Below, one piece after another: positions 1-64,000 of a DNA stretch of 64,000 nt (its first letter is position 1; every line of letters starts with the position of its first letter). This stretch comes from Kitasatospora sp. NBC_01250 (GTDB taxonomy: Bacteria > Actinomycetota > Actinomycetes > Streptomycetales > Streptomycetaceae), in contig NZ_CP108476.1 in NCBI RefSeq assembly GCF_036226465.1, forward strand, positions 8,184,001 through 8,248,000. Reading direction: 5' to 3'. A program made the position numbers and the translations under genes. The notes beneath the pieces were generated by a model. That model made no database searches. It was not told the origin of the DNA and saw only the letters and a program-made list of their open reading frames with translations.

Positions 1-86
1 AGCAGGTCCAGCATCGCGCGGCAAGGACACTGGGCCGCGTAGACGTCGTGGTGCGCGTGCTGCCCGGTCAGGCAGTTGGTGGCCAT
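1..86 (-). CDS. HxlR-family transcriptional regulator, 5' end only
   Basis: Only the first 28 codons are present; the gene runs off the left edge. The ATG at 86 follows a GAGGAG ribosome site. The N-terminus has a CPCR motif after a His-rich stretch (QHAHHD) and continues AMLDLL. This is how many HxlR (winged-helix) regulators begin, with an N-terminal Cys and the start of the first helix. HxlR proteins often sense electrophiles or oxidants through such a Cys and often control a neighbouring oxidoreductase, here possibly the SDR gene on the same strand upstream. A perfect inverted repeat just upstream (108-124) would suit autoregulation. The family call rests on a short N-terminus. Confidence 0.6.
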   Translation of the reverse strand, partial: MATNCLTGQHAHHDVYAAQCPCRAMLDL

Positions 87-107
87 GGAAAAGCTCCTCA
101 CCAGGGT

Positions 108-124
108 ACTTCCCAACGGGAAGT
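108..124. promoter_or_regulatory. Palindromic operator upstream of the HxlR gene
   Basis: ACTTCCC-AAC-GGGAAGT is a perfect inverted repeat with 7-bp arms and a 3-bp centre, 22 bp upstream of the HxlR start. Its size and position fit a dimeric winged-helix repressor acting on its own promoter. The binding protein is inferred from proximity only. Confidence 0.5.
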
Positions 125-276
125 TGATTCCGTTGATGGTAGCAACCGCTCCGGACGCACCGTCAATCCCAGGGCGACGGGGGCAGATGCGCGACCTTCC
201 CGTCTCCCTGGGCCATCTCGGCCGGTGCGTGCCGGGACCCCGCGCCGCGACCCCGAGCGCGGCGGCCGCTGCTCGG

Positions 277-1155
277 TCAGGTGGCCGTGAGCGGTGCGAG
301 GTGCCGGCTCAGGCGGTGGACGGCTTCGGCGAGGCGGGGATCGGTTGCGGCGCGGAAGGGCGGGACCGGGTGCGCCTGGGGTCCGATGACGACGCCGGTC
401 CAGCCTGTCAGCGAGTCGTCGGTCGCGGCGAAGATCGACGGCTTGGCCGCCACGGAGGCCGGGCCCGAGGTCGAGCGTTCGAACTTCCGCCGGACGAGCG
501 GCCAGAGCAGGCGCAGTCCGGGGGAGACGATCCTCGGGTCGCGCAGGGTGCCGTTGGTCATGTCGGTCGCGGCGCCGCCGGGGTCCGCGGCGAAGACCGA
601 GACGCCCGTGCCGTCGAGTCGGCCGGCCAAGGCCAGGGTGTAGGCGAGGTTGGCGAGCTTGGCGCGGCCGTACCAGTGGAAGCCGTAGTAGCCGCCGGGC
701 GGCTCGACGGCGTCGAAGCTCCGCTTGGCGAGCCCCACCGCGCCGGAGGTCACGTTCACGATCCGGCTCGGTGCTGCCGCCCGCAGTGAGGGCAGCAGCA
801 GTTCGGTCAGCAGGTACGGCGAGAGGTGGTTGACGGCGAAGCTCGCCTCGATCCCGTCGGCCGAGTCCTGCCGGTCCGCGAACATCGCCCCGACGTTGTT
901 GACCAGGACGCTCAGCGGGCCTTCGGCGAGGACCCGGTCGGCGAGGGCGCGGACCGCGTCGAGCGAGGCGAGGTCGGCGGCCGTGAACCGGGCGGGATGT
1001 GCCGGTGCCGTGGCATTGATCCGTTCGACCGCGCGGGCGCCGCGTTCGGCGTTGCGCCCGACCACGGTGACCGCGAGGCCGGCCGTGGCCAGTCCCAGGG
1101 CCGTCTCCCAGCCGATCCCGGCCGTCCCCGCCGTGACCAGCGCTGTCTGCTTCAT
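277..1155 (-). CDS. Short-chain dehydrogenase/reductase (SDR)
   Basis: A 292-aa NAD(P)-dependent oxidoreductase of the SDR superfamily. The N-terminal Rossmann motif reads TAGTAGIG (residues 8-15) and the NNVGA motif is near residue 85. The catalytic region has VTSGA followed by YGRAK (YxxxK) near residue 165. The length and the long insert before the Tyr fit the retinol-dehydrogenase/light-dependent-reductase-like group. The ATG at 1155 has a GGAGGGG ribosome site. The gene is divergent from a TetR gene, and two palindromes lie between them, so it is probably the target of that repressor. The substrate is unknown. It sits about 6.5 kb outside the biosynthetic genes and is probably not part of the cluster. 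Confidence 0.85.
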   Translation of the reverse strand: MKQTALVTAGTAGIGWETALGLATAGLAVTVVGRNAERGARAVERINATAPAHPARFTAADLASLDAVRALADRVLAEGPLSVLVNNVGAMFADRQDSADGIEASFAVNHLSPYLLTELLLPSLRAAAPSRIVNVTSGAVGLAKRSFDAVEPPGGYYGFHWYGRAKLANLAYTLALAGRLDGTGVSVFAADPGGAATDMTNGTLRDPRIVSPGLRLLWPLVRRKFERSTSGPASVAAKPSIFAATDDSLTGWTGVVIGPQAHPVPPFRAATDPRLAEAVHRLSRHLAPLTAT

Positions 1156-1177
1156 CGCACATCCCCTCCGGCATATA

Positions 1178-1232
1178 CGGATGAGTTATCCGCTTCGTGG
1201 ACGGGACCCTAGCAGATGCGGATGGGCTATCC
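1178..1232. promoter_or_regulatory. Twin operators between SDR and TetR genes
   Basis: Two related imperfect palindromes lie in the 92-bp divergent intergenic region: CGGATGAGTTATCCG (1178-1192) and GGATGGGCTATCC (1220-1232). They share the pattern GGATGrGyTATCC, as expected for paired binding sites of the adjacent TetR protein. The second overlaps the probable promoter of the TetR gene; TAGACT at 1236-1241 could be its -10, giving a nearly leaderless transcript. Confidence 0.65.
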
Positions 1233-1247
1233 AGTTAGACTGTTGCG

Positions 1248-1820
1248 ATGACGACCCCACCGCTGCGCAAGGACGCCGCCCGCAACCGGGAGCAGATCGT
1301 CGCCGTGGCCCGGGGGCTCGTGGACGAAGGTGTAGCGCTGCAGCTCAACGACGTCGCCCGCCGTGTCGGCCTGGGTGTCGGCACCGTCTACCGGCACTTC
1401 CCGACCGCCGAGGCGCTCCTGGAGACCGTTGCCGCCCGTAGCCTGGAGGCGCTCGTCGCCCATGGCGAGCAGGCGCTGGACAACGACGACCCTTGGCGCG
1501 CCCTCGCGGGCTTCCTGACCCGCACCATCGAGCTGCAGGTCACCGACGCCTCGCTGTCCACCGTCACCGCGGCGCCCACGGATGCGCTGGCATCCACCAC
1601 CGAACTGAAACGGACGCTGTGGTCGCTCGGTGGTCGGCTGCTCGACCGTGCCCGTGGCGCCGGGGTCGTGCGGGCCGACCTGGTCTCCGCCGATCTGGTC
1701 CCGCTGATGTGCGGAATCGCCTACGCCGCAACCGTCCACGGCGGTGTCGGCGCTGCCCGCACCGACACGGCCCGGCGCTATCTGACGGCGCTCCTGGAGG
1801 GTCTGCGCACACCCGCGTAG
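1248..1820 (+). CDS. TetR-family transcriptional repressor
   Basis: A 190-aa protein with an N-terminal TetR helix-turn-helix. The recognisable core is LQLNDVARRVGLGVGTVYRHFPTAEAL (given in part: VGTVYRHFP near residue 45), followed by a divergent ligand-binding C-terminal domain. It is divergently arranged with the SDR gene, and the shared intergenic palindromes at 1178-1192 and 1220-1232 suggest it represses both genes until a small-molecule ligand binds. The ligand cannot be read from the sequence. Confidence 0.88.
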   Translation: MTTPPLRKDAARNREQIVAVARGLVDEGVALQLNDVARRVGLGVGTVYRHFPTAEALLETVAARSLEALVAHGEQALDNDDPWRALAGFLTRTIELQVTDASLSTVTAAPTDALASTTELKRTLWSLGGRLLDRARGAGVVRADLVSADLVPLMCGIAYAATVHGGVGAARTDTARRYLTALLEGLRTPA

Positions 1821-1976
1821 CGGCGCGCCGGTTGTGCAGGGCCTGCGGCGGAGGTCCGGGAGGTCGGCACCGGGTCCGCGCGGCAGGCCGGGGGAGGGGG
1901 CAGGCGGGCTGAGCCGGGGCCGCCCCCATCGGGGGGCGCCGTCGCTCAGCCGCCTTCACACAGGGTGATGGAGAGG

Positions 1977-2378
1977 CTACTGGGCCGCCTTCTTCTCCTG
2001 CTGCTCCTGCTTCTCCTTGATCCGCACGGCTTCCTTGCGGACCTCCGCCTGGGTGGTGCGCTCGCGCTGCAGCCAGTCGGGGTTGGCGGTCTTCAGCTCG
2101 TCGATCTCGGCGGTCGTCAGCGCCTCGGTGACCCCGCCGCGGGCGAGGCCGGAGACGGAGATGCCGAGCTTGGCGGCGATCACCGGACGCGGGTGGGGGC
2201 CGTTGCGACGCAGGTCCACCAGCCAGGCCGGCGGCTCGGCCTGCAGCTTGTTGAGCTCCTCGCGGGAGACGACGCCCTCCTGGAACTCGGCGGGCGTGGC
2301 GGAAAGGTACACGCCGAGCTTCTTCGCCGCGGTGGCGGGCTTCATGGTCTGGGTCGTCTTCGGCTTGAGCGATGTCAT
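1977..2378 (-). CDS. DUF5997 family protein
   Basis: A 133-aa basic protein of unknown function. It has the N-terminal MKPATAAKKLGVYL segment, a central WLVDLRRNGPHPRPVIAAKLGIS segment (RNGPHPR near residue 60), and a Lys/Gln/Glu-rich C-terminal helix (KEKQEQQEKKAAQ). This matches the actinobacterial DUF5997 family. The ATG at 2378 is chosen; an in-frame GTG two codons upstream is possible. It is divergent from a LysR-type substrate-binding-domain protein, a conserved arrangement in streptomycetes. No biochemical role is claimed. Confidence 0.75.
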   Translation of the reverse strand: MTSLKPKTTQTMKPATAAKKLGVYLSATPAEFQEGVVSREELNKLQAEPPAWLVDLRRNGPHPRPVIAAKLGISVSGLARGGVTEALTTAEIDELKTANPDWLQRERTTQAEVRKEAVRIKEKQEQQEKKAAQ

Positions 2379-2435
2379 GGTCACCAGAATAAGCGAGATT
2401 CTCCTTGCTCCGGTCACGGACGGTAGCCTGGGCCC

Positions 2436-3245
2436 GTGACAGAGAACCAGGTGACCGACGGCTTCCGACTGGCGTACGTACCGGGAGTCACGCCCGGCAA
2501 GTGGATCCGGGTCTGGGAGGAGCGGCTGCCGCAGGTGCCGATCAGCCTGGTCCCGGTCGCTGCGCCCGAGGGCGGGCAGCTGCTCAAGGACGGTGCTGCC
2601 GATGCCGGACTGATCCGGCTGCCGGTGGACCGCACGGTGCTCAGCGCCATCCCGCTCTACACCGAGACCACGGTCGTCGTGCTGCCCAAGGAGCACCTGC
2701 TCACCGCCGCCGACGAGGTCCTGGTCGACGACCTGGCCGACGAGGTGATCTGGCACCCGCAGGACGAGACCATCGAGTGGCCGACCCGCCCCGGGCTGCC
2801 CGGCCTGGAGCGGCCCGCCAGCACGGCGGACGCCATCGAGGTGGTGGCGGCGGGCGTCGGCCTGCTGGTCCTCCCGCAGTCGCTGGCCCGGCTGCACCAC
2901 CGCCGCGACCTCACCTTCCGCCCGATGCCCGATGCGCCGCAGTCCCAGGTCGCGCTCTGCTGGCCGGAGGCGAGGACCACCGACCTGGTGGAGGAGTTCA
3001 TCGGCATCGTCCGCGGACGCACGGTGAACAGTTCGCGAGGCTCCGCCCAGACGGGGCAGTCGGACCGCAAGGGCGGCGCGGGGCGGGAGCCGGCCCGGAC
3101 CGGCCAGCAGGCCAAGTCGGCCAAGCGGACGGAGCAGCCGAAGAAGAAGCCCGCCGCCCCCGGGGCACGCGGCGCCCGCCCGCGCCCGGGCGGGTCCGGC
3201 TCGGGCGGCACGGCGAAGAAGGGCAAGCCGCGCCGCCGCTCCTGA
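2436..3245 (+). CDS. LysR-type substrate-binding-domain protein without DNA-binding domain
   Basis: A 269-aa protein whose first about 190 residues form a LysR substrate-binding fold (for example GVTPGKWIRVWEERLP, then DAIEVVAAGVGLLVLPQSLARL), with no N-terminal helix-turn-helix. The C-terminal about 75 residues are low-complexity and basic (Lys/Arg/Pro/Gly, ending GKPRRRS). That tail could bind nucleic acid or simply be disordered. The GTG at 2436 lies only a few bases after a TAGCCT -10-like hexamer, so the transcript may be leaderless. The divergent partner is the DUF5997 gene. Function is unknown. Confidence 0.75.
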   Translation: MTENQVTDGFRLAYVPGVTPGKWIRVWEERLPQVPISLVPVAAPEGGQLLKDGAADAGLIRLPVDRTVLSAIPLYTETTVVVLPKEHLLTAADEVLVDDLADEVIWHPQDETIEWPTRPGLPGLERPASTADAIEVVAAGVGLLVLPQSLARLHHRRDLTFRPMPDAPQSQVALCWPEARTTDLVEEFIGIVRGRTVNSSRGSAQTGQSDRKGGAGREPARTGQQAKSAKRTEQPKKKPAAPGARGARPRPGGSGSGGTAKKGKPRRRS

Positions 3246-3281
3246 GACCGCCGGGCGGCATGCGGCGGGGTCGCCGGCGGC

Positions 3282-3731
3282 TCAGCCGTAGATCGGCTGT
3301 GACCAGGCCCAAGGGGCTCCGACCCCGTCGTCGGCGACCCGTGCGATGCCCCACACGCCTTGGGAGCAGCTGATGTTGCTCTGGTAGCTGTAGAACCAGG
3401 CCGAGCCCGGGAAGATGTCGTTGGCGGGCGAGTCGCCTGGAATGCCGTACGTGACGCCGTTGCACTTGTCGTAGACGCCGGTGTAGATGCGCACGTCGGT
3501 GTCACCACCCGTCATGTGGACCCTGCTGTAGTACACGCCGGGGGCGACCTCGTCGACGCAGGGCTGCAGGCTCCAGCCGTACCAGGGGCCCTGGACGGGA
3601 CCGCACTGCTCGCTGCTGGTCGCGTTGGCCGTGCCGGCGGTGGTGAGGGTGGCGCCGCCGGCGATGGTCAGCGTGGCGGCGGCCGCGGCCATGGTGCGGC
3701 GGAGCCTGGGTGTCTTCAAGAGCTTGAGCAC
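3282..3731 (-). CDS. Small secreted protein
   Basis: A 149-aa protein with a classic Sec signal: positive n-region KLLKTPRLRR, hydrophobic Ala-rich core, and a TANA cleavage site near residue 37. The mature part has four Cys residues (EQC, QPC, DKC, ISC) and many Tyr and Trp, suggesting a compact disulfide-bonded extracellular protein. The GTG at 3731 is chosen because GGGGGA lies 7-8 nt upstream; the longer open frame would bury the signal peptide. No family is recognised. Confidence 0.7.
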   Translation of the reverse strand: MLKLLKTPRLRRTMAAAAATLTIAGGATLTTAGTANATSSEQCGPVQGPWYGWSLQPCVDEVAPGVYYSRVHMTGGDTDVRIYTGVYDKCNGVTYGIPGDSPANDIFPGSAWFYSYQSNISCSQGVWGIARVADDGVGAPWAWSQPIYG

Positions 3732-4090
3732 GGTGTCCCCCTGGGTCTCGTCCAGCCTCACGGGCTGGCAACGGTCATGCGCGGCCGGTGCGGCAACGCC
3801 CTTGCGGCATCCGGTCTCTGACGCGCCGGGGCGTTGCCGCGACGACCCTCGCACCGGGTACGGACGGTGGGCAACGGTCAGCCGGTTTCCCGGACGTTCC
3901 CGGACGTTCCCGGACGTTCCCGGACGGGCCGCGTCGGATTCCAAGCGGCCAGGGGCGGTGCGGATCAATCGAGATCGATCATTTACGGTCGGAATCGATT
4001 GCCAACCGACACCCATGTGTACGAGTTCGCCTGGCGCAGCCCCGTCGCCGGGGATGCCCGGCGCACCGGGTGCGGTGGCAGCGGCGGGCG
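3732..4090. other. Intergenic region with a short tandem repeat
   Basis: This 359-bp stretch separates the secreted-protein gene and a TetR gene, both on the minus strand. Its main feature is a direct repeat of CGGACGTTCC at 3891-3927 (three full copies and a partial fourth). The segment CGGAATCGATTGCC (near 3990) is less GC-rich. No convincing gene was found. Confidence 0.5.
3891..3927. repeat. 10-bp tandem repeat, about 3.7 copies
   Basis: CGGACGTTCC is repeated head to tail at 3891-3900, 3901-3910 and 3911-3920, then CGGACGG at 3921-3927. It is upstream of the secreted-protein gene (minus strand) and could be a regulatory array or replication slippage. Confidence 0.85.
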
Positions 4091-4720
4091 TTAGCCGGTT
4101 GTGCTCCGCGCGGGGCGCAGGCCGTCGCTGATGATCTGCGTGAGCCGGCCCGGGCGGGTGTCGGTTGCGCGGGCGCGTTCGGCTGCGACTGCGCCGGCGA
4201 CGAGGGCGTGCAGGTCGGCGACGTCGATGTCGGTCCGGACCGCGTCGGCGGACTGGGCGCGGGTCAGCAGCTCGCCGAGGGTGGCGCGCAGGTCGCCGGC
4301 CGCGTCGAGGGTGGCTCGCTGGAGGTCGACCCCGGCGCCGACGAGTGCGTCGGCCAGGTCCATCTTCGATCCCGCGTCGGCCACCACCACGGCCAGCTGG
4401 CCGAAGAACGCCTCGCCCGGGTCCGCGCCGGCGTCGATCCGCGCCAGCGCCTCGTGCCCGGCCTTCGTCAGGGCCTTGATGCGGTCGGTGACCACCGCCT
4501 CGAACAGCGCTTCCTTGGTGGGGAAGTGACGGTAGACCGTCCCCGCGCCGACCCCGGCGCGACGGGCGATCTCGTCGAGGGGGACCGCCAGGCCCTCGGC
4601 GGCGAAGACCTCGCGTGCGGCCTCCAGGACCCGGGCGCGGTTGCGGCGTGCGTCGGCACGCAGGGGCCGGCCTTCGCTCGCGGGCTGCGCCGCAGGGGGC
4701 CGTTCACTCATCGCGGGCAT
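4091..4720 (-). CDS. TetR-family transcriptional regulator
   Basis: A 209-aa repressor with an N-terminal helix-turn-helix (VPLDEIARRAGVGAGTVYRHFP, core GVGAGTVYRHFP near residue 55) and an alpha-helical ligand domain. The start at 4720 (MPAMSERP) is chosen for its GAGGAG site 5-6 nt upstream. It is divergent from a SnoaL-like gene, and palindromic AT-containing sequences lie between them. It probably represses that gene and itself. The ligand is unknown. Confidence 0.87.
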   Translation of the reverse strand: MPAMSERPPAAQPASEGRPLRADARRNRARVLEAAREVFAAEGLAVPLDEIARRAGVGAGTVYRHFPTKEALFEAVVTDRIKALTKAGHEALARIDAGADPGEAFFGQLAVVVADAGSKMDLADALVGAGVDLQRATLDAAGDLRATLGELLTRAQSADAVRTDIDVADLHALVAGAVAAERARATDTRPGRLTQIISDGLRPARSTTG

Positions 4721-4770
4721 GGAACTCCTCGGTACCGGGGGCGGGGGCGCTCGCCATGGACAACCGGGGC

Positions 4771-4817
4771 GGGCGTTCCGTATATTCGAAGCGGGGCGAG
4801 CGTTCCGATTGTATCGG
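4771..4817. promoter_or_regulatory. Operator-like repeats between TetR and SnoaL-like genes
   Basis: GCGTTCCG occurs twice (4773-4780 and within 4800-4807), 27 bp apart. The second runs into a perfect palindrome CCGAT-TGT-ATCGG (4805-4817). The first runs into TATATTCGAA. This is the only AT-richer segment between the divergent genes and probably holds both promoters and the TetR binding sites. Confidence 0.5.
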
Positions 4818-4884
4818 CGCCGGCCTCCTCCTCGTCGGCGCCGTGCCGCCGAGCCTGCCGTCACGCCGATCCGAAGGACTCCTG

Positions 4885-5331
4885 ATGCCCGCTCCCGTCT
4901 CCTCTCCCGGCACCCGCACCCCACGCGAGACCGTAGAACTGTTACTGCGCACCGTGGTCGAGGGCTCGCGGAGCGACCTCGCCGACCTCTACGCCCCGGA
5001 TGTCGTCATCGAGATGCCCTTCGTCCGGCCGGGCTTCCCGTCCCGGACCGAAGGCAACGGGGCGATGCGGGCACGGGCCGAGGCCGTCGAGGCGCTGTGG
5101 ACGTACGACTCCGTGGACGGCGTCACCCTGCACGAGACCGCCGACCCGGAGGTCGTCGTCGTTGAGTTCCGCGTCCACGGGCGGCTGACCGCGAACCGGG
5201 AGCCGTTCACGCTCGGCTACATCAACGTCGTCCGCGTGGTCGACGGACTCATCGTGTCCTCGCGCGACTACGGCAACCCGCTGGAGAGCGAGGTGCTGGC
5301 CGCCGCGCTTCCCACCCCGCTCGACAGCTGA
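4885..5331 (+). CDS. SnoaL-like / NTF2-fold protein
   Basis: A 148-aa single-domain protein. The pattern is a helix (TVELLLRTVVEG), then LADLYAPDVVIEMPF, followed by strands ending in a GYINVVRVVDGLIVSSRDYGNP motif. This is the layout of SnoaL-like/ketosteroid-isomerase-fold proteins. Members include isomerases, cyclases and ligand-binding proteins; the active-site residues here do not identify a reaction. The ATG has GAAGGA upstream. It is probably controlled by the divergent TetR repressor. Confidence 0.75.
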   Translation: MPAPVSSPGTRTPRETVELLLRTVVEGSRSDLADLYAPDVVIEMPFVRPGFPSRTEGNGAMRARAEAVEALWTYDSVDGVTLHETADPEVVVVEFRVHGRLTANREPFTLGYINVVRVVDGLIVSSRDYGNPLESEVLAAALPTPLDS

Positions 5332-5377
5332 CCGTCGGCGAGCTCCTGCGCGGGCCGGCTCGCCGGGCCGGGCGTAA

Positions 5378-5389
5378 ACAGTTCACTGT
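5378..5389. promoter_or_regulatory. Small palindrome upstream of the DUF5954 gene
   Basis: ACAGT-TC-ACTGT is a perfect 12-bp palindrome inside the AT-richer stretch GTAAACAGTTCACTGTA. Such sites are often TetR or MarR operators overlapping a promoter. It lies 109 bp before the DUF5954 start. The cognate protein is unknown. Confidence 0.4.
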
Positions 5390-5497
5390 AGGGCAGGGGC
5401 CGGGGGCGGCCCGGGTGCGGCGCGGCCGGGTCGCTCGATCGGGTCGCGGGTGGGGGTCCGGCTGCGCAGCGGAGCCGGGCGGGGGCATCCTGCCGGT

Positions 5498-6604
5498 ATG
5501 GCTGACCTTGGTGAGGATGTCCCCGGTTACCGGACGATCCGGATGACCGCGCTGGAGGCTCCGGTTGCGGTGCTGGCCGATGTGGAGGCCTGGCAGGCGA
5601 GGGACGCCTATCCCGACCTGGTGTCCGGTGGCGGGCCGGTCTTCGGGGTGGCCCGTGAGCTGGAGGCGGGTGGCTGGCGGCTGCACCGGTTCTTCTGCAA
5701 CGACACGCCCCAGGGCGCCCGCGAGAGCATGTCCGTGACGTTCCGGAAGCTCGCCCAGGCCGCGGAGCGGGAGGGGCGCACCGCCGACCACGAGGAGTGC
5801 ATGGCGGCGGCGGTCAGGCTCGACTGGGAGAAGATCGACGAGATGACCGTGCTCGGCACCCGCTACCGGGTGGTGCGCGCCGAGCGGTTCATCCGCACCG
5901 GCCCCGACGGCCCCGAGCCCCCGCGGCCCAGCGACCCGGACCCGGCCGGGCTCGGCGAGGGCAGCGAGGCGCCGGATCCCGGCGACGGGCTGGTGATCGA
6001 TCCGGTGACCCCCACCGGGATGTCCGAGGGGATTCTGAAGGCCGAACTCCTGGCGCTGGTCCGGGCCGAGGGCACCGTGCCGGCGGAGGTCCGGGACGAC
6101 TCGCGGGTGGCCGCCCGCACGCACCCCGGCGGGGTGCTGCTGCCCGCCACCTTCATGAGCGCCGAGCGGACCGCCGGGCGCTGGGCACCGTTCTCCGGCG
6201 CCGACTCGACCAGCCCGCAGGGTGCCCGGGAGGTGCTGGCGGTCCACCTGCGGGTGATGGCGCCGATCATGCACCGGCTCGGCCCCAAGGAGCGTGCCGC
6301 CTACACCCGGGCCGCCGACCGGTTCGAGGAGGAGCGGGCGTCGGACCTGAAGCTGGCGGGGCGCCACTGGCGGATCGTGCGGGTCGAACGCCTGGTCCGG
6401 TTCGGCCCGGACGGCCCGGAGATGTCGCGCCCCAGCGACCACGATCCCGAACTGCCCGTCCTGGAGCACGACCGCATCCTGCGCGAGGCGGGCGAGCTGC
6501 CCGACGAGGACGACGCGCCGATCGAGCTCGACGAGACGCAGGAGGAGATGCTGCGCGCTTTCCGGCACGAGCAGGAGCGCCGCCGGCAGCGCCGCAAGCG
6601 CTAG
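5498..6604 (+). CDS. DUF5954 family protein
   Basis: A 368-aa protein of unknown function with an internal duplication. Each half carries a segment like RYRVVRAERFIRTGPDGPEPPRPSDPDP (core FIRTGPDGPEPPRPSD near residue 138; LVRFGPDGPEMSRPSD near residue 308). The two copies of R-x-G/F-P-D-G-P-E...RPSD suggest two related domains. The C-terminus is charged (RRRQRRKR). The ATG at 5498 is preferred over an upstream in-frame start. The TAG stop lies within CTAG, the left end of a palindromic element (6601-6818). DUF5954 proteins are common in streptomycetes; no role is claimed. Confidence 0.7.
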   Translation: MADLGEDVPGYRTIRMTALEAPVAVLADVEAWQARDAYPDLVSGGGPVFGVARELEAGGWRLHRFFCNDTPQGARESMSVTFRKLAQAAEREGRTADHEECMAAAVRLDWEKIDEMTVLGTRYRVVRAERFIRTGPDGPEPPRPSDPDPAGLGEGSEAPDPGDGLVIDPVTPTGMSEGILKAELLALVRAEGTVPAEVRDDSRVAARTHPGGVLLPATFMSAERTAGRWAPFSGADSTSPQGAREVLAVHLRVMAPIMHRLGPKERAAYTRAADRFEEERASDLKLAGRHWRIVRVERLVRFGPDGPEMSRPSDHDPELPVLEHDRILREAGELPDEDDAPIELDETQEEMLRAFRHEQERRRQRRKR

Positions 6605-6818
6605 GCCGTGTCTCACAATTCGCGTCGGATCAGCGCGCGGCTCCCCCAGCCTTCGGCCGGGAGGTACCCCCACCACCCAGCCTGGCGGCTGGGTGGCGCC
6701 CGGCTGGGCGTGCCGGCGAAGCGTCCTCGTACTGGGTCGTACGTGGATGATTCGCCGGTGCGTCCAGGCGGGATGCCCGGCGTCGCGCGCCTGGCGGGAA
6801 TTGTGAGACACGGCCTAG
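6601..6818. mobile_element. MITE-like palindromic element, copy 1 (218 bp)
   Basis: The element is bounded by CTAG on both sides with near-perfect terminal inverted repeats: GGCCGTGTCTCACAATTC on the left, and its reverse complement before CTAG on the right. It has no open reading frame of note. Its 3' about 120 bp match copy 2 (7260-7428) almost exactly. It carries about 49 bp of extra internal sequence, including a self-complementary stretch (CACCCAGCC...GGCTGGGTG). CTAG flanks are typical of IS5-group target duplications, so this may be a non-autonomous derivative mobilised in trans. No transposase is visible in the window. Confidence 0.75.
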
Positions 6819-6963
6819 CGCTGCGTCGGGCGACCTCTGCGCGACGGGGCGAAGGCCGCGCTCCCGGGCGAAGGTTGCCCGATGCTGCAATGGTCCTGAT
6901 GCGGTGTCAGATCGGTGCTGTCAAGACCGGGTCCGGTTGTTCGGTCGGGGGCCTCGTCAGGTC

Positions 6964-6980
6964 GATGACGAACCGTCATC
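6964..6980. promoter_or_regulatory. 17-bp palindrome upstream of the leader-1 promoter
   Basis: GATGACG-AAC-CGTCATC has perfect 7-bp arms. It lies about 114 bp upstream of the -35 region of the probable PKS promoter, a reasonable position for an activator or repressor site. I did not find a copy upstream of the second PKS operon. Confidence 0.4.
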
Positions 6981-7093
6981 AGAGCTTCGCGAGCGGCGGG
7001 TTGCCGACGTGGTCGACGCGGTGATCTGTGCCTGTCAGGCACGCTCCGGGACAGTCCATGCCATCGTCGGCAGATGTCGCGGGCCCACAAATC

Positions 7094-7130
7094 TTTTCAT
7101 TGCGCCGCGCCGGTGACTCCCGTTAGGCTC
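7094..7130 (+). promoter_or_regulatory. Probable promoter of the 7731 PKS operon
   Basis: TTTTCATTGC (7094-7103) is followed by TAGGCTC (7124-7130). Read as TTGCGC-18 bp-TAGGCT this is a fair vegetative-type promoter. The same two blocks with exactly the same 30-nt offset occur at 37533-37569 upstream of the other PKS operon, which makes a shared promoter or activator site likely. The start of transcription would be near 7136, leaving an mRNA leader of about 600 nt. Confidence 0.6.
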
Positions 7131-7242
7131 CAAGAAGCCGACTACCTGGGCGATGTGAAGCGGTTCCGCATCGTGGGGATCCGGGGTTACGGCGCGATGT
7201 CGATGCGAGTGCTGGGCGGGCGAGCTTGCGAGGGGGATCGCT

Positions 7243-7263
7243 ATGAGGTTCTACACGTTCTAG
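7243..7263 (+). CDS. Leader mini-ORF 1 (MRFYTF)
   Basis: A six-codon ORF, ATG-AGG-TTC-TAC-ACG-TTC-TAG, with a strong AGGGGG ribosome site 8 nt upstream. A matching mini-ORF (MKFRTS) sits at the same distance from the same promoter upstream of the other PKS operon, so it is probably a genuine translated leader and not chance. The TAG stop overlaps the CTAG at the left end of palindromic element copy 2. Its role could be translation-coupled control (attenuation or stalling). Too short for family assignment. Confidence 0.45.
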   Translation: MRFYTF

Positions 7264-7428
7264 GCCGTGTCTCACAATTCGCGTCGGATCAGCGCGCGGC
7301 GTTGGGCGCCCGGCTGGGCGTGCCGGCGAAGCGTCCTCGTACTGGGTCGTACTTGGATGATTCGCCGGTGCGTCCAGGCGGGATGCCCGGCGTCGCGCGC
7401 CTGGCGGGAATTGTGAGACACGGCCTAG
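7260..7428. mobile_element. MITE-like palindromic element, copy 2 (169 bp)
   Basis: It has the same CTAG flanks and the same terminal inverted repeat (GGCCGTGTCTCACAATTC and its complement) as copy 1, but lacks the extra internal hairpin. The rest differs from copy 1 at only one or two positions, so one probably arose recently from the other or from a common source. It is inserted in the 5' leader of the first PKS operon, at the stop codon of mini-ORF 1. Confidence 0.78.
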
Positions 7429-7730
7429 CGGGGGGTTGCTTCCAATCCTTCGCCGCGGCGGCGTTGCCGGGCGCATTGTTCCTGGATGCGTTTGCGGTGC
7501 CGCCAGGGCACTGGGGTGCGTCCGAGCAGGCCTGACGCCGTCGACACTCGTCGAACCGGTGGAATTCACGCATGCCCTGAATAGGGATTGCCGACACAGC
7601 TCCCGGGTCTGTTCACCGCTGGTCCCGGCTATTTCTTGACCGCAGTTCTCCTCGTGTGCTCTGGAAGTTTCCTCCGGTGTCGCCCATGGCGGGCCGCCGC
7701 CGGTTCGACGCTGTTCTGGGATGGAAACCG
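7429..7730 (+). other. Remainder of the PKS leader 1
   Basis: 302 bp of untranslated leader between the palindromic element and the PKS start. It contains GCATGCCCTG (7570-7579) followed by GACAC, a block also present at 37815-37824 in the leader of the second PKS operon. No gene was found. Confidence 0.45.
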
Positions 7731-10700
7731 ATGACCGATTCGTCCATGTTCACCGAGACGTTCACCGAGACTCTGACCGTCACCGCGGACAACCCCCTGC
7801 TGGCGGGTCATGTCGTCTACGGGCGCACGCTGCTGCCCGGTGTCGGCTATGTGGACATGGTGCTGCAGGTCCTCGCCCGGCACGGAATGGCGATGCCCAA
7901 CGTCGAGTTGCGCAACCTGACCATCCTCGCGCCCCTGGTGGCCGCGCCGGGTGAACGGGTGCTGACCACCGTGGCGGGACGGCCCGCGCCGGCGGGCGGC
8001 TGGCGGATCGAGGTCCGCAGCCGGCGGCAGCAGGACACCTCCGACGTCCTGCACGCGGTGGTGACCGCGCTCCACCGCCCGGCGGCCCCTTACCAGGAGC
8101 GGTTGGCGCTGCCGTTGGACGGTGTGCAGAAGCTCACGCCTCTCACCGAGATCTACGCCTGGTGCCGGCAGTACGAGCTGTTCCACTCGGGGCTGATGAA
8201 GATCGGCGGCGCGGTGCACCACCGCCCCGGCGACTGGATAGCCGAGCTCGAACTCGCCCCGGAGCACCAGGGCACCGCGGACGCCTTCCTCTTCCATCCT
8301 GCCCTGTTCGAGGCCGGGTTGCTCGGTGGCGGCGTCGGTACCAGCATGCTGCACCAGGGGCCGGCCGGTCCGGAGCTCTATCTGCCGTTGGTCTTCGAGT
8401 CGTTCCGGGCGGCGGCTCCGCTGGGCAGGCGCTGCTTCGTTCGGGTACCGGTCGATTCGGTGCGCCGGGACGACGAACTCATCAGGCTGGCCGTGGAGTT
8501 CTACGACGCCGAGGGCCAGAAGGTGGCCGAGGTGAGTCAGTTCGTGGCCAAGCGGGTGCGTGCCGCGGCGGCCCTGGACGTGCGCGGCGACGCCGCTCCG
8601 GCGCCCGCCGTGCCGGTGCCTGCTGTGCCGGTGGTGGTGTCGGGTGGGCGTGATGTGGTGGGTCTGGTGCGGGAGTTGGTGGCGGCTCGGTTGGGGGAGC
8701 CGGTGTCGGGGGTTGATGTGGGGAGTGGGTATTACGAGTTGGGGTTGGGTTCGGCTGATTTGTTGTCGGTGGTGGCTGATTTGGAGGGTCGGCTGGGGTT
8801 GTCGTTGTCGCCGACGGTGATGTTCGAGTACAAGACGGTTGCCGATCTGGCGGAGTGGCTGGAGACGCAGCTGCCCGAGGAGACGAACGTCCAGGCGGCG
8901 CCCGCCGTGCCGGTGCCTGCTGTGCCGGTGGTGGTGTCGGGTGGGCGTGATGTGGTGGGTCTGGTGCGGGAGTTGGTGGCGGCTCGGTTGGGGGAGCCGG
9001 TGTCGGGGGTTGATGTGGGGAGTGGGTACTACGAGTTGGGGTTGGGTTCGGCTGATTTGTTGTCGGTGGTGGCTGATTTGGAGGGTCGGCTGGGGTTGTC
9101 GTTGTCGCCGACGGTGATGTTCGAGTACAAGACGGTTGCCGATCTGGCGCAGTGGCTGGAGACGCAGCTGCCCGAGGAGACGAACGTCCAGGCGGCGCCC
9201 GCCGCGCCGGTGGTTGCCGTGCCGGTGGCGCCCGCCGTGCCGGTGGTGCAGCCCGACCGGCTCGCCACCGTCCGGGCCGCGCTGCTCGACGAGGTGGCCG
9301 CGCTGCTGGAGGTGCCGGTGGGGGAGGTGGACCCGGGCACCGAGCTGGCCGAGTTCGGGTTCGACTGGGCCGGCCTGGCCCAGCTCGCCGACCGCCTCAA
9401 CTCCCGCTACGGCACGCAGCTCACCTCCGCCGTCTTCGCCGAGCACCGCACCGTGCAGGCCGTCGCGGCCCAGCTGGTCGACGCCGGACCGGACCGGTTC
9501 GCGGCCCTGGAATCCTCCGCCCCGGCATCCCCGGCCCCGGCGGCCGCCGTGGCAGCCCCCGAGGCCGTCCCGGCGGCCCCGGTGCGCCCGCATCCGATGC
9601 TGCACCGGGCCGTGCCGGACGCCGGGGGCATCACCTGCCACGCGCACTTCGACGGCAGCGAGCCGTACCTGAGCGACCACCGGGTGCGCGGCGGTCGCGT
9701 GCTGCCCGGTGTCGCGCACCTGGAGATGGCGCGTGCCGCGGTCGCGCTGGCGCTGGGCGCCGAGCGGCCCGACGGGGTCCGGCCGGAGGCCGTGCGGCTG
9801 GACGGCGTGGTGTGGCTGCGGCCGGCGGTCTGCGGACCGCGCGGGCTGGAGCTGCGGGTGGGCGTGCGCACGCTGCCCGGCGGCGGCTGCGACTTCACGA
9901 TCGACAGCGTGGACGAGGACGGCACGGTCACCCTGTGCAGCCAGGGCCGGGCGAGCCTGGCGGGCCCCGCGGGCCCCGGCGCGCCGTCCCTGCACGAACT
10001 GCGCGCGGCCTGCGCCGAGGCGGTGTACGGCGCCGCGCACGTCTACGGCCAGTACGAGCGCATGGGCATGGACTACGGGCCCGCCCAGCGCACCCTGGTG
10101 GAGCTGCGGGTGGGCACGGACGGCGCGGGGCGGCGCCAGGTGCTGGCGGAGCTGAGCCTGCCGGCGGCGGCGAAGCTCGCGGCGGAGTGCCGGCTGAACC
10201 CGGCCGTCCTGGACGGTGCGCTGCAGGCCACCATCGGCCTGTGGCTGGCGGAGGCGGGCGCCGACGGCCGCCCGGCCGCGCTCGCCCTGCCGTTCGCCGT
10301 GCAGCGGGTCGAGACGCCGGGCGCCACACCCGCGCGTTCCTACGCCTGGATCCGGCACCAGCCGGGGAGCAGCACCGAGGCCGCCGCGGCCCGGCTGGAC
10401 GTCACGGTCCTCGACGAGCACGGCCGGGTCTGCGTGGAGCTGACCGGACTGAGCACCCGTGCCCTGCCGGACCTGCCGCAGGCCGCCACCCCGGCGACAG
10501 CCGCCCTTCAGGCCGTCGCCCCGCAGGCCGTCGCCCCGCACGTGGCGCCCCCCGTCCCGTCCACCGCCCCCCGGCCCGCCCGCCCGCTGCCCCCGCGCCC
10601 CGGCGCCGACATCGCGATCGTCGGTGTCAGCGGCCGCTACCCGCAGGCGGCCGACCTGGACGAGTTCTGGCAGAACCTGCGCGCCGGCCGGGACTGCGTG

Positions 10701-13700
10701 CGCGAGGTCCCGGCGGAGCGCTGGGACCACCGCCGCTACGCCGACCCGAACGGCGCGAACACCAGCCGCTGGGGCGGATTCCTGGACGACATCGACCAGT
10801 TCGACCCGCTCTTCTTCCAGATCTCGCCGTTCGAGGCCGACTACCTCGATCCGCAGGAGCGCCTCTTCCTGCAGTGCGCCCACCACGCGCTGGAGGACGC
10901 CGGCTACACCGGCGAGAGCCTGGCCCGGTCGGCCGCCGAGCCCGCCGGGGACGCGGCCGTCGGCGCCCCGCCGAACCGGGTGGGCGTCTTCGTCGGCGTG
11001 ATGTACCTGGAGTACCAGCTGCTCGGCGCGCAGGCGCAGGAGCGCGGCCGCGCGACCGCGCTGTGGGGCAGCGCCTCGACCATCGCCAACCGGGTGTCGT
11101 ACGTCTACGACTTCCATGGGCCGAGCATGGCGGTGGACACCATGTGCTCGTCCTCGCTGACCGCCATTCACCTGGCCTGCGAGGCCATCCGGAGCGGCCA
11201 GTGCGACGCGGCGCTCGCGGGCGGGGTGAACCTCAGCCCGCACCCGAACAAGTACCTGATGCTCGGCCAGCGCCGGTTCCTGTCCAGCGACGGACGCTGC
11301 CGCAGCTTCGGCGAGGGCGGCGACGGCTACGTGCCCAGCGAGGGCGTCGGCGCCGTGCTGCTCAAGCCGCTGGAGCGGGCCGTCGCCGACGGTGACCACG
11401 TCTACGGCGTGATCAAGGGCACCGCGCTCAACCACGGCGGCCGGACCACGGGGTACTCGGTGCCGACCCCGGTGGCGCAGGGGCAGGTCATCGCCCGGGC
11501 GCTCACCGAGGCGGGCGTCGACCCGCGCGCGCTCAGCTACCTGGAGGCGCACGGCACCGGGACCTCGCTGGGCGACCCGATCGAGATCGACGGCCTGACC
11601 AAGGCCTTCGGCCACCTGGGCGGCGGGCCGCAGCAGTGCGCGATCGGCTCGGTGAAGTCGAACATCGGGCACGCCGAGAGCGCGGCCGGCATCGCCGCCG
11701 TCACCAAGGTGCTCCTCCAGCTGAAGCACGGGGAGCTGGTGCCGAGCCTGCACTCCGCTGCGCTCAACCCGCACATCGACTTCGCCCGCACGCCGTTCCG
11801 GGTCCAGCAGCGCCTGGAACCCTGGCAGCGGCCGGTGCTGCTGATCGACGGCGAGCAGCGCACCGTGCCGCGGCTCGCCGGCGTGTCCAGCTTCGGCGGC
11901 GGCGGTTCGAACGCCCACGTCGTCATCGCCGAGTACCAGGAGCCCGCCGGACGCCGCGCGACCGCCGCCGACGGGCGACCGGCGCTGCTGCTGCTCTCCG
12001 CCCAGAGCGAGGGCCAACTCGTCGAGCAGGCACGGCGGCTGAGCGAGCGGCTGGCCGAGCTGGGCGACGCCGACCTGCCGGACGTGGCCTGGACGCTGCA
12101 GACCGGACGGCTCGCGCTGCCCGAGCGGCTCGCCTTCGCCGCGACCTCGCCGGCCGAGGCCCGGGCGCAGCTGGCGGCGTTCGCCGCGGACCCGCAGCGG
12201 CCCGGCGCCTGGGCGCGCGGCACGGCCCGCACCGAGCGCGCGCCGGGCGGCGAGGCGCTGCGCGCGGCGCTCGCCGACTGGTCCGACCGCGCCGCGCACC
12301 AGCGGCTGCTGGCGCTGTGGGTGGAGGGGGCCGCCGTGGACTGGGCGGCGCTGCGCCCGGCCGGCCCGCCCGCCCGGCGGATCAGCCTGCCCGGCTACCC
12401 GTTCGCCCGCGAGCGGCACTGGGTGGACCCCGAGGCCGGTCCGGCGCTGGCCGCCCCGCTCGCGAGCGGCGCGGCCGCCGTGCCCGCGGCCGGCCCCGCC
12501 GCGTCCGCGCCCGCCTCCACGCCCGCCGCGACCGCCTCCACTCCCGCCGCGCCGGTGATCCCGCACGAGGTCGACGAGGTGCTGCTGCGCCCGGTCTGGT
12601 CGGTGCGCGAGGCCGGGCCCGCCGACCGGCCGGGGCCGGCCTTCGCGGCGCACCACGTGGTGCTGCTCGGCCGGTTCACGGCCGGTGAGCGCGAGACCCT
12701 GCGGGCCGCGCTGCCCGCCGGCACCGATCCGCAGTTCGTGGAGCTCGCGGACGGCCCGCTCGACCGCCAGTACACCGAGGCGGTGCAGCGGCTCTTCGCG
12801 CTGACCCGCGGGATCCTCGAAGCGGGCGTACGGCAGCCGGTGCTGCTCCAGGTCGCCCTGGTGGGCGCCGCGCAGGGACCGGCCGAGCTCGACCGGCTGG
12901 CCTGTTTCGGCGCGCTGGCAGGCCTGCTGAAGACCGCCCAGCTGGAGCACCCGCTGCTGCACACCCAGTACCTGGAGTGCCTGGACGCCCCCTCGGCGGC
13001 CGCCCTCGCCGCCCGCCTGCTCGCCGAGGCGGCCGGCCGCCCCGACCCGGAGGTGCGCCACCGCGACGGCCGGCGGCACGTCGCCGGGCTGGCCGAGCTG
13101 ACCGGTGCCCGGCCCGCCGCCGCGCCCTGGCAGCAGGACGGCGTCTACCTCATCACCGGGGGCGCCGGGGGGCTGGGCCTGATCGTGGCGCGCGAGATCG
13201 CCGCCTCGGTCGGGCACGCCACCGTGGTGCTCGCCGGGCGCTCGCCGCTGGACGCGGCGCGGCGCGGCGAGCTGGCCGCCCTGCGGGCGGCGGGGCTGAC
13301 GGTGGACTACCAGCGCGCCGATGTCGGCGACCGGGCGCAGGTGGCCCGGCTGCTGGCCCAGGTGGCCGACAACCACGGGCCGCTGACCGGCATCCTGCAC
13401 AGCGCCGGGGTGATCGAGGACGGCTACCTGGTCCGCAAGACCCCCGAGGAGCTGGCCCGGGTGCTGGCGCCCAAGGTCGCCGGACTGGTCAACCTGGACG
13501 AGCTGAGCCAGGACCAGCCGCTCGCCCTCTTCGTCTGCTTCTCCTCGCTCAGCGGGGCGTTCGGCAACCCCGGGCAGGGCGACTACGCGGCGGCCAACGC
13601 CTTCCTGGACGCCTACGCGGGCTACCGCAACCGCCTGGTGGCGGCAGGGCTGCGCAGCGGGGCGACGGTCTCCGTCGGCTGGCCGCTGTGGGCCGAGGGC

Positions 13701-16625
13701 GGCATGGGCGACGCCGCCGCCCGCGAGCTGCTGAGCGGCGCGGGCCTGGCACCGCTGGACACCGCCCGGGGGCTGGCGGCGCTGCGCTGCGCGCTGGCCG
13801 GGCGGGAGAACGGGCTGGACGACGGCAGGCTGCTGGTCGTCGCGCACCGGCGGGGCGCCGAGCTGCCCTGGCTCCCGGGGCAGGGCGGACCGGTGGCCGA
13901 GACACCGCGCCCCGAGCCGGCGACGGCTCCCGGCGCGGACCCGGCCCCGCAGGACCGGGCCCTGGCGGACCGGGCCGTGGGCCACCTGCGGCGCCTGCTG
14001 GCGACGGCCCTGGGGCTCGGCCCCGAGCGCCTGGACCCGGACGCGCCGCTGGAGCGCTACGGCATGGACTCCGTCCTCGCGGTGAACCTGGTCTCCCGGC
14101 TGGAGGAGACCTTCGGTCCGCTGTCGCGCACGCTGCTCTTCGAGGTGCAGTCGGTGCGCGGGCTGGCCCGGTACTTCGCGGCGGACCACCCGCAGGAGCT
14201 GCGGACGCTGGTGGGCGCACCCGCCGTGGCACCGCAAGCACCCCGCACCCCCGCCCCAACTCCCGCCCCCGTCGCACCGCAGCCACAGGCCGCTGCACCG
14301 CAGCCGCAGGCCGCCGCGCCGGCCCCGCGCCCGGCCGACGGCGCGCACGCCTCCCGGTCGCGGCCGGCCGAGGACGCCATCGCCGTCATCGGCATCGGCG
14401 GGCGCTTCCCGCAGGCCGAGGACCTGGACGCGTTCTGGGACATCCTGCGCAGCGGCAAGGACTGCGTCACCGAGGTCCCGGCCGGCCGCTTCGACGAGCA
14501 GCCCGACGCCGACCCGGACGCCCCCGGCGCCGGCCGCGGGTGGTGGGGCGCGTTCCTGGACGGCGTCGACCGGTTCGACCCGCTGCACTTCGGCATCTCG
14601 CCGCGCGAGGCGGTGGCGATGGATCCGCAGCAACGGCTCTTCCTGGAGACCGTCTGGCACCTGCTGGAGCAGAGCGGGGTGACGCAGGAGGTCATCGAGC
14701 AGCGCTACCGGCGGCGGGTCGGCGTCTACGTCGGGTCGGCCTACCAGATGTACCGGGCCGACGAGTCGGACCCGACGCTGGCGGCGCTCACCGCGGCGGC
14801 CTCGTTCAACCTGATCGCCAACCGGGTCTCGCACTTCTTCGGCCTGGAGGGCCCGAGCCTGGCGGTGGACAGCATGTGCACCTCCTCCACCATGGCCATC
14901 CACCTCGCCTGCGCCGACCTGCTGCGCGGCGAGAGCGAGCTGGCCGTCGCCGGTGGCGTGAACCTCACCGTCCACCCGGACAAGTACACGGCGCTGGCCG
15001 AGATGCAGCTGCTCGGCAGCCACTCGGGCAGCCGCAGCTTCCGGGACGGCGACGGCTACCTGCCCGCCGAGGTGGTCGGCGCGGTGCTGCTCAAGCCGCT
15101 GGCGGCGGCGCTGCGCGACGGCGACACCGTGCACGCCGTCATCAAGGGCACCGCCTCGATGCACGCCGGGCGGTCCAACGGCTTCATGACGCCCAGCCAC
15201 CGCACCCAGGTGAAGGTACTGCGCCAGGCGCTGGAGCGCTCGGGCGCCACCCCGGACTCGATCGGCTACGTGGAGGCCGCGGCCAGCGGCACGGCCTTCT
15301 CCGACGAGGTCGAACTGCGGGCGCTGCGCGAGGTGTTCGGCGCGGTGACCGAGCCGGTGGCGGTCGGCACGGTGAAGTCGAACCTCGGGCACCCCGAGGC
15401 GGCCTCCGGCATCGCGCAGCTCGCCAAGGTGGTCCTGCAGCTGCGGCACCAGGAGCTCGCGCCGCTGGTGGAGGTCGGCACCGCCAACCCCAACCTGGAT
15501 CTCGACGGTTCGCCGCTGCGGCTCTGCGAGCGGCTGACCCCCTGGGAGCCGCGCGGCGCGAAGGACGCGCAGGGCCGCCCCGCGCCCCGCCGTGCGCTGA
15601 TCAACTCGGTGGCGGCCGGCGGCAGTCACGTGACGCTGGTGGTGGAGGCCCCGCCGCGGGTCCAGGCCGCCCAGGCCGCCCCGGCGGACCCGGGGGAGGC
15701 CGGGCGCCAGCTGGTGGTGCTCTCCGCCCGCACCCCGGAGCGGCTGCGCACGGCGGCCCAGCGACTGCACGACTTCCTGGCGTCCCTGGGCGGCGGCGCG
15801 GACGAGGTGGGCCTCGCGGACCTCGCCTACACCGCGCAGCTGGGCCGGGAGGCGCTGCCCGAGCGGCTCGCCGTGGTGGCGGGCAGCAGGGAGGAGCTGA
15901 CCAGGGCGCTCGCGGAGCACCTGACCGCGGGCCCGGGCGCCACCGGGGCCGGGGCGGTCGTGCTCGGCAACGCGGAGGAGGACGCCGGTCCGCTGGGCAG
16001 CGTGCTGACCGGTGCCCGGGGCGAGGCCTTCCTGGCCGGTCTGGTTGCGGACGGCGATCTGGAGCACCTGGCGGAGCTGTGGGTGCGCGGCGCCCGGGTG
16101 CCGTGGGCCGGTCTCCACCAGGGCCCGCGCCGGCTGGTGCCGCTGCCGGCGACCGCCTTCGAGGCGGGCGCCTACTGGCTCGGCCGCCGCCCCGCCGGGC
16201 CCGTCACGGTACGACCCGACGGCGACGCCGACCCCGACATCGACGCCGGCCCTGGCGCCGCGCCGCAGGCGGCGGCCGCCGGTGACGCGCTGCGGACCAT
16301 GACCGGGGCCTGGTCGGAGCTGCTGGGGATCGATGCCGACCGGCTCGGCGCGAGGAGCAACTTCTTCTCGCTCGGCGGCAATTCACTGCTCGCGACCCGC
16401 CTGATCAACCTGCTGGCCCGCCGCACCGGCGTGCAGCTGCCCGTCCAGGCCGTCTTCGACGCGCCCAAACTCGCGGCGATGGCAGGCGAGTTGGAGCGCC
16501 GGTTGCCGTCGGGCGGGGCGCTCGGCGTGCCCGAGGTGGACCGGATCCTGGCGAGCATCGGCCTGATCGAGAGCATGACCGACGAGGAGCTCGACGCCCT
16601 GGGCGTCGAGAGCGTCGAGAACTAG
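7731..16625 (+). CDS. Trans-AT PKS: DH*-ACP-ACP-ACP0-DH-KS-KR-ACP-KS0-PCP
   Basis: A 2,964-aa AT-less polyketide synthase. Order: DH-like domain (residues about 14-280; HVVYGRTLLP present, but the second-motif Asp is Glu in HPALFEAGL); two near-identical ACPs (about 290-490, GLGSAD); a third ACP fold with Trp for the attachment Ser (FGFDWAGL, about 507-585); an intact DH (620-910; DHRVRGGRVLPG, LDGALQ); a KS (957-1400; TMCSSS, EAHGTGT, KSNIGH); KR (about 1800-2040; GGAGGLG, GDYAAAN); ACP (GMDSV); a second KS with SMCTSS but ASGTA for HGTGT; and a PCP-like carrier (LGGNSLL). It begins mid-module, so an upstream protein must deliver a chain ending in KS. ATG 7731 is preferred (GGGATGGA upstream) over GTG 7656. 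It ends 15 nt before the NRPS it feeds. Confidence 0.88.
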   Translation: MTDSSMFTETFTETLTVTADNPLLAGHVVYGRTLLPGVGYVDMVLQVLARHGMAMPNVELRNLTILAPLVAAPGERVLTTVAGRPAPAGGWRIEVRSRRQQDTSDVLHAVVTALHRPAAPYQERLALPLDGVQKLTPLTEIYAWCRQYELFHSGLMKIGGAVHHRPGDWIAELELAPEHQGTADAFLFHPALFEAGLLGGGVGTSMLHQGPAGPELYLPLVFESFRAAAPLGRRCFVRVPVDSVRRDDELIRLAVEFYDAEGQKVAEVSQFVAKRVRAAAALDVRGDAAPAPAVPVPAVPVVVSGGRDVVGLVRELVAARLGEPVSGVDVGSGYYELGLGSADLLSVVADLEGRLGLSLSPTVMFEYKTVADLAEWLETQLPEETNVQAAPAVPVPAVPVVVSGGRDVVGLVRELVAARLGEPVSGVDVGSGYYELGLGSADLLSVVADLEGRLGLSLSPTVMFEYKTVADLAQWLETQLPEETNVQAAPAAPVVAVPVAPAVPVVQPDRLATVRAALLDEVAALLEVPVGEVDPGTELAEFGFDWAGLAQLADRLNSRYGTQLTSAVFAEHRTVQAVAAQLVDAGPDRFAALESSAPASPAPAAAVAAPEAVPAAPVRPHPMLHRAVPDAGGITCHAHFDGSEPYLSDHRVRGGRVLPGVAHLEMARAAVALALGAERPDGVRPEAVRLDGVVWLRPAVCGPRGLELRVGVRTLPGGGCDFTIDSVDEDGTVTLCSQGRASLAGPAGPGAPSLHELRAACAEAVYGAAHVYGQYERMGMDYGPAQRTLVELRVGTDGAGRRQVLAELSLPAAAKLAAECRLNPAVLDGALQATIGLWLAEAGADGRPAALALPFAVQRVETPGATPARSYAWIRHQPGSSTEAAAARLDVTVLDEHGRVCVELTGLSTRALPDLPQAATPATAALQAVAPQAVAPHVAPPVPSTAPRPARPLPPRPGADIAIVGVSGRYPQAADLDEFWQNLRAGRDCVREVPAERWDHRRYADPNGANTSRWGGFLDDIDQFDPLFFQISPFEADYLDPQERLFLQCAHHALEDAGYTGESLARSAAEPAGDAAVGAPPNRVGVFVGVMYLEYQLLGAQAQERGRATALWGSASTIANRVSYVYDFHGPSMAVDTMCSSSLTAIHLACEAIRSGQCDAALAGGVNLSPHPNKYLMLGQRRFLSSDGRCRSFGEGGDGYVPSEGVGAVLLKPLERAVADGDHVYGVIKGTALNHGGRTTGYSVPTPVAQGQVIARALTEAGVDPRALSYLEAHGTGTSLGDPIEIDGLTKAFGHLGGGPQQCAIGSVKSNIGHAESAAGIAAVTKVLLQLKHGELVPSLHSAALNPHIDFARTPFRVQQRLEPWQRPVLLIDGEQRTVPRLAGVSSFGGGGSNAHVVIAEYQEPAGRRATAADGRPALLLLSAQSEGQLVEQARRLSERLAELGDADLPDVAWTLQTGRLALPERLAFAATSPAEARAQLAAFAADPQRPGAWARGTARTERAPGGEALRAALADWSDRAAHQRLLALWVEGAAVDWAALRPAGPPARRISLPGYPFARERHWVDPEAGPALAAPLASGAAAVPAAGPAASAPASTPAATASTPAAPVIPHEVDEVLLRPVWSVREAGPADRPGPAFAAHHVVLLGRFTAGERETLRAALPAGTDPQFVELADGPLDRQYTEAVQRLFALTRGILEAGVRQPVLLQVALVGAAQGPAELDRLACFGALAGLLKTAQLEHPLLHTQYLECLDAPSAAALAARLLAEAAGRPDPEVRHRDGRRHVAGLAELTGARPAAAPWQQDGVYLITGGAGGLGLIVAREIAASVGHATVVLAGRSPLDAARRGELAALRAAGLTVDYQRADVGDRAQVARLLAQVADNHGPLTGILHSAGVIEDGYLVRKTPEELARVLAPKVAGLVNLDELSQDQPLALFVCFSSLSGAFGNPGQGDYAAANAFLDAYAGYRNRLVAAGLRSGATVSVGWPLWAEGGMGDAAARELLSGAGLAPLDTARGLAALRCALAGRENGLDDGRLLVVAHRRGAELPWLPGQGGPVAETPRPEPATAPGADPAPQDRALADRAVGHLRRLLATALGLGPERLDPDAPLERYGMDSVLAVNLVSRLEETFGPLSRTLLFEVQSVRGLARYFAADHPQELRTLVGAPAVAPQAPRTPAPTPAPVAPQPQAAAPQPQAAAPAPRPADGAHASRSRPAEDAIAVIGIGGRFPQAEDLDAFWDILRSGKDCVTEVPAGRFDEQPDADPDAPGAGRGWWGAFLDGVDRFDPLHFGISPREAVAMDPQQRLFLETVWHLLEQSGVTQEVIEQRYRRRVGVYVGSAYQMYRADESDPTLAALTAAASFNLIANRVSHFFGLEGPSLAVDSMCTSSTMAIHLACADLLRGESELAVAGGVNLTVHPDKYTALAEMQLLGSHSGSRSFRDGDGYLPAEVVGAVLLKPLAAALRDGDTVHAVIKGTASMHAGRSNGFMTPSHRTQVKVLRQALERSGATPDSIGYVEAAASGTAFSDEVELRALREVFGAVTEPVAVGTVKSNLGHPEAASGIAQLAKVVLQLRHQELAPLVEVGTANPNLDLDGSPLRLCERLTPWEPRGAKDAQGRPAPRRALINSVAAGGSHVTLVVEAPPRVQAAQAAPADPGEAGRQLVVLSARTPERLRTAAQRLHDFLASLGGGADEVGLADLAYTAQLGREALPERLAVVAGSREELTRALAEHLTAGPGATGAGAVVLGNAEEDAGPLGSVLTGARGEAFLAGLVADGDLEHLAELWVRGARVPWAGLHQGPRRLVPLPATAFEAGAYWLGRRPAGPVTVRPDGDADPDIDAGPGAAPQAAAAGDALRTMTGAWSELLGIDADRLGARSNFFSLGGNSLLATRLINLLARRTGVQLPVQAVFDAPKLAAMAGELERRLPSGGALGVPEVDRILASIGLIESMTDEELDALGVESVEN
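8601..9194 (+). repeat. Tandem 297-bp duplication encoding two ACPs
   Basis: Two head-to-tail copies (8601-8897 and 8898-9194) differ at about two positions: TAT/TAC in the YYELG codon pair, and GAG/CAG giving E/Q before WLETQ. Each encodes one complete ACP plus linker. Unlike the surrounding gene, both copies use many TTG, GGG, GAT and GCT codons, so the segment has a different origin or history from its host gene. Confidence 0.92.
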
Positions 16626-16640
16626 GCGGAGGGGACCACG

Positions 16641-19600
16641 ATGAGCACCACCAGTCAGTCCACCGGGCCGGACCTGGTCCAGCGGATCCGCTCGCTGCCC
16701 GCCAAGCGCCGGCGCGCGCTGGTGGCGCTGCTCCGGCAGCAGGGCGTCGACCTCGCGGCGCTCGACCGGCTCGACGGCCTCGACGCGCCCGAGCGGCCCG
16801 GCCCGTTGGACGTGCTCGACGCGCTGGACACCATCCCGCGGCTGCCCCGCTCCGCCGAGGAGCCGGTGCGGCTCTCCTTCACCCAGCAGCGGCTCTGGTT
16901 CCTGGCACAGCTGGACGGCTCCAGCGCCGCCTACAACATCCCGATGGCGGTGCGGCTGCGCGGCAGCCTGGACCGCCCGGCGCTGCTGCGCGCGCTGGCG
17001 GCCGTGGTGCAGCGGCACGAGGCGCTGCGCACCCGCTTCGTGGAGCGCGACGGCGTGCCGTACCAGCGGATCGGCGACGGCGGCGGGATCACGGTCGCCG
17101 AGGAGGAGCTGGCCGACCCGGCCGAGCTGACGGAGCTCTGCCGGCAGGAGGCCGCCGCGCCGTTCGACCTGGAGCACGACCCGCTGATCCGGATCCGGCT
17201 GCTGCGACTGGCCGAGCAGGACCACGTGCTGCTGGTGACGATGCACCACGGCGTCTCGGACGGCTGGTCGGTGGGCGTGCTGATCCGGGACGTCACCGCC
17301 CTGTACGGCGCGTTCCACGCGGGGCTGCCCGACCCGCTCGCCCCGCTGCCCGTCCAGTACGCGGACTTCGCCCACTGGCAGCGCGGGCGGCTGGCCGAGG
17401 GTCTGCAGGAGCGCCAGGTCACCTACTGGAAGCAGCAGTTGGCGGGCGTCGAGCCGCGGCTGTCGCTGACCGCCGACCGGGAGCGCCCGGCGGTCAAGAC
17501 CTACCGGGGGGCGCGCGAGAGCCTGCAGTGCCCGGCCGAGCTGCTGCAGCGGCTGCGCCGGGTCGCCGAGGAGCACGATGCCACCCTGTACATGACGCTG
17601 CTGGCGGCCTACAGCATCGTGCTGCACCGCTACACCGACCAGCCCGAGGTGGCGGTCGGCACCGTGGTGGCGGGCCGCAACCGGCTGGAGCTGGAGGGGC
17701 TGATCGGCTTCTTCGCCAACACCCTGGTGATGTGCGCCGACCTCTCCGGCGACCCGGCCTTCCCCGAGTTGCTCGCCCAGGTGAAGCGGACGGCGCTGGC
17801 CGCCTACGAGCACCAGGACGTGCCGTTCGAGGCCGTGGTGGACGCGCTCCAGCTGGAGCGCAGCCTCAGCCACTCGCCCGTCTTCCAGACCATGTTCGTG
17901 CTCCAGCAGGCGCAGACCGAGCGGGTGGCCCGGCTGGGCGGGCTGGAGCTGTCCGCGATCGAGTCGGACGCCGGCGTCACCAAGTTCGACCTCACGCTCG
18001 ACCTGCGGGAGACACCCGACGGCCTGGTGGGCACCGTCGAGTACAACACCGACCTGTTCGACCGGTCCACCATCACCCGCTTCATCGGCCACTACACCGA
18101 GCTGCTGGCCGCCATCGCGGCCGACCCGACGGCGCGGCTGTCCCGGCTCGGCATGATCGGGGCGGCCGAGCGGCGCCAGGTCCTGGAGACCTGGAACGAC
18201 ACCGCGCGCCCGTTCTCGGCCGACCGCTGCCTGCACCAGCTCTTCGAGGACGCGGTGGCGCGCCACCCGGAGCGCATCGCGCTGGTCGAGGACGACCGCT
18301 CCTGGAGCTACGCCGAACTCAACGCCTGGGCCAACCGGATCGCCCACGCGCTGCGCGACCGCGGGATCGGGCCGGACGGGCTGGTCGGCCTGTGCGCGCG
18401 GCGCTCGGCCGAGATGGTGGCCGGCATCCTGGGCAGCCTCAAGGCCGGCGGCGCCTATCTGCCGATCGACCCCGCCCACCCGGCCGCCCGGATCGCCGAG
18501 CTGATCGCCGACTCGGGCACCCGGGTGGTGCTCACCCAGCCGGGGCTGGACACCGAGCCGCTGGCGGCGGCCTCGCTGGTCGTCCTGCACCCCGACGGCC
18601 GGATCCTGGGCGCCGACGGTGACGGTCCGTCTCCCGCCGCAGGCCGCGAGGAGAACCTCCCGGCGGCGGAGCTGGGCCTGACCTCGGAGCACCTGGCGTA
18701 CGTCATCCACACCTCCGGCTCCACCGGGCGCCCCAAGGGCGTGATGATCGAGCACCGGGCGGCGGTCAACCGGATCGAGTGGATGCAGCACGAGTACCGC
18801 CTGACCGAGCACGACGTCGTGCTGCAGAAGACGCCGTTCAGCTTCGACGTCTCGGTCTGGGAGTTCTTCTGGCCGCTGCTGTCCGGCGCCCGGCTGGCCG
18901 TCGCCGAGCCGGGCGGCCACCAGGACCCCGGCTACCTGGTGGAGGCCGTCCAGCGGTTCGGCGTCACCACGCTGCACTTCGTGCCCTCGATGCTGCGCTC
19001 GATGGTGGCCGAGCCCGGCTGGTCCCGGTGCACCTCGGTGCGGCAGGTGTTCTGCAGCGGCGAGGCGCTGCCGCCGGATCTCTGCGCCCGGCACCACGAG
19101 CGCCACAGCGCGCCGCTGCACAACCTCTACGGCCCCACCGAGGCTGCCGTGGACGTCAGTTACTGGCCGGTGCCGGCCGGGCCGCAGCCGCGCCTGGTCC
19201 CGATCGGGCGGCCGATCCAGAACATCCGGCTGCACGTGCTGAACGAGGCGCTGGAGCCGCAGGGCATCGGGTGCGTCGGACAGTTGTACATCGCGGGCGC
19301 CGGCCTGGCCCGCGGCTACCTGCACCAGCCGGAGCTGACCCGCGAGCGGTTCGTGCCCGACCCCTTCGGCGAGGGCCCGGACGCGCGGATGTACCGCACC
19401 GGCGACCTGGCACGGTGGCTGCCGGACGGCACCCTGGAGTACCTCGGCCGGGCCGACGACCAGGTCAAGCTGCGCGGCTTCCGGATCGAACTGGGCGAGA
19501 TCGAGCACCGGTTGGCCGAGCACCCGGCGGTGGCCTCGTGCGCGGTGCTGGTGCGGGAGGACCAGCCGGGCAACCGCCGGCTGGTGGCGTACACCGTGCT

Positions 19601-22600
19601 GACCGACCAGGGCGCCGCCGAGCCGGCCGCTTCCGATTCCGCCGCCGCCGGACTCCGGGCCGAGCTGGTGCGCCACCTGGAGCGCGCGCTGCCCGAGTAC
19701 ATGGTGCCCAGCGCCTTCGTGACGCTGCCCGAGCTGCCCGTCACCGCGCACGGCAAGCTCGACCGCAAGGCGCTGCCCGCCCCCGGCATCGACGCCTTCG
19801 CCCAGCGTGCCTACACCGCCCCGAGCACCCCGACCGAGCGGCTGCTGGCCGGTCTCTGGGCCGAGCTGCTGGGCTTCGACGAGGCCCGGATCGGCGCCGA
19901 GGACAACTTCTTCGCCCTGGGCGGCCACTCGCTGCTGATCACCGTGCTGCTGGCCAGGCTCGGCGAGCTCGGCCGGCGGACCACCGTGCGCGCCGTGTTC
20001 GGCGCCGGCACGCTCGCGGAGCTGGCGGCCCGGATCGACCAGGACGAGGCCGTGGCGCAGTACACCGCCCCGCCGAACCTGATCCCGCCGGGGTGCGAGG
20101 AGCTCACCCCCGAGCTGCTCCCGCTGATCGACCTGAGCCGGCAGCAGCTCGACGCGATCGTGGCCGCGGTGCCCGGCGGCGCGCCGAACATCCAGGACGT
20201 CTACCCGCTGGTCTCCACCCAGGAGGGCATCCTCTTCCACCACCTGATGGACCCGGACCAGGACCCGTACCTGGTCTCCACCCTCTACGTCGCCGAGGAC
20301 GAGGCCGCCTGCACCGCGTTCACCCGGGCGCTGCAGGCGGTGATCGACCGGCACGACGTGATGCGCACCGCCGTGCTCACCAGCGGCCTGCCCGCGCCCG
20401 TGCAGGTGGTGCACCGCACCGCCGAACTGCCCGTGCAGCGCGTGCTGCTGGAGCCCGGCGAGGACGCCGAGCAGCAGGCCCGCGCCCTGCTGAACGCCTT
20501 CGGCCGGATGCCGCTGGAGCGCGCCCCGCTGCTGCGGCTGCTGGTCGCCGAGGACCCGGGATCGCCGCGCCGCTACCTGCTGCTCAACGCCCACCACCTG
20601 ATCGAGGACGCCACCTCGCTGCGGCTCACCCTCGAAGAGCTCGGCCTGCACCTGGCGGGCCGCACCGGGCTGCTGGCACCGCCCGCGCCCTACCGCGACT
20701 TCGTCGCGCACACCCTGCGGCACCAGGAGCCCGAGGCGGTCACGGAGTACTTCCGCGGCGTGCTCGGCGACCTCACCGAGCCGACCACGCCGTTCGGCCT
20801 GACCGACGTGCGCGGCAACGGCAGCCGGGTGCGCCAGCTGCGCCGCACGCTGCCCGCCCCGCTCACCGAGGAGCTGCGCGCGCAGGGCCGGCGCCTGCGG
20901 CTGAGCCCGGCCTGCCTCTTCCACGCCGCCTGGGCGTGCGTGGTGGCCGCCGCCGCGGGGCGCGACGACGTGGTCTTCGGCGCCGTGCTCTCCGGCCGCC
21001 TGCAGGGCGTGCCCGGGGTGGAGCGGATGCTCGGCAACTTCATCAACACGCTGCCGCTGCGGGCCAGGCTGGCCGGCCGCACGGTGCACGAGCTGATCGC
21101 CGAGGTGGACGCCGGGCTGCGCGACCTGATCGTCCACGAGCAGAGCCCGCTGAGCCTGGCGCAGCGCTGCAGCGGGATGGCGGGCGACGCGCCGCTGTTC
21201 AGCGCGGTGGTCAACTTCCGGCACTTCGAGCCCGGCGGCGGTGCCGAGCCCGCGCCCACCATCAACGACGCCGGGGTGCGCTTCCTGGCGGCCGGGGACG
21301 CGATCAACTACCCGGTCACCGTCTCGCTCGACGACTTCGGCAGCGAACTGTCGCTGGAGGTCCAGGTGGACGGCGCGGTGCTCCCCGAGGCGCTCGCCGA
21401 CCACGTCGAGCGCGCGCTCGCCGGGATCGTCGCCGCGCTGGCCGAGGGCGACGGCGACCGCACCGCGGCGCTGGACATCGACGTGCTGCCCGCCGCCGAG
21501 CGCCACCGGCTGCTGACCGAGTGGCGGGGCGCCGCGCACCGGGCGGCCGAGCCGACCCTGACGGCCGCCTTCGAGGCGCAGGTGGCGCGCACCCCGGAGC
21601 GGACCGCGCTGGTCTTCGAGGACCAGGAGCTCAGCTACGCGGAGTTCAACGCGCGCGCCAACCGGCTCGCGCACTGGCTGATCGAGCAGGGCGCCGGCCC
21701 CGAGCAGCTGGTGGCGATAAGGCTGCCGCGCTCCGTCGAGCTGGTGACCGCCGTCTACGCGGTGCTCAAGACGGGGGCTGCGTACCTGCCGATCGAGCCC
21801 GACCTGCCGCAGGAGCGGGTGGACGGCATCTTCGCCGACTGCAAGCCGCTGCTCGTGCTGGACCAGGAGCTGCCGGACACCGCCGGGCGGCCCGGCACCG
21901 ACCCCGGTGTCGCGGTGACCGGCGAGCACACCGCGTACGTGCTCTACACCTCCGGCTCCACCGGCCGGCCCAAGGGCGTGATGGTCCCGCACCGGTCCGG
22001 GACGAACTGGCTGGCCTGGAACCAGCGCCGCTACCGCCTGGGCGAACAGGGGCGACTGCTGCTGAAGACCTCGGTCGGCTTCGACATCTCGGTGCCGGAG
22101 CTGTTCTGGCCGCTCCAGGTCGGTGGCGCGCTGGTGATCGCCCGTCCGGACGGCCACCGGGACCCGGCCTACCTGGCCCGGCTGATCCGTGAACAGCGGG
22201 TCACCGACGTCTACTTCGCGCCGTCCATGCTCGCCGCCTTCCTCGCCGAGCCGGACGCGGCCCACTGCACCGAGCTGCGCCGGGTGGAGGCCGTGGGCGA
22301 GGCGCTGCCCGTGGAGCTGGCCGAACGGCTCGCGCGGGCCCTGCCCGCGGTGGAGCTGTTCAACGGCTACGGGCCCACCGAGGCCGGCGCCGTCACCGCC
22401 TGGCAGTACCGCGCGGAGCCGGAGGCCACCGGCGTGCCGATCGGCTCGGTGGTCGACAACACCCGGGTGTACGTGCTGGATCCGGCGCTGCGGTTGGCGC
22501 CGACGGGCGCGGCCGGCGAGCTGTACATCGCGGGCGAGGGCCTGGCCCGCGGCTACCTCGACCGCCCGGAGCTGACCGCCGAGCGCTTCGTGGCCGACCC

Positions 22601-24707
22601 CTTCACCCCCGGCGCGCGAATGTACCGCACCGGCGACCTGGTCAGGTGGCGCTCCGACGGCGTGCTCGACTACCTCGGCCGCGCGGACGACCAGGTCAAG
22701 GTGCGCGGCTTCCGCGTCGAGCCGGACGAGATCGCGAGCGCGCTGCTCGGCCACCCCGCGGTGGGCGCGGCCGTGGTGGTGCCGCGCGGGTCGGCGGAGG
22801 CCGTCTCGCTGGTCGGCTACCTGAGCCCCGCGCCGCAGTGGCTCGCGGAGCAGGACGGCGAGGACGGCGAGGACGGCAAGCACAGCGAGGACGGCGAAGG
22901 CAGCGCGGGCGGCGAAGGCGCCGCGGGCGGCCCGGAACTGGCCCGGCGGCTCAAGGAGTACCTGGCCGGGCGGCTGCCGCACTACATGGTCCCCGGCGTC
23001 CTCGTGGTGCTGGACGAGCTGCCGGTCACGCCCAACGGCAAGATCGACAAGCGGGCGCTGCCCGCACCGGCCGAGAGCGACCTGGCCCAGCAGGTCTACC
23101 TCGCCCCGCGCACCGTGGCCGAGCGCACCCTGTGCCGGATCATCGCGGAGCTGCTCGGGCTGAGCCGGGTCGGGGTGCGCGACAGCTTCCTCGACCTCGG
23201 CGGGCACTCGCTGCTGGCCACCAGGCTCACCCTGCGGGCCCGGCAGGAGACCGGCGCGGAGCTGCCGCTCCAACTGGTCCTCACCGGGGCCACGGTGGAG
23301 CGGATGGCCCGGGCGCTGGAGCAGGCGGCGCCCGCCGAGCGGGAGAGCGTGCCACTGCTGCCCGCCGCCGGACAGGCGGACGAGGAGGCGCCGCTGGCCC
23401 TGCAGCAGAGCGACCTGTGGTTCCTGAACCGGCCCGCCCACCTGGGTGCCGCGCACGACAACGTGCAGATGGCCTTCCGGATCGAGGGCCGACTGGACCG
23501 CGAGGCCTACGCGCGCGCCGTGCGGGCCCTGGTCGAACGCCACGCCGTGCTGCGCACCGGCTACCTGGTGCGCGCGTCGGGCGTCACCCAACGCGTGCAC
23601 CCGGTCGACGGTTTCACGGTCGACGTCCTGCCGGTCGAGCCGGCGGCCGTGCAGCCGTGGCTGCGGGCCGAGCGGGCCCGCCCCTTCGCCCCGCAGGGCC
23701 ACCACCAGCTCCGGGCCCACCTGCTGGCGCTGGGCGAGGAGGAGCACATCGCCGTGCTCAGCCGGCCCTGGGGTGTCTTCGACGGCTGGTCGGTCAACCT
23801 GGTGCTGAGCGAACTGCTCAGCCTCTACCAGGCGTTCAGCCAGGGCGAGGAGCCGGGCCTGGCACCGCTGCCGCTGCAGTACACCGACTTCGCCCGCTGG
23901 CAGCGCGGCGTCCTGGACGCGGCCGAGCTCGACCGCCAGCAGGACTACTGGCGGCGGCAGTTGGCCGGACTGCCGGGCTGCCTGGCACTGCGCACCGACT
24001 ACCCGCGCCCCGAGGTGAAGTCCTACCAGGGCGCCTCGGTCGCCTTCGGGGTGCCGCTCGACCTGCTCGGCGGGCTCCGGCAGCTGGCCAAGGAGCACGG
24101 CGCCACGCTGTACCAGCTGCTGCTCTCGGCCTTCGCCGTGCTGCTCGGCGCGCACACCGAGCCGGGCCGGGGCAGCGAGCTGGCGATCGGCACCGCGGTC
24201 ACCAACCGGCCGAGGGCCGAACTGGACCAGCTGGTGGGCTACTTCGTCAACACCCTGGTGCTGCGGCTGGACCCGGCCGGGCACCGCACCTTCACCGAGC
24301 TGCTGGCGCAGGTCAGGCAGGTGACGGCCGAGGCCCACGAGCACAAGGACCTGCCCTTCGCCGACCTGGTCCGGGAGTTGGCACCGGCACCCGACCCGGC
24401 CCACCCACCGCTCTGCCAGGTGGTGTTCAACCTGCTGCCGGGCACCGCGGCGGCCACCGGCGGCGCCGGCGGGCCGGGTGCACTCGCGGTCCACCCGCTG
24501 GCCTTCGACTCCGGCACCACGCGCTACGACCTCAACCTGGTGGCCCAGGAGGGGGAGGAGGGCCTGCACGGCTACCTGGAGTACAGCACCGACCTCTTCG
24601 CGCCCGGCACGGCCGAGCGCCTGGCACGGGCCTACGAGCGGCTGCTGCGGGAGGTCGTGGCCACCCCGGACTCCGAGGTGGCCCTGCTGTCGCAGCAGGC
24701 CGGGTAG
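16641..24707 (+). CDS. NRPS: C-A(Ser)-PCP-C-A(?)-PCP-C
   Basis: A 2,688-aa two-module peptide synthetase with an extra terminal C domain. Order by nucleotide: C1 16870-18170 (MHHGVSDGW); A1 18250-19770; PCP1 near 19830-20050 (LGGHSLL); C2 20180-21510 (HHLIEDA); A2 21560-23060; PCP2 23110-23320 (LGGHSLL); C3 23390-24700, where HHxxxDG reads RPWGVFDG. By alignment to the GrsA pocket positions, A1 gives DVWHFSLVDK, a standard serine code. A2 gives DIPYEVGAVK, which I do not recognise. There is no thioesterase, so release must use C3 or another enzyme, such as the C5N amide synthetase. ATG has GGAGGGGA upstream. It is cotranscribed with the PKS that ends in KS0-PCP. Confidence 0.92.
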   Translation: MSTTSQSTGPDLVQRIRSLPAKRRRALVALLRQQGVDLAALDRLDGLDAPERPGPLDVLDALDTIPRLPRSAEEPVRLSFTQQRLWFLAQLDGSSAAYNIPMAVRLRGSLDRPALLRALAAVVQRHEALRTRFVERDGVPYQRIGDGGGITVAEEELADPAELTELCRQEAAAPFDLEHDPLIRIRLLRLAEQDHVLLVTMHHGVSDGWSVGVLIRDVTALYGAFHAGLPDPLAPLPVQYADFAHWQRGRLAEGLQERQVTYWKQQLAGVEPRLSLTADRERPAVKTYRGARESLQCPAELLQRLRRVAEEHDATLYMTLLAAYSIVLHRYTDQPEVAVGTVVAGRNRLELEGLIGFFANTLVMCADLSGDPAFPELLAQVKRTALAAYEHQDVPFEAVVDALQLERSLSHSPVFQTMFVLQQAQTERVARLGGLELSAIESDAGVTKFDLTLDLRETPDGLVGTVEYNTDLFDRSTITRFIGHYTELLAAIAADPTARLSRLGMIGAAERRQVLETWNDTARPFSADRCLHQLFEDAVARHPERIALVEDDRSWSYAELNAWANRIAHALRDRGIGPDGLVGLCARRSAEMVAGILGSLKAGGAYLPIDPAHPAARIAELIADSGTRVVLTQPGLDTEPLAAASLVVLHPDGRILGADGDGPSPAAGREENLPAAELGLTSEHLAYVIHTSGSTGRPKGVMIEHRAAVNRIEWMQHEYRLTEHDVVLQKTPFSFDVSVWEFFWPLLSGARLAVAEPGGHQDPGYLVEAVQRFGVTTLHFVPSMLRSMVAEPGWSRCTSVRQVFCSGEALPPDLCARHHERHSAPLHNLYGPTEAAVDVSYWPVPAGPQPRLVPIGRPIQNIRLHVLNEALEPQGIGCVGQLYIAGAGLARGYLHQPELTRERFVPDPFGEGPDARMYRTGDLARWLPDGTLEYLGRADDQVKLRGFRIELGEIEHRLAEHPAVASCAVLVREDQPGNRRLVAYTVLTDQGAAEPAASDSAAAGLRAELVRHLERALPEYMVPSAFVTLPELPVTAHGKLDRKALPAPGIDAFAQRAYTAPSTPTERLLAGLWAELLGFDEARIGAEDNFFALGGHSLLITVLLARLGELGRRTTVRAVFGAGTLAELAARIDQDEAVAQYTAPPNLIPPGCEELTPELLPLIDLSRQQLDAIVAAVPGGAPNIQDVYPLVSTQEGILFHHLMDPDQDPYLVSTLYVAEDEAACTAFTRALQAVIDRHDVMRTAVLTSGLPAPVQVVHRTAELPVQRVLLEPGEDAEQQARALLNAFGRMPLERAPLLRLLVAEDPGSPRRYLLLNAHHLIEDATSLRLTLEELGLHLAGRTGLLAPPAPYRDFVAHTLRHQEPEAVTEYFRGVLGDLTEPTTPFGLTDVRGNGSRVRQLRRTLPAPLTEELRAQGRRLRLSPACLFHAAWACVVAAAAGRDDVVFGAVLSGRLQGVPGVERMLGNFINTLPLRARLAGRTVHELIAEVDAGLRDLIVHEQSPLSLAQRCSGMAGDAPLFSAVVNFRHFEPGGGAEPAPTINDAGVRFLAAGDAINYPVTVSLDDFGSELSLEVQVDGAVLPEALADHVERALAGIVAALAEGDGDRTAALDIDVLPAAERHRLLTEWRGAAHRAAEPTLTAAFEAQVARTPERTALVFEDQELSYAEFNARANRLAHWLIEQGAGPEQLVAIRLPRSVELVTAVYAVLKTGAAYLPIEPDLPQERVDGIFADCKPLLVLDQELPDTAGRPGTDPGVAVTGEHTAYVLYTSGSTGRPKGVMVPHRSGTNWLAWNQRRYRLGEQGRLLLKTSVGFDISVPELFWPLQVGGALVIARPDGHRDPAYLARLIREQRVTDVYFAPSMLAAFLAEPDAAHCTELRRVEAVGEALPVELAERLARALPAVELFNGYGPTEAGAVTAWQYRAEPEATGVPIGSVVDNTRVYVLDPALRLAPTGAAGELYIAGEGLARGYLDRPELTAERFVADPFTPGARMYRTGDLVRWRSDGVLDYLGRADDQVKVRGFRVEPDEIASALLGHPAVGAAVVVPRGSAEAVSLVGYLSPAPQWLAEQDGEDGEDGKHSEDGEGSAGGEGAAGGPELARRLKEYLAGRLPHYMVPGVLVVLDELPVTPNGKIDKRALPAPAESDLAQQVYLAPRTVAERTLCRIIAELLGLSRVGVRDSFLDLGGHSLLATRLTLRARQETGAELPLQLVLTGATVERMARALEQAAPAERESVPLLPAAGQADEEAPLALQQSDLWFLNRPAHLGAAHDNVQMAFRIEGRLDREAYARAVRALVERHAVLRTGYLVRASGVTQRVHPVDGFTVDVLPVEPAAVQPWLRAERARPFAPQGHHQLRAHLLALGEEEHIAVLSRPWGVFDGWSVNLVLSELLSLYQAFSQGEEPGLAPLPLQYTDFARWQRGVLDAAELDRQQDYWRRQLAGLPGCLALRTDYPRPEVKSYQGASVAFGVPLDLLGGLRQLAKEHGATLYQLLLSAFAVLLGAHTEPGRGSELAIGTAVTNRPRAELDQLVGYFVNTLVLRLDPAGHRTFTELLAQVRQVTAEAHEHKDLPFADLVRELAPAPDPAHPPLCQVVFNLLPGTAAATGGAGGPGALAVHPLAFDSGTTRYDLNLVAQEGEEGLHGYLEYSTDLFAPGTAERLARAYERLLREVVATPDSEVALLSQQAG

Positions 24708-24715
24708 CCCGACCC

Positions 24716-24749
24716 GGCCGCGGTCCCGGGCCGCACCGGGACCGCGGCC
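24716..24749 (+). terminator. Strong hairpin after the NRPS gene
   Basis: A 14-bp perfect stem (GGCCGCGGTCCCGG, 24716-24729, with its complement at 24736-24749) around a 6-nt loop begins 9 nt after the NRPS stop. There is no U-tract, as is common in streptomycetes. It probably ends or attenuates the PKS-NRPS transcript before the LuxR gene. Confidence 0.7.
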
Positions 24750-24761
24750 GGCCGCAGCACC

Positions 24762-24801
24762 ACCGTCACGGACACCACGACCGTCACGACCACCGTCACG
24801 A
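24762..24801. repeat. Three ACCGTCACG direct repeats upstream of the LuxR gene
   Basis: ACCGTCACG occurs at about 24762-24770, 24780-24788 and 24792-24800, within the 160-bp gap before the LuxR-type gene. Spaced copies upstream of a regulator could be its binding sites or those of a higher regulator. Confidence 0.45.
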
Positions 24802-24871
24802 CCCACGATCCACCGAGCAGCGATCCACTCGGATCAGCGAACCACCCAGAACCACCCGAAGGAGCCTCACA

Positions 24872-25549
24872 TTGGCGAGTCAGGCGATCGATGCCGGGGA
24901 GCGCATCGCCCTGGTCATCAAGAAGACGATTCACCGCTACGGCATCGAGGGCATGCTCCGCTCGACCGTCCGCACCGCCTCGGTGCGCCATCTGGGCTTC
25001 GGCGGCGACTCCATCCACGGGTGCGAGGGGGAGCGGCTGGACCTCCTGCTCGCGGCGGCGGCCGACCTGGAGCCCGAGCACACCCGCGACGCGGTGCGCG
25101 GGCTCTGCGAGGACGGACCCGGCCTGCTGCTGCTGGTCGACGGGCCGGACGCGCTGGACGCGCCGTGGATGGCGGCCTGCGGCGCGCAGGGCTTCCTGGA
25201 CTGGTCGGAGCTGGAGCCGCGGACCCTCGCGGACGCGGTCGGCGACGTCATGGCGGGCAAGTTCTACGTGTCGGCGAGCCTGGCCCAGCGGCTGGTCATG
25301 CGGGCGGCGCGGGTGCCGCAGGCCGGCCCGCCGCAGCCGGTCCCGGCCGGGGCCGCGCTGACGCCCCGGGAGCTGCAGGTGCTGCGGCTGGTCGCGGACG
25401 GCCTGAGCAACAAGCAGGTCTCCCGGCGGCTGCTGATCTCCGAGCACGGGGTGAAGCGGCTGGTGGGCAACATCCTGGCCAAGCTGAACTGCCCCAACCG
25501 CACGCTCGCCGCGGTCCGGGCCAGGGACGTGGGGCTGCTGCCGGTGTGA
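24872..25549 (+). CDS. LuxR-family (GerE HTH) pathway regulator
   Basis: A 225-aa transcription factor with a C-terminal LuxR/GerE helix-turn-helix (LTPRELQVLRLVADGLSNKQ from residue about 165, then RRLLISEHGVKRLVGNILAKL). The N-terminal about 150 residues are predicted alpha/beta and may be a degenerate receiver domain; no convincing phospho-Asp pocket is visible, so it may be an atypical response regulator. The start is TTG at 24872, 7 nt after AAGGAG; no ATG or GTG fits better. It is the only regulator inside the cluster and probably activates the PKS and tailoring operons. It converges with the acyl-CoA ligase gene, with 6 bp between the stops. Confidence 0.82.
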   Translation: MASQAIDAGERIALVIKKTIHRYGIEGMLRSTVRTASVRHLGFGGDSIHGCEGERLDLLLAAAADLEPEHTRDAVRGLCEDGPGLLLLVDGPDALDAPWMAACGAQGFLDWSELEPRTLADAVGDVMAGKFYVSASLAQRLVMRAARVPQAGPPQPVPAGAALTPRELQVLRLVADGLSNKQVSRRLLISEHGVKRLVGNILAKLNCPNRTLAAVRARDVGLLPV

Positions 25550-25555
25550 ACCCGT

Positions 25556-27091
25556 TCAGCCGAGCAGAGCCGTCCGCAGCTCCCGCTTGAGGATCTTGCC
25601 GCTGGGACCGAGCGGGAAGGCGTCCACGAACTCGACCAGCCGGGGGTACTTGTAGGCGGCCAGCCGCTCCTTGCTCCAGGCGATGAGCTCCGCGCCGAGC
25701 CCGGGTCCGGGCTCGGCGCCGGGCCGGGTGCGCACCACCGCGCAGACCTCCTCGCCGTGCCGCTCGTGCGGCACCCCGATCACCGCCACCTCGGCGACGG
25801 CGGGGTGGCGCACCAGCACCTCCTCGACCTCGCGCGGGTAGACGTTGTACCCGCCGCGCAGCACCATGTCCTTCTTGCGGTCGACGACCGACAGGCAGCC
25901 GTCCTTGTCCTTCACGCCCAGGTCGCCGGAGCGGAACCAGCCGTCCACCAGCACCTCGGCGGTGGCCTCGGGCCGGCCCAGGTAGCCGGCCATCACGTTG
26001 TGGCCGCGCACCACGATCTCGCCCACCTCGCCCGTGGGCAGCAGCTCGATCCGGCCCTCCAGCCCGGCCCGGGCGATCTCCACCTCGACCCCCCAGATCG
26101 GCCGCCCCACCGTGCCGGCCCGCCGTGGCCAGGCGGGCTGGTTGTAGGCGACCACGGGCGAGGTCTCGGTCAGGCCGTAGCCCTCGTAGATCCGGCAGCC
26201 GAAGACCTCCTCGAACCGCTCCAGGACCGGCACGGGCAGCGCCGAGCCGCCGCTGAAGACGCGGTCCAGCGGCGGGCGGCGGGCGTCCTGCTCCGCCGCG
26301 TCGAGCAGGCCCAGCAGCATCGTGGGCACGCCCATCAGCACGGTGCAGCCGTGCTCCGCCATGAGCGCCAGGGCGCGCGGCGCCTCGAAGCGCTCCATCA
26401 GCACCAGGGTGGCGCCGGCCCGGAAGCAGGTGGCCATGCCGCAGATCTGGCCGAAGGTGTGGAACAGCGGCAGGCAGCCCAGCAGCACGTCCCCGGCCCG
26501 CAGGTCGAAGGGGGACTCCATCCCGATGGTCACGTTCAGCGTGACGTTCAGGTGCGTCAGCATCGCGCCCTTGGGGTGCCCGGTGGTGCCGGAGGTGTAC
26601 AGCACCAGCGCGAGGTCCCCCGGCTCGCGGGGCACCAGGCGCTCGACGGGCTCGCAGCGCTCGGCGAGCTCCGCGAGGCTGCTCGCGCCGGGCTCCGGGG
26701 CGGCGTCCACGGTCAGCAGGCGCACCCCGGCCGCCGCGGCCGCCGCCCGCCCCTCGGGCAGCAGCGGACCGGCGCAGACCAGCGCGAGGCAGCCGGCGTC
26801 GCGCAGCACGTACTCGATCTCGCGCGCCTTCAGCAGCGCGTTCACCGGCACCACCACGGCGCCGAGGGCGAGCGCGCCGAAGTAGGCGAGCGGGAACTCG
26901 ACCTGGTTGCCGATCAGCAGCGCCACCCGGTCCCCGGGCCGCACGCCCTCGGCGGCCAGCGCCGCGGCGTACTGCCGCGCCCGGTGCCAGAGCGTGCGGT
27001 AGTCGTACGTCCGGTCGCCGCAGACGAGCGCGGGGTGCTCCGGACGCCGCGCCGCGGCCTCGGCCAGCACGGCCGCCAGGGACAGGGACAT
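25556..27091 (-). CDS. Acyl-CoA ligase of the C5N cassette
   Basis: A 511-aa ANL-superfamily adenylating enzyme. It has the P-loop-like YTSGTTGHPKG (near residue 165), YEGYGLTETSP, GDLGVKDKDG and the C-terminal Lys in GPSGKILKREL. Next to the ALAS gene its likely role is to activate 5-aminolevulinate as its CoA ester, which the ALAS then cyclises to 2-amino-3-hydroxycyclopent-2-enone; this is the known route to C5N in manumycin-type pathways. It might alternatively load a starter acid. Start ATG 27091 follows GAAGGAG. It is the last gene of a three-gene minus-strand operon. Confidence 0.8.
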   Translation of the reverse strand: MSLSLAAVLAEAAARRPEHPALVCGDRTYDYRTLWHRARQYAAALAAEGVRPGDRVALLIGNQVEFPLAYFGALALGAVVVPVNALLKAREIEYVLRDAGCLALVCAGPLLPEGRAAAAAAGVRLLTVDAAPEPGASSLAELAERCEPVERLVPREPGDLALVLYTSGTTGHPKGAMLTHLNVTLNVTIGMESPFDLRAGDVLLGCLPLFHTFGQICGMATCFRAGATLVLMERFEAPRALALMAEHGCTVLMGVPTMLLGLLDAAEQDARRPPLDRVFSGGSALPVPVLERFEEVFGCRIYEGYGLTETSPVVAYNQPAWPRRAGTVGRPIWGVEVEIARAGLEGRIELLPTGEVGEIVVRGHNVMAGYLGRPEATAEVLVDGWFRSGDLGVKDKDGCLSVVDRKKDMVLRGGYNVYPREVEEVLVRHPAVAEVAVIGVPHERHGEEVCAVVRTRPGAEPGPGLGAELIAWSKERLAAYKYPRLVEFVDAFPLGPSGKILKRELRTALLG

Positions 27092-27146
27092 GCGCCTCTC
27101 CTTCGGTGGGTGAGGGCGCCGGCCGACCCGCGGGCCGGCCGGCCCG

Positions 27147-28373
27147 TCAGCGGGCGGTGACCGCCTCGCGCGGCAGCGCCAGCTCGTCCCAGATGCTGTC
27201 CAGCGCCTCGGCGAACTTCTCCACGTCGGTGGTGGTGTGGGTGGCCGACGGGGTGACCCGCAGGATCTCCTCACCGGTCCGCACGCTGGGCGCGTTGATC
27301 GACTGGACGTAGATGCCGTGCCGCTCCAGCAGCAGGGCGGAGGCCTGCTGGCAGAGCAGGTCCTCGCGGACCAGCACCGAGACGATGTGGGTGTCCGGCG
27401 AGACGAACGGGATGCCCCGCTCGTTCAGCAGCCGGTGCAGCAGCAGCGCGTTCTCCCGCAGCCGATCGCGCTCGACCTCGCTCGCGCGCAGGTGCTTGAC
27501 CGCGGCGAGCGCACCGGCGGCCAGTGCCGGAGCCAGCGAGGTGGTGAAGATGAAGGGCCGCGAGAAGCTGCGGACCGCCTCCACCAGCACGGCGTTGCCG
27601 GCGATGTAGCCGCCCGCGGTGCCGTAGCCCTTGGCCACGGTGCCCATGATGACGTTGAAGCGGTCCGCGATGCCCTCCCGGGCGGCGATGCCGGCGCCCT
27701 CGGGCCCGTACATGCCCACCGCGTGCACCTCGTCCAGGAACGAGGTCGCCCCGTAGCGGGCGGCCAGCTCGGCGATCTCGGCCAGCGGGGCGATGTCGCC
27801 GGACATCGAGTAGACCGACTCGGTGACCACCAGCTTGGGCCGCTCGGGGTCGGCGGCGGCCAGCAGCTCCGCCAGGTGGGCGGTGTCGTTGTGCCGGAAG
27901 ATCCGCTTCTCGGCGCCGCTGTGCCGCAGGCCGTCGATGATCGAGGCGTGGTTCAGCTCGTCCGAGAAGACCAGGGTGCCGGGCATCCGGCCGGCCAGCA
28001 CGGTCAGCGCGCCGTCGTTCGCCGAGTAGCCCGAACTGAACAGCAGCGCCGCCTCCTTGCGGTGCAGCTCGGCCAACTCCTGCTCCAGCAGGACGTGGTA
28101 GTGGTTGGTCCCGCCGATGTTGCGCGAACCGCCGGAGCCGGCGCCGAAGGCGTCGACCGCGCCCTTGATGGCCTCCAGTACCGAGGGGTTCTGCCCCATG
28201 CCGAGGTAGTCGTTGCTGCACCAGACGCTGACCTCCTGGCCGGGGCCGAGCGATCCGGTGCGGGCCATTGCGCTGGGGAACTGGCCGGCGCGCCGGCCGA
28301 TCTCCAGGAAGGACCGGCGGTTGTCACCGAGCTTGTCCAACTCGTCGGCGAAGAAGTCCAGATGCTGGGTCAT
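27147..28373 (-). CDS. 5-aminolevulinate synthase, secondary-metabolic (C5N-forming)
   Basis: A 408-aa PLP enzyme of the alpha-oxoamine synthase family and the length of ALAS. Visible motifs include [26 protein letters not shown], the [10 protein letters not shown] cofactor motif, and the PLP Lys in [16 protein letters not shown] (near residue 245). Streptomycetes make heme from glutamate, so an ALAS beside two AMP-ligases marks C5N biosynthesis: it condenses glycine with succinyl-CoA and then cyclises ALA-CoA to 2-amino-3-hydroxycyclopent-2-enone. The gene is 55 bp from the ligase on one side and 72 bp from the amide synthetase on the other. Confidence 0.9.
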
Positions 28374-28445
28374 GTTCTCAACTCGCTCTCTGCCGGGTGC
28401 TCGCGAAGGGGGTGTCGTTCAGAGGGGCCGCCCATAGGGGCCGGC

Positions 28446-30020
28446 TCAGACGATCGGGTAGAGCTCACGCAGCAGTCGCTTGTCCGGCTTGCCGGAGACG
28501 CCGAGCGGAAGTTCGTCGAGGAAGCGGGTCTCCTCGGGGGCGTGGGCGGCGGAGAGCGCGGCGCCGACGTGCGCGCGGATCTCCTCGTGGCTCAGCCGCG
28601 CCTGCGGCTTCAGGGCCACCGCGGCGTGCACGTGCTCCAGGTTGTCCAGGTCCCGGACCCCGTAGACGGCCACGTTCGCGACGCCCGCCAGGGTGGCGAT
28701 CTCGCGCTCCACCGCGGCCGGGTAGATCTTGACGCCGTCGATCTTCACCACGTCGGCGATCCGGTCGGCGAGCGAGAGCAGGCCCTCCTCGTCGAGCCGT
28801 CCGATGTCGCCGGTCAGGAACCAGCCGTCGCGCAGCGTCCGCGCGGTGAGCGCCGGGTCGCCCAGGTAGGCGTCCAGCAGGCTGCCGGAGCGCACCCACA
28901 GCTCGCCGGTCTCCCCGGCCGGCAGCTCCGCGCCCGACTCCGCGTCACGGACGCTGATCTCCACACCGGGCAGCGGGCGCCCCACGGTGGCCCGCAGCCG
29001 CGGGTCGTAGTGGCCGTCGGGCAGCAGGATGCTGACCGCGCCCGCCTCGGTGCTGCCGTACATCTGCACCAGCACCGGGCCGAAGACCTGGACCGCCTCC
29101 GCCAGCTTCGCGGGCGCCGCCGCGACGCCGGTGTAGATCAGCGCCTTGAGCGAGGCCAGGTCGGTGCCCTCGGCCTGCACGGCCGCCATGGTCTGGTAGA
29201 CGTGCGGGGTGGCCATGAAGGTCAGGGTGATGCCGTGCTCCGCGATGGCCCGCGCCACCGCAACCGCCTCGAAGCCCTCGTGCAGCACGACGACTCCGTC
29301 GGCCAGCAGCACCGCGTCCGCGATCCCGCCGACCACGAAGGCCAGCGGGGTGGCGACCAGCAGGCGGGTGCCCGGCTCGGCCGGCAGGGCGCGGGCCCGG
29401 GCGTCGTTGACCGCCGTGGTGATGCAGACGCCCTTGGGCTTGCCGGTGCTGCCGCTGCTGAACGAGACCAGCGCGTACTGCCGCGGGTCGCGCACCGGCA
29501 GCTCGCCGAGCTCCGCGACCAGCTCGGCGGCCGAGGCGACGCCGCCCTCGTCCGTCAGCGCGCTGTCGCCCTCGGCCACCGTGAAGCGGCCCGGAGCGCG
29601 CTGCGCCAGCTCGGCCGCCCGGTCGGCGTTCTCCCCGTCGGTGAACAGCACCTGCGCGGTGGCGTCGAACAGGATCCGCAGCTGCTCGTCGGCGGAGAGC
29701 ACGTAGGCGGTGGAGCCGGGATTGGTGCCGCGCACGTACATCACCGCGCCGCCCAGCAGATGGGTGGCCCAGCGCACGGTGAGCATCAGCGGGCTGTTCG
29801 GCGCCACCAGGACGGCCACCGTGGTGCCGGGGCCGATGCCCAGCTTGCGCAGCGTCTGCACCGTGTCGACCACGGAGCGGGCGAGCGCGCCGGCCCGGAC
29901 CTCCCGGCCGCGCCAGTGCACGGCCACCCGCTCGGGGGCGGCGCCGAGCGCGGACAGGATGTCCAAGGCGTAGCAGTCGGCCGCCGACGGCTGCTGCGCT
30001 GCGCTGCCCGTCTCTGTCAT
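28446..30020 (-). CDS. AMP-forming ligase, probable C5N amide synthetase
   Basis: A 524-aa ANL-family enzyme with SFSSGSTGKPKG (near residue 190), YGSTEAGAV, GDIGRLDEEG and a C-terminal catalytic Lys (GVSGKPDKR). It is distinct from the neighbouring acyl-CoA ligase and is first in the three-gene operon. In manumycin-type clusters the third gene beside ALAS and the ligase joins the C5N amine to a polyene or polyketide acid as an amide; that is the likely role here. The ATG at 30020 has GGAG 6 nt upstream; an ATG four codons earlier is possible. The substrate carboxylate could be the NRPS-PKS product. Confidence 0.78.
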   Translation of the reverse strand: MTETGSAAQQPSAADCYALDILSALGAAPERVAVHWRGREVRAGALARSVVDTVQTLRKLGIGPGTTVAVLVAPNSPLMLTVRWATHLLGGAVMYVRGTNPGSTAYVLSADEQLRILFDATAQVLFTDGENADRAAELAQRAPGRFTVAEGDSALTDEGGVASAAELVAELGELPVRDPRQYALVSFSSGSTGKPKGVCITTAVNDARARALPAEPGTRLLVATPLAFVVGGIADAVLLADGVVVLHEGFEAVAVARAIAEHGITLTFMATPHVYQTMAAVQAEGTDLASLKALIYTGVAAAPAKLAEAVQVFGPVLVQMYGSTEAGAVSILLPDGHYDPRLRATVGRPLPGVEISVRDAESGAELPAGETGELWVRSGSLLDAYLGDPALTARTLRDGWFLTGDIGRLDEEGLLSLADRIADVVKIDGVKIYPAAVEREIATLAGVANVAVYGVRDLDNLEHVHAAVALKPQARLSHEEIRAHVGAALSAAHAPEETRFLDELPLGVSGKPDKRLLRELYPIV

Positions 30021-30216
30021 CTGGGTCTCCATCGTCGTGCCGTCGTCGTCGTGGTGCCGTCGTGGTGCCGAGGTCGTGCCGGGGTCACACCGAAGTCGCC
30101 ATCGGCGCAGGGCCCTTGCCGGAACGCCGATCTTCCTCAGCCTCCCGCGGACCCGGCTCCGGCGGGAGGGGCGAACGACGTAGCCGAAGGTCGGAGCCCT
30201 GCCTCGACCGGCGGAC

Positions 30217-30260
30217 CCGATCGGCCACCCCCCGGTGCCCCGATCGGCTACCCCGATCGG
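30217..30260. repeat. Three CCGATCGG palindromic boxes
   Basis: CCGATCGG occurs at 30217-30224, 30240-30247 and 30253-30260 (centre-to-centre 23 and 13 bp). Each is a perfect 8-bp palindrome; the last extends to CCCCGATCGGGG. Clustering just upstream of a probable promoter suggests regulator sites. Confidence 0.55.
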
Positions 30261-30266
30261 GGACCG

Positions 30267-30296
30267 CTGACTTCCCGGCGGCATTCTGCTTAGATG
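30267..30296 (+). promoter_or_regulatory. Probable P450 promoter
   Basis: CTGACT (30267-30272) and TAGATG (30291-30296) are separated by 18 bp, close to the streptomycete TTGACN-18-TAGNNT pattern. It points toward the P450 start at 30564 with a long leader of about 265 nt. Confidence 0.45.
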
Positions 30297-30563
30297 ATTC
30301 GCGCGTAACTCCCCTGTCCTGCCGCCACCTTCCCGTCGCGGCGGCGCTCTGCCATCCGGCTCCCGCGCGCACCGCGGCCCGGCGACCGGCTGCCGGGCAC
30401 TCCCTCGGCCGGCCGACCACCCGTCCGGGCAAGCAGGTCGGCCCGGCATCCGGGCCCGTCCCCAGCTGCGCGCCGATCAGGCTGCCGACCGGTCCACCCC
30501 GGCCGTCGGCGCCCCGAGATCACCGTTCCCGCTGTACTCGAACAACGCATCAGGAGACCGAAG

Positions 30564-31796
30564 ATGGAAACAGCGCGCTGCCCCTACCGGTTGGACCCCA
30601 GTGGTCAGGACATCCACGGCGAGAACAGCCTCGTCTTCAAGGAGGGGCCGGTCGCCAAGGTCGAGCTGCCCGGCGGCGTGGAGGCCTGGGCGGTGGGCAG
30701 CCAGCAACTGGTCAAGCAACTGCTCGGCGACCCGCTGGTCTCCCGCAGCGCCCGGCAGCACTGGGACGCCTTCAAGAACGGCGAGATCCCGCTGGACTGG
30801 TCGCTGATGGTCTGGGTGGCGGCCGAGAACATGTTCACCGCCTACGGCCCCGACCACCGCCGGCTGCGGCGGCTGGCCTCCGGCGCCTTCACCGCCCGCC
30901 GGATCGAGTCGTTGCGCCCGCGGGTCGAGGGCATCATCACCGAGCTGCTGGACGGGCTGGCGGCCAACCCGGCCGGTGCCGCCACCAACATGCGCGAGGG
31001 CTACGCCTATGCGATCCCGATCCAGGTGATCGGCAGCCTGCTCGGCGTTCCCGAGGAGCGGATGCCCGACCTGCGGGTCTGCGTGAAGACGATCTTCGAC
31101 ACCACCGTCACGCCGGAGGCCGCGCAGGCCAACGGCGAGCGGTTCTACGGGCTCCTGGTCGAGCTGGCCACGCTCAAGTTCAAGGAGCCGGGCGACGACC
31201 TGACCAGCGCGCTGATCGCGGTCCGCGACGAGGAGGACGGCAGCGCGCTCAGCCAGGAGGAGGTGGTGGAGACCCTGATGGCGCTGATCAGCGCGGGCCT
31301 GGAGACCACCGTCAACCTGCTGGACAACTCCATCCACCTGCTCCTGAGCCACCCCGAGCAGCTGGCGCTGGTCCGCTCCGGACAGGCCACCTGGAGCGAC
31401 GTCGTCGAGGAGTCGCTGCGGCTCCAGGCCCCGGTGGCGAACATCCCGCTGCGCTTCGCGGTGGAGGACATCCAGGCCGGCGACGTGCTGATCCGCAAGG
31501 GCGAGGCGATCCTGGTCGGCTACGCGGCCGCCGGGCGCGATGCGACGGTGCACGGCGAGAGCGCCGCGCAGTTCGACGTCACCCGGGCCAACAAGGAGCA
31601 CGTGTCCTTCGGTTACGGCGTGAAGTTCTGCCTGGGCGCGGCGCTGGCCCGCCTGGAGGCCACGGTGGCGCTGCCCGCGCTCTTCGAGCGGTTCCCGCAG
31701 ATGGCGCTGGCCGACGAGGAGTTGATCCCGCTGGCCTCGTTCATCACCAACGGGCACCGGACCCTGCCGGTGATCCTGCGCCCGGCCGAGAGCTGA
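30564..31796 (+). CDS. Cytochrome P450
   Basis: A 410-aa soluble bacterial P450. The heme-binding loop is [13 protein letters not shown], with Cys near residue 355 and Lys where His is usual (FGxGxHxC). The I-helix has [12 protein letters not shown] (AGxET form), and the ExxR motif is EESLR. It probably hydroxylates or epoxidises the polyketide/peptide product or a building block. ATG follows AGGAGA. It stands alone on the plus strand, divergent from the C5N operon, and ends at a strong shared terminator facing the minus-strand tailoring operon. Confidence 0.9.
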
Positions 31797-31819
31797 CCTG
31801 GCGTCAGGAACACGCAGAC

Positions 31820-31847
31820 GGCGGCACACCCCGAGGGGTGTGCCGCC
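31820..31847. terminator. Bidirectional terminator
   Basis: GGCGGCACACCCC (31820-31832) pairs perfectly with GGGGTGTGCCGCC (31835-31847): 13 bp with a very short loop. It lies between the convergent P450 and hydroxyacid-dehydrogenase-like genes and can stop transcription from both sides. Confidence 0.85.
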
Positions 31848-31866
31848 GACGGCGTTGCACAGGCTG

Positions 31867-32754
31867 CTACGGCCGGGGGAGCGCGGCGGTGAGGTTCTCC
31901 ACCAGCTGGGCCTCGGCCCGCTTGATCGACTCGGTGGTGCGGGCCGCGTAGAGGTCGTGCACCTCGACCCCGGGCAGCCGCAGTGTCTCCTCGGCCGCTG
32001 CGTGGGCCGCGCAGAGGTCCAGCACGATGCGCCCGGCCCGCTGCGACTGCCACTGCCGCAGCGCGGGTTCGGCCATCGGCAGGCCCAGCGTGGTGACGAC
32101 CACCAGGGCGGTGGCGGGCACCAGCGCCAGCTCCGCGGGGGTGACCACGTGCCGGTAGGCGGGGGAGTGGAAGGACAGGAAGTCCGAGCCGCCCAGCACC
32201 TCGGCCAGCGGCGCCCAGCGGGGCTCCGCCGCGCCCGTGCTGCGGGGGGTGGGCGTGTGGAAGGCCACCTCCATGCCCAGCGCCAGGCCGACCCGGCCCA
32301 CGCTGCGGGCCACCGGGCCGTAACCGACCAGCCCCAGCCGCTTGCCCGTCAGCTCGCCGGGGTGCGGGCCCTTCAGGCCGTGCCGGGCGTGCGCGAGCAA
32401 CTGCTCGACGACGAACTCCACCGTGCCGGCGTCGCCGTAGCCGTAGATCGGCGCCACCGTGATGCCGTGCCGCTCGGTGTACGCCAGGTCGACCCGGCCG
32501 GTGGTGGTGGCGCGCAGGCCGAGGTAGCGCAGCGCGGGCAGCCGGCCGAGGAGCTCGGCGTCCAGGACGTCCTTCCAGCCCGCCAGCAGGGCGTCCGTGC
32601 GGTGGAACGCCTGCTCCGCCGGCCCGGCCGGCGGCCACTCGGCCAGCGCCAGCGGCGGTGCCTGGCTCAGCGGTTCGAGCGCCGCGAGCAGGTCGGCCGA
32701 GGGCCAGACGCCGGGCAGGACGGAGATCTGACGGAAGGTGGGGCGCTGCGTCAT
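31867..32754 (-). CDS. D-2-hydroxyacid-dehydrogenase-like protein, catalytic residues replaced
   Basis: A 295-aa protein with the family's NAD-binding core (KRLGLVGYGPVARSVGRV, a GxGxxA Rossmann loop near residue 145) and the flanking helices of 2-hydroxyacid dehydrogenases. The usual active site looks altered: the Arg of the VNxxRG motif is Leu (VTTLGLP), and the PH pair near the C-terminus is replaced (HDLYAARTTES). It may not be a standard dehydrogenase, or it may use different residues. ATG follows GAGGAGG. It is the last gene of the minus-strand operon that begins with the VOC dioxygenase. Confidence 0.72.
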   Translation of the reverse strand: MTQRPTFRQISVLPGVWPSADLLAALEPLSQAPPLALAEWPPAGPAEQAFHRTDALLAGWKDVLDAELLGRLPALRYLGLRATTTGRVDLAYTERHGITVAPIYGYGDAGTVEFVVEQLLAHARHGLKGPHPGELTGKRLGLVGYGPVARSVGRVGLALGMEVAFHTPTPRSTGAAEPRWAPLAEVLGGSDFLSFHSPAYRHVVTPAELALVPATALVVVTTLGLPMAEPALRQWQSQRAGRIVLDLCAAHAAAEETLRLPGVEVHDLYAARTTESIKRAEAQLVENLTAALPRP

Positions 32755-32785
32755 GCTGCCTCCTCGGGGGGAAGGGTGCCGCCGG

Positions 32786-34348
32786 TCACGAGGAGACCGG
32801 GGGCACCACGGCGTCGATCAGGTGCGGCCCGGGTTCGGCCAGCGCCCGGCGGAGCTGGGCGGTGAACTCCTCGGCGGTGCGGGCCCGGGTGGCCGGCACG
32901 CCCATGCCGCTCGCGAGCGCGACGAAGTCGAGCCCGGGGATGTCGATCAGCGACCTGCTGCGCTGGGCGTCGGCGCCCTGGAAGGCGCCCAGGCGCCGCA
33001 GTTCGCCGTCCAGGATCGCGTAGGAGGCGTTGTCGAAGATGACGGTGGTGACGTCCAGCGCCTCGCGGGACTGGGTCCACAGGGCCTGCGGGGTGTACAT
33101 CGCGCTGCCGTCCGCCTCCAGGCTGATCACCGGCCGGCCGGGGCAGGCGACGGCCGCGCCGGTGGCGACCGGCAGCCCCATGCCGATCGAGCCGCCGGTG
33201 ATGTTCAGCCAGTCGTGCACCGGCGCGCCCGCGGTGTACTCGGGCAGCCACTGGTCGGAGGTGATCGCCTCGTCCACCACGATCGCGCCCTCCGGCATCA
33301 GCGCCCCGAGCACGGCGGCGGCCTTCTCGGCGGTCAGCTCACCGCTGGGCAGGCCGGGGCGCTCGGCCTCGGCCACCACCGGGGCGGTGCGGGGGGCGAC
33401 CAGCTCGGCCAGCCGGGCCAGCGCGGCGGGGTCGCTGCCCAGGTCGTGCACCTCACAGCCGTCCGGCAGCAGGGTGCTCGGCTGGCCGGGGTAGGCGAAG
33501 AACGCCACGGGGGAGCGCGCGCCGGCCAGCACCAGGTGCCGGGCGCCGGCCAGCCGGGCCGCGGCCAGGTCCCTCGGGTAGGGCAGGCGGTCGAGCCGCG
33601 GGATGCCCGCGCCGCGCTCGTGGCGGGCCGGGGACTTCTCGGCCAGCAGGTCGGCCCCGGTGGCGGCGGCGATCCGGCCGGCCGCGTTCAGCCCGGCGCG
33701 GCGCATGTTCGCACCGCCCACCAGCAGCACGCAGCCCTCGGTGTCGAGCAGCAGCTTGGCGACCCGCTCCACGGCCTGCTCGTCGAGCGGGGCGGGCGCG
33801 GGGGCGGGCACGGGGGCGGCTGCCCCGCCCGTCGACCAGCAGACGTCGGAGGGCAGGATCAGCGTGGCGACCCCGCCCGGCAGGTGGCCGACGGCCGAGG
33901 TGGCGGCGGCGATCGCCTCGGCGGTGTCGGCGCCGGCGCGCGCCGCGCTCTCCGGGCGGCCCACCCACTTCGACACCGCGCCGGCCAGCGCCGCGATGTC
34001 GGAGTTCAGCGGGGCGTCGAAGGCCCGGTGGTAGGTGGCGTGATCGCCCACGATGTTCACCAGCGCGGTGCCGGCGCGGCGGGCGTTGTGCAGGTTGGCC
34101 ACCCCGTTGCCGAGCCCGGGGCCGAGGTGCAGCAGCGTGGCCGCGGGCTTCTCGGCCATCCGGCCGTAGCCGTCGGCCGCGCCGGTCGCCACCCCCTCGA
34201 AGAGGCAGAGCACGAGGCGCATCTCGGGTGTGGCCACCATCTCGGCCACCAGGTGCATCTCGGAGGTGCCCGGATTGCTGAAGCAGACGTCGATGCCGCC
34301 GTCCACGAGGGTCCGCAGGACGGCGTGCGCGCCGGTGGTGCCGCTCAT
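32786..34348 (-). CDS. Thiamine diphosphate-dependent enzyme (acetolactate synthase/decarboxylase family)
   Basis: A 520-aa three-domain TPP enzyme. The cofactor-activating Glu is in LFEGVATGAADGYGR (near residue 48), followed by HLGPGLGNGVANLHNA. The TPP/Mg motif is EADGS...FDNASYAIL (near residues 425-455). It resembles acetolactate synthase and benzoylformate-type decarboxylases. In this operon it could decarboxylate or carboligate an alpha-keto acid. A good substrate candidate is the oxo acid formed by extradiol cleavage of DOPA by the neighbouring VOC enzyme (inference). The ATG at 34348 has only a weak ribosome site. A 9-bp tandem repeat lies just upstream. Confidence 0.82.
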   Translation of the reverse strand: MSGTTGAHAVLRTLVDGGIDVCFSNPGTSEMHLVAEMVATPEMRLVLCLFEGVATGAADGYGRMAEKPAATLLHLGPGLGNGVANLHNARRAGTALVNIVGDHATYHRAFDAPLNSDIAALAGAVSKWVGRPESAARAGADTAEAIAAATSAVGHLPGGVATLILPSDVCWSTGGAAAPVPAPAPAPLDEQAVERVAKLLLDTEGCVLLVGGANMRRAGLNAAGRIAAATGADLLAEKSPARHERGAGIPRLDRLPYPRDLAAARLAGARHLVLAGARSPVAFFAYPGQPSTLLPDGCEVHDLGSDPAALARLAELVAPRTAPVVAEAERPGLPSGELTAEKAAAVLGALMPEGAIVVDEAITSDQWLPEYTAGAPVHDWLNITGGSIGMGLPVATGAAVACPGRPVISLEADGSAMYTPQALWTQSREALDVTTVIFDNASYAILDGELRRLGAFQGADAQRSRSLIDIPGLDFVALASGMGVPATRARTAEEFTAQLRRALAEPGPHLIDAVVPPVSS

Positions 34349-34363
34349 TGTCACGTTCGTTTC

Positions 34364-34399
34364 CGTTCGGTGCGTTCGGTGCGTTCGGTGCGTTCGGTG
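34364..34399. repeat. 9-bp tandem repeat, four copies
   Basis: CGTTCGGTG is repeated four times exactly (CACCGAACG on the coding strand of the operon). It occupies almost half of the 80-bp gap between the zinc dehydrogenase stop and the TPP-enzyme start, where a ribosome site would be expected. Confidence 0.9.
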
Positions 34400-34428
34400 C
34401 GCTGCTCCCAGCGCCGTTCGTCGAGGGC

Positions 34429-35472
34429 TCAGCGCTCGATCAGGACCTTCAGGGCGGTGCGCTCGTCCATCGCCCGGTAGCCCTGCGGCAGCTGCGCCAG
34501 GCCGACCGTGAGGTCGAAGACCGGCGAGGGGTCGATCGTTCCGGCGAGGACGTCCGGCAGCAGCTGCGGGATGTAGGTCCGCACCGGGGCGACGCCGCCG
34601 CGCAGCGCGATGTTCCGGTCGAAGAGCAGCTCCAGGTCCAGGCCCGCGGTGCTGCCGTGCGGCACGCCCACGTAGCCGATCGAGCCGCCGGCCCGGGCGA
34701 TGTGCACCGCCGTGGCCATGGACTGCTCGCTGCCCACGGCCTCCAGCACGGCGCAGGCGCCCTGGCCGCGGGTCAGTTCGCGCACCGCCTCGACGGCGGC
34801 CTCGCCGCGCTCGGGGACCACGTCGGTGGCGCCGAAGCGGCGGGCGATGTCGGTGCGCTGCTGGTGGCGGCCCAGCATGATGATCTGCTCGGCGCCCAGT
34901 CGCTTGGCGGCGAGCACGCCGCACAGGCCGACCGCGCCGTCGCCGACCACCGCCACCGTCGAGCCGGGGCGCACCCCGGCGCCGAGCGCGGCGTGGTGGC
35001 CGGTGCCCAGCACGTCGGACAGGGTGAGCAGCGCGGTGAGCAGCCGCCGGTCGGTGGCCGCCTCGGCCGGGAGGCGCACCAGCGTCCGCTCGGCGTACGG
35101 CACCCGCACCGCCTCGCCCTGCCCGCCGTCGGCGCCCGGTGCCCCCCAGTAGCCGCCCTGCTCGCACGAGGTGCTCAGGCCTTCGGCGCAGTAGTCGCAC
35201 ACCCCGTCCAGCCAGACGAAGGGTGCCACCACCAGGTCGCCGACGGCCAGGGCCGTCACCTCGGGGCCGATCTCCTCGACCACCCCGAGGAACTCGTGGC
35301 CGATCCGCTGGCCCGCCTGCCGGTCGGCCACGCCGCGGTAGGCCCACAGGTCGGTGCCGCAGATGCAGGACAGCAGGACCCGCACCACCGCGTCACCCGG
35401 CCGCCGGACCGCCGGGTCCGGCACCTCCTCGACGCGGATGTCGTGCGGGGCCTGGAAGACGGCGGCGCGCAT
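34429..35472 (-). CDS. Zinc-dependent medium-chain dehydrogenase
   Basis: A 347-aa MDR-family alcohol dehydrogenase. The catalytic zinc ligands are in CGTD (near residue 37) and GHE (near residue 58). A Cys cluster resembling the structural-zinc lobe is at GVCDYCAEGLSTSC. The NAD(P) motif is VVGDGAVGLCG. It likely oxidises or reduces an alcohol/aldehyde in the operon's pathway, for example an aldehyde released by the adjacent TPP enzyme. Start ATG 35472; a GAGGAG lies about 11 nt upstream. Confidence 0.88.
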   Translation of the reverse strand: MRAAVFQAPHDIRVEEVPDPAVRRPGDAVVRVLLSCICGTDLWAYRGVADRQAGQRIGHEFLGVVEEIGPEVTALAVGDLVVAPFVWLDGVCDYCAEGLSTSCEQGGYWGAPGADGGQGEAVRVPYAERTLVRLPAEAATDRRLLTALLTLSDVLGTGHHAALGAGVRPGSTVAVVGDGAVGLCGVLAAKRLGAEQIIMLGRHQQRTDIARRFGATDVVPERGEAAVEAVRELTRGQGACAVLEAVGSEQSMATAVHIARAGGSIGYVGVPHGSTAGLDLELLFDRNIALRGGVAPVRTYIPQLLPDVLAGTIDPSPVFDLTVGLAQLPQGYRAMDERTALKVLIER

Positions 35473-35512
35473 CCGGACGCTCCTCTCCTCGGCTGCTCGT
35501 AGGTGTCACGGG

Positions 35513-36466
35513 TCACGGGTAGGGGAGCGGGTCGGCGACGCAGGCCGCGCCTACCTCGTGCAGGGTCAGGCCGACCCGCTCCTCGCAGGCGGTCACCTCC
35601 GCGCGGCGCAGCTCCTCGGGCAGCTCCCCGCCGCCGAGGCCGAGCGGGTAGAGGCCGTTGGCGGCGACGTCGAGGGCCACCGCCCGCAGTCTGCGGAGCA
35701 GTTGACTGGTGATGGCGTCCTCGTCCACCGGGGCGCGCAGCGTCATGAAGAAGTTGTCGTAGAGCAGTGCGGTGCGCTCCGAGGGGCGCACGGCCGGGCC
35801 CAGCATGGCCTGCTGCAGCAGCGACTTGCCGCCGGGCACCAGCCGGGCGGCGATGCCGTCGTGGATCACCTTGTTGGTCTCCACGGCCCGGGCCAGCCGG
35901 GCCGCCTGCGGGGTGCTGCCCCGGGCCAGGCCGCGGCCCCGGAACAGGCCGCGCACCGGGGCGTAGTCGGAGGCCCAGGCGCCGCTGAAGCTGCGGTGCT
36001 GGAGGAACATCCGCGGCCTGATCAGGTCCTGGTAGAGGTCGAGCGGGCAGGATCCGGTGTAGAGCAGCATCGCGCAGTAGCCGTAGGCGTAGGCCTCCAG
36101 CCGGGCGAACGCGGCCGGCTCCGGCTCCTGCTGCGGGCCGGCCTGCTCGATCAGACGGCCCATCAGGTGCCAGATGAGGAAGGTGACCTGGTGGCCGGTG
36201 ATCCAGCGGAACCAGAAGAGCTGGTCGGCGGAGCGCTCCTGGGTGGACTCCGGCAGGTCCAGCGGGCGGCCGTCCGCCAGGAAGCGCAGCTGCAGCAGGG
36301 TCAGGTCGCGGTCGCAGGACAGGGTCGCGGGCGGGGTGGCGCCGGTGGCCCGCGAGTGGCCCGCCGCCGGCATCGCCAGCGGCTCCAGCCCGTAGGGGAA
36401 GTCGCCGAAGTCCCAGTCACCGATCCCGGTCTGCTCGGCGAGCAGGGAATCGCCCGAGCCGCTCAC
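35513..36466 (-). CDS. Heme-dependent L-tyrosine 3-hydroxylase-like protein
   Basis: A 317-aa protein matching in length and look the heme-containing tyrosine hydroxylases of the lincomycin, anthramycin and hormaomycin pathways (LmbB2/Orf13/HrmE type). Visible landmarks are an N-terminal DFGDFPYGLEPL, a His-containing RWITGHQVTFLIW helix (near residue 90), and RPRMFLQHRSFSGAW (near residue 155), any of whose His residues could ligate heme. These enzymes convert tyrosine to L-DOPA. The adjacent VOC protein resembles the DOPA 2,3-dioxygenase that follows in those pathways. The GTG start overlaps the VOC stop (GTGA), so the two are translationally coupled. The assignment rests on remembered family features plus the neighbour. 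Confidence 0.65.
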   Translation of the reverse strand: MSGSGDSLLAEQTGIGDWDFGDFPYGLEPLAMPAAGHSRATGATPPATLSCDRDLTLLQLRFLADGRPLDLPESTQERSADQLFWFRWITGHQVTFLIWHLMGRLIEQAGPQQEPEPAAFARLEAYAYGYCAMLLYTGSCPLDLYQDLIRPRMFLQHRSFSGAWASDYAPVRGLFRGRGLARGSTPQAARLARAVETNKVIHDGIAARLVPGGKSLLQQAMLGPAVRPSERTALLYDNFFMTLRAPVDEDAITSQLLRRLRAVALDVAANGLYPLGLGGGELPEELRRAEVTACEERVGLTLHEVGAACVADPLPYP

Positions 36467-36930
36467 CGGTCGCCCTCCGGCACGAAGGTGAATTCGTACT
36501 CCAGGCCGTTCACGTCGAAGACGTAGAGGCTGTGGACCCCGTCGGAGTCGACGACGATCTCGGTGGGCAGGTCGGGCCGGGCGAAGGTGTAGCGGCCCGA
36601 CTCGTACAGCTCGATCCAGCGCCGGCGCGCCGTTTCGAGGTCCTGCGGCTCGGCGACCTGCAGGCAGGCGTGCTGGAACTGGAAGCCGCGCTCGTCGGGC
36701 AGCACGCCGTCGTGGTCCGCGCGGTCGAAGAGGTGGAAGCGGAGGTCACCGGCGGCGACCTCGATCAGACGGCGGATCCCGGGCAGCCGGCTGAGGGTGA
36801 GCTCGGAGAACGTGTCCAGCTCCCACTTCTGCTCGGCGTCGAAGAACTCCAGGTACCAGGCAAGGCAGTTGTCGAGGTCCGCGGTCTGCACACCCAGGTG
36901 GTGGATGCGCGGGGTGACCAGCTGATTCAT
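36463..36930 (-). CDS. VOC-family extradiol dioxygenase, probable DOPA 2,3-dioxygenase
   Basis: A 155-aa vicinal-oxygen-chelate protein. Likely metal ligands are His in RIHHLGVQ (near residue 10), His in FQHACLQV (near residue 90) and Glu in NGLEYEF (near residue 146), the usual H-H-E set. Size and pairing with a tyrosine hydroxylase fit the LmbB1-type L-DOPA 2,3-dioxygenases that open the aromatic ring and start 4-alkylproline biosynthesis. It is the first gene of a five-gene minus-strand operon. The ATG at 36930 is preceded by GGAAGGA about 11 nt upstream. Confidence 0.68.
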   Translation of the reverse strand: MNQLVTPRIHHLGVQTADLDNCLAWYLEFFDAEQKWELDTFSELTLSRLPGIRRLIEVAAGDLRFHLFDRADHDGVLPDERGFQFQHACLQVAEPQDLETARRRWIELYESGRYTFARPDLPTEIVVDSDGVHSLYVFDVNGLEYEFTFVPEGDR

Positions 36931-37532
36931 GGCAGAGTCTTCCTTCCGGGTGTCAGCGCGACTGGCCGGGGCCGGTCGTTGATGGCATGGCGGGTCCCGT
37001 CTGGTAAGCCGTTGGACTGCTCGGTCCGCGGGTGTGGCAGTCTCGGCGGTTGCCCGGCCGTAAGCGCCGGGCAACCCCACGGGCCCGCGCCGGCAATATC
37101 GAAGTCGCTTTCCCGGCGGACGCTGGTCCAGTCGGCGACGCCATCGTGGTGGTCGCCGATGACAGCGCCGAAGTGATTGGTATGTACCGCATCTGACGGA
37201 TCGACAGATCGACGACTCGGGATGGCGGCCACGGGTCCGGGCACACGCATGGCGGGTCATCGGGATCCCCCGCGGCCATCATTGTCGGGTTGCCCGCTCG
37301 TCGCAAGCATTCCCTTGCGCGGGCTTGCCCACCAGGGCGGTCGGCGGCCGGGAGTCGGTGCGTCCCACCTGGGGAGTGCGGGTCGCATCACTCATCAAGG
37401 CGTGTACGAAGGGGAGTTGGCGGGTACGAGGTCGGCTCCTCGCGGGGTGCGACGGGCGCCGGGTTACTGTCATGTGCCCGACCATGTGCCCGACTGGCAA
37501 GTATCGTCATCATGTTGATCACACGTCACCAG

Positions 37533-37569
37533 TTTTCATTGCATCTGGCCAGGTGCTCGGGCTAGGCTC
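37533..37569 (+). promoter_or_regulatory. Probable promoter of the 38029 PKS operon
   Basis: TTTTCATTGC (37533-37542) and TAGGCTC (37563-37569) reproduce the two blocks upstream of the 7731 operon with the same 30-nt offset. Read as TTGCAT-18 bp-TAGGCT it is a reasonable sigma-70-type promoter. Shared elements suggest the two PKS operons are switched on together. Confidence 0.62.
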
Positions 37570-37681
37570 GCTTTAGACGGGGAGCTTGTAAGGATTTGAC
37601 TGCGGTGCGGCGGCTCGGGGATGGGGCCGCGGGGCCAGCAGGCGCTTGTTCTGTCGGGCGGAAGTTGACAGGGGGGCCACG

Positions 37682-37702
37682 ATGAAGTTCCGGACGTCGT
37701 AG
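37682..37702 (+). CDS. Leader mini-ORF 2 (MKFRTS)
   Basis: ATG-AAG-TTC-CGG-ACG-TCG-TAG, preceded by GGGGGG 5-10 nt upstream. It matches mini-ORF 1 (MRFYTF) in length, in the pattern ATGArGTTCnnnACGTnnTAG, and in distance from the promoter (119 nt from TAGGCT to ATG in both). Probably a translated leader peptide with a control role. Confidence 0.45.
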   Translation: MKFRTS

Positions 37703-37728
37703 CGGGATCTGCCCAGTCCGCTGGGGTG

Positions 37729-37759
37729 GGTGGCACTGCGGTCTCTTGCCGGTGCCACC
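37729..37759 (+). promoter_or_regulatory. Hairpin in the PKS leader 2
   Basis: GGTGGCAC pairs with GTGCCACC across a 15-nt loop, 27 nt after the mini-ORF stop. A stem at this distance could form or melt depending on ribosome occupancy of the mini-ORF (inference). Confidence 0.35.
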
Positions 37760-38028
37760 GGTTTCCTGGGCACACTTCGAACGCCGCCGACCCGGTCGGC
37801 CAGGTGATTTCGAGGCATGCCCTGCAGGGGTCGGCAGGACACGTATTCCGGCAGCGTGCCGGAGCGTCTCCCACGGGTATTTCGTCCTGCCGCATTTTTC
37901 CGTGCCCGCTCCCGCTTGCCGGGATCAGCACACTTTGTCGCGCATTCTCGCACCCGGGACACCGCGGGTGATTCCGGCTGCCCCCGTGCGGTCGGGCGCA
38001 CGGACCAGGACGAAGGAGAGTTGGGCCA

Positions 38029-41000
38029 GTGAGCAGCCCCGAGGTTCCTATCGCGGCCGAGACGGATGTGGCGATCATCGGCATGTCCGGGCGCTTTCCC
38101 GGCGCGGACGACCTGGACTCCTTCTGGCGACTGCTGAGCGAGGGGCGCGAGGGCATCACCCGGTTCAGCCGCGAGGAGCTGGCCGCGGCCGGCGTGCCCG
38201 CCCGGCTGCTGGACGACCCGGGCTACGTGCCGGCCCACGGGGTGCTCCCGGACGTGGACCTCTTCGACACCGGGTACTTCGAATTCACCCCGGCGGAAGC
38301 CGAGTTCACCGATCCACAGCACCGCATCCTGCTGACGGCCGGGCACGCCGCGCTGGAGCACGCCGGCTACGACCCGGCCCGCTACGACGGGCTGATCAGC
38401 GTCTGGGCCGGCGCCGCCATCAACACCTACCTGCAGCAGCAGGTGCTGCCCAACGTCGACCAGACCACCACCTCCAACCACTTCGCGGTGATGGTCGGCA
38501 ACGACAAGGACTTCCTGGCCACCCGGCTCTCCTACAAGCTCGACCTCAAGGGCCCCAGCTACACGGTGCAGACGGCCTGCTCCACCTCGCTGGTCGCCAT
38601 CCACCTGGCGTGCCAGGGGCTGATCAACGGCGAGTGCGACATGGCACTGGCCGGCGGCGTCACCGTCAAGCTGCCGCAGACCAAGGGCTACCTCTACGAG
38701 GAGGGCGCCATCCTGTCCGAGGACGGGCATGTGCGCACCTTCGACGCCGAGGCCAGCGGCACCGTGCTCGGCAACGGCGTGGGCGTCCTGGTGCTCAAGC
38801 TGCTCAGCGACGCCATCGCCGACCGGGACACCGTCCACGCCGTCATCAAGGGCACGGCGACCAACAACGACGGCTCCGGCAAGGTGAGTTTCGCCGCGCC
38901 CGGCGCCGCCGGCCAGGCCGCCGTGATCCGCGAGGCGCACGCGGTCTCCGGGGTGGACCCGCGCTCGATCAGCCATCTGGAGGCGCACGGCACCGCCACC
39001 CGGCTCGGCGATCCGGTCGAGGTCTCCGCGCTCACCAAGGCCTTCCGGGCACAGACCGAGGAGACCGGATTCTGCGCGATCGGCTCGGTGAAGTCCAACC
39101 TCGGCCACCTGGACGCCGCGGCGGGAGTCGCCGGCGTGATCAAGACCGCGCTGATGATGAAGCACCGCACGCTGGTGCCGACCCTCAACTACCGCACCCC
39201 CAACCCCGCGATCGACTTCGCCGCCGGCCCCTTCACGGTCAGCACCACCACCGCGCCCTGGCGGGCGGAGGGCCCGCTGCGCGCCGGGGTCAGCTCCTTC
39301 GGCATCGGCGGCACCAACGCCCACGCCGTCCTGGAGGAGGCGCCGCCGGCGCCGGTCGCCGAGGAGGCGGTCGGCCGACAGGTGCTGGTGCTCTCCGCGC
39401 GGACGTCGAGCGCCCTGCGCACGGCCGCCCACCACCTGGCCGACCACCTGGACGACAGCCTGGCCGACCGGCCGGACGGCGGACCGGCGGCCACCCTCGC
39501 CGACATCGGCTACACCCTGGCGGTGGGCCGCCGCGCGCACGAGTACCGGCTCGCCGTCTGCGGCACCGACCGCGCCGAACTCGCCCGTGCGCTGCGGGAG
39601 TCCACGATCCCGGCGGAGCCGGCGGGCGGTGAGCTCTCCTTCGTCCTCACCGAGCAGGTGACCGGCGCCGGCGACCTCGCCGAGCAGTGGTGCGCCACCG
39701 AACCGGTCTTCGCCGAGCACTACCGGGCCGCCCTCGCGGCCGGTGCGGGCGAGCACGGCGAGCGGGGGGCGGCGTTCGCGCTGCAGTACGCGCTCGGCCG
39801 GCTCTGGCTCGGCTGGGGCCTGCGCCCGGTCGCGGTGCACGGCGACGGCCTCGCGGCCCGCGCCGCCGCCTGCGTGATCGGGGCGCTCGACCTGGCCGAC
39901 GGCGCCGCCGCAGCGGCCGGGACCGCCGCGGCACTGAGCACTGCGGCGTCAACTGCCGCCAAGGGAACGCGGATCGCGCTGCGCGGGGCGCTGGAGGAGG
40001 TGCGCGGCCTGGTGCTGAGCGTCGACTCGGTGCGCGCGGGCGGGCCGCGGGAGGCCGTGGCCCGGGCCTGGGAGGCCGGGGCGGGCATCGACTGGCAGGC
40101 CTGGTTCGCGGGGCAGCAGCGCGGCCGGGTGCCGCTGCCGACCTACCCCTTCGAGGGTCGGCGCTGCTGGATGACCGGCCCAAAGGCCCCCGCCGCGACC
40201 GTCTCCGGTCAGGGCCCGCACCCCATGCTGGACGAGAACGTCTCCACCCTGGACGCCTTGGCCTACCGCAGCACCCGCTCGGGCAGCGAGTTCTACCTGG
40301 CCGACCACGTCGTCGGCGGCGAGCCGGTGATGCCGGCGGTCGGCTACCTGGAGCTGGCCCGGGCGGCGGGCGAGCTCCAGAGCGGCGGCCCGGTCCAGCT
40401 GCGCGGCGTCTCCTTCGACCAACTCCTCTCCTACGCCCGGGGACCGCGTACCGCGCTGGTCTCGCTCTGGCGGGTGCGCGATGCGGTCGGCTTCGAGATC
40501 ACCGAGCAGGACGAGGTGTACGCGGCGGGGGAGATCCGCACCGGCGCCGTCGAACCGCCCGTCGCGGTCGACCTCGACGCGCTGAGCGCACGGTGCACCG
40601 AGGTGGTCCCGCACCAGGACTGCTACGCCGAACTGCGGTCCCACGGACTGGAGTACGGCCCCCGGATGCGGGCGCTGGCGGAGGTGGCGCTCGGCGAGGG
40701 CGAGGCACTCGCCCTGCTCGAACCGCCCGCCGGGGCCGAGTTGGCCGGCGCGCTGCTCAACCCGGCACTGCTGGACGGCGCGCTGCACGCCCTGGTGGTG
40801 CTGCTCGCCCGCTGCTACGGATCGGCGGCCGAGGGCTTCCTGCCGCTGGCACTCGGCGAGTTGAGCGTGCATGCACCCGTCGACGGGCCCTGCTGGGTGC
40901 GGGTGGCGCTCGGGCGGCTCGGCGAGCGCACCGCACACGCCGAGCTGACCGTGCTGGACTCGCGCGGGCAGGTGCTGGCCGAGCTGCGCGATCTGACGGT

Positions 41001-44000
41001 CCGTGTCCTGGCCGGCTCGCACAACTCGGCGCTGCTGGAGCGCCGATGGACCTTGGCCGCGGCGCAGGCCTCGGCCGAGCCGGTCACGGCCCCCGGGCGG
41101 CGGATCGGCAGAGCGGTGGTGGTCGCCGCCGAGGCGGACCGTCGCACCGAACTCGCCGAGCTGCTGCGCTCCTTGGGGGCCGAGCAGGTCACCGCGCTCG
41201 CCCCCGGCGCGCAGCTCGCCGCGGCCCCGGACACCGTCCTGGCCGATGAGCCCGAGCCCGGCCAGGCGCTGGCCCTGGTGCGGCAGTTGCTCCGCGGCCG
41301 CCCGAAGGCGCCGGTCCGGGTAGTGCTGACGCACCGTCATGATGCCGCTGGCGCGCGGCCGGAGTATGCCGCGCTGGCCGGCTTCGCCCGCGCCGTGCGG
41401 GCGGAGAACCCGCTGCTCGCGCTCCAGGTGGTCGGCCTGGCCGAGGGTGTGGACGGGGCGGCGGCGCTCCGCGCGGAGCTGGCCGGCCCGGGGCACGAAG
41501 CCGAACTGCGGTACACCGCCGCCGGGCGCGAGCTGCCGCACCATCTCCCGGCGGCGCACACCGAGCCGGTCGCCGTCCGCGACGGCGGCCTCTACCTGAT
41601 CACCGGTGGCGCAGGCGGCCTCGGCCGGGCCGTGGCCGGCTTCCTGCTGGGCCGGGCCGATGCCCGGGTGGTGCTGCTGGGCCGCAGCGAGCTGTCCGGC
41701 GCGGAGCTCGACCCGCGGGCCGTCCACCGCCGCGTCGACGTCACCGACCCCGCCGCGCTCGCCGAGCAACTGGCCGAGATTCGCGAGGAGTTCGGCCCGA
41801 TCAACGGAGTCGTGCACGCCGCGGGCGTGCTGCGCGACGGCTTCGCCCTCACCAAGACCGACGCCGACTTCGCCGCCGTGCTGGCCCCCAAGGTGGCCGG
41901 CCTGCGCGCGCTGGACGAGGTCACGGCGGACGATCCGCTCGACTTCTTCCTCGCCTTCTCCTCGATCGCCGCCCACATCGGCAGCGCCGGGCAGAGCGAC
42001 TACGCCTACGCCAACGCCTTCCTGGAGGCCTACGCCGAGCGCAGCCCGCGGGTGACCGCGATCGCCTGGCCGATGTGGGCCGAGGGCGGGATGCGGCAGA
42101 GCGCGGAGGCGGCGGCGGAGATCGCCGGGCGGACGGGCTTCGGGGTGCTGCCCACCGCCACCGGGCTGGCCCTGCTGGAGCAGGCCCTCGGCGCCCGCGG
42201 TGCGCTGCTGGCGGCCTACGGCGACACCGGGCGGATCGCCGCGGCGCTCGCCCCGGCCGCCTCGCCCGCTGCCGCTTCGCCCACCGCTGCCTCCCCCACC
42301 CCGGCCGAGCGCGCCGCGCAGACCGGTGCGGACGGCGGTGCGGACCCGCGGGCCGACGCCCTGCGCCTGCTGCGCGAGCTGATCGCCGCCGAGACCGGCC
42401 TGGACCCGGCGGAGCTCGCCGCCGACGCGCCGTTCGACCGCTACGGCATCGACTCGCTGATGATCACCAAGCTCAACCGTCAGCTGGACCGCCGCTTCGC
42501 GGGCCTGTCCAAGACCCTCTTCTTCGAGTACGCGACCCTGGGCGAGCTGGCCGACTACTTCGCCGAGCAGCACGCCGCCGACCTGCGCGGCGCCTCCTCC
42601 GACCGGCCAACCCCGTCCACCACCGCGCTCCCGGCGCTCGCCGCCGCGCCGCGGCAGGCCCGGACCGCCCGCACCCGCCGCGGCATCGCCCCCGAGCCCG
42701 AGCCCGAGCCCGTCCCCGAGAACGAGCCCGCCCCCGAGAACGACGCGATCGCGATCATCGGCCTGGCCGGCCGCTACCCGATGGCCGACGACCTCGACGA
42801 GTTCTGGACCAACCTGCTCCAGGGCCGCGACTGCATCAGCGAGATCCCCGAGGACCGCTGGGACCGCGACCGCTGGTACGACCCCGACCCGGCCGCACCC
42901 GGCCGCGCCCACACCCGCTGGGGCGGCTTCCTGCGCGACGTGGACCGCTTCGACCCGCTCTTCTTCGGCATCTCGCCCCGCCAGGCCGAGCTGATGGACC
43001 CCCAGGAGCGGCTCTTCCTGCAGAGCGCCTGGCACGTGCTGGAGGACGCCGGCTACCGGCGCGCCGAGCTGTCCGGCCGCCCGGTGGGCGTGTACGTCGG
43101 CGTGATGTACGGCGAGTACCAGTTCCACGGCGCGCTGGACGTGCTGGGCACCGGCGGCCCGCTGACCGGCTCCTCGTTCGCGACCATCGCCAACCGGGTC
43201 TCCTACACCCTCGGCCTGTCCGGCCCCAGCCTGGCGCTCGACACCATGTGCTCCTCCTCGCTGACCGCGATCCACCTGGCCTGCGAGAGCCTGCGCCGGG
43301 GCGAGAGCGAGCTGGCGATCGCCGGCGGCGTCAACGTCTCGGTCCACCCCTACAAGTACGCCTTCCTCAGCCAGGGCCGCTTCCTCTCCTCCGACGGCCG
43401 CTGCCGCGCCTTCGGCGAGGGCGGCGACGGCTACGTGCCGGGCGAGGGGGTCGGCGCCGTCCTGCTGAAGCCCTACCGGCAGGCGCTGGCCGACGGCGAC
43501 CGGATCCACGGCGTCGTCCTGGGCAGCGCGATCAACCACGGCGGCCGGACCAACGGCTACACGGTGCCCAGCCCGCACGCCCAGCAGCGCGCGGTGAGCG
43601 CCGCGATGGCGCAGGCGGGCCTCGGCCCGGAGCAGATCGGCTACATCGAGGCCCATGGCACCGGCACCTCGCTGGGCGACCCGATCGAGCTGACCGGCCT
43701 GACCAACGCCTACCGCTCGGCCGGTGCCGAGCCGGGTCGCTGGCCGATCGGTTCGGTCAAGTCCAACGTCGGGCACCTGGAGTCCGCGGCCGGCATGGCC
43801 GGCCTGACCAAGGTGCTGCTCCAGTTCGCCCACCACACCCTGGTGCCCTCGCTGCACTCGGCCGAGCTCAACCCGAACATCGACTTCGACCGCTCGCCGT
43901 TCCGGGTGCAGCGCGAGGCGGCCGACTGGCCCGCGGGCGACCAGCCGCGCCGGGCCGGACTCAGCTCCTTCGGCGCGGGCGGCGCCAACGCGCACCTGGT

Positions 44001-47000
44001 GCTGGCCGAGTCGCCGCGCCTCGACCCGCGCGCCGACCGCCCGGCCGGCGAGCAGCGCACCGCCGAGCCCGTCCTCTTCCTGCTCTCGGCGCGTGACGAG
44101 GAGCGGTTGCGCGCCTACGCGGAACAGGCGGCGCACTTCCTGGCCACCGAGCACGTCGAGCTGGCCGACCTGTGCTGGACCACCCAGGTGGGCCGCGAGG
44201 CCATGGCGGCCCGGCTGGCCGTGCTCGCCACCGACGGCGCCAGCATCCTCGCCGCGCTGCGCGACTTCGCCGCCGGTGGCCCACTGCCCGAACTCACCGA
44301 CGGCGGCGCGGCGTTCGAGCCAGGGCCTGTCCCGCCGATAGCCGAGCCGGCCAGGCGCTGGCTCGCCGGCGCCGAGGTGGACTGGGCCGCCCAGCACACC
44401 GACCGCCCCGGCCCGGCACCGCGCCGGGTGCGCGCGCCGCGCTACCCGTTCGCCGCCGAGCGCTACTGGATCGAGCTGACCCCGCCCGCGCCCGGCGCCC
44501 AGGCGCTGCACCCGCTGGTGGACGCCAACGAGTCCACCGTGTCGGAGCTGCGGCTGCGCAAGACGCTGCGCGCGGGCGATCCGCTGCTGCGCGACCACGT
44601 GATCGAGGGCCGGGCGCTGCTCGCCGGCGCGGCCACCCTGGAGTTCGTCCGGGCCGCCGCCGCGCTGGTCGAGCCGGGCGTGCGGCACGCGCTGCACGAG
44701 GTGGTCTGGGGCCGCGCGATCGAGCTGCCGGCCGGCGAGCTGGCGCTCTACGCGGCCTTCCGGCCCGGCCCGCAGGCGCTGGACTTCGAGGTGTACAGCG
44801 AGGGCGCGCAGGGCCGGGTCACCCATGCCCGGGGCCGCGCCGTCCCCGGACCGGCCGCCGCGCCCGCCGCCACCGACCTGGCGGCGCTGCGCGCCCGGCT
44901 CGCCCCCGTGCGCGACCGGGCCGGCGCCTACGCCGACTACCGGGCCGCGGGTTTCGGCTACGGCCCCTCCTTCCAGGTCATCGACGAGATCCGCAGCGGC
45001 CCGGCCGAGGCGCTGCTGAAGCTGTCCGGCCCCGAGGCGGCGGCGGGCGTGGAGCCGGCGCCGGCGCTGCTCGACGGCGCGCTGCGGGCCTGCCACTGGG
45101 CCGGGCGGAGCACCGCGCCCCGCGCCGGCGAACTCGCCGTGCCGTTCAGCCTCGGCGCCGTCGAGCTGTTCGCCCCGCTGCCCGCCGTCGTCTACGCGCA
45201 CGCCCGGCTGGTCTCGGAGACCGCCGGGGTGCGCCGCTTCGACCTCACCGTCCACGACGAGCAGGGCCAGGTGCTCGCCGAGCTGCGGGACTTCGCCGGC
45301 CGGATGCCGAACGCCCCGAGCCCCGGGAGCGGTTCACCGCGCGCCTACCAGCCCTACTGGCATGCCGCCGCCGAGCCGGAGCCCGGTGCGACGGCCGGCA
45401 CCCTGCTGCTGGTCGGCGAACTGCCGGGCCTGGAGCCCGCCCTGGCCGCGACCGGAGCTTGGCAGCGGATCGTCACCATCGCCGAAGACCCCGACCGGAT
45501 CGGCGCGTTGCTCCCCGAACTCGGTGAACTGCCGGGCCTGGACGTGGCGTTCGTCGCGGGCCTGGCCGACGCGCCCGCCCTCGGGCAGGACTCCACCGAC
45601 GCCCTGGCGCTGGACGCCGAGCTGGACCAGGCCTGCTTCGCCGTGCTGGAGGTGCTGCGCGCCGCCGAGTCGGGCGCGCTCCGGGGCCGGGTGCGCTGCC
45701 TGCTCGCCCACCTGCAGGACGACGGGCAGGACCGCCCGGGCCGCGCCGCGCTGGCCGGGTTCGCCCGCTCCACCGGCGCGATCGCCCCGCGCTTCGAACT
45801 GCTCACCCTGGGCCTGCCCGCCAGCGCCCCCGCCGCCGAACTGGCCGCCGCGCTGGCCGTCGAGCTGCGCGCCGCGCCGCGCGCCGCCGGGCTGGAGGTG
45901 CGCCGCACCCCGGCCGGCGACCGCGAGCTGCGCGCGCTGCAACCGCTGCCGGACGGCGCCGCTGCCGACTCGCCGCTGCGCGAGCAGGGCGTCTACGTGA
46001 TCACCGGCGGCAGCGGCGCGATCGGCCGCCTGCTGGCCGAGCACCTGGCGCGCAGTTGCCGGGCCCGCCTGGTGCTGATCGGCCGCTCCGCGCCGGACGC
46101 CGAGGCGGCGCGCTGGCAGCAGTCGCTGGCCGAGCGCGGCGCCGAGGTGCTCGCGCTGCGCGCCGACGTGGCCCGGGCCGAGGAGCTGGCCGCCGCGCTG
46201 GCCATGGCCAGGGAGCGCTTCGGTGCGCTGCACGGGGTGTTCCACCTGGCCGGGGTGGCCGACGACGGCCGGGCCACCGACGGCGGCCGGGAGCGCTTCG
46301 CTCGGGTGCTGGCGGCCAAGACCCGCGGCCTGGTCCAGCTGGACCAGCTGACCCGCGCGGACGCCCTCGACCTCTTCGCGGTCTTCTCCTCGGTCTCCTC
46401 GCTGGTCGGCGACTTCGGCGCGGCGAGCTACGCCACGGCGAACCGCTTCGCCGACCTCTACACCGCGCGCCGCCAGGCCTGGGTGCGCGAGGGCGCCCGC
46501 AGCGGGCGCAGCCTCGCGCTGGACTGGCCGCTCTGGTCGGTCGGCGGGGTCGATGCCCTGGTGCGCGAGGAGGAGCTGACCGCCTACACCCGGCGCAGCG
46601 GCATGCCCGCGCTCACCGCCGAACAGGGGCTGGGCGCCTTCGAGTACGCGCTGACGGCCGGCGACGCGCCCTGGCTGCTGCCCGCCTGGGGCGAGGCGGC
46701 GGCACTGGATGCTGCGCTGCTGGGCGAGCCGCCGCGGCCCGCGCCGCTCGCCACCCCCGCGCCCGTCTCCACCCCCGCGCCGGTGACCGCTCCGGCGAGC
46801 GAGGGCCGGCGCACCCGGGCCGCCGTGGTCGAGCACCTGCGCACGGTGCTGTCCGGGGTGCTCAAGCTGCCCGCGGGGCGGTTGGACAGCCGCGTCGCGC
46901 TCGACGACTACGGTCTGGACTCGGTGCTGGTCATGGAGTCCAACACCCTGCTCGGCAAGGACTTCCCGGGGCTGCGCGGCACCGTCTTCTTCGAGTGCCG

Positions 47001-50000
47001 CACCGTGGAGGAGCTGGCCGACCACCTGCTCGCCGAGCACCCGGAGGCGGTGGCCCGCAGGTTCCCCGAAACCGCTGCCCCCGCACCGACCCACCACCGG
47101 ACGGAGCCGGTTGCCGCCCCCGTCCCCGCCGTGAGCACCCCGGTGCGCCCGCAGTCGGCCACCGAGGAGCCGATCGCGATCATCGGGATCAGCGGGCGCT
47201 ACCCGCAGGCCCGCGACCTGGACGAGTTCTGGCGCAACCTCGCGGCCGGCCGCGACTGCGTGACCGAGGTCCCCGCCGACCGCTGGGACGCCGAGGCGCT
47301 GTTCGACGCCGATCCCGCGGCGCCGGGCCGCAGTTACAGCCGCTGGGGCGGCTTCCTGTCCGACGTGGACTCCTTCGACTCGCTCTTCTTCCAGATCTCG
47401 CCGATGCAGGCCCGCTCGATGGACCCGCAGGAGCGCCTCTTCCTGGAGACGGCCTGGTCGGCGCTGGAGAACGCGGGCTACCCGCCCTCGCGCATCCCCG
47501 CACCCCGGTTCGGTGGCCAGGGGCACGACGTCGGCGTCTTCGTCGGCGTCATGTGGGACGACTACGCCATCCTCGCCGCCGCCGAGTCGGCACGCGGCAA
47601 CCACCAGGTGGTCCTCGCCAACCGGTCCGCGATCGCCAACCAGGTCTCCTACTTCGGCGACTTCCGCGGGCCCAGCGTGGTGGTGGACACCGCCTGCTCG
47701 GCCTCGCTGGTGGCGCTGCACCAGGCCTGCGAGAGCATCCGCCGCGGCGAGTGCTCCTACGCCATCGCCGGTGGCGTCAACGTGGCCGTGCACCCGGACA
47801 AGTACGTGCACCTCAGCCGCAAGACGATGCTCTCCGCCGACGGCCGCTGCCGGGCCTTCGGCGCGGGCGGCAGCGGGTACGTGCCGGGCGAGGGCGTCGG
47901 CGCGGTGCTGCTCAAGCCGCTCTCGCGGGCGGTCGCGGACGGCGACACGATCCACGCCGTGATCCGCTCCACCGCCGTCAACCACGGCGGGCGCACCAGC
48001 GGCTTCACCGTCCCCAACCCGCACGCCCAGCAGGCCCTGGTCGAGCAGGCGTTGGCCGCCGCGGGCATCAGCGCCCGGTCGATCGGCTGCCTGGAGGCAC
48101 ACGGCACCGGCACCGCGCTCGGCGACCCGATCGAACACACCGCGCTGGCGCAGGCGTTCGCCCGGCACACCACCGACACCGGGTTCTGCGCGCTGGGTTC
48201 GGTGAAGTCCGCGATCGGCCACCTGGAGGGCGCGGCCGGGATTGCGGGTGTCACCAAGGCGGTGCTCCAGCTGCGGCACGGCACGCTGCTGCCCACGCTG
48301 CACGCCGAAGAGCCCAACCCCGTCATCGACTTCGGCCGTTCGCCGTTCACCGTGCAGCGGGAGACCGCGCCCTGGCCGCAGCCGCGCGACGCCGACGGCC
48401 GGGTGCTGCCGCGCCGGGCCGCCGTCAGCTCCTTCGGGGCGGGCGGGACCAACGCGCACGTGATCCTGGAGGAGTACCTCGCCCCGCAGTCCTCGCAGCC
48501 CTCGCAGCTTCCGCAGCCTGTACAGCCTCCGCTGCCCGAGCTGATCGTGCTCTCGGCCCGCACCGAGGACCGACTGCGGGCCTACGCGGCCGAGTTGGGG
48601 CGCGCACTGAGCGCCCCGGCGCAGCCGGTGCGGCTCGCCGACCTCGCCTTCACCCTGCGGGTGGGCCGGGAGCCGATGGGCGAGCGGCTGGCCTTCGTCG
48701 CCGCCGACCTCGCCGAGGCGGCCGAGCGGTTCGCCGCCGTCGCACGCGGCGAGGGCGGCCAGTGGCTGCACCACGGGCAGGTGAAGCAACATCCGCCGCT
48801 GGAAGGCCTGTTCACCGAGGGCAGTGGCGGCGAGGAGTTCCTGGCGGCCCAGGTGCGGGCGGGCGAGGACGACCTGCTGGGCCGGCTCTGGGTCTCCGGC
48901 ATCACCCTGGACTGGGACCTGGTGCACCGGCTGCGCCCGGCCGCCCGGCGCCGGGTGCCGCTGCCGAGCTACCCGTTCGAGCGGGTCCGGCACTGGCTGG
49001 ACCTCACCGCACCGGTAACCGCTGTACCCAGTAAGGCAGTTGACCGGACTGCCCGGACCTGGCGGCGGCTCCTCCCGGCCGGCGCACCGGTGCTGCGCGA
49101 CCACGTGGTCGGCGGGCGCCCGATCCTGCCCGGCGTCGGGCACCTCGACCTGGTCGCCGAGGCCCGCGGCGGACTGACCGGCCAGGCCCTGGCGGACGTG
49201 CGCTGGCTGGCCCCGCTGGCCGTGGCCGGGGCCGAGGAGCAGGTCACCGTCCGCTTCGAGGACGAGCAGCACGAGCAGCACGGCGAGCGCTACGAGGTGC
49301 TGGGCGCCGACGGCGCCGTCCGCTCGCGCGGCCGGCTGGTGGCCGCGCCGCCCGCGCCCGAGGCGGTGGACATCGCCGTGCTGCGGGCGGGCCTGGCCGC
49401 CGGCCCCGAGCGGGACGCCTTCTACCGGCTGCTCGCGGGCCAGGGGCTGCCGTACGGGCCGTTCTTCCGCCGGGTCGAGCAGGTGTGGACCGGACCGGAC
49501 CAGGTGCTCGGCCGGATCGGCGCGGCCACCGAGGAGGCGGTCCACCCGCTGCACCCCGGCGTGCTGGACGCCGCGCTGCACACTGTCGCGGCGCTGCTGG
49601 TACGGCGCCGGGGCGGGCAGGCCCGGCCGATGCTGCCCTTCGCGGTGGACCGGGTGGAGGTCTTCGGCCCGGTGCCGCCGACCGGCTGGTCGCACGTCCG
49701 GGAGACCGGGCCCGACCGCTGCGACGTGCTGGTGCTGGACGAGGCGGGTGCGGTGCGGGTGCGCTTCACCGGCCTGACCTACCGTGAGGCGAAGCCGCCC
49801 CTCCAGGTCGGCTACCGGCCCACCTGGACGCCTCGGGCCGCCGCAGGCGCTGCGGCGCCCGTCGACCGGGTGCTGCTGGTCGGCGCCCGGCTGGACGCCG
49901 CGGGGCCGGACGGGGCGCTGGCCGCGGGCCTCGCCGAGGCCCACCGGGGCGCGCGGCTGGTGCGGCTGCCGATCGGCCCCGGCGGCCTCACCGAGGCACA

Positions 50001-52901
50001 GCTGGACCGGGCGCTGACCGAGGCGGGCGGCCCCGAGCTGATCTACTTCCTCGGCGCCGAGCCGGACCGGGAGCCCGCCGACCGTGCGGGCGTGCGCGCG
50101 GCACTGGACGAGAGCGCGGTCTCGCTCTACCGCCTGGTGCGCGCACTGGACCGGCACCGCTTGCTGGAGCGCGAGGTGGGCCTGAAGGTCGTCACCACCG
50201 GCGTCCACCCGCTGGAGCCGGGCGACGACTCGCGGCCCTGGGCCGCCGGGCTGGCCGGGCTGGCGATGGTGGTCGGCAAGGAGTTCCCGAACCTGCGGGT
50301 CGCGCTGCTGGACCTGCGCGCGGCCGAGATCGCCACCGCGGTGGCCCAGGTGGTGGCCGAGCCGTTCGCGGCCAGGCCGGTGCCGGTCTCGGTGCGCGGC
50401 GGAGTGCGGCGGGTGCGGGAGCTGGAGCGCGTCGAACTCCCACTGGAGAGCAGCAGGTTGCGGCGCGGTGGGGTCTATCTGATCATCGGCGGCCTGGGTG
50501 CCGTGGGGCGGGACACCTGCCGGTACCTGGCCCGCGCCTACGGCGCCAAGCTGGTCGTGGTCGGCCGCTCCCCGCTGGACGACCAGCGGCGCGGGACGAT
50601 CGCCGAGCTGACGGCGGCCGGGGCCGAGGTGCGCCACCTCGCGCTGGACGCCACCGACCCGGTCGCGCTGGGCGAGGCGATCGCCTTCGCCAAGCGGGAG
50701 TTCGGCGCCCTGCACGGTGTGGTCAACGCCGCGATGGTGCTGGTCAACCAGGTGGTGCGGGAACTGCCCGAGGCCGACCTGCGCGCGGCGCTGCAGTCCA
50801 AGACGGACGCCACCTGGAGCGTGCTGCGGGCAAGCCGCCAGGAGCAGCTGGACTTCGTGCTCTTCTACTCCTCCGGCGTCGCCTTCGAGGGCAACCACGG
50901 CCAGGCGGGCTACGCGGCGGGCTGCACCTTCGCCGACGCCTACGCGCTGCACGCCGCCCGCACCCTGCCCTTCCCGGTGCAGGTGCTCAACCTGGGCTAC
51001 TGGCACGCGGGCGGCGACGAGGCGCGCGAGCGGGTGCTGCGCCGCTTCGCGGCGGCCGGCATCCGGCCGATGACGGCGGAGCACGGCATGGCCGTGGTCG
51101 AGCGGCTACTGGGCGGCGAACTGCCCCAACTGCTGGCGCTCGACGCCGACCAGCGGATCCTGGACAACCTGGGTGTCGCACCGGACCGCACCCTGACCGT
51201 GCTGCCCGGCAGCGCCCCGGCCGCGCTGCCCGTCGTCCGCTCCCGTCACACCGGCCTGCCCGACGGTGAGTTGATGGATCATCAGCTCGCAGTGGCGGAG
51301 CTGGAGGATATCTCCCACCGCCTGCTGGCGGCGGCGCTGCACCGGGCCGGGCTGTTCGAAGGGCCGGCCGGGCGCGGCGAATCGCGCGCCGAAACGGCCG
51401 CCCGGCTGGGCGTGGTGGCCGAGCACGCCGCGCTCTTCCAGGCGCAGCTCGACATGCTGGCCGCCGCCGGGTACCTGCGGATCGAGGGCGATCGGTTGAG
51501 CGCTGCGGGCCGGGCGGTCGAGCGGGAGGCCGACGTGGTCCGCGAGCTCGACGAGCTGATGGACCGTCAGAAGAGCGTGGCCCCGGTGGCCGAGCTGCTG
51601 CGGGACTGCCTGGCGGTGCTGCCCGAGGTGCTCACCGGGCGGATCGGTGCCATGGAGGTGCTCTTCCCCGACGGCTCGCCGGAGCGGGTGGCCGCCGTCT
51701 ACCGGGGCGACCCGGTCACCGACCGCTGCAACGCGGAGGTGGGCCGGCTGATCGTCGAGCAGGTCGAGGCCCGGCTGGCCGCCGCCCCCGGCAGCACGGT
51801 GCGGGTGCTGGAGGTCGGTGCCGGGACCGGCGGGACCAGTGCGGCGGTGCTCGCCGCCCTTGCGCCGTACGCCGACTCGGTCGACTACCTCTTCACCGAC
51901 GTCTCCCCGGCCTTCGTCCGCAAGGGGCGCCAGCGCTTCGGCGCGGAGCACCCCTTCGCACGGTTCGAGGTGCTGGACATCGAGGCGGAGCTGTCCGGCG
52001 GGCCGGTGGTGCTCGGCGAGCACGACGTGGTCTTCGGCACCAACGTCTTCCACGCCACCGGCCGGCTGGGCCACACCCTGGCGCAGACCAAGCGGCTGCT
52101 GCGGGCCGGCGGCGTGCTGCTGCTCGTCGAGGGCACCCGGGCCCAGCACCAGCTGGCGCTGATCTTCGGCCTGACCACCGGCTGGTGGCTCTTCGCCGAC
52201 CCCGAGCAGCGGCTGCCCGGCTCCCCGCTGGCGAGCGAGCGGCAGTGGCGGGACGCGCTGGCGGCCTGCGGGTTCCGCCACCTGGACGCGGCCTCGCCCA
52301 CCACGGAGGCGGGCCCGGCCTTCCAGAGTGTGATCGCCGCGGTCAGCGACGGCCTGGTGCCGGCCGCCGCGCCGATCGCGGACCACGCCCGACTCCAGCC
52401 GCAGCTCCAGCCCGTGACCCCGGCTCCAACCGGTCGGGACGACGCGCTGGAGCGGGTGACGGCGGTCTTCGCCAAGGTGCTGGAGATGGCCCCGGAGCAG
52501 CTGGACCCCGACCTCACCTTCGAGAACTACGGGGTGGACTCGCTGGTGACGCTGGAGCTCACCCGCGCGCTGGAGGCGGTCTACGGCCCGCAGTCGGCGA
52601 CGCTGCTGTTCGAGCGGATCACCATCCGCCGCCTCGCCGACCACTTCCGCGCCGAAGCACCACCGGCCCCGAACCGGACCCCGGCCCCGGCATCGGCCCA
52701 GACCCCGCCCCGGGCCCCGATCCCGGCCCAGACCCCGCCCCGGGCCCCGATCCCGGCGAACGCCCCAGCACCGGAGCAGGCGCCCGAACCCGCCCCGGCC
52801 GGCGAGGTCGAGAGCCTGGTGGCGGGCCTGTCGGACGCGGCCGTCGACGAGCTGTTGGCCGAACTGCTCGCCCAGCGCGGCGAGACCGAAGGAGGCGCAC
52901 G

Positions 52902-52905
<4 letters not shown>
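38029..52905 (+). CDS. Trans-AT PKS: KS-AT0-DH-KR-ACP / KS-DH-KR-ACP / KS-DH-KR-MT-ACP
   Basis: A 4,958-aa three-module AT-less synthase. Module 1: KS (residues 11-440; TACSTS, EAHGTAT), a vestigial AT without GHSxG (about 540-715), DH (724-1005), KR (1183-1370; GGAGGLG, SDYAYAN), ACP (GIDSL). Module 2: KS (1570-2010; TMCSSS), DH with HVIEGRALLA (Pro lost) and DGALR, KR (2650-2870; ASYATAN), ACP (GLDSV). Module 3: KS (3045-3480; TACSAS), DH (HVVGGRPILP), KR (4145-4375; AGYAAGC), C-methyltransferase (4415-4780; LEVGAGTGGTS), ACP (GVDSL). The Pro-rich C-terminus ends in a probable docking helix. The GTG start has GAAGGAGAG. The stop overlaps the next start (ATGA). KS1 resembles synthases that accept chains from peptide modules. 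Malonyl units must come from a separate AT outside the window. Confidence 0.9.
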
Positions 52906-56399
<3,494 letters not shown>

Positions 56400-56476
56400 C
56401 CGGGAGCGCCCCACCCACCGCAGACCCCGCCAGCACCTCAGCAATCCGATCCGAGACGGGTACCACAGGGAGTTCC

Positions 56477-57610
56477 GTGTCCAGTTGCAAGGTCTGCTCG
56501 CTCAAGGCCGACCACCCCGGCGTGGTACTCGACGACCAGCAGGTGTGCAATCTCTGCAACCTGGACTTCGCCGAGGACCTGCTCACCAACTACCGCTACA
56601 CCAATGAGGTGTTCACCGAGTTCCAGCAGGCGCCGCCGTCCGGCGGGGAGTACGACTGCCTGTTCATGTACAGCGGCGGCAAGGACAGCACCTACATGCT
56701 GGACAAGTTCGTCAACGAGTACGGCAAGCGGGTGCTGGCCTTCACCTTCGACGTGCCGTTCGAGAGCGTGCACGCCGCGCAGAACATCGCGCTCGCCCGG
56801 GAGAAGATCCCGGCCACCTTCGTGCTGGACGCCGACGACGACAACATCAAGCTGATGATGCGCGAGGTGTTCAACCGTCCGGCGCCCAAGAAGCCGGGCA
56901 AGTACCTGGACGAGAAGCTGCCCTGCGTCTCCTGCCGGACCTTCTTCGTGCTGCGCGCGATCCTGATGGCCTACCGCCAGAAGATCCCGTACATCGCGCT
57001 CTGCGCCGACCCGCAGCAGATCCTCACCATGGAGTCCAACGTCCGCGAGGTGGTGCGCGGCTTCTACAAGACCTTCGGCGAGCGGCTGACCGACACCCTG
57101 TTCGGCGGCGAGCTGGAGGAGCTGCTCTTCGACGAGGACGAGAACCTGCCGAAGATCGTCTTCCCGTTCATCGCGATGCGCCACGAGTACGACCCGGACC
57201 GGATCGTCGAGGAGCTGCGCGCCAAGGGGCTCTACCAGTCCTCGCCGCTGGAGACCCACTGCACGCTGTTCCCGCTGCTGAACTACTACTCGTTCAAGAA
57301 TTTCGACTGCATGTTCTACAAGCTCAACGCGGCCAGCCATGTGCGCTCGGTCAAGCGCAACGCCGACTACGACCGCAACACCTTCAGCATCAAGTTCCCC
57401 CGCTCGCTCGACCTCGCCGACGTGGAGTCGAAGCTGGGCGAGGTGGTGCGGGCGATCGCCGCCGGCGAGGGCAGCCGGGCGGACCACGAGGCCACGCTGG
57501 TGGAGGTGTTCCAGCGGATGGACGCCTCCGAGGACGCCGCCCGCTTCGTGGCCCAGAGCTTCCTCGACATGCGTTCGGTCGCCGCCGACCTCGGCATCAC
57601 GCTCAGCTGA
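56477..57610 (+). CDS. ATP-pyrophosphatase-type cyclodehydratase (OzmP/CongE-like)
   Basis: A 377-aa PP-loop (N-type ATP-pyrophosphatase) protein. The nucleotide motif is MYSGGKDSTYML (near residue 60). Two CxxC pairs precede it (CKVC, CNLC), and a CVSC lies near residue 155, so zinc or iron-sulfur binding is likely. Beside a formyltransferase-A(Gly)-PCP it matches the cyclodehydratase proposed to close N-formylglycyl thioester to an oxazole in oxazolomycin and conglobatin. GTG 56477 with CAGGGAG is preferred; GTG 56396, overlapping the upstream stop (GTGA), is also possible and would add 27 residues. Related PP-loop proteins act in sulfur transfer, an alternative role. Confidence 0.78.
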   Translation: MSSCKVCSLKADHPGVVLDDQQVCNLCNLDFAEDLLTNYRYTNEVFTEFQQAPPSGGEYDCLFMYSGGKDSTYMLDKFVNEYGKRVLAFTFDVPFESVHAAQNIALAREKIPATFVLDADDDNIKLMMREVFNRPAPKKPGKYLDEKLPCVSCRTFFVLRAILMAYRQKIPYIALCADPQQILTMESNVREVVRGFYKTFGERLTDTLFGGELEELLFDEDENLPKIVFPFIAMRHEYDPDRIVEELRAKGLYQSSPLETHCTLFPLLNYYSFKNFDCMFYKLNAASHVRSVKRNADYDRNTFSIKFPRSLDLADVESKLGEVVRAIAAGEGSRADHEATLVEVFQRMDASEDAARFVAQSFLDMRSVAADLGITLS

Positions 57611-57630
57611 GAAGCGAAGGGAATCCCGTC

Positions 57631-60255
57631 ATGACTGTTTCCGACTCCGATGTCGCGATCATCGGCATGGTCTGCCGCTTCCCCGGCGCCGACTCGGTCG
57701 AGCGCTTCTGGGACGTACTGCGCGAGGGCCGCGAGACGCTGACCCGCTACACCGACGAGGAACTGCTCGCCGCGGGCGTGCCCGCCGAGCGACTGGCCGA
57801 CCCGCGCTACGTGAAGGCCGGTCAGACCATCCCCGACGTCGACCTGTTCGACTCCGAGCTGTTCCAGTTCACCCACGACGAGGCCGAGATCCTCGACCCG
57901 CAGCACCGGATCTTCCTGGAGTGCGCGCTGCAGGCCCTGGAGCGGGCCGGCTACGACCCGGAGCACACCGAGGGCCACATCGGCGTCTACGCGGGTGCGG
58001 GCATGAACACCTACCTGCTGCACAACCTCGGCGAGCGCTACCGGACCGCCAACTCCATCGACCACTACCGGCTGATGCTGGCCAACGACAAGGACTTCCT
58101 GGCCACCCGGGTCTCCTACAAGCTCGACCTGCGCGGCCCCAGCATCAACGTCAACACCGCCTGCTCCACCTCGCTGGTCGCCGTGCACACCGCCTGCCTG
58201 GCGCTGCTCAGCGGCGAGTGCGAGCTGGCCCTGGTCGGCGCGGTGCACCTGGGCTCGCAGCAGGGCTACCAGTACCAGGAGGGCATGATCTTCTCGCCGG
58301 ACGGCCACTGCCGGGCGTTCGACGCGAACGCCCAGGGCACGGTGATCGGCAGCGGCGCCGGCGTGGTGGTGCTCAAGCGCCTCAAGGAGGCGCTGGCCGA
58401 CGGCGACTGGATCCACGCGGTCATCAAGGGCTCGGCGGTCAACAACGACGGCTCGCACAAGACCGGCTACACCGCGCCGAGCATCGCCGGGCAGGCCGAG
58501 GTGATCGCCGACGCCCAGGAGGTGGCCGGCGTCGAGCCGGACGGCATCGGCTACGTGGAGGCGCACGGCACCGGCACCCCGCTCGGCGACCCGATCGAGG
58601 TGGCCGCGCTCACCGAGGCCTTCCGCCAGGGCACCGACCGGACCGGCTTCTGCGCGCTCGGCTCGGTGAAGACCAACATCGGCCACCTGGACACCGCCGC
58701 CGGCCTGGCCGGCCTGATCAAGACCGCGCTGATGCTGGAGCACGGCACCCTGGTGCCGAGCCTGCACTACACCGCGCCCAACCCCGACATCGACTTCGCC
58801 GCGAGCCCGTTCTTCGTCAACACCGAGGCCACCGCCTGGCCGGCCGCCGACGGGCCGCGGCTGGCCGGGGTCAGCTCCTTCGGGATCGGCGGCACCAACG
58901 CCCACGTGGTGCTGCAGGAGCCCCCCGCCAGGACCGCCGCCCCGCGCGGGCGCGACTGCGAGCTGCTGGTCCTCTCCGCCCGCTCCGAGGCCGCCCTGCA
59001 GCAGGCCGCCGCGGCGCTGGGCCGCCACCTCAAGCAGCACCGCGAGCTGGACCTGGGCGCGGTGGCGCAGACCCTGGGCCTGGGCCGGCGCAGCCACCCG
59101 CACCGGCTCGCGCTGGTGGCCCGCGGCACCCGGCAGGCCGCCATGGCGCTGGCACTGGGCGACGAGGAGCAGCTGCGCCAGGGCGTGGTGGGCCGCGAGC
59201 CGACCGCCCCCGTGCTGGTGCTGACCGGCGCCGCGGCCGAGCCCGCGGACAGCGCCGAGCTGTACCAGGCGGTGCCGCAGTACCGGGCGGCGGTCGACGC
59301 CTGCGCCGGCGCGCTGGGCCGGCCCGGTGCGGCCGAGGCGCTGCTGGGCGAGGGCGGCCCGCGGGCCGGCTTCGTCCACGAGTACGCGCTCGCCCGGACC
59401 CTGCTGGCCTGGGGCGTGGAGCCCGCCGGGCTGGCCCCCGGCGGCACCGGCCTGGCCGTGGCGGCGGCGCTCTCCCAGGCGCTGCCGCTCGCCGAGGCGC
59501 TGGCCCTGGCCGAGGGCGGCGCGCCGCTGCGGCCGCAGGCGCCGCGGCTGCCGGTGCTCGCGCCGGGCACCGGTCGCTGGCTGACCGAGGAGGAGAGCCT
59601 GCTGCCCGGCAGCTGGACCGCCGCCGGACGGGTGACCGAGGGCCTCGCCGAGCTGCTCGCCGAGGCCGGTCGGCACCCCGTCGCGCTGACCCCCGCGGCC
59701 GGTGAACCGGGCGGTCTGGCACACCTGTTGGCCCTGGCCGGGCAGCAGTGGGTGCTCGGCGCCGAGCTCGACTTCGCGGCCGTGCACGAGGGCAGCGAGA
59801 TCCGCCGGGTGCCGCTGCCCACCCACCGCTTCGAGCGGCGCCGGCACTGGGTCGAGCCCGGCGCCCACACCACCGCCGCCGCGCCCGCGGACGCCGAGCG
59901 GCTGATCGCCAGGTTCGATCCCGAGGACCGGCAGCAGAACGTGGAGCTGGTCACCGACTACCTGGTCGAGGGGATCGGCAAGGTGCTCGGCGGGCGCCAC
60001 CTGGCGGCCCTGGACACCAACCTCTTCGACCTGGGCCTGGACTCGCTGGTGCTGATCGAGGTGGTCGCCCGGCTCGGCGAGGAGCTGGACTTCGCCGTCC
60101 CGGCCACCTCCTTCGTCGAGTTCCCGACCATCCGCAGCTTCGTGGACAACCTCGCCGAGCTGATGGGCTTCGCCCCCGGCCCGCAGCCCGGGGCGGCGGC
60201 CCCCGCCACCCGCACCTCCCGGCGGGCCCAGCGGGCCGCGGCCCGGCAGGACTAG
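57631..60255 (+). CDS. PKS module KS-AT0-ACP
   Basis: An 874-aa single module. KS (residues 5-430): NTACSTS, EAHGTGT and KTNIGH are intact. Residues about 520-640 resemble a shrunken acyltransferase (YRAAVDACAGALG, EYALARTLLAWGVEP) whose GHSxG is APGGTG, so it cannot carry an acyl group. The ACP is at 770-845 (LGLDSLVL). There is no reductive domain, so it would pass on a beta-keto unit or act with trans enzymes. By position after the loading NRPS and cyclodehydratase it probably performs the first extension on the oxazole starter (inference). ATG has AAGGGA upstream. The TAG stop is part of the CTAG at the start of a palindromic element. Confidence 0.87.
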   Translation: MTVSDSDVAIIGMVCRFPGADSVERFWDVLREGRETLTRYTDEELLAAGVPAERLADPRYVKAGQTIPDVDLFDSELFQFTHDEAEILDPQHRIFLECALQALERAGYDPEHTEGHIGVYAGAGMNTYLLHNLGERYRTANSIDHYRLMLANDKDFLATRVSYKLDLRGPSINVNTACSTSLVAVHTACLALLSGECELALVGAVHLGSQQGYQYQEGMIFSPDGHCRAFDANAQGTVIGSGAGVVVLKRLKEALADGDWIHAVIKGSAVNNDGSHKTGYTAPSIAGQAEVIADAQEVAGVEPDGIGYVEAHGTGTPLGDPIEVAALTEAFRQGTDRTGFCALGSVKTNIGHLDTAAGLAGLIKTALMLEHGTLVPSLHYTAPNPDIDFAASPFFVNTEATAWPAADGPRLAGVSSFGIGGTNAHVVLQEPPARTAAPRGRDCELLVLSARSEAALQQAAAALGRHLKQHRELDLGAVAQTLGLGRRSHPHRLALVARGTRQAAMALALGDEEQLRQGVVGREPTAPVLVLTGAAAEPADSAELYQAVPQYRAAVDACAGALGRPGAAEALLGEGGPRAGFVHEYALARTLLAWGVEPAGLAPGGTGLAVAAALSQALPLAEALALAEGGAPLRPQAPRLPVLAPGTGRWLTEEESLLPGSWTAAGRVTEGLAELLAEAGRHPVALTPAAGEPGGLAHLLALAGQQWVLGAELDFAAVHEGSEIRRVPLPTHRFERRRHWVEPGAHTTAAAPADAERLIARFDPEDRQQNVELVTDYLVEGIGKVLGGRHLAALDTNLFDLGLDSLVLIEVVARLGEELDFAVPATSFVEFPTIRSFVDNLAELMGFAPGPQPGAAAPATRTSRRAQRAAARQD

Positions 60256-60300
60256 GCCGTGTCTCATCATTCCCGCCGGGCGCGCGAATGATGAGACACA
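60252..60300. mobile_element. Short palindromic element, copy 3
   Basis: CTAGGCCGTGTCTCA is shared with copies 1 and 2. Here the arms are GTGTCTCATCATTC (60259-60272) and its perfect complement (60286-60299) around 13 nt. The right CTAG is lost. It may be a decayed or minimal relative, and on RNA it would form a strong hairpin that could act as a terminator or mRNA end. Confidence 0.65.
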
Positions 60301-60400
60301 CTCTGCCCCCGCCCCTCCGGCTTCCCCACCCGTCGTCCCAGCGGCGGTAGACACCGGGCCCGCTGACCCCGCGCCCGATGACCCTGTGAGAGAGAGAACT

Positions 60401-64000
<3,600 letters not shown>

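Follow-up and report, generated by a model that had tools for sequence, protein, structure and literature searches.

Organization of the locus

The window, a 64,000-nucleotide stretch of the Kitasatospora sp. NBC_01250 genome (contig NZ_CP108476.1), contains the starts of two operons, each headed by a gene for a trans-AT type polyketide synthase (PKS). The first gene of operon 1 (7731..16625, + strand) starts at ATG 7731, which is common to its homologues and lies within a longest frame that opens at 7656; it is followed by an NRPS gene (16641-24707). The first gene of operon 2 (38029..52905, + strand) encodes a PKS of 4958 aa, and large frames in the same direction run on to approximately 81.8 kb, counted from the start of the window. 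Pfam scans of four PKS proteins encoded in the window gave no AT domain, consistent with trans-AT synthases. Genes for a C5N-type unit, encoding a 5-aminolevulinate synthase (27147-28373, with a model score above the cut-off) and an acyl-CoA ligase (25556-27274), occupy the interval between the operons, together with those for a P450 and a TPP enzyme.

A 317-aa protein encoded at 35513-36466 (- strand) has no Pfam or NCBIfam match and is 55-65% identical to proteins of nine Streptomyces genomes. Its gene was tried as a route to related clusters and set aside, as at none of the nine loci does a PKS match exceed 38% identity. In L009-L011 the homologue has the same alcohol dehydrogenase within 10 kb, joined in L011 by the TPP enzyme; a tblastn search of plasmids with this neighbour gene gave no match. 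An EF-G-like GTPase gene (L007:5172-7172, window coordinate 89172-91172), located approximately 7 kb past the end of operon 2, possibly encodes a protein of the ribosomal-protection type, and no counterpart was detected in the relatives' stretches compared.

The two leaders

Upstream of the operons, the promoter element TTTTCATTGC occurs on the + strand of the window only at 7094..7103 (leader 1) and 37533..37542 (leader 2), the -10 hexamer TAGGCT only at 7124..7129 and 37563..37568, and the mini-ORF pattern ATGArGTTCnnnACGTnnTAG only at 7243 and 37682 (exact searches). The offsets from TTTTCATTGC are the same in both leaders, +30 for TAGGCT and +149 for the mini-ORF, and the positions and equal spacing given in a preliminary description of this DNA (7094/7124/7243 and 37533/37563/37682) are exact to the base. 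In the 9,001,608-base genome, a single contig searched on both strands, the mini-ORF pattern has two matches, as does TTTTCATTGC-N20-TAGGCT with up to two mismatches, and in each case these are the two leaders. The most plausible -35 hexamer is TTGCGC in leader 1 (7100-7105) and TTGCAT in leader 2 (37539-37544), opening with the TTGC within TTTTCATTGC, 18 nt before TAGGCT. The reading of TAGGCT as the -10 fits the TAnnnT reported as the -10 of S. lividans promoters (excerpt of PMC8079986). A scan with an E. coli-type consensus missed the promoter of the leaders.

Mini-ORF 1 (7243..7263, + strand; ATG AGG TTC TAC ACG TTC TAG, peptide MRFYTF) follows the Shine-Dalgarno sequence (SD) GAGGGGG (7230..7236), and mini-ORF 2 (37682..37702, + strand; ATG AAG TTC CGG ACG TCG TAG, peptide MKFRTS) follows the SD region CAGGGGGG (37669..37676). 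Both SDs are predicted to be strong, with duplex energies of -10.7 and -11.5 kcal/mol, respectively, calculated against a 16S tail; the strong SD and six-codon ORF described earlier are thus present in both leaders. The second half of each leader contains the block GCATGCCCTG (7570..7579 and 37815..37824, + strand), which is identical across four aligned cassette copies.

Leader 1 is split by a MITE-like insertion (7260..7428) that the preliminary description does not mention, an inverted-repeat element of approximately 165 bp with terminal inverted repeats of about 20 nt (arms 7260-7283 and 7405-7428, 96% complementary) and CTAG on either flank. The left CTAG includes the stop codon of mini-ORF 1, which is unchanged. 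A second MITE-like element lies at 6600-6819; both elements have GGCCGTGTCTCACAATTC inverted repeats and CTAG flanks, and two blocks, of 126 nt (99%) and 41 nt (100%), are common to them, although their lengths differ. Further inverted-repeat pieces are located approximately 0.4 kb to the left of the window.

Occurrence of the cassette upstream of related PKS genes

Related clusters were collected with the first 400 residues of PKS 1, which matched 23 of 297 family genomes at E <= 1e-30. The PKS 1-type set comprises the places at 61-75% identity, the window itself and five places (60-76%) from 392 sister-genus genomes, a total of 21 places in 17 genomes, with matches at 31-38% left out. Resampling 353 genomes of the larger genus returned the same ten genomes, and in a class-wide sample of 394 genomes, four match PKS 1 at E <= 1e-60, all within the family. 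Orthologues of the PKS 2 start (85-89%) are present in G063, G100, G248, G272 and G219 among 12 genomes searched, making six places with the window. The 21 PKS 1-type and six PKS 2 places supply 27 upstream regions, of which that of G600 spans only 432 nt.

The preliminary description had proposed conservation in related clusters as a check, and the cassette is indeed conserved ahead of PKS genes that are related. G063, another species of the genus, has TTTTCATTGC-N20-TAGGCT before both orthologous operons, with GTGAGATCCTGCGGTATTTAG and ATGAGATCCTGCGGTATTTAG following it; the peptide is MRSCGI at both, with start codons GTG and ATG. In other clusters the promoters TGTTCATTGC (G051), TTTTGATTGC (G034, one mismatch in the element) and TGTTCATTGC (G454) lie upstream of the related PKS gene, and the SD-led six-codon ORFs there encode MVFFNF, MAMFSS and MIFGCM, respectively. 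Partial forms are also found. G059 has an exact promoter element and G173 a two-mismatch element (TGTTCCTTGA), each without the short ORF. A seven-codon ORF (MSPIFHR) behind a promoter that lacks the element is present in G109 and G268, and a second G063 cluster lacks the element and has a six-codon ORF elsewhere, with an SD of -6.9 against the threshold of -7. Longer, Cys-containing candidate uORFs (MMIGEKCGLCLCEHD... and MGCCDLCG...) were seen by eye near the place of the mini-ORF in L044 (the second G063 cluster) and L047 (G173).

At 15 of the 27 places, in G100, G248, G272, G219, G321, G600, G575 and G393, both the element and the short ORF are absent from the DNA examined. Homologous PKS genes thus occur in eight genomes without the cassette, which is therefore not needed for this type of PKS. 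By eye, at several of these 15 places other genes precede the PKS gene in its operon, and a leader may lie farther upstream. An all-against-all comparison of 217 predicted proteins of <1200 aa from the stretches of nine genomes revealed no regulator gene common to the clusters. The most widely shared set is a short-chain dehydrogenase (SDR) gene near the leader in six clusters (L046, L045, L049, L047, L050 and L109).

Association and specificity of the element and the short ORF

A uniform scan finds a six-codon ORF with an SD dG <= -7 in 7 of the 27 upstream regions, and this ORF is associated with the promoter element. If one mismatch is tolerated, the element is present in eight regions, seven of which have the ORF, versus 0 of the 19 others (Fisher 9e-6); the corresponding counts are 6/7 versus 1/20 when no mismatch is allowed (1.6e-4) and 7/9 versus 0/18 when two are allowed (4e-5), and as the relatives are not independent, these p values serve as guides only. 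In a control set of genuine upstream regions, each 300 nt or longer, such an ORF occurs in 7 of 97, or in 5 of 95 once the window leaders are removed; the control genes were predicted by codon-position G+C alone, and the set may partly include leaders of the relatives. Dinucleotide shuffles of 12 leader-like regions (300 sets) give a mean of 0.20 and a maximum of 3, versus 7/12 observed, where the 12 leaders, used for the spacing and shuffle tests, were picked by eye from the 27 as promoter- or ORF-like and the ORF and element counts use all 27.

The promoter pattern is specific. Among 70 genomes of the genus it has five exact matches, every one upstream of these PKS genes, and among 392 sister-genus genomes a single exact match, the G454 leader. 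The relaxed pattern TKTTCATTGC-N18-21-TANNNT has seven matches in nine genomes, again all upstream of these PKS genes (7/7). One-mismatch matches in G025, G051 and G066 were judged on reading to be due to chance.

Features retained among the diverged leaders

In the seven six-codon leaders, the -35 and the start codon are 143, 143, 135, 140, 154, 156 and 112 nt apart; in both seven-codon leaders the distance is 134 nt. The spacing thus varies among leaders, so the equal spacing within the window reflects shared history or coincidence rather than a rule, and the "fixed geometry" of the preliminary description gives way to a range of 112-156 nt. Its strict mini-ORF consensus fares similarly: among the 70 genus genomes, the exact pattern is confined to this genome and absent from the other 69. 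What is kept is the length of the ORF, while the residues change (MRFYTF, MKFRTS, MRSCGI twice, MVFFNF, MAMFSS and MIFGCM). The proposal of a shared control device stands in that the cassette is common to both operons and kept in related clusters, and falls in its fixed spacing and strict consensus.

All nine short ORFs of six or seven codons end in TAG, followed by C in eight (leader 1 being read across the MITE), and the exchange of ATG and GTG at the start fits translation of the mini-ORF. The six-codon ORF is retained where the cluster flanks are only 43-49% identical. In a rough neutral simulation, an intact ORF of the same length was kept with a frequency of 0.008-0.085 (six comparisons between different genomes, six codons); these comparisons are not independent, and the value for the window leader pair (0.023) concerns the source of the original observation. 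The simulation is uninformative for the closest pairs, with values of 0.18 (the two G063 copies) and 0.64 (G109/G268). A strong SD, an ATG or GTG start and a stop after six codons are kept while the residues vary, which argues for the position of the ribosome, and not the peptide, as the feature that matters.

RNA structure and comparison with known uORF leaders

No conserved strong fold was detected in the leaders: 32 of 36 local z-scores differ from shuffles by no more than 2, and G034 accounts for three of the four outliers. The consensus fold of the four cassette copies has a modest advantage over column shuffles, of which 2 in 100 score as well. Hairpins are predicted 3' of the ORF in several leaders, including GGTGGCAC...GTGCCACC (37729..37759, + strand), which begins approximately 27 nt past the stop of mini-ORF 2 and has no T-tract. 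No convincing intrinsic terminator was found, candidates of the T-tract type occurring at chance level (1 versus a mean of 0.5; 0 versus 0.4). A stretch rich in C and poor in G, of the kind suited to Rho loading, follows the ORF, but it is mild and variable and was given no weight. Rfam 15 has no match at the gathering score within the window.

The promoter could be the only regulated part, with the mini-ORF acting as a translated, non-regulatory ribosome-loading site that protects or stabilizes the long 5' leader, for which any short ORF led by a strong SD would suffice. The non-conserved peptide, the lack of a conserved strong fold or convincing terminator, and the promoter element being the most specific part all agree with this explanation, which we nevertheless consider unlikely because it leaves unexplained why seven diverged leaders have exactly six codons and why all nine six- or seven-codon ORFs stop at TAG.

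The leaders share two features with ribosome-mediated (uORF) attenuators: a short ORF with a ribosome-binding site lies in a long 5' leader, the transcription of which is predicted from the promoter, and the ORF is conserved upstream of homologous genes (7/27 regions). An amino-acid-responsive attenuator was considered and rejected, as MRFYTF, MKFRTS, MRSCGI, MVFFNF, MAMFSS, MIFGCM and MSPIFHR contain no run of a regulatory codon. The attenuators of S. lividans (trpL, leuL, ilvL and others) likewise place a leader peptide before a biosynthetic gene, but their peptides are of 12-29 residues, most of them enriched in the regulated amino acid (excerpt of PMC8079986), whereas the PKS mini-ORFs have six codons and no such run.

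Closer in size is msrDL (MYLIFM), the leader of the macrolide-resistance gene msrD, in which expression is set by a ribosome at a six-codon ORF with a strong RBS (PMC10314930, excerpt). It differs from the PKS cassette in several respects, as far as that excerpt of PMC10314930 goes: it controls a resistance gene, whereas the cassette heads a polyketide operon; its ORF ends in UAA rather than TAG; it is followed by a Rho-independent terminator, for which the PKS leaders have no convincing equivalent; and its residues L3 and I4 matter, whereas the PKS-leader peptide is not conserved. The lmrC, are5sc and tiaA leaders resemble the cassette in being streptomycete, in having tiny uORFs within long 5'UTRs and in their link to antibiotic production. 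However, their target is an ABCF resistance gene, by way of which the lmrC leader also acts on the regulator lmbU, and a terminator/antiterminator pair is described for them (excerpts of PMC8546547 and PMC12421871). The PKS cassette, in contrast, heads the PKS operons themselves and is present twice. Searches of open-licence papers turned up no account of a uORF leader heading PKS operons.

By analogy with msrDL and lmrC, the hexapeptide ORF might sense the product of the cluster, or some other ribosome inhibitor, through stalled ribosomes that raise transcription into the PKS operons. The msrDL hexapeptide ORF stalls ribosomes at its stop codon (PMC10314930, excerpt), and a Streptomyces uORF as short as are5scL1, the tripeptide MLV, is translated and antibiotic-stalled at the ABCF resistance gene that it controls (PMC12421871, excerpt). 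The hairpins predicted after the ORF in several leaders would also suit such an attenuator. It is improbable here, however, given the unconserved peptide, the lack of a convincing intrinsic terminator and the absence of an ABC-type ATPase among the 20 proteins scanned in the region.

Duplication of the cassette

In a gapped alignment from the promoter to GCATGCCCTG, leaders 1 and 2 are identical at 172 of 291 positions (59%), a similarity that extends beyond the short motifs noted in the preliminary description. The two G063 copies are 82% identical to each other over approximately 300 nt between the same limits; window leader 1 has 70-71% identity to each of them, and window leader 2 has 59-60% identity to the other three copies. 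The identities among the four copies show that one cassette was copied between operons, and leaders 1 and 2 are homologous, each a copy of a single cassette of approximately 300 nt. At least in G063, the copies were either made alike again or copied late. The match between the window leaders is consequently due at least in part to descent from a duplicated cassette and is not by itself evidence of constraint, which is supplied by the relatives.

Descent from an upstream region duplicated between operons, with the promoter and mini-ORF alike by common origin and the ORF functionless, would account for the homology from the promoter to GCATGCCCTG and for the 82% identity in G063, but it is a distinctly doubtful explanation of a six-codon ORF that persists where the flanks are only 43-49% identical and that occurs in 7/8 element-bearing regions versus 0/19 others.

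A model for joint control of the PKS operons

The cassette before both PKS operons is probably a real control device. Our preferred reading, to which we assign a probability of about 0.5, is that the duplicated promoter-leader cassette governs both operons jointly: its hexapeptide uORF would be translated, and occupancy by ribosomes would provide the gating step, which is inferred. The cassette, of approximately 300-370 nt, would consist of a housekeeping-type promoter with the cluster-specific TKTTCATTGC over its -35, a leader of approximately 105 nt, a strongly initiated six-codon uORF and then 210-430 nt to the PKS start (seven leaders). The cassette would most likely subject both PKS operons to the same control, exerted at two levels: transcription may be set by some factor or feature at the TKTTCATTGC promoter, and a ribosome on the tiny uORF may set the amount of RNA that continues into, or survives as, the PKS message. 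The uORF would act through where and when the ribosome sits, rather than through a particular peptide.

A more far-reaching version is that the hexapeptide uORF senses the state of translation, or the product of the cluster, by the position of the terminating ribosome, and that it has been selected for length rather than sequence and copied as a cassette for the joint control of several giant operons. We regard this version as a speculative and rather remote prospect.

Work on how giant PKS operons are controlled usually looks to pathway regulators and promoters. If the preferred reading is true, a conserved, duplicated cassette with a length-constrained ORF would represent a translational layer that gene annotation likely overlooks. 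Such a cassette would explain how two operons stay in step, and moving clusters of this kind into other hosts would require that it be retained or bypassed.
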